Positions 1-64,000 of a DNA stretch of 64,000 nucleotides are shown here, in pieces. The stretch is from Pomacea canaliculata. Taxonomy: Eukaryota; Mollusca; Gastropoda; Architaenioglossa; Ampullariidae. The notes beneath the pieces were generated by a model. The model was not told where the DNA came from. It ran no database searches and saw only the letters and a list, made by a program, of their open reading frames with translations. Location of the stretch: NCBI RefSeq assembly GCF_003073045.1, contig NC_037593.1:8113525-8177524 (forward strand). Reading direction: 5' to 3'. Position numbers and translations under genes: made by a program. Within the stretch, counting starts at the first letter, position 1. The number at the start of each line of letters is the position of its first letter.

Positions 1-780
1 AATTTGAGAAATTCTACTGTGACCTACTTCCCAAAAATTCATCCTATCCTAGTTACCATCTTTCATTTGTACAAGAAAACAAAATTTCTTAAAATTCCCA
101 CCATGTAAATGATTAGGCAATGCTCTTTAAAACAGTATGTTACAGATGGTTGTCTTTATTGATTTAATAGTTATAAATATTTAAACACACTAGTTTAATG
201 GTCAATCTCTGCCAAGTGAAAAGCCCATAATGAATCATAGCCAGCCACCCAGAATGAGTTAAAATAAGCAGGTTTTTACTGATATTTTAAAAAGAATTCT
301 CTATAAGCCAAGTTCTCTGGGCAGTATCATATTTCACTGCTTGCAAGACCTCTTGAAATATCAAAAAGTTCTGATGTCATCTTTAATTGTCCCTACAAAA
401 AAAATCCCTAGGGTATACAACTCACAATACTGTGTAACTTTGGTTTTCAAATACTCACGTTTCTGAATGAAAATGTTAACTAGTCTTAATTTTAATTCCA
501 GGTAATCCAAAGCTTGTGCGAGTGCTATTTATATATATAATACATCATTTCTCTATAATAAAAGGATATTCAAAACCCAAATTTTAATTTCTGGAGTATT
601 CATCTGACCTTAGGGTTAGGGTGGCTTCAGGAAAATAGGGGTTTGGGGTGTCGGGGTCAAATTCAAGGTAACATTGTATTTGCATACATATCATAAAACA
701 GACTCTACACAAAAAAAGTTTGCAGAAAGACATTGATCCCAACCAATAATGGACATAAGCACTCATGCATGTAACCACAC
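1..780 (-). other. CLTC: Intron of clathrin heavy chain running off the left edge
   Basis: No clathrin exon was found here on the minus strand. The next expected coding block, which begins LKLLLPWLE in the family, is absent. The sequence is AT-rich with no recognisable repeat. Confidence 0.7.
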
Positions 781-11537
<10,757 letters not shown>

Positions 11538-11539
11538 GG

Positions 11540-11700
11540 CCTAAAGCCAAAACACTTAATTTTGGTTTGCACTGGACGAAAGAACTAGTTTCCTGCCGAT
11601 ATAGTCCGAGCCGGTGGTTTGCAGAGCTTACCCACCCTGCCTTATCGAAGAAGATGGCGACTGCCGGTGGAGTTTAGAAATAGTTCCTTATCAAGTGCGC
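11540..11700 (-). promoter_or_regulatory. CLTC: Clathrin heavy chain 5' UTR / core promoter region with a YY1-type motif
   Basis: On the minus strand, about 115-120 bases upstream of the ATG, the sequence reads CGCCATCTTC (around 11650-11659). This matches the YY1 core found just downstream of the start site in many TATA-less housekeeping promoters. No TATA box is evident. The exact transcription start is not visible; it is inferred to lie near 11660-11690. Confidence 0.45.
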
Positions 11701-14700
11701 ACGCATCCCAAGTATAGAAAAAAAATAGCAAGTTTAAGATTTTTTACGCTCATTTAGACTTTTTTCAAAAATCATAAATATCCTTTAATTTGAATCCATT
11801 TTAAGATTCCTTATATTACTGCGATACTGACATACTCTTTCATCAGTGGACTATATTTTTCATTGAAATGAATATTCATACGCAATCATTAGCGTCATTG
11901 CGAGGATGTGGGAGTTGTGTGATCGCGCTTTTGATTGGCCTATGGCCTCTACAAGGGTACGGCGATCTGATTCGAGTTGGTCAAACCTGTGAAATATTTC
12001 AGTGTTAGATCAGTAAAATAGGAATATTTTTTAAAATCTGTGTCAGTGTTTTCTTGTGAAGGTTTGTAAATATCGGTGTTTATCAATTCGATCGCACCCA
12101 CCAAGAAATCGATGAATGGAAGAAAATCCTAAATTCTCGAGTGCGCGCACTCTGGACTAGGGTACGTGATAGACAAAAAGATAAACGACACAATCTGAAG
12201 ATTAGTGGAGAATAAAGTATATCCAGTAGTATTTTTTAACCTTTAAGTGAAAGTATATATAGTTAAAAATAGACATCTATACCGAAAATGGGAATTGAGG
12301 TGCCGGTCACGAGACCGAAATGGAGCAGCGGTGCATTAACTCGCCCACTCCGTGTACACTGTTACCATCGATTGTTGCCGAACTGCCGGTGAATGATTGT
12401 AAACAGAGTATTAAGAAGACCAAGACACAGAGCTATATATATATAGTTGTGAACAGGCTAAATAGTTTGTAGATGTTAGTGCGTGCATGCATGCTTCCCT
12501 ATATCTATAACGGCATGTATGATATAATGTTTATAATTACACAGTCTACTATCACTATACATAGCAACACATACACGTACCATGCCATGAACGCAGGGCA
12601 GGTCGAAATAATTTGGCAGACACACGATCAATGGTTCCTTCTTGCTGCACTTAAGGAAATGGTTTTACGTAGTCAAAGATAGAGGGAAGAAGATGAAGAT
12701 TCAGACTTTTTTTTTAAGAGGCTTTTGTTTTAGATTGAATATGCGCATATTGATGAAAGTATACAAAATAATGCAGTAATCATAACTGCTTTCATTCTTC
12801 TCGTTGAACATGATGCCACCTTTCACAACAGACCTTGATCCCTACAGCTACTGCTTGTAGGATGGATCGAAGATTCGGGGAAAGGGGTATTGTGCATCTC
12901 ATTTTTATCCGACAGCAGTCCCCATCATCGATGTGAAGCTTATAGTGTTCGCCAATTACAACATACTCCTTCATTCGAGAAGCATGACTGTGTGATCGTA
13001 CTAGAAGTAACCAAAACACTCCTCTAATGCAATTAAGTATTGCTTTGGCTGGTTCCTGAAACTCCTTCAGTAGCAAGAAGCACGTCTCTGAAGGCTCCTG
13101 AGGGATATTTTTTCCTCCAAAGATACGTGGGCGGCAAAATCGGTGTCTGCCTGAATTAACTCGCTTTTACGTGATCAGTTTGATATGATTTATGGATCAG
13201 AATAAATTTAAATCAGGCTATCCATATACAGTAAGACATGGACAGTATAGCGCCTGGTCCTTTATTTTTCTTGGGTCAGTACCATGGGATGTCCTTGTTT
13301 TTCTCCGCCGATCCTAGTCGGTTGTGGCGGTGTCCTAGCCGTTACTTTTGAGTTCGAAAATAAAAATAGTGCCTTATCCTGGCCTCTGGACAAGCTCAAG
13401 GCTCTTCATAAATGACAGAAGGTGATGTGGCGACAATTAATATGTTTACCACGCCAAAGATTAGTGTCCACACACAGCAAGAACCACAATCCGCAGACCA
13501 AATAAAAATATACACGCTGGAATATACTCCATCTCAATTCCAACAAATCCAACAGACGACATATAGTTGTCAATGCGGTGCCCCTTTCCCATCCCCACAG
13601 AATATCTGCTGATCTCTGTAGGTCCTTAACAGTTTGATGGCAGAACTTTTGGCAAGCTTCTTGGTTTGTATATATGTTGTTGATCTTAGTACGTAGGATA
13701 GTATGATCGTGAATGGCTTGCAGCTTCATGCCACCACGGTTTTGCCTTTGCTTCAGCACGATCAGTGAAGCCCTCATTTCACACGTTTGATGTTAGACAT
13801 CAGAATGATGTTTATATCACGCATTGTCCCTTCTACAAAGCATTAGAAATAAGGAAAAAGTATAGTAACATTGATTGAAGACCCCTACATTTAGGGATAC
13901 TGTAATTTCATAGAGAAATGTTTACGTAAGTTGATTGAATAATTACGGAGATTAGTGGTTTGATGAATAACAGTGTTTGTACTGGTGTATGGACATCATT
14001 GGTGATTCTTGGGAAGGGGCACAACACTCATACGATCCACTGTCAGACCTTGGTCAATTGTATGCATCTGCTTATATACTCTTTATAATTACATCTCACA
14101 GCACCGTAGCTTGTGCGTAGTGCACTGAACCGCAGAGAAGAATGTACCCCATTCGAGGCGTGCCCACCCACATGTTCTACAGAAACGGGTACCTAATTTA
14201 TTTGGAAGATAAAGGCAGTAGGAGGAAAGGGTAGATTCAACCTTCTATAAACCGTGATATTGACAGTAAACCACTTATGCTTGCTGCCCGTCAGTCCCTC
14301 CTTGACTTGTGCCTGTCGCTGGGGTTGGGGGAATGGAGCACATGTATAGATGCGGCAGCTGACAAGGCCCGCCACTTACGACTATTTTAGACGTTCGTAA
14401 GCCAGTTTCTCCTCTGGCCACCATGGTGTCGACTACCCTCCAAGGTACCTTGAAAAACAGTCTGACAAGTTGTCGTACCCGATTACATGGCCAAATAAGA
14501 CCGGCTAACGTCACTTGACTGTTGCAGATAGATGTTTCAGGTGTTCCTGCCCATCAGCCACTATGCAATATGAACTTTAATCGTAAGCATGCTGAACTTG
14601 CGGTGTAGTAGAAAGATTAACTCTGTGATACAATTTATTATTTTTATAAGCTTCAGATCTAGAATTATCATGCATGCTAGTCTGTCAGTGTATTCAGCGA

Positions 14701-15160
14701 TGTTATTCACCAATAAATTTGTCTGTCGGAGGAGGGAGGGGCTGCAGGTGCACCCTAGCCAGTTTGGTGCATTGTACTTCCCAGTGGACCCTGGGTTGAA
14801 TGTGTAGTTGACCCAGAGGATTTGGGAAGAAAAGTGATCCCTTCACAATGACGAAATGGTGACAGGACGACCTTTACCTTTCTTCATACAAGTGGAAAAT
14901 GACGATGAACGATTTTTAAAATTGTTCAAAATCTTTTAAAACAAATTTAATTTTGATAATGCCAAGAAAAGGTTTTAACAAATTTTAACCATAGCAACCG
15001 AATGTGATGTCTTTTCATTGCTTACTAAAAAAATACAACAGCTAAATGCAAAAACAAAATGCATGAAGATGAATGTTGTATTAGCATGTGAAATTGGCAT
15101 ATGCAAATGAGACAGCTTTGTTCCAGTTTCTGCCAGATGTAAAAAATGAACTAAACCACA
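11700..15160. other. Intergenic region between CLTC promoter and hAT miniature element
   Basis: No recognisable gene. There are two minus-strand open stretches, 13406-13777 and 12792-13076, each rich in plausible residues but matching nothing I know. They could be remnants of one decayed gene or chance. Short TA runs occur near 12435. No tRNA or structured RNA was identified. Confidence 0.5.
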
Positions 15161-15168
15161 AAAAAATC

Positions 15169-15496
15169 GGTTCCCAGTCACTTAATCCCCAGACACTTCA
15201 TCCCCGACACTTCATCCCCTAGACTTTTAATCCCCAGACACTTCATCCCCAGACACTTAATCCCTAAACTAAATCCTTAACTATAAAAATTATGAAGTCA
15301 GCGAAAAATTTAATTGAAATTCAAATTCAAATCATGCTATTAACTTCAACGTCATTTGAACATCTACAACATTAGTTAAAGTTCATATAAGCTAGTAAAG
15401 TTAATGTTCTTCAACAATATGATATGAAAATAGTTCTTGAGTGTCGGGGATGAAGTGTCGGTGATGAAGTGTCTGGGGATTAAGTGACCGGACACC
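15169..15496. mobile_element. hAT-type miniature inverted-repeat element with internal 15-bp tandem units
   Basis: The element is bounded by an 8-bp direct repeat, AAAAAATC, at 15161-15168 and 15497-15504, the length hAT transposases generate. Its ends form inverted repeats of about 50 bp. The left end reads GGTTCCCAGTCACTTAATCC and the reverse complement of the right end reads GGTGTCCGGTCACTTAATCC. The left arm contains five or six tandem copies of a roughly 15-mer of the form CCCCAGACACTTMAT. No coding capacity is visible, so it is non-autonomous. Confidence 0.85.
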
Positions 15497-15571
15497 AAAA
15501 AATCAAATATTGAAACTTTTCAGATCTATATAAAAATTTAATCAATAATGATATTTTGAAATAGTGAGAAC

Positions 15572-15950
15572 ATAGTTTGGTTTATTCCTTGCTGCTCCTT
15601 TGAGGAACATAGGACCGCAACACCACCTCGCCAGCGGACCCGGTTTTGGGCAGCCCCCTTCAGTTGTGCCCATGTGGTCTCGATGTCCTTTGCCTCGCTC
15701 TCTACTGTTCTTTTCTAAGTCTGCTTTGGTCTCCCAACTCTCTTCTTTCCCTGAGGGTTCCAGTCAAGTGCCTGCTTGGCAATGGTGTCAGCTGGTTTGC
15801 GCAGGGTGTGTCCTATCCAGCCCCATTTGCGCTTTTTGGTGTCTTGGCTAGTGGCATTCTGGTTGGTTCTTTTCCACAGGCTGCTGTTGGAGATCTTTTC
15901 AGGCCAAGTGAGAACATATAAAGAATCAAATATTTGCCCATGAATATTCA
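15572..15950 (-). mobile_element. RTE-type LINE 3' fragment
   Basis: The minus strand encodes the C-terminal region typical of RTE/BovB-like elements, including KWGWIGHTLRKPAD and ALDWNPQGKKRVGRPKQT. It is followed by the element's 3' terminal sequence, ending in TTGGTTTATTCCTTGCTGCT on the plus strand near 15577. It is truncated at its 5' side. The same 3' terminus recurs at 22438-22485. Confidence 0.8.
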
Positions 15951-16565
15951 ATACATTAAATGCAGCTAAATGCAGCTACAAACTTATTTACAAAGATGAC
16001 AGAACACACTTGGTTTAAAAGTCCTGCCAATATGTTTTGCACATGTCCGCACGATTACTTTCTGCTCATGTAGATATTTTAAATAATTTCCTAAAGGCAG
16101 AAAACTTTCTTCTGTACAAGGTCTCCTCTCCAATCTCCTAATAAAGTCACACAATACATTCGATACAGGCAGCATTTTCCTGGCTTGACATGGTACTCTT
16201 CACTGTCTAAATGTGACTGCAAGCCCGGAGACAGAGACAGAATATCCTGGCGTTGTTCCCCAACAGATGAAATGGTTACCCTTTCTTCCTCACCAATTTC
16301 TCCTTGACACTTGATAACAATAACTGCAACTAAAGATAGACTATGCTAATGAGTTAAGCAAGATGGAGATTGCTGCTGCTCTGCCTAACATGGACGCGCG
16401 CACATCCACAAAAACAAATTGACATACACTTCATTGAGCACAAGAAATTATAGCAGTAACAAGTATGCTGTGTCTTACAGTATATAACATTTGGTACAAG
16501 AAGTTTACTGGCTATTGTAAAAGACCCCTCACCTGTGCCTTTATGACAATTGTGACAAATGTGTA
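15951..16565. other. MED21: MED21 3' flank / probable 3' UTR
   Basis: Downstream of the MED21 stop on the minus strand. No repeat or gene was recognised. A 63-codon open frame at 15984-16175 has no family resemblance and is probably chance. The end of the MED21 transcript was not fixed. Confidence 0.4.
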
Positions 16566-19500
16566 CTAAGATGAAATGGAGCTTTCCAAGGCTTGACTCT
16601 GCAGCTGGGCCTGAGCAATGTCTTGAAGTGCTTGCTGAATCTGTGCCATAAGCTCTTCCCCTTTGCATACAACTTCTTTCAATTTTTGTGCTGACTCTTG
16701 ATTCTCTTGCTCCAATCTCTGTAGGCTTTGCAGCTGTAACATTTATAAAACTACAAAATGCAGCTGTAATATTTACACTAAGGCTTTAGTGATGTAACCA
16801 ACACGCCAGTCCCTGATGGCTACGTAGGGTGGGCTAGTCGTACAAGAACACAACAAAGATTGAAATTGCGCTACTGTAGATTTTATTCAGAGTTTCACTC
16901 TCACTTCCAAACCAAAAAGCCCCTCTCAACTGTAAAGCTACACTACTTATCCTCTCTCCAGTCGAACTATCCACTATCTTTTTCCCACGGTTTCGTCACC
17001 ACCTTTCTCAGCCCACGTGGAAACACTGGACACACCGACCACGACCCGTCTGGTCATTGTTTCCCCATAGTGGCTCAGGCAACTTTATAGCTTCAGGTGT
17101 AACAATAGGTCCAGTCACCAGTAGCCGCGGTTCAAGTACGAACGTAGCCGGCATGAGAAAGGGACAGTCGTTTGACCCCAACCCTCTAGAAACAAAGATA
17201 CACTCAGTACACTACTAGAGTGCTACAGCGAAAATACTTTATTTCAAACTGTTGCTTCAATGCAAACAAAACATACAGTTTTTCTCTGTTAGGTAATAAA
17301 AAAGGAAGCTCATCATTAAAAACATATAGGACTAGCCAGAGCACCAATATTACCTGGGTTGTTTTCTGCCACTCTCTTCCAGGTAGGATTATATTGTAAT
17401 CATTCAATCTATCAGCTTACCTGAGTCAAGCATATTCATGCATAGCTTCAGCATGGCCAAGTAGTGAAACATTATATTTGTGGTTGTACAACTATTGCTG
17501 CCTCCCAGTATAACAGGCCAAAAGCCCATGGTTTCAATTAGAGGGAAAGATAAAAATTGTGTTGCAAGTGAAGCTCTCTGTGTGGCATTTTTTATTTCTT
17601 TGCAGGTTCCTGCCCTATTTCTCTTAACTTCTTTCTTTACACCCCAGCCAGACAACTTTATTCTTTGTTTGATGACCATATGCTAACAATCTCTGTCACC
17701 AATACAAGATAATTATGATCACAGAATTTTAAGCTGCTGTGCAGCAAAACAGTGGATCTTTCTCCCCTTCCATATTTGCCATCTACCCACCTTATTTAAA
17801 CAAGCACTAAAACACATCTCTTACATAGGCATTACTCACAACAACAGTCCACACAATGCTATTCCATCTTCTAAACCTTTCTTTCACTGTTTTCATCTAT
17901 TGATTACTCTGCCTGCTTGTCTTGCTCTGCCTATTCACAAAACTCTCAATCTTTACTGTTTGTTACCCAATTCTTCTTTGCTTTTTCTATATCTGTCTTT
18001 TATTATCAGTATTGTTGCTTACCCTTTTGTCCTTAATATATCTTATTCTTGTCTCAAGGGAAGAGAGCATGCTCTTTCCTAAGTGTGAGCATAAGCTTTA
18101 TAAATCAAGCATTTATTATTATTAAGGTCTCATAGTCTGCAGTTAGTGTCTACCATCAAATTAATGTATGCAAAGTGTGGGTTTCACATAAGCCTCCCAC
18201 TAGTGAAGATGGAGGTGTAAGGTTTGTGAAGGTTTTTTTTTTTCCCCAAGATATTTTCAAAAAAGGTACTGAACAGCATTGAAGTGGGTATAGGGAGACG
18301 GATTGGTGTTTTACGCTGATCCATCAACTACGGGTATATCACAGTAAAGCAGCCAGCCCTGCAAATAGGAACCAGGCAGTAATGGGCACCCTTGATAGAC
18401 ACCCCCTGTTGTGTGAAAGAAAAACTTCAACTTGGTTATACAGTAGACAGCTATGGTATCACTATTGTATAGGAGCAAGTAAGAACTATGTTTGTGGAAT
18501 AACATACCAAAGCATGGTGGAGGGAAGAAACAAAAGCAGGGCTTCTGCTTACGCAAAAAATTGCGTACAGTCGCATTAAAAGTTCGGAGGACCCCTTCAA
18601 TTTTCGTCGATGGGGTCCCATTCAAAGTTGGGTGAAGAACAGGAACCCCTTAAAAATCTGAAGAAGGGGTCCCTGGGACCCCAAAGAATTTAGCCTTAGC
18701 AGAAGCCCTGAAAAGCATACATTAAAGCAGGAAACTGGTATAAAATGTTACCTGTAGATCTAAAGATGACTCCTCACTTGGAAGTGAATCAATCAAGACA
18801 TCAATATCTTTAGCCGTCCTCGCAACAAGTTTTGCAAACAAGGCAGCATAATCTGCAAAACAAAATTAAAAAAGCAAGAATGCTGTTAATTTTATTTTTG
18901 TAAAGCACTTTGAGCCTGGCTTTGATGATGGTGTAAAGTGCTATACAAATCAACTTTATTATTATTAAATTTATTTCTATTAGCTCATAAGTGATAAGTA
19001 ACGCACATCGACCCGAAGTATGTTTTTTTACCTTTTAGAAGCTTTGTAAAATGATCAAAACTATTATTGTAAAAACTATTATTGCAAAATAAATTAATTC
19101 AAGGTAAAGAAAACATAAGAACAAAAACACTACAACTCCAGGTAAAAAAAATTACAGATCCCATACGCATGATGAAAACTAAAACTTAAATAAAAAGAGC
19201 CTGACTCCAAAAACATCCTAGTTATAATTAGCAATTGCTCTATCAGCTGATCATGCAAAATTGTCCACCTCATATTTGAGAACAGTGACCTTACCCACAG
19301 TCATAAGGGATAAACTTTTTGGCCCCCTGAAGTGGCTTCACTCTACAGCCTCTTCTGTAGTGTCATAGATAAGTGTCTGCAGAATCCGATAAGCAGTACA
19401 GTGGAACCTAGGCTAACGACCACAATCCGTTCTGGAAAGTTGGTCGGTACTCGAAAATTTCGGTAAATGAAACAATTTTCCCCATAAGAAATAAGGGAAA

Positions 19501-22429
19501 TACAGTGGTACCTCGACATACGAGTTTAATTCGTTCCGTAACCTTGCTCGTATGTCAAATTGCTCGTATCTCAAAGAAATTTTCTCCATTGAAATTCATT
19601 GAAATCCCATTAATCCGTTCCAGCTCCCAAAACACCACCTCAATTGTTTTTGTTAAGTTTTTTTGAATAAGAAAAAGTGTATTTACAAGAAGAAACATTG
19701 ATTTATGAATAACAAATACATATTCTATAAAAACATATTAAATTCTTCGTTTGTGGAAGTGTGTGGGATCTGTTTCAGCAAATCACCGTAAATCGCTCAT
19801 GCCTTCTCACACATGATGCTTTGTGTTAAGGTTCCTCCTTGAAGCTGCTTCTCTGTCACCCACACAGTCAATAGTTTCTCCATCTTTTCATGGAGAGAAG
19901 TCCGGAGCTTAGAAATTATTGTAACGCCCCTAGCTGGCGTTGTACCCTTTATCAACTTCTGTTTATGCTCAGAACATATCATTGATGTGCTACACCCGTA
20001 CATCCTCGCCAAGTCAGTTACTCGCACACCTTGCTCATGTTTTTCTACGATTTCGCACTTTAATTCAATAGACATCACCTTCTTCTTCGGATCCATGGTT
20101 ACAAAAATAAATGTGATAATGTTTTGTAAATGTACAAAAAGCAAAAAACGCATGTTGGGGTTGTGTGCAGCGGTGTAGTGTGCGATTCCTCGTATCTCAA
20201 ATCTTGCTCTTATCTCGAAGCAAAATATCGCTCGCTCGGCGGCTCGTATCTCAAAACACTCGTATGTCAGGGCACTCGTATGTCGAGGTACCACTGTAGA
20301 TTTAATCGGTTCCCAGTCCCTATTGACTCGCTAATATATGAAAGTTACAGGCTATATAGCAGCACTTGTCACTGGGGTTTTCTTCTGCAAATCTTCGTAA
20401 ATTTGCAGTACCTTCTCACAAATAAACGACTCACTGATGATTGTAACGATTCGCGATTGAGACGAATCTAGTTAGATTCATGTTTATTCTTAGCTCTCCC
20501 TGTGGTCAGGGAAGAGCAGTCGCGCGAGCGCTGACGTAGCTCTGCGTGACGATTCTTTTGCGTCATATAGTGAATGACGTAAATGAACTGAGCACAGTGT
20601 AACTAGGGCGACGGTAAGCAATGGAGAGCAATAGAGTACTCATGATTGGTTGAGAGAGTCTCCAAGAAAGACTGTTGGATGGTCGTCCTAGTTACCTGGT
20701 CGCTAGGGGTGCCTGATTGGTCAGGAGGGGGAAAAGGACGTGTTAACTTGGTGATTCTAACGGTTCTCGGGGGAGACGAGACCAAGCAGTTGGAGTGTAC
20801 AGAGCTCCGTGGGGAGTGTACAGTGTATGGTTAACTGCCAGCACGGGTAGCCGACGTGTGTCCAGTGGAGTATTATCGTGTGGAGTATTACCCAGTGTGG
20901 TACAGTAATCAATCCAAGCGGAATATAATATCTTCGCCGATACGGCTTTAATCTCCTTAACTTCACGAACTGAGTGAAGAAATTCAGTGGACTTCACAGT
21001 TAACTTCACGAACTGCGTGAAGAAATTCAGTGGATTAACCTGCTGGTCCAGTGATCTCGTCAGCGCCAACCGTCTGAGAAACGTTTGGAGGAGGTTGACG
21101 CTGGGGAAGTAGCGTCCTTTTATTTTGTTTCATCCTTATCTCATCGTTAGTTAATTTCATAAACATTAAATGTGTTAATCGTTGGCCGGACCTTTTTGTT
21201 GAAAAAGGTGAAAGAGTGCGGCGAGCGTGGTTCACATGCAGATGTTTACACGCGCTCGCAGACACATTCAACACACTCTTTCGTAAAACGTTACAAAGAT
21301 AACACCTTTTACCTGTTTCTCGTTTATATACACAAGCAACAACTTTTCTACTTCTTCTATTATTTGAAGCCTTTGTTTTGTTAAAGTACTCGCTCCTTTC
21401 GAAACATTAGCTTCTTTATGTTGAGATTGTCCATTTCGACATGTCATATTTGGAGATAATATCCGACACACGCATGCCTCCTTCATACTTTGAAATCTTT
21501 TCCCTTTTCAATTCAATTGTTGGTTGCTTCCTTTTCATTACCTTGCTACTTTTGCTCTTAATTTTTTTTTTTTTGAGCCCTGATTGAGGGCTGTATTATT
21601 AATATAAAGCACAAAAATCACTAAGAAGGATGCGCACAGAAAAAAGATAATGAACGACTGATCGCAACGGCGTCTCGAGCATGAGTGATGCTTAGTCTGA
21701 GATGCTGGTCAGTCCTGTGTGGGTGGCGTGGCTGTTTGGTATCCAAATTTTGTTTGGTATCCGGTGCAAATTTTTAACAAAATTTTTTGCTGTTATCTGA
21801 AATGTTTGCTATCGAAGGCATTCGCTAGCCGAGGTTCCACTGTATATAATATTCTTTACCCTTTCTCTCAAAAAATGTCTTTCAAACCTTCTGATGGTTC
21901 TTGAACAGCTGGTTTTCCACCTGGTTTTTCAAACCCAGGAAAAGGACTTGGGGTGGCATACTGTTGTAGAATACCAATACTGTTGCAGAAATTCTCTGCT
22001 TGCTGGAAAGAAGCAAATCATCAAAATTATATTGTTATTTAAATAAATTTAAAATAAGTAATGAGTTTTATGTTTTCACACAGTCCACAATATTCTTCTA
22101 CTTCGTTACTTAACTAAGGACGAAAACCAGTATCAATAATTTTAAGACTGCTCAGGGGAACTTTTAAAAGTACAGGCACAATCTTTTACTCGTTCTTGAC
22201 TGCGCAAATCTTTCTGCTGCTTTTTAAGTGTAGTCATTTATTGTTGTGCTGATTTATTGCATTGATTCTTCAAGAAGTGATCTGAATCTTTACACATAGA
22301 TCTTCTTTTCCATTCCCCATATTAAACTAATATAGTTCAATTTGCCTTTTACAATAATACGATATTACTAGCTTGAGATAAACTAACTTGGTTCACAGCG
22401 TCCTGTAACTGCGTTAATCTGTCGGCCAT
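16566..22429 (-). CDS. MED21: Mediator complex subunit 21
   Basis: MED21 is a small helical protein that pairs with MED7 to form the hinge of the Mediator middle module, bridging activators and RNA polymerase II in the nucleus. Coding exons are 22388-22429, 21888-22002, 18752-18852 and 16566-16733. All borders are GT-AG and total 426 nt, giving 141 residues against about 144 in human. The start reads [14 protein letters not shown], the family N-terminus. Exon 3 carries the most conserved block, [17 protein letters not shown]. Exon 4 carries the coiled-coil C-terminus and ends LESSISS. Exon 2 ([17 protein letters not shown]) is the variable linker. Introns 2 and 3 are large because of transposons. 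Head-to-head with RPLP2. Confidence 0.96.
17740..18128 (+). mobile_element. L2-like LINE 3' fragment in MED21 intron 3
   Basis: The plus strand shows the end of a LINE reverse-transcriptase ORF, degraded from the common pattern 'AKxWNSLPxxIRxxPSxxxFKxxLK' (here [20 protein letters not shown] near 17758). It continues to a tail reading CATAAGCTTTATAAATCAAG and then (ATT)n at 18110-18124. This tail form is typical of L2-clade LINEs and SINEs that share it. Heavily decayed. Confidence 0.65.
18537..18710. mobile_element. Miniature inverted-repeat element (hAT-like) in MED21 intron 3
   Basis: A 174-bp block has perfect 13-bp terminal inverted repeats, CAGGGCTTCTGCT at 18537 and AGCAGAAGCCCTG ending at 18710. 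The sequence AAAAG flanks both sides directly. A full 8-bp target duplication is not preserved, so the hAT assignment is tentative. The interior holds further short inverted repeats (GGACCCCTTC / GAAGGGGTCC). Non-coding. Confidence 0.7.
18885..18968 (+). repeat. L2-type LINE/SINE 3' tail in MED21 intron 2
   Basis: The sequence GTAAAGCACTTTGAGCCTGG followed by GTGCTATACAAATCAACTTT and (ATT)n is the classic 3' hairpin and microsatellite tail of L2-clade LINEs and the SINEs mobilised by them. Only the tail is present. Confidence 0.7.
19503..20296 (-). mobile_element. Second Tigger element nested in the first
   Basis: A 794-bp block has inverted ends CAGTGGTACCTCGACATACG (19503) and CGTATGTCGAGGTACCACTG (ending 20296), flanked by TA at 19501 and 20297. 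The minus strand from about 20095 reads [20 protein letters not shown] then [18 protein letters not shown], a CENP-B-type DNA-binding helix-turn-helix. It stops soon after MCEKA, so the catalytic DDE part is gone. It belongs to a different subfamily from the host element, judging by its different terminal repeats. Confidence 0.9.
20442..21295. mobile_element. Solo-LTR-like insertion (Gypsy-type ends) inside the outer Tigger
   Basis: The block begins TGTAACG and ends CGTTACA, the usual terminal form of Gypsy-type long terminal repeats. It is flanked by the similar 5-mers ATGAT and AAGAT. It splits the Tigger coding remnant at about 20441/21296, which supports an insertion of about 850 bp. Inside, around 20957-21032, a unit of about 55 bp beginning TTAACTTCACGAACTG is repeated twice. 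No internal viral genes are present. It is younger than the outer Tigger. The family call is tentative. Confidence 0.5.
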
Positions 22430-23040
22430 TTTGAGAGTTTAGTTTATTCCTTTTTGCTCCGTTGAGCAGCATAGGGCCGCAAAAAATTTTTTTTCAGACC
22501 AAGCAACTTTCAAAAGATATGAGAGTATTAAAAATTGACTTTTTTAATATTTTAGCATTAACTTATTCTACAAACGCAAAAATCTTTTTTTCTAATTTTT
22601 CTTCATACATAAATGTTTTAAACATTATTAATAAGTCAATTTACGCTTAACTCCAAAAAATATTAAAAACGTACTTTACTAACTTAAAAAACTACGATTG
22701 TTAATATTTCATCTCTGACGCTTTAACCTTTTAGTATTAAATAATATTAAACAGGCATAGCAAATTTTTTAATGTTTATAATTCATAAACATTTGCAACA
22801 AATAAAATTCATTTTTTACTTATAAAATATGAAAATATTTTTCAAAGTTTGCGATATTAAATAAATTATTTTAGACTGTAATTTTAAGAATAAAAAGAAT
22901 AAATTACATTAGCTTGTATTGCTATACTCTCTGATCCATACGTTTATGTTATTCCTTCCTTCCCGTGGTGCCGTAGTCCTTTTACGCCATACTTGATTAA
23001 GTGAGCGTGACTACGTTTCGTGTCTACCCTAGACTTAAAC
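22430..23040. promoter_or_regulatory. Shared head-to-head promoter interval of MED21 (-) and RPLP2 (+)
   Basis: The MED21 ATG at 22429 and the probable RPLP2 start near 22978 diverge across about 550 AT-rich bases. On the RPLP2 side, a pyrimidine tract TCCTTTTACGCC at 22977-22988 fits a 5' TOP start site, as expected for a ribosomal protein gene; a second candidate tract is TTCCTTCCTTCCCG at about 22952. A non-coding first exon would end at 23040 before the donor GTAAGT. Shared control is inferred from layout only. Confidence 0.5.
22438..22485 (-). mobile_element. RTE LINE 3'-terminal scrap at the MED21 start
   Basis: The sequence TTTAGTTTATTCCTTTTTGC and GAGCAGCATAGGGCCGCAA matches the 3' end of the RTE fragment at 15572-15620 at most positions, in the same orientation. 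It begins fewer than 15 bases upstream of the MED21 ATG, so it should lie in the MED21 5' UTR or core promoter. Confidence 0.65.
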
Positions 23041-23619
23041 GTAAGTACCATAAAATATCTTAAAATGTCAAATCATAATGTAAAATTGATGACTAGAATT
23101 ACACAAAATTTGTTTATAAGTATGTAAAAGTGACAAATGTCATTTTAGAATATATTTCTGTACTCATGTAAAAACCACGTGGATATGTAGTGTTCGTGAC
23201 TTGTCAGTCAGTATAGTATAACTGTCTAATTACGATTGTTTTACTTTCATTTGACTAACACTTATCAATTGAATTTTAAGCAATTTCTTGATTTTAGTTG
23301 TTTCTGTTACACGTATTTTCAGTTAAGAATAGAGAGTTTGAGATTCGCGACGCGTAGGGAAACAGACTTCAGCAGCAAGGGCGCCCCTCTAGGCTTACTC
23401 ATTGTGAGAAAACGATTACGTTTTAGAGAAAAACGAAAACAATTTCGTTTTTTGAAGACATCAGTCGTAAATCATGTTACATTCGCATCGCTTAAATGCT
23501 TTTGGTCTGCGATTCTTATACTCATGAGATGCTTAAGATGCAGTTTATGCAGCTAAATGTGTCTGTGACGTTTGTGTTTCATTTATCTATTTGCATAAGA
23601 ATTGATTTTAATTTTCAGA

Positions 23620-24522
23620 ATGCGTTACGTGGCCGCTTACCTGCTTGCTGCCTTGGGGGTAAAAGGAGGCAACCCCTCAGCCGCAGATGTTGAGAAAATT
23701 CTGAGCAGCGTGGGTATCGAAGCTGAAGCCGACAAGGTGAAGAAAGTCATAAGCGAGCTTGGTGGCAAGGACCTCGAGGAACTAATTGCAGAAGGTAATG
23801 TGTTGATTCAAAAACTTATAGAGAGGTTTAAATTTTAGAATATCATTTTGGGGGATATTTTTCGGTTTTAAGGTACGTGCAGGTACTGTTTATAAAAGAA
23901 ATTGAAATAGTGACTGGAGTAGATTCAGTTATAACCATCAACGCCTTTCATTACAGGAAGTAAGAAGCTTGCATCTGTTCCATCTGGAGGTGCTGTTGCA
24001 GTCAGTGGTGGAGCTGCTCCTGCGGCCGCTGCACCTGCTGCCGCTGCTGCAAGTAGTGCACCTGCAAAAGAAGGTATAGCTGTTTTCTAATTGTGGTATG
24101 ATTAATGGCCCACAACATTAAAGATTGTGGGAAAGGGGAGAGCATTGACAGCTTTGAGTATCACGCATGCTAAATACAAGTAATTGAGCGGCCAGGACCA
24201 AAAATCTATTTTCGGTCTGCTTTGCCAAATCCTGGCCTTTCTCCTCGTAGATCATTCTTTCACAGTGTTATTTTTAACATGCATATTTGTCCTTCTCTTC
24301 CAAAGTAAATCAACAATTACATTGTATTCCTTGGCTTATGGTACTAGAGTTTAATATTTGGTTAGCAAAGGTAGATGAACTTACAGGTTAGTTTGTTGAC
24401 CTATTTTTAAGTCATTCCTTACACCATCTTTATTTTTGTTTGTTTTAACAGCCAAGAAAGAAGAGAAAAAGGCTGAATCAGAAGAGTCTGACGATGACAT
24501 GGGTTTTGGTCTGTTTGATTAA
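23620..24522 (+). CDS. RPLP2: 60S acidic ribosomal protein P2
   Basis: P2 forms dimers with P1 on the ribosomal stalk and recruits elongation factors. Coding exons are 23620-23794, 23957-24073 and 24452-24522, 363 nt in all, giving 120 residues. The start MRYVAAYLLAALGVKGG is the family N-terminus. Residues 1-65 make the dimerisation domain, followed by an Ala-rich hinge (AAPAAAAPAAAAA) and the charged tail ending SDDDMGFGLFD, the conserved P-protein C-terminus that binds factors. An upstream non-coding exon ends at 23040 and its intron ends with TTTTCAG just before the ATG. The polyadenylation signal AATAAA is at 24571-24576. Regulation through a 5' TOP tract is likely. Confidence 0.97.
24109..24237 (+). 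other. Two perfect hairpins in RPLP2 intron 3
   Basis: CCCACAA (24109) pairs with TTGTGGG (24125-24131) across nine bases. GGCCAGGA (24190) pairs with TCCTGGCC (24230-24237), with an inner GACC/GGTC pairing. Ribosomal protein introns often host small nucleolar RNAs, but no ACA box lies at the right distance after the second stem. The block is therefore described only as potentially structured RNA. Confidence 0.35.
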
Positions 24523-24570
24523 ACCTGTTACCTGCACATAACAACATGAACATAAATGCATTCATCAGTC

Positions 24571-24576
24571 AATAAA
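24571..24576 (+). terminator. RPLP2: Polyadenylation signal of RPLP2
   Basis: AATAAA lies 49 bases past the RPLP2 stop codon and is followed by T-rich sequence (CTTTTTCTTTTATATTTTG). This is a standard cleavage context. Confidence 0.85.
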
Positions 24577-24599
24577 GACTTTTTCTTTTATATTTTGTG

Positions 24600-27100
24600 T
24601 TGATTGTTTACATCTTGTGTGATGTCTGGCTTGTCCTTCTGTTTACAGTTTAACGATATTGCAGAAATTTTGCTAGTGCATGTTTGTGGACACTGTAGCA
24701 GTCTTATGTGTTCCACAGTAGCCATAGAGTGTTTTTCTCTTGCTTTTCTGTTGTTCTGTATTACAAAGGTGGACCGAATTATGTGCAATTGAAAACACTG
24801 GTGCCAAAAGAGAGACTATTATGCTTTCAAGTTTTGCATATTTGCTGCTCACTTGTGAAAGGTTTTTTTTAACAGTATGTGGGCGTGGCTCAATAGGCCA
24901 AATTTACAGCAGTCTGCTTAAAAATATAAACTGTCTAGCTTCTGCCCTGTCGTACCCTTTACCAATAATATCAGTATGGGTGAAAGTTGTTCCTTCAAAA
25001 CAAAAATTCTACATTTGATTTTTTAGAATAGATTCCATCATTTTCTCTGGCAGTAATGAGGTTTTATGATTTGAAATCTAATATCGATTCTTTGTCAGAA
25101 CTGGAAGGATGCTTTGATTGGTCTGCTATTTAAAATTCACACCCCGGCTTTGCTTCATGTTAGCCATAGCCGTTCTTGTAGAATGAACATTCCGGAGCAC
25201 CAAAAAAGTCTCAAAAAAGCATCCATTTCATAGCCAAAGAAAGACAATACAAGAATAAAATCTTGAGATCAGAGTGATTCCAGGGAACTACACAAGGTTT
25301 ATAGCGTTTACAATTCGGTATAAAGAATTGTAGAAACTGTATTATACAGAAAGACTCGAGGATTATGCCAACTACAGTGATAATGTTGGTTCATTCTGAT
25401 TGTACACTTTTTCTGTAGTGGATGAACAACAAGGGGTGAAAAGGGCGCCTTCGTGAATGCTGTGTCTCATATACTTTTGATGACTGTTAAGTTAAAGGAC
25501 AGTCAAAATTTTTAAATCATAAAAGGGTAATATTTCATCAGGCGCTATTTCTAAAAAAAAAAAAAAGTCATAAATATCAACTGGGATTTATGGAAGTATT
25601 GCTATAAAGACAGCTGGGACCGTCGAACATAGACAATAATCAGGATGCTTGTCAGCACAACTACGGACAACTCAAGACTACAGCAAGATGTATCAGTTAT
25701 CAAAGTTCCTGTCCTTTTTGACTTTCATTTTCTTCATCTCTCTCTAATATTACCTATTGCTAATATTAAATTACCTAATAAAGTTAGATGGTGCCATTAA
25801 AGACTTTATAGCTCTCTTTTCTCATTTTGAACTATCTGTAAAAAGATAGCTGATACCATTATGCTTGTTTATATGCCTTTCGTTTTGAACAACTGCTATA
25901 AAGACAGTTGGTACCATCAAAGAAGGGAACAAACACCTGTATTTCTTCATTTTCGTTTTCTTGCTCGTCTTTTTCAAGTATTTCCTTCTCATTCATTTTC
26001 TTTGTGTGTGTTGAGAAGGGATCTGTAAATAGAGAAAGGTGTATTGAACGGTATGAGTCACAAGGAAATCCTATTGCAACTGACTGTCTCGAAACTGGAA
26101 GCTCATTACTCATGCTAATAAACTCTCTATCCACGTAAACACAGAAATACTATATTCAGTTGAAAATGTTTGATTCTTGATCGTTTTTCTTTTGTTTCTT
26201 TCAATAACTTTGCTTGAAAAAAAAGTACATAAAGTATAAATTTTGACAAATTCCGTTTGTAATAAACAGGGCTGGCCTTAACATCAGGCCAACTAGAACA
26301 AAAAAATCTCTTGCCTTGGGCGCAAACACGTCTGCATTTGTGTGTATATATATATATGTTAGCAACAAATGAAAACTATTATTCTGGTAAATCATAAACT
26401 GGCATCAAAGTGGAAGTGGTCTACCCCGATTTTTGGTGAAGGTCACATGTAGACATCATTCTCCTAAATATTCCTCAAATGCTGATGAGAACCGACGAGA
26501 AACATACGTCCCATCATGTACTTATATGTCCTGTGTATTTCGTAATAGATGCTGATCGTCAGGGTTTAGGGCATGGCGTGGGGACTTGGGTAGCAGGGCT
26601 TAGGGGTGGGGGTGCAGCATCCCATCAAAAAAGATACTAAGAGCGTCGTTCTCTGTCAGCATGGAGTTTGTCTCCATCACCTAAAGCTGAAAGTCTCCCT
26701 ACACCACTGACTTGTCCCTCACAATTTACGCTATTATTCTTATTTACTTAATATACGTGTATACTGCTATGAAGAAAGAAAAAAAAAGTTTGTAGATTTA
26801 CTGACATCTGCGATTGCCTTAGAGAGTCCGTGATCAAATGAGGTTCCCCATCCCTGGTTTAAGCAATAATGCAGTGATTCGATCCGTAACAAATCACATC
26901 TGTCGACCTTATTATGATATCTATATCTTTCAAGATGGTATATAGGGTATAATAAGCTATAAAGCACTTCATAGTTTAAGAGAGGATTATTTATGTCTTT
27001 ATCGCAGGTAAGTGTGTTTTAACACAACGCATTGTTCATCGAGCAGTGCTATATTTCGTCGATAGGAATGCCATTTGTAGGATTTAACATTGCTTGTGAA
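24600..27100. other. Intergenic region between RPLP2 and malectin, left part
   Basis: No gene recognised. It contains a loose repeat of about 60 bp (25780-25960), an A-run near 25553-25567, and a (TA)n run near 26345. Open frames of 60-90 codons here have no family resemblance. Confidence 0.5.
25780..25960 (+). repeat. Diverged ~60-bp tandem repeat with a TACCATC core
   Basis: Three copies of a unit centred on GRTRCCATYAAAG occur at about 25790, 25852 and 25911. They are preceded by TATAAAGACAG-like sequence and followed by pyrimidine-rich stretches. A further related copy lies at about 25604-25630 (GACAGCTGGGACCGTC) and an isolated copy at 57961-57990. Confidence 0.5.
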
Positions 27101-27114
27101 ATTAATAATAGACA

Positions 27115-27335
27115 ACACGCAACTATTTCAACGAGACAAGCCGATCTGGGCTGGAACCCTAAGGGGCGGCGCAGGGTTGGGAGACTCAGACAGACATGGA
27201 GGATATCAGTCCACAGAGAGCGGAGGCAGCTGGAATGACATGATCTCAACGCCTAGGACCGGATCCGATGGTGGGGTGTCAAACAACCAAAAGACCACTC
27301 GCGCGCTCCGTCCCTTCAAAGCGTGAGCCTTAGCC
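27115..27335 (+). mobile_element. RTE-type LINE 3' coding fragment
   Basis: The plus strand reads ADLGWNPKGRRRVGRLRQTW (27136-27210), the C-terminal motif of RTE-like ORFs, followed by RERRQLE and then by degraded downstream sequence. It is a short isolated piece, related in wording to the copy at 15572-15950 but from a different lineage. Confidence 0.75.
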
Positions 27336-28193
27336 ACCTGCAGCAAGACTCAACATTCATTAATCTACAGGAGTTTATTTTTAAATAGCAAGATTATGTA
27401 TATTAAAGGAATCATAATAACAGCATAAATTTTAAGGGGCTAACAAGGATAGACACATGCGAATACATGACGAGACCATGCAGTATGTATGCTTCTCGTT
27501 GGCTATCCGTAGTCCGTCTGCCTTTATCGAGTTGACTAAGAGGACAATCAGGACCAGGAAGGCTGGGATTGTGCATGTTGGGAAAATGTTAACACACTGT
27601 GGCAAAACCACTGCAAAATCCCTGAAGTGGCCACTTCTCCGTGCAATAAAATTGTCATCTAACAAATAGCAAACCCCACGAAGAGGAACTAACGCATGCG
27701 CAAGACACGTGCTGTCTATAGCCGTCTTTGACAGAATTAATAAAATCTAATAAAATGACTAAAAATCTTTTTTAAAAGTGACTGAGAATTATGTAGAACA
27801 TAGATGCTAGGTTGTTTAACGGATGTTTATCCTCACCTTGTTTTAATTGGAGTGTGTGCATGTTTGTGTTAAGAGAAAAATGTTTTAACAATGTATCTCG
27901 TGGTTTACTCATATTCGAGTTTCTTTTTTGACCACCCAGAAATGCAGACTGCATGATTACTAGCGGCAAACAGGTAGGGTTATCTGTACTTAAGAAGGTG
28001 AGCAAGAGCAAGGATTAATCAAGAAAAAAGACGAGCGTAGAGAGTGTTCGCCCTAAGTCTACGTGGACTAAGAGAAGTAAATGGAATAGTTTCATTAAGA
28101 ATAATCTCCCTTGGGAAGATCGATGGACTACGCAAGCGTACTCGCTGTGTCCGTCACTTCCTCGTTTGCAGCCGGCAGAACCAAAACGTGAAC

Positions 28194-31100
28194 ATGCTTT
28201 CTATCGTCAGCTCAGTGCTTCGTCGCTTTTTGCAAAATGCTTCGCAAAAACATGTTTTGTTTAGTTCAGTCCTAGCTTTCTGTTTGCTTTCTAATGCCGT
28301 TGGTATCGGCGACGTTATATGGGCTGTGAACTGTGGCGGTGAGGCGCACACAGACATTCATGGCATACGCTACCAGGCGGATCCTTTAGAGGTCGGATTT
28401 GCGTCCGAGTACGGAAAAAATCTAATAATTCAAAGAGTTGTTCCACAGGACCAGGTTCTTTATCAGACCGAGCGCTATCATCTTTCTACATTCAGTTATG
28501 ATATACCGATATGGAAAGATGGGGATTATGTGTTGGTCATGAAGTTCAGTGAAGTGTGGTTTACCTCACCTAATCAAAAGGTAAGGTAGAACTCGACGAC
28601 GACGTTTCCATTGCCAATGACTTAGAATCCATATACGTGATGTAATCGCCATATTCCATTCTTGGTTTGTGTAGATGGGAAATCAAACTGTTAATGGTAG
28701 GATGATTGAATCTTTCAATTAGAGACGAAAGTACCAAATGCGGGACGGGAATTCACTTTCTGGACTTTTCTTGAAAAGGATTTATAAAGTCTCTGTATGA
28801 ACATATGAGCTTTTTACTGCATTCTTTTTCTTGTGGTTTCCATACCATTATCTGGAAGTACTTGTACGCGACTTCTATTACACAATTTCCATATGCACCA
28901 TCATAAAGGAGTTAATATTCATTTTCATATATACATATCATTATTAGTGAACTTAACACAACAGATTCAAGAGCTGTTATCATACAAAAAGGGTAGCTGG
29001 TTGCTTTCATGAGACTTCCATCTCAAATATTCAAAACTTACATAGCCTATCTGGTGTAATAAAAAAAGTTAATGGCATTTAAGTTGAAGGAAGACATATT
29101 GAATTGTTACATCTATGATGCTCTAAAGTACTTTTAACTAATGCAAAAGTGTTTTACATGGCAATAAGTAGCTGTACCTTTAGTTCTACCACTTGCCTTC
29201 TTTTGAAAATTCCATCATGACATGCAGGCATTATTTTCTTTCCCCCCCAAAAAAAACCATGTTTATTTAACCAGTCAGAAACAGTTGTAAAGACTTTCAT
29301 GCTTTTTGCACATAATCATTTTAACCTCTCAGAACAATGTTATTGTATTTTTGCAGGTATTTGATGTTGTTCTAAATGGAGAGCACACAGTTGTCAGTGA
29401 GCTAGACATATTTGCAAAGGTGGGTCGGGGCGTGGCCCATGATGAAATTGTGCCTTTTTCTATTAAAGGAGGAAAACTCAGAGTGAATGGTGAGACATCT
29501 CAGATCGATGGGAAAAAAATCAGTCTTGAGTTTGTCAAGGTGAGCCATTTCTTATTTATTTAGTTAATGTGAATATTTCTCAGATTTAAAAAAAATGTGT
29601 TGGTGTTTTTTTAAATAAGCAAGGGTAAAGGACTAGTTAAGAACAATAGCTATGTACACTGCAAAATCATGTATGGGAAATGCTCTTTATAATATTAAAT
29701 GAGCAGTGTGAAATAATTTTGATTTTATGGTTGGAAGAAACAACATATGATGCTAGGTTGATATAATTGTTTAGCTAAAATCAAGGTGAAAGATTAGGGC
29801 ACAGGTGGTGATATTGATTTTGCAACTTTTCTAGTTGCTTTCAGCTTTTGCCTTGTTAAGTTGCTGACTTTTGATTGGAAGAAAATTGTGTGGATTGTGC
29901 TTGGAAAGTTTGATTGATTGGTAGGCATTGTGTGTGTAAAATGTAGGCCCCAGAAGAGCTTGTTATTGTAAACATGTTATTGGATACGGTGAAACAAGTG
30001 AAAGACTCGTGGGAAAAACCATGGAACTGAAAATGGAGGTGTTGAATAGAAGGCAAAATGCATGTGTGAGGTGGGGGTAGGAACAGGATGAGGAAGGAGG
30101 CCTAGACAAAGGGTAAAAGCATCTATTGCAGAGCAACATAGTCCTGTCTTACTGTTCTCTCCACTTTTTATTTTTTAAGGCAAATGTTCCATTCATTAGA
30201 TCCCATTTTATTTTTTTCTCTTTCCCTTTAATTCTTGCAAGTAACTCTTTCGAGATTGAGATTAAGGAAAGATACAGCTATGTGTATGTGTGTGCATTCA
30301 TGCATATGATGCAGCATAGGCATACACACATTGATGCACCTGTAAATTTACATTCATTTGTTCTTTACATAAAACTATATTTCTTAAAAGTGCTTTTTTT
30401 TTTTGTTTGGCTTGATTGATTTTGCTCAGCCATGAATATTTGTCATAATAATGATTGAAAAAAACTTGATAACAACATCGTGGTTTACAAGAACGGACAC
30501 ATTATTTTAATCAAAATTTCAGAAGCAGTAAATGTCACCTAAAGGGGACACGATGTAAGCTCACTTTTCTACCTGCTTTGGGCGTAATGGCCTTGATTGC
30601 AGAGTAAAAATAAAGACAACTCTGCCAAGTGATGGGTCACTTCCATTGTTTGTCAGACCAAAACCTCTTTTTTCAGTTCCCACTCTCCTGTTGCAGTTTC
30701 ATTATCCGAAGGTCCAACAAATATGGTTATCAATGGTCCATTGAACACCCAAAATGCTTTTAGAGGTTGTTCTTCTCATGATCCAGTCTATGACAATCAG
30801 TAAGATTGTCGGTGAGAGCATACAACCTTGCCTCACTCCAGTCCTCACTGCGAAGGGGTCAGTCAGCTTTCCATTGTGGATCACCTGGAATATTGAGTCC
30901 TCATACAGCTGCTGGATGATGGCAATGAACTTCAGTGGAAATCCGTAGTGCTGTATCAACTTTCAGATGGTTTCCCTGTCTACGGAGTCAAAAACCTTCT
31001 CAAAATCCACAAAAGTCATGTAAAGTGGTGACTGCCATTTGATGAACTGTTCAATAATATTCTGTAGTGAAGCGATGTGGTCTTTGCATGATAGGGAACT

Positions 31101-33273
31101 ACACGTTGAATTTGTGGTGCGGTCTGTCAGGTGAGTCATAGAAAAACCCCAGTGTTATCTTCATAGTTGACACGAGTAGGTGGTGGTCTGTGGCTGTGTC
31201 TGTGCCTCGCTTTACCCTGACATCCAGCAGACTCCTTCTAAACTGGCAATTAATGGTGATGTGATCGATCTGGTTTTCTGTATGTCTATCTGGTAAAGTT
31301 CAAGTGCTCTTGTGAATGGTTTTGTGTGGGAAAACTGTGCCTCTGACTACAAGCAGAAATCTGTGAGCGGCTCACCATTTTCATTGCAGTTGCCCACATT
31401 CTTTCCCCATTATGCGTCCTTTGTCTGTATTGTCATTTCCAACTTTGGAATTCACGTTGCCCATTAGGATCTTCAGGTCTTGTTTTGGAGTACAATCAAC
31501 CAGCGCTTGTAGGGAGTTGGAAAAGTCTTCCTTTTCCTCTTCTTTAGCTGCATTGGTAGGTGCATAGCACTGGATGATAGTGATCTTTCTTCCTTTGGAG
31601 TTGAACCTGGCTGACATGAGTCATGTGGAAACTGGTTCCCATGCAATTAGTGCTCTCGCAGCCTCTGATGTCATCAGTACAGCTACTTCTTGTGTGTGGT
31701 CATCGTCAGGGTCTTCATGTCCAGAGTAGATGATAGTCTCCCCTGACAAAAGTCTGGTCTGGCTTGGCCGCTGCCATTCCATCTTGTCTTGCACAGGCCG
31801 AGGAGCTTGATGTCATAGTTCTTCATTCCCTGGGCTACCTTGGCTGATTTCCCTCTCTCATATAGGGTTCTGATGTTCCAGGTCCCTGTCCTGGTTTTTC
31901 CATGGCTGTGAGAAGATGGGTCAGCAAGCTGACTTTCTGAGGGCTTTAGCCAACACGCATCATAGGCTGTTCCAAAGAAGGATCTTCCCATCCAGGCTGT
32001 CGTTGTGCTTGTGTTAAATTTGCGGTTTTTGTAGCAGGGGTTGTTTTAGAGGGTGGGGTTGCTAGCCCCACGCCCAGCCCTCCTTCATCCAGGCTTGGGA
32101 CCAGCAGGTTACTCGGGAGGTTTCCAGGCGGAGTTACCAAACCAAACCAACTACTTGTTTGTTATATCTTATTCCCATCCCTCTGCTGGTTGAATGTATG
32201 GACCCACTTTTGCCTACTATAACTAATGTCATTAATAACTGCTTACTGAATTTGTAAAGATTAAAGTTAGTAAGATCCTGTAAACACTTTATGTTCTCTG
32301 GATACTGCCTACTAATATATTGATTTGGGATTTTTTTTTTTAAAGGGAGATTTGGACAACCCAAAAGTCAATGCTATTTATGTGGTGAAAGGCACAGTAG
32401 AAGGTAACTAATCTTTGTTTTTGTCCTGACAGTTTACATTTTATTTAGGATTCCTTGAATGGCTTAAAATATGAAATATTTAAAGGCAAGGCTACTTTTA
32501 GATCTGTTGTTAATCAAGCAAAAATGTGCATGTAAGATGTTAAGGCAGTTAAACTTTTTGCTATGATTACAGCATATTCTGATATCACAATTGAAAACAT
32601 CAGTGTCAAGACCATAAAGAAGAAGATGGCTTTTAATTTTGGTTGTCTTTAATTAAATTGCTTGTTTGATTTTGAATAAAATTTGTGTTTGCCTTTGGTG
32701 AATATTTTTATGCTTGTTTTTTTAGATAGCTCAGCTCTTCAGCTGATATTATCTATATTATTTGAATATTTGTGTTTTTTTTATTTAGTGTTTTGGGAGT
32801 ATGTGGGTTGTCTGGGTTGGTGGGGTCTTGGAAGCTTTTAAAAACCTGTCAAATCACTTAGTACGTGCAGTGCATAAACATCTTTCTGGCAAGGGGATGA
32901 TTAATATAAGCAACATCTGCTATTGGGCTAGGCTTAGCATTGGATATTACAAATGGGTTTCTTTGAGACCTTAGAGTCTGTTAAGGCTGACATCATCAAG
33001 ATTAGGGTATACACTGTAAATATTTTCACTGTAAAATTTCCTTTATCAGATATTCCAAAGCTGCCCCAACTTGCTGGTGGAGAAACGCCACCCGAAGAAG
33101 AAGAAGAAGATGATGATGAATCTCAAAATAACAAGCCGTCCAAGCAGCGCCGTCCATCTGGCCCACGGGCTAAAGATCCATACGCTGCTGATGATACAAG
33201 CACAATGCTTCTGCCTGTGTTTGTGGCTATTGGAGCATTCATTCCTCTCCTATTTTGTTTATGCAAATTGTAA
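28194..33273 (+). CDS. MLEC: Malectin, membrane-anchored form
   Basis: Malectin is an ER lectin that binds diglucosylated N-glycans and works with ribophorin I in glycoprotein quality control. Coding exons are 28194-28580, 29357-29539, 32346-32403 and 33050-33273, 852 nt in all, giving 283 residues. A signal peptide covers about residues 18-37. The malectin domain (about 39-207) shows [54 protein letters not shown] and [16 protein letters not shown]. Exon 4 adds an acidic run (225-234), a basic linker and a C-terminal membrane segment (about 263-281, [19 protein letters not shown]), matching the vertebrate protein in order. An upstream in-frame ATG at 28044 would bury the signal peptide, so 28194 is preferred. 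Intron 2 holds an RTE LINE. Confidence 0.96.
30650..32030 (-). mobile_element. RTE-type LINE, internally deleted, in malectin intron 2
   Basis: Antisense to malectin. Reading the minus strand from the right, the endonuclease part shows [20 protein letters not shown] and [13 protein letters not shown] (about 31890-31760), then [20 protein letters not shown] (about 31590-31530). The RT part follows at 31040-30700 with [27 protein letters not shown] and [10 protein letters not shown]. The endonuclease end and early RT are largely missing between about 31380 and 31040, and stops are present, so it is inactive. Endonuclease plus RT wording of this type places it in the RTE clade. Confidence 0.85.
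32573..32652 (+). CDS. MLEC: Alternative last exon of malectin giving a soluble form
   Basis: Exon 3 of malectin ends in phase 1 at 32403. At 32573, after a good acceptor (CTTTTTGCTATGATTACAG), an open stretch in the matching phase reads [20 protein letters not shown] then FNFGCL and a TAA stop at 32650-32652. A polyadenylation signal AATAAA at 32675-32680 and a GT-rich stretch follow at once. Used in place of exon 4, it would give a protein of 235 residues with the full lectin domain but no acidic linker and no membrane anchor. This is read from sequence; no transcript supports it here. Confidence 0.5.
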
Positions 33274-36200
33274 AAGTCATGCAGATATGGAGCTGTTTAT
33301 TTTTACTGTTAAGAATTGACCTAAGGATAGCTAAATTTTGAAGTCAAACACCCATTCCCCAGCCATTTCTTCATTCTGTCTGTTTGTCCACATCCATCCG
33401 TCTCTTTTTGTTTACTTGTCTGTAAAACTTATTTCTGTAGTCTACCAGTCTGCAAATCTGCCTGTCTTTACGCTGTTTTTTGCCATTTTATTTATTTATT
33501 TTTTTTAATAAGGGAAAAATTAAATGTTCTGCCTTTTATATCTCTTGTCAAAGGCAGGACTGGATTAAAATCTTCCCCTTTTCCACTTAATAACTGTGCA
33601 TTTCGACTACATTTGAAAGGTAAAAAACTTCATCATCTAACTTTTTTAATAAGCACAATTTACTGTCATTGCTGTTTGTTGTACTATGGTTCTGTGCACA
33701 TGTATTAATTTTAAAGCTTGGAGGGTGAGTGTGACTAGGCATTTTCATATGTAAATTCAAGGGACGGACAAATCTGAATGATCATTTTAAGAAAACATGT
33801 CAGTTCTTATTTAATCTCAATTCAGCTGATGCAGTTCTAAATTTATGATTACATAATTTATATATTTGTAACATAAGATTTGTATTATTAAGATGTTTTA
33901 GTTATGCTGTTAGACCAACGTTTTCATAGTTGTGAAATGCTTTAAGCATAGATACCAATTAATTAATTATAAAAAATCTGATAAAAACATTGCAGCTCAC
34001 CAGCTTAGACACATTAAATGTTTTCTTAAAATCTAAAAAAGCAGACACGCGACAGCATTGTGCCTATTCATAAATGTTTTATAATGTGATGATTACACGA
34101 GTGGTGTAATCATGCGGACACTTTCTTATATATACAGTCATAATTTTGTTTGCATATTTTCTAGTGTTAAATCATAAACTTTAAAATTAGGTTTGCATTA
34201 GTTGTAATTGACATTATTTGAGAACTCGAAACTGGCAGTGTTTGTGGAATTTTTTTTTTTTTTTTTTTTGGTGTTTAGTATCATTTTTAGTGCTGTTTTG
34301 TGTCTGGAGAGATGATATGTTCAAATATTTGAAAAAAAATAATGATTGTTGCAAAATTATTAAAAAGTGAAACCTTGACAATGTCAACGATGTGTTTACC
34401 AGGGTGGAAAAAGAGACAAATTGTTACCACTGGAATAGGTCATTTGCCCTTTTGTTCTTGCATGGCTCAGCAGATGAGATTAATGAACTCCAGAATCTGT
34501 AGAACATGAGTTAATATTATATTAGTGGTTGATTAAATCACAAGAACTCAGTAGCTCTTTAATAAAAGAATCCTACAGTTTTCTTTTCTGTCAGAAAATA
34601 TCTTTCAACAATTTATTTTCTTAAATGATTTATGTTAGTGTTTTAATGCTCAGAAATGAATACCCTTCACCTTCCAAAGTTTTTACTTTTGTTACACAAA
34701 TTCTTTTGCATGACTTGTATGTGGAAAATGAGAAAAGTGGGTTGGACTATAAAATCAGTTTTGAGTTTTGAAAGCTGCTTAATTGATTTGTTTCTTGTGT
34801 TCTGTATGTAGAATTTGCTTCCTTTTTTACGGCAGTGATGTCTCACTTGGACTTTGACCTGGGTATACATTTAATGCTTGTTGACAGGCATCCAGATTTA
34901 GCATCTTGTTTGCTGAATATCTGTTTTATGCCACATCAGTAAATGTGGCAAAGGGTCATTTTTTTTTTAAATATTATTTGAGAAGTTGTCAAAATATTAT
35001 GTTCTTTTTCTCTCTTATTCTTTCACTCTCACTGTTGAAAATTAAATGTGGAGAAAAGAAACAAATGCATTTCGGTAGAAAATACACAGTTCTATATTTC
35101 TACTTTCATATTTATTACTGTAAAGAGTATATCCATGAAGTGGTGTTGAGCTGAATTATCTTAAAGATTCTTTTTTCTAAAGAGAGGTAGTAAGAATACA
35201 GAAATCCTATTACATTTTTATTTATCGTATTTAAATATATGAGTGTTTTGAAGCACTTATATTTTATGTGAAATACTTTCAGCCTCAAGGTTAGTTTGCT
35301 GCTTCATTTTTATTCAATTATGCATACTGTTTGACAATAGGATGATGATATTTATGCTAAAAATGCCCTCCTTTTATCTTCAGTTTTAGAAGTGGGTTTT
35401 TCTTGTAAACATCTTTGCAGTCTACACACTTTGTAGTGAAAATGCTAGTCAGTGTTGCTTCTCTTGTGCTGAGTTGAGCAGAACTGTTATACATTAAGGT
35501 TGAAATCTAAAGTACAAAAATGTTTGTTCCCAGCACTAAAGGAGCATTTCATTGATAGTCATAATTAGAAACTGACATAGAATGCTCCAACTGAAATTGA
35601 TGGAATATGTTCAAGTCAATAGATGACAACAGAATATGACCATGTGTCTCATTCTTTATCTCCCACACAAACCACTTTTTATTATTTTGTTATTTATTTT
35701 CTATTTATTTATTATTATTTGCAATAGGAAAGTAATTAGCAAAGTGCCCATCTTCTTTTCACATTCTTTGTTTCTATAATTAAAAATAAATTGCCCTATA
35801 TGATAGTTATGGTCATTAGTTAAGATGCTCTCCCAGTTTTCTCATTCTCGTTCTTTGCATTGCATCTTGAGGATGGTGTTCTTACCTTTTTCTTTTGTCA
35901 TTGTTTGCCATTGGAAAGATATATCTTACACAAAAGCATATTTATGATATAGTTAATGTCTTGAAAGGGTGTGTACATGCAGATCATCAGTTTTTAATTG
36001 CATTGCTCCCCTTACTCTATTTCTTTCTCTTTCTGTCATTTTGTGTCACACAAGCTCCTGTGTGATTTACTTATCACAGGCCTTTTAGCTGCATTGTCTT
36101 TCATCTGTCCATCCAGTAATATCTCTTGATGACGCACAGCTTTCATAGAGTGACAATAATTTTAAATCCTCTCAACAAGACTACAGCTGATACCTAAATA

Positions 36201-37950
36201 ATATGAATAAAGTATTGCTATTGCTGGCAAACAAATATTATGTGTAAGTTACAATAGAAACTAGGAAGCTTGCATAGTTAATTTTTTTCAAATATGGCAT
36301 TTGTTTTGTATCTATACAGCTTCATGCTTCTCAGTTCTATTCAGAAAAAATAATTAATGAATTTTTTTATAAGGTCTGACTTTTGTGTCTTCTGCAGTGA
36401 AATTAGCAAAAGAATGATTGATTTGTCATGATATTGAATTTAATATTTATGGTTTTTTAACATAAAACAGTAAATGAATGAGCTTGTTGGCCAGCAACTG
36501 TTTGAGTTCACATTTGTATGAATGCTATTCAAAGTGTACATTTTTGACTTTCTGTGATTGATTATGCATATTTTGGGGGATATATATTTCCCAAACATGT
36601 GTGCTCTGTAGTTGACTAATTCAAGACTTAAAGAATTTTGCTTTTCCTGGAAGATTTGTTTTTAGTAACCCTCGTTTATCTTTGTAGAGTTCGCTGTACT
36701 CTTCTTATTTCTAAACAGAGTTGAAGGAATGTTTATCTTTTCTGATCACCACATTTTTTTCTAATACTACAATGAAGAAGACTTGTTGATATATGAAAAG
36801 ATATGGTAGGCACTTTTAAAATGCTACATTATTTTTCAGCAGATATCAACCCTTGTTTGATCTGTGGCTGTATTTTTGTGGTTGAATGTCATTGTTATAC
36901 TATTATCAGGGTGCCTCCATATTTCTCTCCCTTTACTCATGGTTTCACTTTTCTAAGCTTTCTTTTCTTTCCAGTTATTCATTTGTCGATAATCTTCCAG
37001 AGTCTTGTTTCGACTTTGTTTTCATTTCATTACAAATATCTTTTTGTATCTATTACAAGACAAGTTGTTTTAGTTGACTTCTAATGACGGAGATGTAAAG
37101 AAGAGAACAGTGAAGTCTTGAAATCAATGCTCAAAATGAGCTAATATTTTGGACCACCTTGGCCTTTGTTCTCAGTTTTACTCAGCATTTTATTCAGATA
37201 ACCTCTTGTATGATTCACTTGTCTTCTTTTCATTCTTTCCTGATATCTAAACGTTTTCTTTAAAAAAAATTGTTTACCATAACACTGCATAGTTTGTAAT
37301 ATATGTACCAATTATTTGTTTTTGACTGAATGTGTTTTGTTGTGCTGAAGATATAAGTAAATTTGGGAGAAATGCACTTTTCTGATTGAGGTGAGAATAT
37401 GATTGACATATTTGTGTGCCATGAGGTACAATTCCAAAGCATGAAATCTTTATAAAAAATTTAATTATAAAGTTTGGATGAAATGCCTTACTTCTAAGTT
37501 TTGTTTTTCTTTGTACTAGAGGGTTTATTTTACACTTGTTTCTGCGTGTGTGTTTTTTCTTTTTTCATTTTTTGAAGGTGCTTTTGTTATGTCCTTTCAA
37601 GTGGGTTTATATCTAGTGATAAAATTCACTTTTTAATTATCACACATAGGATTTATTAATAAAGTCGTTTACTGCTTTATTTATGTGGAGGCTTAAGATC
37701 GGTATAGTACTGATATGGGCTATCTCTTCTACTGTTTCTTTGAAGTTATTTTTTTTGTGGTCAGGCATGGTTGTAATGCTTGTTTGCTTGCTTTTGTCCA
37801 AGGTTACACGCCAAGAGTGATCTTGACGGGTATAAAAGTAAAGGTTAATTGGTTTGTGGAACGCCATGTCAGCAAAAGTGGTGATTGAAACTATTGTACA
37901 ATTTTGTGGAAGACGATTTGGAATAATAAACAGTTTATGTTGATGAGTTT
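33274..37950 (+). other. MLEC: Probable long 3' UTR of malectin
   Basis: This 4.7-kb stretch after the malectin stop is T-rich, free of recognisable transposons and coding frames, and full of ATTTA motifs. It ends with AATAAA at 37925-37930 followed by GT-rich sequence. Neighbouring intergenic DNA is more repeat-laden, so a single long 3' UTR is the simplest reading. Poly(T) occurs at 34250-34269. Confidence 0.5.
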
Positions 37951-40900
37951 CCTGCACCCTGTGTTTCATTTATTTATTCGTTCGAAATGGGTAGCCAGTG
38001 GTTAGACCCACCCAAAAGTGCCCAAGCTATCCGACTCATTCCATCGTACTCCTTGTCACTCCCTCCTTTCCATTTAAAACGGCGTCTTCTTCCATGCATT
38101 CATTCACACATTTAAGTCTTTGAACTATGAACGGTCCAGGTGGCATTGTGAATTCAGATGTCACCTCCGATACTCATCCCACATCTTGTCATTGGATGTG
38201 GCCCCTATTGACTGGGTCGCAGTGATGTACCCTTGCTTGCTTACAGTAAAACACCAACAAATTATCAATCTCTGAGCTCGGAGCCCTGTCCAGGTAGCTC
38301 CCCAGAGCTCTCATCCCAGTCGAGTAGCATGGACAAAGTTAAATGGAGGATATTTCATACAAACTGATGTTTGTGTACAGTTTAGTCCTTCCTCCACCCA
38401 CCCCTTTCCTTGCATATTCAGTTAAATAGTGCAAATTAAAACAAGTTGTTAAAATTTATTGGTATAATTATTTTTATTGTATAACGTTTCTATTACAAAC
38501 AGCATTCTTCATTGTTCAAATGCTACACTTTGGGTTTCAGATAAAAAGGGAAAAAAATCACAAAATATTGTTAATATAAACCATTGACTTCATATTATTC
38601 ATTATTTTATTTTTACTTAATTTTAAAAAAATTAGTTATCTGGACCATTTTTGATGAATTCATAAATTACCCAGTCAACTTTAAGTCGGAATAGAGTGAG
38701 AAATGGTAAATTATTTCAAGTCCTTGAAGGATTGGCGAAAAGTTCACAAAATTCGATTTCAGGCAATTAGACATTCATGCTGAGACAAAAAGTTCTATGC
38801 ATAGCTTGTTGGCCCATGCAGATAAACAGAGCACACATTGCATTGTGGGTTTAAGCTGTCAGTTGTGACCATTCAAAACAGTAACCATGAGTGCAACACT
38901 GTGGAGCTATATATTGATGTTGGGTGGGAGTGCAGGCGTACGTGTGTGTTTTTTTAAAGTCGATAGTTTCTCTTTTAATTTGCTCCCATCTGATTAAGCA
39001 AAAGAATAAAACGGAAAGTAAACCAATGACATTTAAAATAAAAGGAATGCTAACAGAAAATCCACATCATTCACTTTAACAGACACTTGAACAAAAGTCA
39101 AGCAATACAGCATACTATATGTAAGCAATAATTTACAACATAGGGATATAATGATATTGAAATCAAAGATGTCACTGTTTAGGTCACATATCTAGGAAGC
39201 AATGTTATACCCAGATTGTGCAAACGATAACAACATTAAATACATATAACTTAATGGATTACGTCCGAGAGAACGTTGTCGCGAAAGCTGAGTTTCAGGC
39301 AGACAGGAAAGTGCACATTGATCTGTCTCCATTTCTCAATTTGTATCATTTCCAACCACAATTTTTGTCTTTCGAGATTTTAAGCATTTACTTTACTGGG
39401 AAAACATGACACTAAATTTTCTCCTGCCATTTTTTAAATTTTACGCTGCGACAGTTTATAAATAACAGCGATCATGTCCAGTCATCTCTTTACGTTTATG
39501 TGAAACTAACAGTGGCTAACAGACTAAACCTCTACTTCCGTTCCAACCATCGATGAGTGTATACTACGCATGCGCTGTACAATTGCCGAAATACTCTCGT
39601 TCCATGGGAAGCAAAATCGGTCGTACTGCGCATGCGCATTTCTTACATTCAGCAGACGATAGTACTGCAGCTCTAAATGAAAATTGAAGATCATGCTAGA
39701 AGATAATAACAAAAGTCACGTAAATTAATCCTTAGTGCAAGGAAAACAAATACCAAGGAAATGCAGGAAAAATAAATTTTAAGGTAAATATATATAATTA
39801 AAGAAAATAATTAATTTTTACATTGAGAGTACATGGCTGAGAACAGTCAACTAAAATCTGTCGAATAAATATATGCTATTGCTTTTGCGAACAATTAAGT
39901 TAGAAAGTGTAAAATGGTAAATTCAAAAATAAGAATGAGAACACATTACACTTGTCTTAACAGTCAAAGAAACTTGATAAAGTTTCTGGGATGTGCATCC
40001 AAGGAAAAAAAGAAAATCAAACCAGCTTGAAGATGAATTGAAGATATCCTACCAAAGCGAAGATACAGGTAAAAGTATGGCTATGATGGATGCATACACG
40101 CATACACATTCATCTCTTCACATTCACACACTCTATCCATGTACCCCATATAACAATAAAAAGTTAACAGTGGCTCCAAAGATAAAAAAAAAAGTAATGT
40201 TGTGATGAAAATGTGTTTTTATACAGATGTTATGCACATCTATAACTGATGATGAGGTTTGGCTGTTCAGCAGTCATGGTTAGGCGAGAAAATGTTTTCT
40301 TTATGACAAGCTGGTGCAATGTTTTTCTGAAACACAATAAAACAAAATTTAAAAATTGCCTCAACACAAATACAAAACAATATATTTCTTAGGTATTTGA
40401 CACTCAGAGGATCACAAACTTCGATAAGTCTGTGGTGAGGATAGTAACCTGTAACCCTGTCGCGGATGCAGTGTGGCTAGAAACAAAGAGGCGGACAAAA
40501 GAATGTCAGCTATAGAGCAGACGCGTTTGGGAGCAGTTTGCTAAGAGAGAATGTGAATAAAGCATACATATATCAATGCTGGCCACGTTAATTGTGTCTT
40601 AAGAGGATATTGCAGTGGGTGGGTGGGCTGGTTGGTTGGGTTTTTTTTTCTAGTAAGACCAGGAGGAGAAATATCTTCCCTCTCAAGGGACACATCGGAA
40701 GTCAGCAGCAAACCATATACTTCTGAAAAGTGATTGTTCGTTTAAAGTTTTTTTTTTTTAAACCGAGAACAGAAAAAATGTGCATTTTTTAAAAATTGTC
40801 TGACGAGTTTATCTTATTCTTGCTTTTCTTATACATGCATGATGTGTGACATCTACAGCGCTTCGCTGACGGTAGTCAACGTCAGGAGTTCTTGCAAACA

Positions 40901-41640
40901 GTGAGGGTGCAGCTACTTTTAGTCACTGGTGTTCCACGTGTGACGCTCTTCCTTTGCTGCTCTCGAACATGTAAGTCGAATTTTGGCCTTAGACCAGAAC
41001 TCAGACTGCGAGTAAGATTCGATTTGAAAAATTCATTATTTGGAAAAATAGCGAAGCATTTGACCGAGGTCGGGAGTACCTATAATGAAGATGAGGTAAA
41101 AGAGTTCTTTGGTCCGAGGCCGTATTCTTGAAGGAGAGGTAAAGCTGTCAGCGATAGTTATGAGATGAAAATATTGCGGGGTCGTGAAATATGATACAAG
41201 ATTTTGGCTGATAATCTATCGAAGTGTTTGTCTTGCGTACTGTCCACAGATTTTTCTACAGAAGGCTTGTGTAAGGCTCTTCTAAATCAGACATGTGCAT
41301 GTGATTTATGTAAAACTTTGCCAATCTTGGTCAAATATTCGTCCAGTTAAGAAGGGGCTCAATGCTTGTGTAGAGGTAAAGTACGCTCTGAAGTACATAC
41401 GTCCTACTTCGGAATTAGGGCCTCTGAATATATCAGGGAGGCTAAGGAAGGGGTACTGCAAACTTTTATCCACCGAGGCTCGTACCAGATGATTGCACAA
41501 CCCAAGGAATGTTCAGCGATGAAGGGATTCGTTTTTTTTTTTAGGAAGGTTGTAGAGTGGGAAAAAATAAATTTTCTTTATCTGTTTTTTAGTTTAAAAA
41601 ATTGACTTAAACGAATTCGCCTTATCTGAATAGCTTGCCC
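37951..41640. other. Intergenic region between malectin and the first prokineticin-like gene
   Basis: No certain gene. It holds two NRF1-like palindromes near 39566 and 39627, T-runs near 40747, and a GGGTGGGTGGG/GGTTGG run at 40615-40640. The last coding exon of the minus-strand gene to the right should lie here but could not be identified. A plus-strand open frame at 40892-41131 matches nothing known. Confidence 0.45.
39566..39638. promoter_or_regulatory. Pair of NRF1-like palindromes
   Basis: ACGCATGCGCT at 39566-39576 and TGCGCATGCGCA at 39627-39638 match the NRF1 consensus GCGCATGCGC, about 60 bp apart. NRF1 sites mark housekeeping promoters in animals. No start exon was recognised next to them, so the gene they would serve is unknown. 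Confidence 0.4.
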
Positions 41641-41655
41641 TTACTGACAACTCAC

Positions 41656-44600
41656 CGTGGGGGTAATTTCGATGACCCATTCGCGTGCATACAAGGCCGA
41701 CTCCACAGCGCCTCTCGTTCACGATCTCATGCGGCTTGACTGCAGTAAACGCTGGTACAGTGCACACTGTAGACACAACACGCTTTTGAATGATCACTCA
41801 GCCATACTGCCAGCTAACATCTCCCTCAATTACTGAACAGTTTTAAAGCCACACGTTATTGACTTATTGATGTTGCCATCCCCGAAGTCAGGCTTCACGA
41901 TGACCTTTCAAAACCCGTTGACTTCCAGATTTATTTGTCTATTTTTTTCTTATTATTTTTCAAACACTGCGCTAAACTGGGCTTTCTGATTCTTGTTCTT
42001 TTTCTCGTTGTTATTGCTGTTCTTTTCCCTCTTCTTTTCGGTCCCTGCAAACTATTCTATGCCAAACTTTAAGACAAATAACCCAGTGGCCCCCAAGTCA
42101 CTCTTGCTTCCATAAAGCTTTATATTAATTTCTATCGTCTTTAGCCACGTCATGTATCTGTCCTTCAGGAGAGTAGAATTTTAATTCTAGGGTCTGGTGT
42201 TCTACTCTGCAGACATTGGTTATTACCAGCTTCAACTTGAACAGGTGAGCAATGTTTTAGTCGCCAACACCTTGTGTGTAGCCAAAGGGTCACTATAGCT
42301 GTTGCCAAAGGGTGGTTCATAAAGGGGAAAAGGATAGCAGTCGCATGGTGTTACTGCCGTCACAAGGTTGGTTTTTTTTTTAATGGAAACTGAAGGATGT
42401 TGTTAAGGTATTGTCATAGTTCTTAACATAAGATTCTCTCTGAAAGAGGGACCTAGCTGAAAATAAATACACATCATAGCCCTCTAAACCAGGTACATAA
42501 AATACCCCTCCCTCACCTCCACTGCATACATTGCACTGCGACCTACTTTTAGACACAAGTACAAAACAACCCTTCCCCATGTAAAGGGTAGCGAAGGCCT
42601 TCACGCCTTAGTGTTCTGGGATAGTCTGTTTACTTGCATATCAAAGCAACTCCAAAACATATTACATACCTGTACTGACCGAGTTTCACTCGCTTTTGAT
42701 GTGCATCCCTATTTGCGAGACTAATAAACGTAAAAAAAAAACTATTATTACTTTGTAAAGAGGAAGATATTTCTAACTTTTCTAAAATCTTCTTCCCCGT
42801 TTATGACAGTCCTGTGTTTTCTGTCTTGTGGGAGCAGCGAACTCTGTCCGGTGTAGTTTGGAGGCTGATCCCCAGGGTAATCATCCTTGGGGAAGTGTTT
42901 GGTAGTCAGATTGATTGTCATTCTTGATTGTAGGGTAGGCAGGACTGCAGAAAGTGTTATGTTTGTTTGTTTTTTTTTGTTTTTTGTTTTTTTTAAGCTT
43001 TCTTGTGGGATGTGTTTTCATCGTCTTGCTGAGAATTCATGCTGTCGCACAAATTTTTATTGATGTGGTTGAAAACTTGTGGCGTTAACATGTGTGTAAG
43101 CTAGTGAAACTAAAGTGTTTGACTAACTTTATTAACTCGGGAAGCTGACCTGGTTGACCAACTATAGTGACATTTTCACGTGTTTGACGCTTAAGGGGGC
43201 CCTGCAAGGCGCGTGAATTTTTCTCACTTACCGTGGCCGGTCCGAAGGAAGGGCTGACAGTAGCCGAAGTCGTCATCCGCTGCTCCTCGGACGCAGTGGC
43301 GGCGCTTGATGCAGTCGGCCCCCGAGTAGCAAATCACTTTCTTGACCTCCTTGACCTCCTGGTTCACGATGACCGCTGGCTTCTTGCTCCTGCGCTGCTT
43401 AGCTTTGTGTGGAATCGCGCATCCCTCCGTCAGACAAACCACCGTTAGGAGGGCCACCTGTTAACCAAGACCGGTTGTCACACGAAATGCAAGATGGCGT
43501 CCTCCTTTTGTGACCCTATGTTTATTGTAATGCTCATATCAATCTTTTTATGCTAGCACGCTAGGCTTAAAAAAAAAAGATGGACATGATGAAGCGTGTC
43601 TAAGGCAAGATTTGTTTTCAAATGATACTCTTGTTCACTTTTACCCTTCCCACGCCTGCAGAGGTACATGCTCGAGCGCGCGCACACACATACACCAACT
43701 TTTTTTCGGCTGTCGTGGGTCGTAAGTGATATCTTCTGAAATTTTCGTATTGGGATACACATGGTTAACATGATGAGGTCTGTACAAGTATTCGTTACAA
43801 GCAAGCATTGTCACCTTGGCATAACCCTGACACTGTTCGCAAACAGGGGAAATTCAACTCCATTCCCTTTCGTTGGCCTGGGGAACAACAAAAGTCAGAA
43901 CGGATTTGAGAACTGTGTTATGCAATGCTCGAAATACTTTCTTACACTACAACTTTGTGGTCGCCATTCATCTAAGATAACAAGTCCCTATAAAAGATTT
44001 TATGAGATTTAATAAAGCAAATTAATATTTACTCTACGGTTTCACCTGCAAAAAAAATTCCAGCTTATCCTCTAGTATGTTGAATTTTCTTCTGCTGTAA
44101 GAATATTGCAATATCTATGCGCAGGTGGTAATGCAACTTCGGAGGCAGCTATGGCCCAGAAGAAAAATGGGATCTTGAAGTCACAAAACAAACCCCGATA
44201 GTCAACATATGACCTGTAAAAGTCCAAGTTAATCTCGGAGGATTTTCTGTACTTGTGGTGTGTAATTATTGTCCCCGGCACAAGCACTAACAAGAATTCA
44301 GAATGTAGCCTTCTCTCGTCTTTCTCCTTTTAGATTCACCGAAATTATGACACCTTTATTTGTAAATGTGCATCGTTTCTCAGTGTCTTTTTCTTTTTAT
44401 ATGTATGTTATTTTAATGAGACTATTTATATTTTCGGTGCTTACATGCTGGTTAGCTCCCGAATGGACTGAAGAAAGGAAGTAATTCTATAGAGTTTTCT
44501 TCTTTTGTGATAATATACGTTTAAACAAACAATCCAAAGGGAAAAAAAACATTTAAATGCACTCATGATCAAATTGAAATAAGAAATATAACCTTGCTGA

Positions 44601-47393
44601 AGTTTTGAGAGGGATCATCTGTGCAAAATATTTGACCTTGATTTTGTAGTGACTCATGTGGAACGCCATTCTAAGCCACCAGATTCGCATTCCCAGCAGA
44701 TCGACTCACCTGTCACCAAGCAGCGGGGAAAATATTCCTTTAATATATACAGGTCCGCACTCATTTCGCCCATTTAAGTCCGGCAGACTCGGTGTCGAGT
44801 AGGAAAGGGTGCATCGGAGGTAATATATCAACAAATAATGTTAATGAGCTAAACGTAACCAAGCCATGTTATTAGTTCACGTGCACTGTCTCAGCTGGTC
44901 GAGAGCTCGGCGGGAGGCCACGACACTTCCGTTTGTCGCGTCGTGTAAATGCGCAGTAACAAACATGTCAAATAAACATCTAATTTTTAAAGTTCGATGC
45001 ACACACTGCTTGCACCAGAAATTTATTAAAAAAAAACCACAAGTGAAATTAAAAATATTGTAAGCGTTTACAGCCAGAATGGGTGGATTGATCGTTGTTG
45101 ATCAGTCATAGAGCAGACACAAAAAATAGCAGACGTGATTGGTAGTTGGCGCATGCGCGAGGATTTTCTAAATTATGCAACTGTCACTGATTGAAACTCG
45201 TTTTCAAACGAAGCGTATTTCCAGTATTACATGCGCTAGCTTGTCTGTTGTCTGGTGATACACTTTAGACGTGGCGCGTCTCCAAGGAAGGAAACATATA
45301 TACACGAACAAAAATGCATTAGAAAAAAAATATGTATATACAGAACATATATACAAGTACTTTTACGACTGTTCCACAGACAATGCACCTGCATTTCATG
45401 GGTTTTTTTTTTTTTTGCTTTCCTCTCAGCGCATCGCTAACAAGACCAGCGAATGGAGAAGGTTGAGGAGGAGGAGGAGAAATGACGTAGAAATGGAGTT
45501 ACCGCCCAGTGTCACACGTCCTCTTGAAATATACCGACGAAGGAGGACTGCGGCTGGAACCTCTTGTCCTTGCCTGGGGTGACCGTAGTGCATGCACGCC
45601 AAAAGTGCAGCCGCGGTATTTCTCACCTCTTGGGGTTGGGGTAGGTGCGAGACCCCAGTATTCGCATACGATGTACTTTCCGCCACTCCCGCCCATTGCT
45701 CACCCAGCCCGAGCAAACTTTTTCCAAAAGGCTAGTGCCTTTATTTACTGTACCACATAAAACGGTAGATCCTTCGTTTAGGATATATATTTTTTAAGGG
45801 GGGAAAAAGTTAACTGGCAGGGGAAAAAGAATTGTTCCACAGAAATAGGCGATTGCTGCTCGTGGAAAATATATTGTTATATGTATATAGAACTATTAAT
45901 ACTTCCTATGAAGAGAAGCGATTTTAATATTTGTAAGCAAGTTTGAGGCCTGTGTCGGAGATTCTTAGAGGCAATCTGCAATGAGACAGGCAGAAGCTGC
46001 TTTAACATTTACGATGATTTGAAATAAGAAATCGTCCCTTGAAACTCTTTGCTTTCCATTTCTCTCTCTCTCTGTGTTTTGAAAAATGATATAGGCTGAT
46101 TTTATATGCTGCTTCACTTTGTTAATGGTATTCTTCAGGTCATAACGACGAAGTCGATGACTATAAAGATGTCAAGTGTCATCCATGTGTGTGAAAGGAG
46201 TAAACATCCTCTACTGCTTAGTGGGTTGGTAGCGAGTGTCTATACTGAACAGGATTGATTACAGAATGTTTTGAACCATGAGGATTCTCTGAAGTCTCGG
46301 TAAAGAAAGGAGTGTGAAACAAAAACTTTATGAAAATCTTCAAAGAATGGTGGATTGTTACAAGCAGGATTGATGTAGTTAACTGAATAGCAGTGATCGC
46401 TTCTCAAAATGCCGTTCGTTCAAGTCTCTGTTGCAGCCAGAAAAATACTTGTCATATCTTACTATAAATACTTTTCTTAATTCTGTGCAAATATTGAAGA
46501 CGCTGAACACTTTTTGATGGATTGTTGATGCTTTACAAGACAAGTATCTGTGTAGGTATTGTAAAAACACACAATTACCTCAGATTACTCGTTCTGTGGG
46601 AATGTACATTTACCATACATTGAGTGTCAGAGTAGAGTGATAAAATGCAAACAAAAAATGTCAACAGCTGCCATTGTCATAGTGATATAGTTCTTAAGAT
46701 TCTGACTGCTGTGTAAAAAGTTTTGTTGATTGGTATCATTGTTGTATTTGACACCCGAGTATAAAGGTAGTGTTCTTATGTTCGTAAAGTTTTAGTTCTC
46801 CCTCTCTCTGTCTTTTTCGGTTTGTGTGTGTGGAGAGAGAGATAGGTGTGGGGTTTGGGACCGTGCGTCACGATAGCCATAAATAATCCTAGTTGACACC
46901 TATATCATTCATCAGTCTTTCATAAACTAAACTTGTTCTTTTCAGTCCACGGACTGATCCCCATTTTTTGAATCTGTGTGAACCGATGTGAGTCATAGCT
47001 GTTCATATTTTTTAGAGGGACCTCGTTCAGAGCTCACAAACCAAACCAGCTGGTGTAGAGAAATATACAGACAGCAAACACGTGCAAGCGGAGAAAAAAA
47101 AAATCAGAATTGTAAAAGGTACCTCAAAAAAGAAAATCACACACATACGCACACAAATGTGCGCACGCCCATACACACGGGTACTCAGGACGCACACAAA
47201 AACCCGTATAATCATGTAAATATACATAGTTATAAACATCCGACCAAAGATAAAAAAGTTCTTATTGTGAAGCCCCATCTTTTAAAGAAGACAATCCGAA
47301 AACTATAATTTAGACAATAAACAATAAAAGTATAATGCACTGAGTACTCACAAATACAATTAAGAAGACACGTGCTGCCTTGCTGGAGTCCAT
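41656..47393 (-). CDS. Small secreted cysteine-rich protein, prokineticin/AVIT-like (paralogue 1; last exon not found)
   Basis: Coding exons found: 47352-47393 (MDSSKAARVFLIVF), 43232-43457 and 41656-41766. Borders are GT-AG with phases 0, 1 and 1. The joined start gives a strong signal peptide (hydrophobic VFLIVFVALLTVVCL, likely cut after EGCA), then a basic stretch RRSKK. The mature part has cysteines spaced C-x5-C-x5-C-x11-C-x9-C-x18-C-x5-C. Prokineticins have C-x5-C, then CC, x11, C-x9-C, CPC, x5-C, so the frame fits with one Cys of CC and one of CPC absent. Exons 2 and 3 align with paralogue 2 without gaps in the cysteine region. A short fourth exon with the final cysteine is expected downstream but was not located. 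A TATA-like TTTAAAT sits near 47504-47510. Role: probably an extracellular ligand; inferred from fold only. Confidence 0.75.
43458..47340. other. Intron 1 of prokineticin-like paralogue 1
   Basis: No recognisable internal gene. It contains an NRF1-like palindrome GGCGCATGCGCGA at 45148-45160 and poly(T) at 45402-45417. Purine-rich (GGA)n sequence lies near 45460-45480 and CA-rich sequence near 47140-47200. Open frames seen here are low-complexity or antisense to simple repeats. Confidence 0.5.
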
Positions 47394-47520
47394 CACTACT
47401 GATGCTTAAAAAAGGTCTTTGTCAAAGTGTCTTCCTCCAGGTGGAGTCGTGTCGTCGATCAGGGAGAAGTGTAGCGTGTGGGACAGTGACGGACAGGTGG
47501 GCATTTAAATGCTCAGCCGA
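47394..47520 (-). promoter_or_regulatory. Probable core promoter of paralogue 1
   Basis: On the minus strand the sequence GCATTTAAATGCC (47500-47512) forms a TATA-like box about 110 bases upstream of the ATG at 47393. A TCACTG initiator-like motif lies about 25 bases downstream of it. This is a pattern-based call only. Confidence 0.35.
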
Positions 47521-48697
47521 TGGCCGTTAGTTGTTCGCTCGCTCGTGCGCTTTGTTCAACAGACCTTCAGTGAGGATCCTTCATGAGTGTGCAAAGCGGC
47601 GACACAAGTCACTGATTGGTTGACAGAGGTTACACAATGTCTGAACTAGCCGGGTGTTTCACGAACTTCTCCTATAACAGACTTTTAAGCAACCCGTAGA
47701 CCGTGACAGATTTGCTGAACCCTCCCAACCTCCTTTGATATTCCTGTCAGACAGATTTGCAAAAAGAATGTCCACAAAAAGCACCAGTGGAAAAGTACTA
47801 GATAACCGCAGTACATGCAGTAATATGTAAGAATGATGTACCACATGCATGAGTGAGCACAGCGTTTAAGTGGATTAAAGGGGATTTGGGGCATGGGTGG
47901 GTCTAGAGGTAGCATTGCAGTAGTTATGATTGTCCCCCCGCCTAAAGAGATACCAGTAGGCAAAACAACATGGGAGAGAACTATTAAATGTAACTAATAA
48001 CGCAAAGTTTTATCTTTAGATTGCAGTGAACACTGCAGGTAAGGCCACGCAAGTAATGCATTTCGTTTTTGTGCACCATATTACCCTACGGTTAGCCCAT
48101 GAAATCAAAGCTGACAGCTGTTTAAAAAATTTCAGGAAATACAGCTGTTAATTCATACAAAAATACACAGTGTATATTTTTAAAGCACAAGTAAAACAAT
48201 TTGAAATGACAGTAAGTCAACATTCAAACGTCAAATAAAATAGGATCATGACTTCCTTCGCCAAACCCTGTGAGGATAGAATTTTCAAAAGATGTATGTC
48301 TCTTGAACGGGAACACAACTTCTATCTCAGAATAATGGAATTATTATTGTTCATTGAACTAACTCGTTACTCATTTAAACATTAGCTGTCACCATTTCCA
48401 GAATGTTACTCTAATTCCTCTCCCACCTTGTCCCAATGAGTGAGCTAAATTAAAACCTCGGGCTGTTGGTTAAGAATGACACGTGAATTCATGACACGTG
48501 GGGGAGTGTAGTATTATCAAAGCCGTGACGATGACACGCATAATGGGGTCGGGAGAGAAGTAAGGGGGCATGGGAAGTCCAGGAATGTGTTTACCTCCGA
48601 GTTCCAGATCGTAAGGGAGCCGTCGAGTCAGATTACGCGGTATGAAGAAGCTGACACAGCATGGAGTCTTATCTCAATTTCGCAGCAAAAAATTCAC

Positions 48698-48778
48698 ACT
48701 TTTTGAATTGCCCCTGGGGATCAATAAAGTTGTATTGTATTGTATTGTGTTTTATTGTATTGTATTGCAGAACTAATT
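48698..48778 (+). repeat. LINE/SINE 3' tail with (TTGTA)n microsatellite
   Basis: TTGCCCCTGGGGATCAATAA followed by AGT and repeated TTGTA/TTGTG units is the well-known 3' tail of a LINE-mobilised repeat in many animals. Only the last 80 bases or so remain. Confidence 0.7.
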
Positions 48779-49059
48779 GCCAGATTTCAATGATTTTATG
48801 CAGCAAAAAGCATACTGTTAAAATACAAAGAGGAAGCGATGAAATAGTTAATTGTGCGCATGAACAATTAGCATCATGGAAACTATTAACAGCTATCATT
48901 TACTGGGCGAGAATGTCTTGGAAGGAAATCAGGCGGAAACAGCCATGGAATATGTTTTCTTATATGTCAATAGATTGACGTCAGTGCTAAAAATAGAAAA
49001 GTCACTTATATCCTATTTTGTGACGTAGTTAATTCATGCTGGCTCATTTCTTGCTAGGG

Positions 49060-49270
49060 ACGGTCAGGTGACACAAGGTTAGCGTTTGCTACCTTTCTTT
49101 CTTTGGCTTCCCCGGGGACCACGCCCGTCAGACCTTGATCCCCTCCTTGGTGACTAAGATGGCTTTTATCTCTAGGTTCTCTTTCGTGCCCCAGCCTGTG
49201 ACCAAAACAGCGAGGATTTACTGTCCTGGGTTCAGATCTCGTCTCGTGCGTCTCGACATTCCCACCAGAG
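49060..49270 (+). repeat. Possible tRNA-derived SINE fragment
   Basis: A stretch with an A-box-like AAGGTTAGCG near 49076 and B-box-like GGGTTCAGATCTC near 49229 resembles the head of a tRNA-related SINE. The separation is larger than in a tRNA, so the two boxes may belong to decayed or different copies. Confidence 0.3.
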
Positions 49271-51002
49271 CGTGAAAACCTTACCCATTCTATTTAGACC
49301 AAATGGTGTGTAAATAATTACGATGTGGCATGCTTTACTTTGATATCAACAGGACTTCGTGTTCTTATAATAGATTTCTTGATGTTGGCTGGTACCCGGG
49401 ATCAAGACTGCGGTAAGGAAGTGGATGGTGGTGGAGGGAGCCGCTCTTCTACTGCTGAAAAGTTGGACCGTGCTGAACATAATAGGACTCTCCGGATGCT
49501 GGAAGCCAGAGACAAAATTACTCAATCCGTGAATCGCAGTTAGATGCAATTAAAATTTATGTAAAATATGAAATTAATTTATGTTGACCAAAACTCAAGG
49601 ACATTCTATAGAAGTTGTCATACCCTCTCACAAACGCCACACACACACACAGACGCATGTATGTACACTCTGTGCATATCAAAAACTGATCAGAGTCAAT
49701 CGGCTTAAATTAAGTAGCAGCGTGACTAACCTAAGACTGACCTTGCTAGCTCGCCCGGCCGCTAACTGGGTTTATTATCCACGTTGCCAATTGTCATGAG
49801 TGAAGTCTTTGTCACGAGTGAAATCTTTCAGGTTAAAAAAAAACAACAACAGTCGTTTTACTGTTCTTTTTATAAGCTTTTTTTTAATAAGTTCTTTTTA
49901 TATCCATTTAGAACGTCGCTTTATTAAGCGCTGGCTTCCTTTTGTTCACTCTGCATGCATAAATAGAGCTGATTACAACTTAAATCTGGAAAATCAACAC
50001 AGGCGTCTTCCCGTTCACCTTGGTAACTGTCTTTTACCTCCCCTTCCTTGTAGGACGCATCGGTTGTCGTCCTTTTCCACAGTTTCCCGCCGATGCTCCA
50101 CAAGTCACGTAGCCGTCCGAACACGTGCAGCCTTAATAAAAGTTATTAGGACACTAGGTCTGCACAATGCACAGAAGTGATAGGTGCAAACAGTTATCAA
50201 GGCACACTTAGTGCTACGGTTACATTTGTGTACTTAGGAAGTGAAACCCACCCCACCACAAATAAAAGTTGCTATGTGCCCTTTGAGAGGTGGTGGTACA
50301 GAATGCTGCCCTTGGCATTGACATTGAAATCGGTTTATTATCTCGGTTTATTATTTATTCGAGAAAAAAAGTGTCTAAAGATAGAATTAAATGTGTAGAA
50401 GAATTAATGAAATACAATCCAGCAAAGAACGGTAACTGAAAGGTTTACGGTCCACTAATTTCCCCGCACTCGCCCATTCGTTTCTGGACAGGTAAAAAGG
50501 TTAAGCGTACTGAGTCGACATACACATAATATTCTCATACATAAATACTTTGAAATACAATTGATAAACGTAATATTCACATGCTTATGCATGTAAATAT
50601 ATTTTGTACACATAGATGTAAATCCTCTCTCTCTACGCGAACTCTGTTCTTTCATTCATTTTATCATCTTATCTGCGTGGCTCGTAGGGCAGCAACAAAG
50701 ATCCGCTATCCACAATCGATCCTGCCTGTTTTTAATCATCTTTCTTCACTTACCCCAACGTCTGATTCATTGCCTTTTAGTCTTTTACTGGTTCATTTCT
50801 TACTAGCCTCGGATGTTTGGGGTTTTCAGTTTTTCTGCCTTCCGTTTATTGTAAAGATTCAAGGGGGCAAGGAGAATATCGAAAATTCACTTTAAAAAAA
50901 GAGCCCCGTGACAATATCTTTCTCTTCTTCTCTTTTTTTGAAATCACCCCCCTCTCTTTCCTTACACAAAAGTGCTTTTTATGATAGAGCTGTCTTCTAA
51001 CC

Positions 51003-51340
51003 TTAGCACAAGACCAATTTATATTCGCCTTTTATAACTTCTTTGATTGTGGCCATGTCTCTTTGACTGGAGTATGAAAGGTCTTCGCCATTTACCATTT
51101 GTATAGGCAGGATTTTTTGCAAGCTGGAAGTAGGAAATGAGGACAATTTATTAATATCTCTTTCTGTTCTTCTCCAGTATTGTGAACAGTACAGTAAGGT
51201 CAGGACGCAATTCTGACACACTTCATATTTGTGTGTTGGCTGTACTGTGCTGATTTCCATACTCTTTTTCATGCTCTGACAAAACGAAACCTTGCTTGCC
51301 TTGCCGAGTCTGTCTTGCATCATTCTCAGCACCTAAATCA
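51003..51340 (-). mobile_element. LINE reverse-transcriptase C-terminal fragment (RTE-like)
   Basis: The minus strand reads RLGKASKVSFCQSMKKSMEI, then VLTLLYCSQYWRRTERDINK and LSSFPTSSLQKIL, ending with DMATIKEVIKGEYK. It is the decayed equivalent of the common LINE block 'LLYGSETWRxTxxxxxKLxxFxxxCLRRIL'. The fragment starts and stops abruptly. Confidence 0.75.
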
Positions 51341-52009
51341 CTTTTAATAACATTGCCCAAAGAGGTCAAACTATTTGTTGTTGGTTGTGGTAATTCATGG
51401 ACATCTATTTTAAGTAAGATAAGATTCTCGGAGGTTTAGTATCATCTGAAAATCGTTCACAGGTCCGTACAGCTTGATGTCGAGGGGACACTCTTGATAC
51501 TTTGTTGCCTTGTTGCTGACAATGTTTACTGTACTAATTTTAGTTTTTGTCATGAAGATTTATTTTAAAATTAGCATTACAGTATCGTTACGCTGCCTAG
51601 CTTACCAATGGAAACTGTCTTCATTCGCAACTGCACAAGAATTAATAAGTGACAGATATATATATATATGCACAGAAAAAATAAAGTTAGGTCTTTATCT
51701 TTACCTGTAAATAATGATATGAGACAGGCACGCAAAGGTGGTCTATGTAGTGCAAATCTTCCCGTGCCTATGTAGTGCCTATGTACTCTCTACCCGACGC
51801 TCTTGGTACTTTGTTGGCAATTTGCTTCAATACCTATACAGCACGATGGAAATTATTGCTGACATCATGCCTCCGGTTTCCGGTTTCCCGCAGTTGCACC
51901 TGTTTTGCGTATCGCTGACACTTCAGTCATAGGAGACTACTTCGTTTTCGTTTATCTGCATGTTCTGTGCATTCGACAGCGCTTGGACTTTTAATCTTTA
52001 CCATATCTA

Positions 52010-52200
52010 TCATCAGTAACCACTGGTATCAAAACACAGAGGCGCAGGTTCGATACCCATGTGGTGCAGCGAACTTCCCCTCCTCCTCACTCCCACCCCA
52101 GGTGTTGGCAATGTGTACCTGAATACATAGAGGGTAGTGCAAAAGTAACAATAAAAATAAAAAAAAATTTAAAAAAATGGTGACCTCAGCCGTCTCCACC
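52010..52200 (+). repeat. tRNA-headed SINE, copy 1
   Basis: It contains a good B box, GGTTCGATACC (about 52049), then GTGCAGCGAACTTCCCC, and the family marker GTGTACCTGAATACATAGAG. It ends in an A-rich tail (about 52148-52178). It shares the block around GTACCTGA with the copies at 53022 and 53523. Confidence 0.55.
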
Positions 52201-52523
52201 TAACGATCTAAAAAAAAAAAGTGGACGAACTTTACCTTTCACTTATCACCAATAAGCAGACAGAGTGAGGGAGAGAGAAGAAAAGATAGATAGATCTCTG
52301 TCGCTAATCTATCTAAACATGAAGTGTGCAGGGCATGTCCTCACTAATCAAAGACCATCTGTCGTTATATTTAATTATTAAACCAGCACAAGAGCAGGCT
52401 AAATAGTAATTTGGTTTCAGTTTACTGGTATTTCCGTGACGCAAAAATTAATGACGAAAGATGATCACACGATCATGTTGCCTACTGCCTTGTTTTTCGT
52501 GCAACACCAAGGACATAAAAAAA

Positions 52524-52757
52524 TTGACGATACCACCTGACGTTACAGCTTGACGACACCGCCTGACGTTACTGCTTGACGACACCGCCTGACGTTACAG
52601 CTTGACGACACCGCCTGACGTTACAGCTTGACGACACCGCCTGACGTTACTGCTTGACGACACCGCTTGACGTTACAGCTTGACGACACCGCCTGACGTT
52701 ACTGCTTGACGACACCGCCTGACGTTACTGCTTGACGACACTGCCTGACGCTGTAAA
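52524..52757 (+). repeat. 26-bp tandem repeat, nine units
   Basis: The unit TTGACGACACCGCCTGACGT plus TACAGC starts at 52524 and recurs every 26 bases through 52732, with the first and last units diverged. Units alternate only by A/T in TAC(A/T)GC. Each unit holds TGACGTTA and TGACGACA, which resemble CRE half-sites. Recent slippage or unequal exchange is implied by the near identity of the middle units. Confidence 0.9.
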
Positions 52758-53021
52758 GTCACACATCAAGTGAGACCAAGTCTGTCCACCTGTCTGTCTG
52801 TGTATATATAAATAACATTGCGTCGATTTATGAATATTAACCTCACTTTCCTCGAAATCGCGCGCGCACACACACACGGAGAAGGAAATGAGATGGTAGT
52901 GCCTTGACAAGAGAGGTCTCATTTCCCCTCATTGAAATATTTTATGAGTAATGAATAATAATGACAATGAATGATGTTCAGTTTTGTATCTTTATGTTAC
53001 TTTCAAATAGTTGTTATCAGC

Positions 53022-53215
53022 GGAAGCGGGTGGCCGAGTAGTTAGAGCGCTGGCGTCGGATCAGAGCTCAGCTCACTTCCCCCAATCGACCCCGGTGGCA
53101 GGAATGGGTACCTGACTCCAAAGAGGGTTGGGAAAGGTAAGGCAGCGAGGTAGAAGATATGGGCACCACCCTCACGTGAAGCTGACTCCGAGAACATCGT
53201 CAAACGCTAGAAAAA
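53022..53215 (+). repeat. tRNA-headed SINE, copy 2
   Basis: The head GGGTGGCCGAGTAGTTAGAG is an A-box region like tRNA-Ser/Leu. It is followed by ATCGACCCCGGT in the B-box position and the body marker GGGTACCTGACTCCAAAGAG, then GGGTTGGGAAAGG and CACCACCC. The A-rich end is near 53210. Confidence 0.65.
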
Positions 53216-53522
53216 AAATCAGAATGATACATATTCCCTCGCACACAAATTTAACTACATATCATGTTGCTCCATTGCCATTGGATATGACGCAGAGAAG
53301 ACGTTTTCGAAGCATTTCCCACAGCCAACAGCACAGATTTGCTATGCAATATTGTAAGGTTGAAGACCTTTAAGACTTTTTTTTAACTTAATGTGGTGCA
53401 TTTCAAACTAATGATAAAAGCTCAGTGCAAGAGGGTTAACTCAGTTTATCGAGTTACAAGCTTACAAGCGTCAGCATGCACAGAAGGAGGTCTATTTCGA
53501 GACATCACGATACGCCTAATTA

Positions 53523-53720
53523 ATACAGGGGAAGTGGTTAGCCAGATGGTTATAGCACTTGCATCCGAACCCTGGGGTGCAGCAAACTTTCCCCAGTCGA
53601 TCAAGCTGTTTGTCACGGGTACCTGACTCTGGGGAAGGGTTGGGTGAGCAGCGAGAGGGAGAAGAGGGGGTCACCACCCAAAAAAATAATTGTCTTCGAG
53701 AAATGTGTGATCTTTCCCCC
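53523..53720 (+). repeat. tRNA-headed SINE, copy 3
   Basis: The head GTGGTTAGCCAGATGGTTAT is followed by CATCCGAACCC, then CCCCAGTCGATC and the body GGGTACCTGACTCTGGGGAA, GGGTTGGGTGAGCAGCGAG and CACCACCC. The middle aligns with copy 2 from GGTACCTGACTC through CACCACC. An A-run follows near 53680. Confidence 0.65.
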
Positions 53721-53992
53721 AACGCCCTAAGATAGGTTAGGGGATGACTTAAAATAGGTTACAGAACGACATTTTTCGTAACTAGCATATGGTCCTAGCT
53801 ATCTAACTGCCTTGACAACGGAAAATCCTGAAGTCTGTGCTGTTTTTCAGGTAGTTTTTTGGCCCTTGAATTGGAAGTTTTTCCTGTATGCTTTCTCTTT
53901 TTCTCTTCTGGTGCCTCAATAGCAGTCAATGTAGCGCACTAAGCCAGTAACACCTTTATTCTGCCGTGACATTCTTTCACCTTGCTTTAGAG

Positions 53993-54193
53993 CAGTGGTT
54001 CTTAATAACCGGGGTTCTATCGAACCCTAGGGGTTCGGTGAGTCGGTCTCAGGAGTTCGGCGGAGCCTCCACCACGGAGGTCAAGACACACCCGACTGAT
54101 TATGTAAATTCGTGATGACACTAAAGAAGGGTTCGGTGAATGTGCACATGAAACTGGTGGGTTCGGTACCTCAAACAAAGTTAAGAACCACTG
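53993..54193. mobile_element. hAT miniature element with perfect 8-bp target duplication
   Basis: The 201-bp element begins CAGTGGTTCTTAA and ends TTAAGAACCACTG, perfect 13-bp inverted repeats. It is flanked by CTTTAGAG at 53985-53992 and 54194-54201. The interior carries GGGGTTCGGTGA-type repeats in both orientations and no coding frame. The intact target duplication suggests a comparatively recent insertion. Confidence 0.93.
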
Positions 54194-54201
54194 CTTTAGA
54201 G

Positions 54202-55660
54202 CAAAGTAAGTGAACCAAACATCGTTACACTCCGCTTTCTCCCGCAAACGTTTTCAATGGAGGTCACATCGCAAATTGTTCGTTGTAGTGGTTGTAGAGC
54301 TACTACATGTCCGTAGCTCAGGTAACATTGAAAAAAGGTTGCTTCGGAGGAAGCAATTGATAAACAAACACAGCTTTCAGTCTTCTAGTAGCTGATTTCT
54401 TCAAAATTCTGTTAGGACTTGACAAAGGGTGTGTGTATGCATGATATATATATATACAAACAGAGCTTTATTCATTAGCTGCTTGTTTTTGACCAACAGC
54501 TCTCGTAATGAGCACTCTTGGGTTACTGTTTTTGCATTTCTTCTTTCCCACGTGAAAACCAGTATTAACATATTTTTTCTGCTTAACTAAAGCGACGTGA
54601 AACATCGTAATCAGAAGTGCGTAAATAGAACGAGAAAAAATTTACACATATCCCTGCTAGATCCTTCTAGAACATTCCACAGACATGACTACAGCAGACA
54701 GCGTGTTGATGAGAAGGATATGGGTTTGAATTCGAAGCAAACAAACAGGTGAAAATCCATATTTTCCCCCCCTAGAATTATTTTTGTCACGAGAAGTCCG
54801 TATACATTTCATATACTACGACTTTTGAAGTTAGGAAAAATAGGCCGACAACAACTTTTGCTTGTCTAGCAAGAACAACAAGATCACATCCTGTTGTTGA
54901 TGAAGTCAGCAACCCTAGCGAGGACGTTGTAACGAAAAAGTATTTTTTGAAAATGCGGCCAGGTGGAACTGAATGGCACAAAACATTAGCCTGTTGTCGC
55001 AATCATCGTAAGCGATTTTGTTTCGCTATTGTATTCGGACCAAAGGTACGTTGACCGCATTATATTGCTATTTTGTTGTGTTTGTTCTTTTGAATGTTTT
55101 TTTTTCTTGCTCGCCTACTCATTTTTCTGTTTTTATTTTAATTGTCTTTGTTTAATTTCTTTTTTTTACTTCGGAGCGGAAAACCGAAATCACATCAGTT
55201 AAGTTTCTTCAGTGATTGCTTATATTGATTATTGCGATAATGGAAGATGATATAGTTAATTATTATCATAAAGGAAAATGACTTTGTGAAGTTGGAAAGA
55301 GATTATTTTACCTAGAGGTGATATCGTATTGTGATAACTGGATAATGGACTGCTAGACGCTCTGCCTTCTATAGTGACGTCATGACCAATCGTTTCACGA
55401 GTAGTTCGACATCACCACAAATTACTGGGTTTTTTTTTTTCATCCTCATTTTGTCGAGAACATTTGAAGTAGTGTATAATTATAACTGCAGCTTAGGTAA
55501 ATTTTTAATGTAAAAAGTAAAGCGAGGAGAGCTAGCGGCGTGCTAGGATTGTGTACTTACCCTAACCCTGGACTGTTTAATATCTTTAACTGACTAGTCA
55601 GAATACCTCACTTACCCAGCATTGCAATCATTGTGTTGTCATAAATAGATAAAATTATTG
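54202..55660. other. Gene-free interval with one long unexplained open frame
   Basis: The plus-strand frame is open from 54776 to about 55145. It includes SHPVVDEVSNPSEDVVTKKY and GGTEWHKTLACCRNHRKRF and passes a donor-like GTACGT at 55026. No start codon opens it and no family is recognised. The opposite strand is also open for 71 codons, so coding status is undecided. The rest has only T-rich runs and a (TA)n at 54445. Confidence 0.35.
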
Positions 55661-55668
55661 TCAGTTGC

Positions 55669-55860
55669 ATGACAGGGACATCAAAGCTTGCTCGACAAGA
55701 ATCTATGTCTGTAAAGCGTCGAACCTCTTTACTAGGTTGGGCGAAGCAAGAGGCAGGGTTCCTAGCGATAAATGGAGGGGGTAGGAAACTGGAGTACCCG
55801 AATAAAATCCCCGACTGCCATCACTGCAGAAAAGAGATCTCAACCTTTAGTTGGTGATAA
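55669..55860 (+). repeat. Degraded copy of a widespread interspersed repeat
   Basis: GGAAACTGGAGTACCCGAAT with AAAATCCCCGACTGCC is a decayed form of the motif GGAAACCGGAGTACCCGGAG followed by AAAACCC, found in dispersed repeats of many animals. Boundaries are not visible. Confidence 0.4.
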
Positions 55861-55913
55861 CAAGGGAGTACACTACCGAGTGCACCCCCCCCCTCCAAAA
55901 AAAAAAAAGAAGT

Positions 55914-55985
55914 TTCCCGTGCCGGGAATCGAACCCGGGCCGCCTGGGTGAAAGCCAGAAATCCTAGCCACTAGACCACACGGGA
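55914..55985 (-). tRNA. tRNA-Glu (anticodon UUC)
   Basis: A 72-base gene read on the minus strand starts TCCCGTGTGGTCTAGTGGCT and contains the anticodon loop CTTTCAC (anticodon TTC). It ends with T-arm GGTTCGATTCC and acceptor CACGGGA plus discriminator A. The 7-bp acceptor stem TCCCGTG/CACGGGA is perfect. A and B boxes are intact. A run of T on the minus strand just downstream (55898-55910) would stop RNA polymerase III. No intron. Looks functional. Confidence 0.95.
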
Positions 55986-55999
55986 GGCTGGAGAGGCAA

Positions 56000-57295
56000 C
56001 GATTCTGACGAGACAGATGACTTCAAGGAAGAGGCTGTTGTTGCTGGTGTAGTGAAGTAATTTACGAGGACAGTAATAATGATGACTTTCGTAACCACAA
56101 AGATGATGACAATAATAACTAGGCTATGAAAACCTAGCCAGGTCAGGTCAACAAAATTGTTTACCCTGTAAATTTTCATCTGCTGGAAGTATATAGATGG
56201 ACTGATGACCTTGCCTCTTGCGAAGTTTTCCGCTCTCGGCAAACCAGAAGAACCTTACATCCGGAGGAGCAGCGAAGATGGAATTTACCGACTTCTGATA
56301 TCAACAATATAATTACCGTAAGTGCACTGCTTTGTTGCACTATTAACCAAACTTTTGCCTATTTAGAACACAAAAGTATTTGCTTCACTAGTCTGAAATC
56401 TCATTTTATGAAATGATAAATAATATGAAACGCACATAAACATAGAGATCTACAATCACTGAAGTGTTCGCATGTATGCTTCACCTTGGTCTCTTGCTTA
56501 TATAAAATCCGCTTGTATGGGTAACGTGGCTTGGCTTGTTTTCTGTAGTTATCTTTGCTCAAAATTTGGTATTTTGTTGTGGTTTCAGGATGGTGATTAC
56601 TTGCTACATATTCAAGATAGTGGTAGTCCTGATAAAAATTCGGTATTGACAGAATGACAGTAAAGGTAACAGACTTAATTTAATTTGTGCACTTGTAACG
56701 CGCAACATTACGGCAGAGATAGGTCGCACTCTTTGCGCTGACAGTAATGATAAAAGACAATGGAAGGTTAGGCATACTGAACAGATGAGGTGAATGCAGC
56801 CTTGCCATTACATGGAATCTTTGATAAGTAAATAAAGTTCTGCATCCAAAAATATCTGAAAGTTACTGGAGATACCTGATGTCAGTCATGTCAGACCTGC
56901 CTGTGTTGCATGAACAGCTTGCTGTGACAGCTCCACATCAAACCTTTGTGAAGCAGCTGCAGGGAGGTAATCCGAGTTTGAAGTCGACATTGCCCATGTG
57001 TAGATTTAAAATCTAAATAACGGCTTCAATCATCTCTGTGTCGGCGAAGGTGTGTGTGTGTGAACTGAAAGCACTTCTCTTGATCTTGGACTATTCATAT
57101 ACAAGTTTTTGAGCAATAAGAATATTTAGTTAATACACTTCTCGAGTAATTTAATGAATGACGTGATTGTTAATAACTAAATTTGTTTTTATGGGCATGT
57201 CTTCTGCTATGTGAAAATTGTCTAAACCTTATAGTCGCGAACTAAAAACATGTACAGGAAACAGGAGAGTAAGAAGTAAATAACCGAGCCAACAA
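56000..57295. other. Gene-free interval between tRNA-Glu and the THAP exon
   Basis: No gene or classified repeat recognised. It would form the intron downstream of the THAP exon on the minus strand, but no later exon of that gene was found. Confidence 0.4.
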
Positions 57296-57305
57296 TAAGA
57301 TCAGT

Positions 57306-57553
57306 ACCTTATTTATGCATTCTTCTTTAAAGTGCCTTGAACAAATCTTGGCTCTCAATGAATTGAAACCTTTGTCTGAACAGCCTACACCATGAATGAG
57401 AGCCGCTCGCCACTTGTCTTGCTCTGTCGATGTTCCTGCCCGCGGAAGCGAAAAAAAAAAACTTTCACCGAAAGATTTGATCCTTGCACAGTTGCATTTC
57501 ACCAAGCAGCAGTAAAAACCACCTTTTGTGCGTTTCTTTATTGTTGTCATCAT
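57306..57553 (-). CDS. THAP-domain exon (C2CH zinc finger), rest of gene not found
   Basis: THAP domains are zinc-dependent DNA-binding modules of chromatin factors and of P-element-like transposases. The exon starts at ATG 57553 (a second ATG follows), with an in-frame stop upstream. It shows CCLVKC (C-x4-C), then FFFSLP, DKWRAAL (the invariant Trp) and KICSRHF (C-x2-H-F), in the right order and spacing. The frame reaches ECINK and a donor GTACTG at about 57305. No following exon was recognised on the minus strand, so it could be a host gene with far exons or a relic of a THAP transposon. The final AVPTIF-type box was not seen in this exon. Confidence 0.7.
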
Positions 57554-57599
57554 CTTAAGGTCTCATCTCTGTGCTATGGATTCTTTGAAGGCTCCTACC

Positions 57600-59100
57600 C
57601 CCACTACTGAAATCGTGTCTGTCTACACTCCTGCCCATTGGATCCTCACCAGAATCTCACATCCTCCCTCCCACAAAGACAGTCACAGAGGGACAACGGG
57701 CGTCCTCCCTTTGTGCTGCTTTGTGCTTCAACACTTCGATTGTGCATTATAAGTTCCCATTATTATTTATTATTATCATCAACATCGCGTTTACCGATCC
57801 TGTCCAAGGGAATGAACCCAATCACTCGCGCAGAAATTCCGTACACAGTAGACCAGGGGAGACCAATCCTATTCATATGAAGAATACTTTATGGATTGCC
57901 TTTCCTGCGCGTTCACACACTTTGAATACGGATATAATATCTAAATTCGTGCTTTAAATGCGATAGTTAGTACCGTCAAAGATGGGAACTGAATTTCATC
58001 TCCTTTAAGTGCATATATATATTTCCGATTCTACCAGGAACTATAGGCAGTTGCAAGGACCTTGCTTTTTAAAGAGAGGAAAAATGTTAGGGAACTATCA
58101 TTCTGGAGAATATATCGGCTTCATATTTAACTAAATTTATTGAAATAGTGAATTTATTGAACGATACGCTTAGATATATTAACTCAACTGAAAATTTAAT
58201 TTATATGCTGCCAGTTGTGATTTACGCGGTTTGATTCGCTAGTAGTGGTAGGATTCTCTTGCTTGAAGAATCTTGAAGAGGTCGGAGGTGAGGTAGCAGC
58301 GCAGCACTTGTCTCTCGTTTATACCGTGACAAGAGCCCAGCACTGACTCTCTCTCCGTGTATGTGTGAAAAGAGAGGGGTGTTTTAAATTGATGCACAAT
58401 CACTCTACCACAAGGTAGTTCCTCCTCTCTCTCTTAAAACACACACACACAAATTTTCTGTCATCGTCAATAACACCATTTTCGAGAAAAATAATGTACA
58501 TGAAAACAGAATGTGAGCCTTAATTTTATTTCCAGTATTTTAATAGGCATCTGACTATTAGCTGTAGTTTTAGAACGGTAATTTACACAGTAAGTAATTT
58601 GAAGTTTTAGAGACTACATCAAAACACATCAGTGAGTTATTTTAGTATTTAGATACTGATTCAAATCACATTAGTGAGTTATTTTAATATTTAGAGACTT
58701 CCTTATAACACATCAGTGAGTTATTTTAGTATTTAGATACTGATTCAAATCACATTAGTGAGTTATTTTAATACTTAGAGACTTCCTTATCACACATCAG
58801 TGAGTTATTTTAATATTTAGAAACTACATCACAAAACGTACTATTGTATTCACAATGTACAAGGGTATTTAGTATTTTACCCCATGGATGCTAACAATGT
58901 AGTTAGTAATTCAAGACTAAATAAAAACAACTCCACAGCAATAAAATGTTAAAAATAATTATCTGCCAGAAAAGTTTTCGATTTCCGTATTTCCTATGTT
59001 TTCACAGCATTTTTCACTCGCTAAAAATGTTTTGCGATGTATATAAAGAGTTTCTAGAATACGTATTAGTTGTCCCAACAAAAGATTTCTGCGGTATTAG
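57600..59100. other. Gene-free interval with a TACCATC-type repeat copy and a 42-bp tandem array
   Basis: GATAGTTAGTACCGTCAAAG at 57962-57981 matches the repeat at 25911 at most positions, including the trailing GGGAAC. A 42-bp tandem array lies at 58625-58834. Otherwise AT-rich with no recognised gene. Confidence 0.5.
58625..58834 (+). repeat. 42-bp tandem repeat with 84-bp alternating order
   Basis: Five units start at 58625, 58667, 58709, 58751 and 58793. Each begins CACATYAGTGAGTTATTTTA. Units 1 and 3 continue GTATTTAGATACTGATTCAA; units 2 and 4 continue ATAYTTAGAGACTTCCTTAT. The true repeat is thus an 84-bp dimer, copied as a pair. Confidence 0.9.
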
Positions 59101-59179
59101 TGATAAATTGTGTAGCTGGAAGAGATGAGGGGTCAGCTGATGCTGCGGGGCTGTGACAGCGCCTCCTTGCGGTGGATGA

Positions 59180-60363
59180 TCATCGCGTCACGCTCGTGCA
59201 CTCCATCACTGAAATATAAAGGACATGTTAGAAAATGGAATGTATGATTAAAATCAAGTTGAAGGCGTTCGTTCGAATTTTTCTGGTTAACTGATATATT
59301 TTTACTGCACCGTTGTGGTACGCTGTTGTCTTTTAGCTTACACTTTTATCAAAATATGCTTCAAAACATTGGGCGTAGGAAGATGCTCAGCTCTGGGGAT
59401 GGTGGAGAGGGGGAAAGTGATGCTGACAGTGAACGACACATTCAGCACGTGGGCAGCAAAATGCATGCAACATGCTCCGTCCTTCTTGAGCTGCCCTTTG
59501 GCTTCCAAACCAACCCTAACCCTTCGCACAAGACTGGCGTACACAAGCACACACATACAAACGTGCACGCACGCACAAAGTACAGCTTACAATCAGGGTT
59601 GTCCCGGTGGTGCATGATCTGACACATGAGTCCTGGTCCACACAGTCTATAGTTCACCATCCCCTCCGGCTTCGTCATCGTGTAATATAGTTGTGAGCAC
59701 ACTGTCCAGACAACCAAAGTGTCGTGTGTGGATAACATATTAGGGTTAGGTGGAACTTGTGGCTACAGAGAGAAATAGATTCACTCATTCTCTCTCATTC
59801 TTTCACACAGAGAGAAAGAAAGAAAGAAAGAAAGAAAGGAAGAATTTGCTTACGTACATCGAGTCAGACAGAGAGAATACACTACCGACAGACCAAACAA
59901 ACGGTCGGACGCAAAATCAAGTAAAAAATCTAACCAAACAACTAACTGGCCAAAATAATACTTGCATAAGTAAAAATAATCAAACAAACGAACGAACGAA
60001 CTAACCCACCAATCGATGAAGCCAGCCAGCCAAACAACCAGCATACAAACAAACCAACGACCACAATCAACAGGTGAACAAACCAGTAAGCAACGCAGCC
60101 AAACAAACAAACCAACGAAGAACCAGCCAATTAACCAATGCTGACTGATCGACCAAGCAAGGTTTAATTAAGGACAAGGCTTCATCCTCACCTTCGCCAC
60201 TTCTGAGAAAACGTTCGCAGTAGCCATGGTCGTCAGATGGGCTCCTCTTGACGCAGTGGCTCCTTCTGTCGCACTGTGACCCTGCTGTACACTGCACCCC
60301 CAATGCTGTCGTCGCCGCATCTGCATTCCCGATGATCACAGACATGACGGCGGCCAGCGACAC
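59180..60363 (-). CDS. Small secreted cysteine-rich protein, prokineticin/AVIT-like (paralogue 2; first exon uncertain)
   Basis: Exons are 60192-60363, 59591-59701 and 59180-59208. The middle exon is 111 nt, exactly as in paralogue 1, and phases match. The mature region reads VQCTAGSQC, HCVKRSPSDDHGYC, ERFLRSGEVC, YRLCGPGLMC and finally LMECTSVTR then stop, giving eight cysteines in the same spacing as paralogue 1, with the last 13 residues after the seventh. The hydrophobic VSLAAVMSVIIG is the rest of a signal peptide. By analogy the initiating exon should lie further upstream, possibly beyond the right edge. Alternatively translation starts at ATG 60417 in a continuous frame, which also gives a usable signal peptide; a TATATAAG motif lies at about 60519. 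Function is inferred from fold only. Confidence 0.72.
59811..60165 (+). repeat. Simple repeats in intron of paralogue 2
   Basis: A (GAAA)n run at 59811-59840 is followed by a degenerate tetranucleotide tract of AAAC, AACG and CCAA units to about 60165. Low-complexity open frames on the minus strand here (runs of V, C, W, F) are artefacts of the repeat. Confidence 0.8.
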
Positions 60364-62113
60364 CTGCACAAGACACCACAAAGTGCAACACCCACAGTTA
60401 CGTGACGTCATGTACACCAGAGAACGCGCGACGCTCTCACTTTCTGGTCTGGAAATGGTTCTTCTGTCCCGGAGAGAAAATTACGATGAACAATTTCCAC
60501 ACAAGTAGAAATACAAACTTATATAAAGGAGACCCATCGCTTGCAAGCAGGTATCGTTGCATGAGGGTTTTGCGTCTCGTTTCTATCTATGAAGATATCC
60601 CATAAATTTTACAATATGAACAAAGACTTTCATGCATGGAGAAGACGTGTGAACATTAGTACTATCCAGCCCTGAAATATGTAGAGGCAAGATCTTTGCC
60701 TGAAGCAGCATTCAAAGAGTAGAAATAAGCGCTCAATAAAATGTATTCGTCGCCATTCCCGTCAATAGGTAATTATACATGGGAACATGGTTAACTGTGT
60801 TTTTTTTTAAAAAGTGGTATCGATGAGCTATAGATAATTTAGGAGTTACTTGAAACGTGAGATATGGATATGGTGGACTGAAAGCTAGCGGCCTCCAGCC
60901 TGTCCTCACGCATAATGAGGCTCTACAATCAGTTAACAACGGATCACATTCAAGGAAAATTAGAAATGCTGGTAATGTGAGGATTCCCCCTCCCCTCCAA
61001 GTAACGAATGTGGAGAGAGAATGGGTGATGGTGGTGGGGAGGTGGGGGTGGAGAGAATCCACTAAAAAAAGCAGGGGAGATAATGAGCGGCTTTGAGAAA
61101 AAGTAAGTACTGGTGGTGAATAGCACTTAGTGCAAACGTGGCCTTAAAGAAGCAAAAAAAAAAAAAAAAAACCCAAACAAAACAAAACAAAACAAAAAAC
61201 AAACAACAACAACAACTCTAGAGGCTTTACATTTAATACTTTAGTTTAAAAAAATTGAGCTTAAAGCGTGAGAAAAATACGTACTGCTTTTTTCCTGTCA
61301 CTTAAAATAATGTCGATCTATGTCCAGCCTGCCGTTGGACTTTGAGACAAAAGGAATGGACTAATTACTAATGTGTGTGTGTGTGTCTGGGTGGGTTTTG
61401 GAGGCTGAAATTTACAGGTTACCTTTATATCGCCTATATCTACCCTTATCTGCAAAAACGAAAAAACAAACAAACTCAAACCAACTAGGTTGGTCGTTAA
61501 TGAACCCATTTCCGTCTTATCAGAGACTGCTATCTGTCTGCCTGGTGTGGCTAATGAGGTGTGACGGTCAAATTTCTCTGACGTGTTTGCCTTGAGCTTC
61601 TTTTGCTGGGTAAACAGTTCATAAAACCCCATCCACCTACCCCTACCCACACACACATATATTAGCCCACTCCTTTTGTCTTTTTTGTTTCTCTAGAAAA
61701 AGGATGTCCGGGCTTTAAAGAAGAATTTAAAGGGTGGTGGGGGAAACGAAACCTATCGTGATATCAGAGCACTACCCGACATGGCCCATAAAGGGTGGGG
61801 CAATATTAATTTTTTTGTAGACAGCGAAGAAAGTTATGACAGGCGACTGACAATGAAGGAGATACATTAAAGCTCTACGTCGCATGACTGCAGCTGCTGC
61901 GCAACTCTCACGCCTACTTGTGTTCTTTGAGCCACATCATTGAGTACAGGGTGGACCTCGATAGAAGGCACAGTCAGCAGGGGTACCAGGTACTTGACAC
62001 AATGATCATAACCGCTGTCTGCAGACATCCTTTTATAGAAAGAGACATACTGTCCTCGTGATAGTTATGTAGAAATCGTGATGTAAATTAAAAATGGCTG
62101 GTTTTGAAGAAAA

Positions 62114-62153
62114 AACAAACAAACAAACAAACAAACAAACAAACAAACAAACA
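62114..62153 (+). repeat. (CAAA)n microsatellite
   Basis: About ten uninterrupted CAAA units, followed by A-rich sequence. Complementary in sequence to the (GTTT)n at 63490-63533. Confidence 0.95.
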
Positions 62154-63489
62154 AAAAACAAAAACAACCAAACAAAAAAGAAACACCCTATTATAATAGA
62201 CATCTAACCAGTTTCAATGAAACTATCTTTGTCATGCTTACTACACAGAACTTAATTCTCATGAGCTCAAAATCGTTCGTACTTCGCATGGGAAGCCGTG
62301 AAGAAAATTTCTCTATTTTTATCAACATTTAAACAGTAGGTTGGGTAGAGCTAATACAATTTTTTAACCCTCCAAGTATTTCTTAATGTCAGTTACTGCG
62401 ACACTATTTTGTTAAGTCCGTTGTTTCTCTGAACTTTCCACCTCTTTTCTCCACCTGAGGGAGTGGAGGGAAGAGAATGAGTGCTTTCCAGATGAACAAG
62501 ACATTATGTCACGCTTTCGTCGAGTGACTTCCTTTGTGTGACATATCCGCCTCCTTTCCCCACTCTTTTTCTTTAAGGAACTCATCTTCCCCTGTCCTTC
62601 ACATACACGCACAAAAGATGCAAGTGGGCGAGGTAATACAAATACAGTATAGAATATATATTCTTATTGTTCATTTTCCGTTATACATAGAAAATTATCG
62701 CACGGAAGCGATGAGTTATCTGAGCCATAACAGAGCCAAGTGGAGAAGTTAAGTTGTCTCAGCTGTAGAAGTATGAGGTTCATCAACTGCACTACTAATT
62801 AAAGCATTTATTTCATTTTCAGCGAAGAATTCGCACGTGTCTCATGTTTAGGATTTTCTGGCTTCTTACTTACTTTGATTCAAATTGGATTTCTATCATT
62901 AGCTCGATAGAAATTGATAAGATTTTGTTGTAATCTGTGAAAGAAAATAACATTCAAACGTACAAATAACTCATCGATTGTTGTTTCCGTAAATTAAACC
63001 ATTGCACTTAATTACATAATATTCAACGACTTACACTTTTATTCGCTTAATATGCTCGATAGTACTTTTAATTTATTGTTCCTAGTCATTTGAAATTAGA
63101 GAGTACACTTTACAGATGTTCGTCTAATACCTCAAATACTTTCATATTGATGATATTATTTAACATGAGCATAACATGCATTGTTTTTTTAAATATTTTC
63201 TATTTTACGCTTTCACCTTCTTAGAACAACTTTAAAAAATCTCTATATATGCTTTCACGGCACAGCTACTATACATTTAAATAAGCACTGTTGTACTGTT
63301 TGTACAAGTACTTGTAATTTCCATTTTTTTCCCAAATTAATTCATAAATATTTCTTTTTCCGTAAAAAAATTCTGGATATGTTTATTATTTTTGTGTGGC
63401 TTAACATATTTATAAAGTACAAATTAATTATTAGAATCTTAAATATAGAAAAAAAACTCTCTGCTCCTACTAGTATTTTCAAACTGCAG

Positions 63490-63533
63490 GTTTGTTTGTT
63501 TGTTTGTTTGTTTGTTTGTTTGTTTGTTTGTTT
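63490..63533 (+). repeat. (GTTT)n microsatellite
   Basis: Eleven GTTT units without interruption. With the (CAAA)n tract 1.3 kb to the left it forms an inverted pair. Confidence 0.95.
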
Positions 63534-64000
63534 AAAAAATGGTTACAATATTCTGAGTTCTCTGAGCACTATAGTCTTGTTGACTGACGTTGCAAATGAC
63601 CGCGGCCCTGGAGAAAAAGCCAAATGCCAGAGGTTACAGGTCACGTCTGCCCTGCCACGAGCAGTAGTGGACTCGTTTTACCGGTCACTTACTGCATGTA
63701 CACGTGTCATCGCTCGGGGCGAGTAAAGAAACTAGAACGTGTGATAAAAGACTGATGGCGACCCTTTTCCCCCAAACCGCTGACCTCAAGAGAGATAAGA
63801 AACCATGGGTGAGATGGTGAGAAAAAGATGTTCAGCGAAGCAGACCTACTGATGGCCAGAAGATTGCTTATAAGATGAACAAACTGTTTTTTGATTATTT
63901 TATTTTCTCTTCTTTTATTCTTGTGAACAGTGCACAGCGTGTACGGTGTATTACTCCAGACAGCAATGGAGATCAGTAATACAGTCAAATCTCCCTACTA

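Follow-up and report, generated by a model that had tools for sequence, protein, structure and literature searches.

A tandem pair of eight-cysteine genes, probably related to prokineticins, in Pomacea canaliculata

Gene models of the pair

The window analysed here, a stretch of 64,000 nucleotides of Pomacea canaliculata DNA, contains two genes on the minus strand, gene 1 and gene 2. Re-derived from the DNA, both have open reading frames, AG acceptors, GT donors and splice phases 0/1/1. This confirmed a sequence-only reading, according to which the two genes have a 111 nt middle exon, splice phases and cysteine spacing in common. Cysteines are numbered here after the ten of the prokineticin domain (C1 to C10).

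The proposed exon 1 of gene 1 (47352..47393, minus strand, 42 nt) begins with ATG, ends in phase 0 at the donor GTGAGT and encodes MDSSKAARVFLIVF, the first half of a putative signal peptide. Exon 2 (43232..43457, minus strand, 226 nt, acceptor TAACAG, donor GTAAGT, phase 0 to 1) encodes the remainder of the putative signal peptide, a basic extension and C1, C2, C4 and C5. C6, C8 and C9 are located in exon 3 (41656..41766, minus strand, 111 nt, acceptor CTACAG, donor GTGAGT, phase 1-1). The proposed exon 4 (40301..40326, minus strand) encodes EKHCTSLS followed by a stop codon and carries C10. It is one of 17 candidates found over 51 kb with acceptor, phase and cysteine as criteria, four of which were viewed, and it was picked because the position of its cysteine and the residues CTS agree with gene 2. 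Looking for this terminal exon through similarity among the downstream reading frames revealed nothing convincing.

The proposed exon 1 of gene 2 (64998-65039, minus strand) lies 1 kb past the window end. Exon 2 (60192..60363, minus strand, 172 nt, acceptor GTGCAG, donor GTGAGG, phase 0 to 1) encodes the end of the putative signal peptide and C1, C2, C4 and C5, and exon 3 (59591..59701, minus strand, 111 nt, acceptor GGACAG, donor GTAAGC, phase 1-1) encodes C6, C8 and C9. The proposed exon 4 (59180..59208, minus strand), with the correct phase and the acceptor ATATTTCAG, which was picked by eye, encodes LMECTSVTR and a stop codon and carries C10. An alternative for this exon, a longer frame located at 59133-59200 (HERDAMIIHRKEALSQPRSIS), was ranked second, since it needs a second acceptor and yields no eighth cysteine. 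Both gene models have an N-terminus that is hydrophobic by eye and a single cysteine-rich domain. Gene 1 has an extra cysteine beside the likely signal peptide cut (TEGCA). A promoter and terminator scan of 41000-43600 was set aside because its patterns are bacterial.

The spacing C5C5C11C9C18C5C is identical in the two genes. With the proposed exon 4 the eighth domain cysteine follows 13 residues on, giving eight domain cysteines spaced 5,5,11,9,18,5,13 in both gene models. The domains are 47% identical (46% once the last exons are included), and codon positions 1, 2 and 3 agree at 40, 50 and 28 of 72. Intron 2 of one gene did not match that of the other at E up to 1. The codon pattern and the dissimilar introns would be as expected for old duplicates under constraint at the protein level.

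Canonical neighbours and the missing cysteines

Four canonical ten-cysteine prokineticin genes (K1-K4) are located on the same strand, 57-64 kb past the window end. The gap between the pair and this cluster is approximately 56 kb long and holds a frame that was labelled RING-finger-like by eye. Exon 2 acceptors of K1-K4 were picked by eye and their exon 1 was not found. According to the predicted joins, intron 2 is in phase 1, has GT/AG ends and interrupts the codon immediately preceding C6, nine residues past C5, in all six genes; the phases of exon 3 are likewise common to the six. C1, C2, C4, C5, C6, C8 and C9 of the pair are in register with K1-K4. The gene anatomy, the cysteine pattern and the intron position and phase common with the canonical neighbours are read from the DNA, whereas fold, bonding, secretion and ligand role are inferred. 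The pair differs from K1-K4 in having 11 instead of 17-20 residues between C4 and C5 and in lacking the PLG motifs, C3 and C7. In the neighbours, the CC and CPC motifs to which these two cysteines belong are intact.

Both genes have eight domain cysteines instead of the ten of the prokineticin/astakine family. C3 is replaced by His and C7 by Arg, which are residues 14 and 54 in the domain of gene 1. For K1 and K3, the neighbours with a proposed C10, C3 and C7 rank first among the 45 possible pairs when judged by how well their removal reproduces the spacing; for a Dickkopf-like domain elsewhere in the genome they tie for first place with C3 and C8. C3-C7 has been published as a disulfide of the colipase fold (PMC9918498). 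These results support the earlier proposal that one disulfide was lost as a pair. A point against it is that two random losses among ten cysteines would hit bonded partners with a chance of 1 in 9. We consider it probable that the pair represents diverged tandem relatives of the gastropod prokineticin/astakine cluster on the same chromosome and encodes a four-disulfide colipase fold without C3-C7; the prokineticin-related part of the sequence-only reading is supported by the agreement with K1-K4 in the position and phase of the intron.

Molluscan and arthropod prokineticin-domain proteins (astakines, Cragi-prokineticins, Pc-PlP of Pomacea canaliculata) appear to resemble the pair in that one cysteine-rich domain follows an N-terminus that, in the pair, looks hydrophobic by eye. 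The oyster Cragi-prokineticins keep ten cysteines, compared to eight in the pair (PMC8398477). Vertebrate AVIT prokineticins have an N-terminal AVITG and C3-C7, both missing from the pair. The domain of gene 2 is preceded by ATTALGVQ and that of gene 1 by the basic extension, in which AVIV ends 11 residues before C1. The spacing of human prokineticin shares the intervals x5, x11, x9 and x5 with the pair. AVITG has been described as essential for prokineticin activity (PMC8877203).

Similarity to Dickkopf domains and alternative readings

The Pfam comparison proposed together with the sequence-only reading turned out negative: Prokineticin (PF06607) matched neither gene 1 nor gene 2 at E up to 10. 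The same model matches all four canonical neighbours (E 7.1e-5 to 0.011), with only K4 passing the cut-off (23.5 bits); thus, it is weak on snail sequences. No Pfam model attains its cut-off on either protein of the pair, and NCBIfam returned nothing. A sub-threshold match to Dickkopf_N was obtained for gene 1 alone (E 0.025-0.19); EB and DX score as weakly (approximately 13 bits) and AtDEF-like lower still.

A profile of the pair run against the PDB has the C-terminal domains (CRD2) of Dickkopf-1/2 as its top four sequences (E 0.0065-0.053), which are also the only matches below E 1, and 0 of 300 cysteine-preserving shuffles reached the Dickkopf score. This argues for the claimed membership in a colipase-fold family. 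The K1-K4 profile scores 12.2 bits on gene 1 (E 0.21, 0 of 1000 shuffles as high) and −1.1 bits on gene 2 (equalled or exceeded by 925 of 1000 shuffles). In the reverse direction, the pair profile gives −0.9, 0.0, −1.0 and 6.9 bits on K1 to K4. With hhalign, the probability is 2.7% for the pair against the canonical profile (E 0.017, one comparison) and 0.6% against the Dickkopf-like domain of the genome. A tree of nine domains, in which one of six inner branches is firm, places the pair weakly with DKK1 (70/82), apart from the cluster and on long branches. As judged from these sequence comparisons, the pair is nearer to Dickkopf than to the neighbouring prokineticins.

The surroundings G-x-V-C and C-G-x-G-L-x-C are the same in Dickkopf CRD2 and the pair, and the DKK1 intervals (5,4,0,8,9,16,1,5) place 18 residues between C6 and C8, the same number as in the pair. 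Unlike CRD2, the pair has no CC pair, no CxC motif and, in the gene models, no second cysteine-rich domain, and it has 11 instead of 8 residues between C4 and C5. Dickkopf CRD1 starts with C-x5-C-x5-C and has no CC pair. It differs from the pair with respect to the 18-residue loop, and its model, Dickkopf_N, matches only gene 1, below threshold.

Instead of prokineticins, the two genes might accordingly encode Dickkopf-type proteins with one domain each, whose binding partner would be LRP or a different Wnt co-receptor. The CRD2 and Dickkopf_N matches are in line with this, as are the eight cysteines common to protostome dkk CRD1 domains (PMC6425005) and the four of five disulfide locations common to Dkk4 CRD1 and Dkk1 CRD2, with the fifth differing (PMC6078440). 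However, the Dickkopf-like domain of this genome (contig C9, 4205151-4205447) is encoded without interruption in a single frame, whereas the intron of the pair agrees in position and phase with that of the neighbouring prokineticins, and each gene model holds one cysteine-rich domain and not CRD1 plus CRD2. Moreover, the pair profile gives the snail Dickkopf-like domain only 0.2 bits, although the snail prokineticins score no better except for K4. We regard a Dickkopf identity as rather unlikely. A coincidental colipase spacing on an unrelated small cysteine-rich scaffold (defensin-like, EB- or DX-type) appears very improbable: EB and DX do score on a par with Dickkopf_N, and 375 of 20,000 random eight-cysteine spacings match some template in at least five of seven intervals within one residue, the pair reaching five, but the intron is identical in position and phase in six of six genes and the Dickkopf match is carried by non-cysteine residues, as the two shuffle tests (0/300 and 0/1000) show.

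The relationship could also be right and the products be colipase-fold inhibitors or defence peptides instead of signalling ligands. A spider colipase-fold protein inhibits trypsin, MIT-like atracotoxins are said to be inactive on prokineticin receptors (PMC9918498), and protostomes have no known prokineticin receptor (PMC8557429; PMC8398477). Astakines of crustaceans and an oyster, in contrast, reportedly act on haematopoiesis, and no sign of an inhibitory loop was noticed in the pair. We consider a non-signalling role unlikely.

Proposed fold and occurrence of the eight-cysteine form

In the preferred reading, as relatives of the prokineticin/astakine cluster, the product of each gene would be small, secreted and of colipase fold, stabilized by four predicted disulfides (C1-C4, C2-C5, C6-C9 and C8-C10). 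The fifth, C3-C7, would have been lost through substitution of both partners by His and Arg. The product may be a ligand of the prokineticin/astakine type that acts in a paracrine manner or in the circulation. Without the C3-C7 staple, the loop that lies between the subdomains might be looser, and we propose that contact to the receptor is therefore altered. More tentatively, and doubtful at present, the pair could be the start of a distinct branch of ligands in gastropods, a naturally occurring prokineticin with four disulfides whose staple has given way to the conserved His/Arg couple, looser and with a receptor of its own; it would equal the shared four-disulfide core that yields the bonding patterns of both Dickkopf CRD1 and CRD2. 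Canonical members and two diverged relatives without C3-C7 in one chromosomal neighbourhood offer a natural experiment on which colipase-fold disulfide is dispensable, and the pair and K1-K4 provide a matched protein set for receptor hunting and haemocyte assays.

The suggestion that the family might be undescribed in this lineage stands only in part. Prokineticins have been described in molluscs, and a prokineticin-like cytokine of disputed role has been proposed in Pomacea canaliculata itself (PMC9178244); the eight-cysteine form was not found described in the literature searched. An identity as prohormone-3 was ruled out, because that protein has 12 to 16 cysteines (PMC8398477).

Genome searches with the single proteins gave no third copy among the best candidates scored. 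Matches outside the contig of the window (one of five with one query, three of eight with the other) are all weak (E 0.56-1.16); these four, on contigs C6, C7, C11 and C12, were rejected for lack of the cysteine pattern in the translation of the matched strand, the C6 frame having one C-x18-C. With the Pfam Prokineticin model, the genome yielded three matches at E up to 10, none of them any of the six genes; a fragment at C2:39919052 passes the Pfam cut-off but is without most of the cysteines. Human prokineticin 2 as query gave a single match (E 0.78) in which the pattern is absent. Over 151.6 kb of C4, the contig of the window, that were scanned for cysteine patterns, the exon 2 pattern without CC is confined to the two genes of the pair.

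Gene models of the tandem pair

The two tandem prokineticin-like genes are both located on the minus strand, and window position w corresponds to 8,113,524 + w on contig C4. Gene 1 has exons at 47352-47393 (the proposed first exon), 43232-43457 and 41656-41766, and gene 2 at 60192-60363 and 59591-59701, with GT/AG borders and phases 0/1/1. The common exon 3 length (111 nt), splice phases and cysteine spacing reported by the sequence-only reading were re-derived from the DNA and agree; the cysteine intervals (5,5,11,9,18,5) are exactly alike. By their anatomy both genes are real. Their domains are 46-47% identical. Codon positions 1, 2 and 3 agree at 40/72, 50/72 and 28/72, and the second introns do not match each other up to E 1, which suggests an old duplication with both copies constrained at the protein level.

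For the last exon of gene 1, 51 kb downstream were scanned for acceptors with the correct phase and one early cysteine. This gave 17 candidates, 13 of which were removed by a motif filter; the remaining four all lie within 12 kb. The predicted last exon has its acceptor side at 40326 (minus strand) and encodes EKHCTSLS-stop, and that of gene 2, behind the acceptor at 59208 (minus strand), encodes LMECTSVTR-stop. Both place a cysteine 13 residues past the previous one, followed by TS. The predicted exon 1 of gene 2 (64998-65039, minus strand, MGHFTSSSFCFVLL) was picked from 12 candidates in 13 kb for having the most hydrophobic end; at 42 nt it is as long as exon 1 of gene 1. The eight cysteines at first counted in the second paralogue would, given the predicted last exons, be present in both domains (5,5,11,9,18,5,13).

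Gene 1 has one extra cysteine adjoining the likely signal-peptide cut. Its second exon (43232-43457, minus strand) also encodes a basic extension ahead of the first domain cysteine, IPHKAKQRRSKKPAVIVNQEVKEVKK, with dibasic sites that might allow release of a small peptide; no such extension is present in gene 2. The AVIV within this extension is probably a chance echo of AVIT. The extension merits attention because an annelid prokineticin precursor is described as carrying amidated peptides behind its signal peptide (PMC3890597).

Ten-cysteine relatives and shared intron structure

The genome searched comprises 440,159,624 bases in 24 contigs. A DKK1 query identified a ten-cysteine, Dickkopf CRD2-like domain in a single uninterrupted frame on contig C9 (4205151-4205447, plus strand; the C9 domain). 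Its nearest Pfam family, short of the cut-off at E 1.9e-5, is Dickkopf 1/2/4 C-terminal subdomain 1, and its nearest PDB entry is DKK2 (E 8.4e-5). Used as query, it gave weak matches at 8,236,680 and 8,241,243 on contig C4 (minus strand, E 0.21 and 0.26). Four canonical ten-cysteine prokineticin genes, K1-K4, form a tandem array on contig C4 (8,234,320-8,241,407, minus strand), 57-64 kb past the window end, each with C-x5-C-x4-CC and C-x-C-x5-C; with the joins used here, their second introns measure 95-418 nt. Pfam Prokineticin matches them with E 7.1e-5 to 0.011, one of the four over its cut-off, and Colipase_C passes its cut-off in K2 alone. A plausible short last exon with the tenth cysteine was found for K1 (GSCIQV-stop, of 3 listed candidates) and K3 (GTCESS-stop, of 7); for K2 and K4 no candidate was convincing. 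One of the four may be the published prokineticin-like protein Pc-PlP. Searches with K3 or K1 recover, besides the four genes themselves, the C9 domain; they match no exon of the window.

A frame on contig C2 (39919052-39919198, plus strand) exceeds the Pfam Prokineticin cut-off (24.2 bits) yet lacks most cysteines. A weak gene 2 match on contig C6 (4358116-4358214, plus strand, E 0.85) has C-x18-C and no other cysteine match; its frame continues across the place of intron 2, and it is thus a chance match or a decayed intronless copy.

With the cysteines of the ten-cysteine colipase fold numbered C1-C10, intron 2 can be joined alike in all six genes (the pair and K1-K4): from the C5 codon to the donor there are 25 nt, and from the acceptor to the C6 codon 2 nt. 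In these predicted joins, picked by eye, the intron is in phase 1 in the codon directly before C6 and leaves nine residues from C5 to C6. Because of this choice by eye, alternative in-frame GT-AG joins within 150 nt on each side were enumerated (2, 18, 2, 15, 2 and 26 for gene 1, gene 2 and K1-K4); exactly one per gene yields nine residues. The length of exon 3 is divisible by three in every gene (111 nt in the pair, 117-120 nt in K1-K4), and exon 2 is entered in phase 0 at acceptors picked by eye; exon 1 of K1-K4 was not found. This common gene structure is the strongest evidence for common descent of the pair and K1-K4.

A probable lost disulfide

For K1, K3 and the C9 domain, each of the 45 possible cysteine pairs was taken out in turn and the remaining spacing compared with that of gene 1 and gene 2. 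Removal of C3 and C7 fits best for K1 (giving 5,5,17,9,18,5,15) and K3, and ties with C3 and C8 for the C9 domain. Bonds published for the colipase fold are C1-C4, C2-C5, C3-C7, C6-C9 and C8-C10 (PMC9918498), so that exactly one disulfide would go; this agrees with the earlier proposal that the two missing cysteines are bonding partners. Spacing alone is mild evidence, since two cysteines lost at random are partners one time in nine and random spacings equal the template match of the pair in 375 of 20,000 draws. By analogy, loss of C3-C7 is consistent with the fold and not far from known cases: Dkk4 CRD1 and Dkk1 CRD2, cysteine-rich domains of Dickkopf, are reported to have four of five disulfide locations in common, the fifth differing and in the CRD2 form linking the loop with the first sheet (PMC6078440); eight cysteines are described as common to the protostome dkk CRD-1 domains (PMC6425005).

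Prokineticin and Dickkopf affinities

The pair are probably diverged tandem relatives of the prokineticin/astakine-type cluster, with a putative four-disulfide colipase fold; they may instead be of dkk origin, and it is here that sequence and gene structure diverge. In Pfam, Prokineticin matches neither gene, and the best scores, all below cut-off, are Dickkopf_N, DX and AtDEF-like (gene 1) and EB (gene 2). The profile of the two sequences, searched against 177,635 PDB sequences at E up to 10, gave five matches, of which four are C-terminal (CRD2) domains of DKK1 or DKK2 (E 0.0065, 0.0066, 0.04 and 0.053) and the fifth an unrelated photosystem subunit (E 2.1). It scores 19.7 bits on DKK1 and 17.5 bits on DKK2, with cysteines in register in the second half of the HMMER alignment and out of register in the first. 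Cysteine-preserving shuffles of the other columns average -0.55 bits on DKK1 (s.d. 2.0) and 0/300 reach 19.7, although the E-value is the proper gauge of surprise, since the DKK targets were selected as top matches. Conversely, a DKK-type profile gives 19.0 bits for gene 1 and 16.1 bits for gene 2 (0/1000 shuffles as high for each), and in a tree the pair joined DKK1 weakly.

The K1-K4 profile scores 12.2 bits on gene 1 (0/1000 shuffles as high) and -1.1 bits on gene 2 (925/1000 equal or better). The pair profile gives -0.9, 0.0, -1.0 and 6.9 bits on K1-K4, which slightly lowers our confidence in the prokineticin reading, and 0.2 bits on the C9 domain. The hhalign probability is 2.7% for the K1-K4 profile and 0.6% for the C9 domain; both alignments nevertheless put most of the eight cysteines in register. 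Thus sequence leans to Dickkopf CRD2, whereas gene structure leans to prokineticin. Gene structure carries more weight with us: the dkk-like domain of this genome is not interrupted by an intron, whereas the pair shares the intron structure predicted for K1-K4.

As prokineticin relatives, the pair would be secreted and act as ligands. Like astakines, they lack the AVITG of vertebrate prokineticins (PMC11521371). In crustaceans and an oyster, astakines reportedly promote the production of haemocytes; Pc-PlP has been put forward as a cytokine of Pomacea canaliculata, a role later disputed (PMC9178244). Protostomes have no known prokineticin receptor (PMC8557429, PMC8398477). The family had been thought possibly undescribed in this lineage; mollusc prokineticins are already described, with expansions (e.g., 35 transcripts in a monoplacophoran), but an eight-cysteine form was not found in the literature searched, most subscription papers and supplementary alignments being outside its reach.

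The window also contains clathrin heavy chain exons (2994-4899, minus strand; Pfam Clathrin, Clathrin_H_link and Clathrin-link) and a Malectin domain exon (28041-28586, plus strand, E 7.1e-23). Between gene 1 and gene 2 lies a THAP-domain frame (57248-57562, minus strand, E 6.6e-5), perhaps a transposon remnant. Reverse transcriptase and HTH_23 frames below Pfam cut-offs (7251-7583, plus strand; 19803-20330, minus strand) are likely mobile-element remnants.
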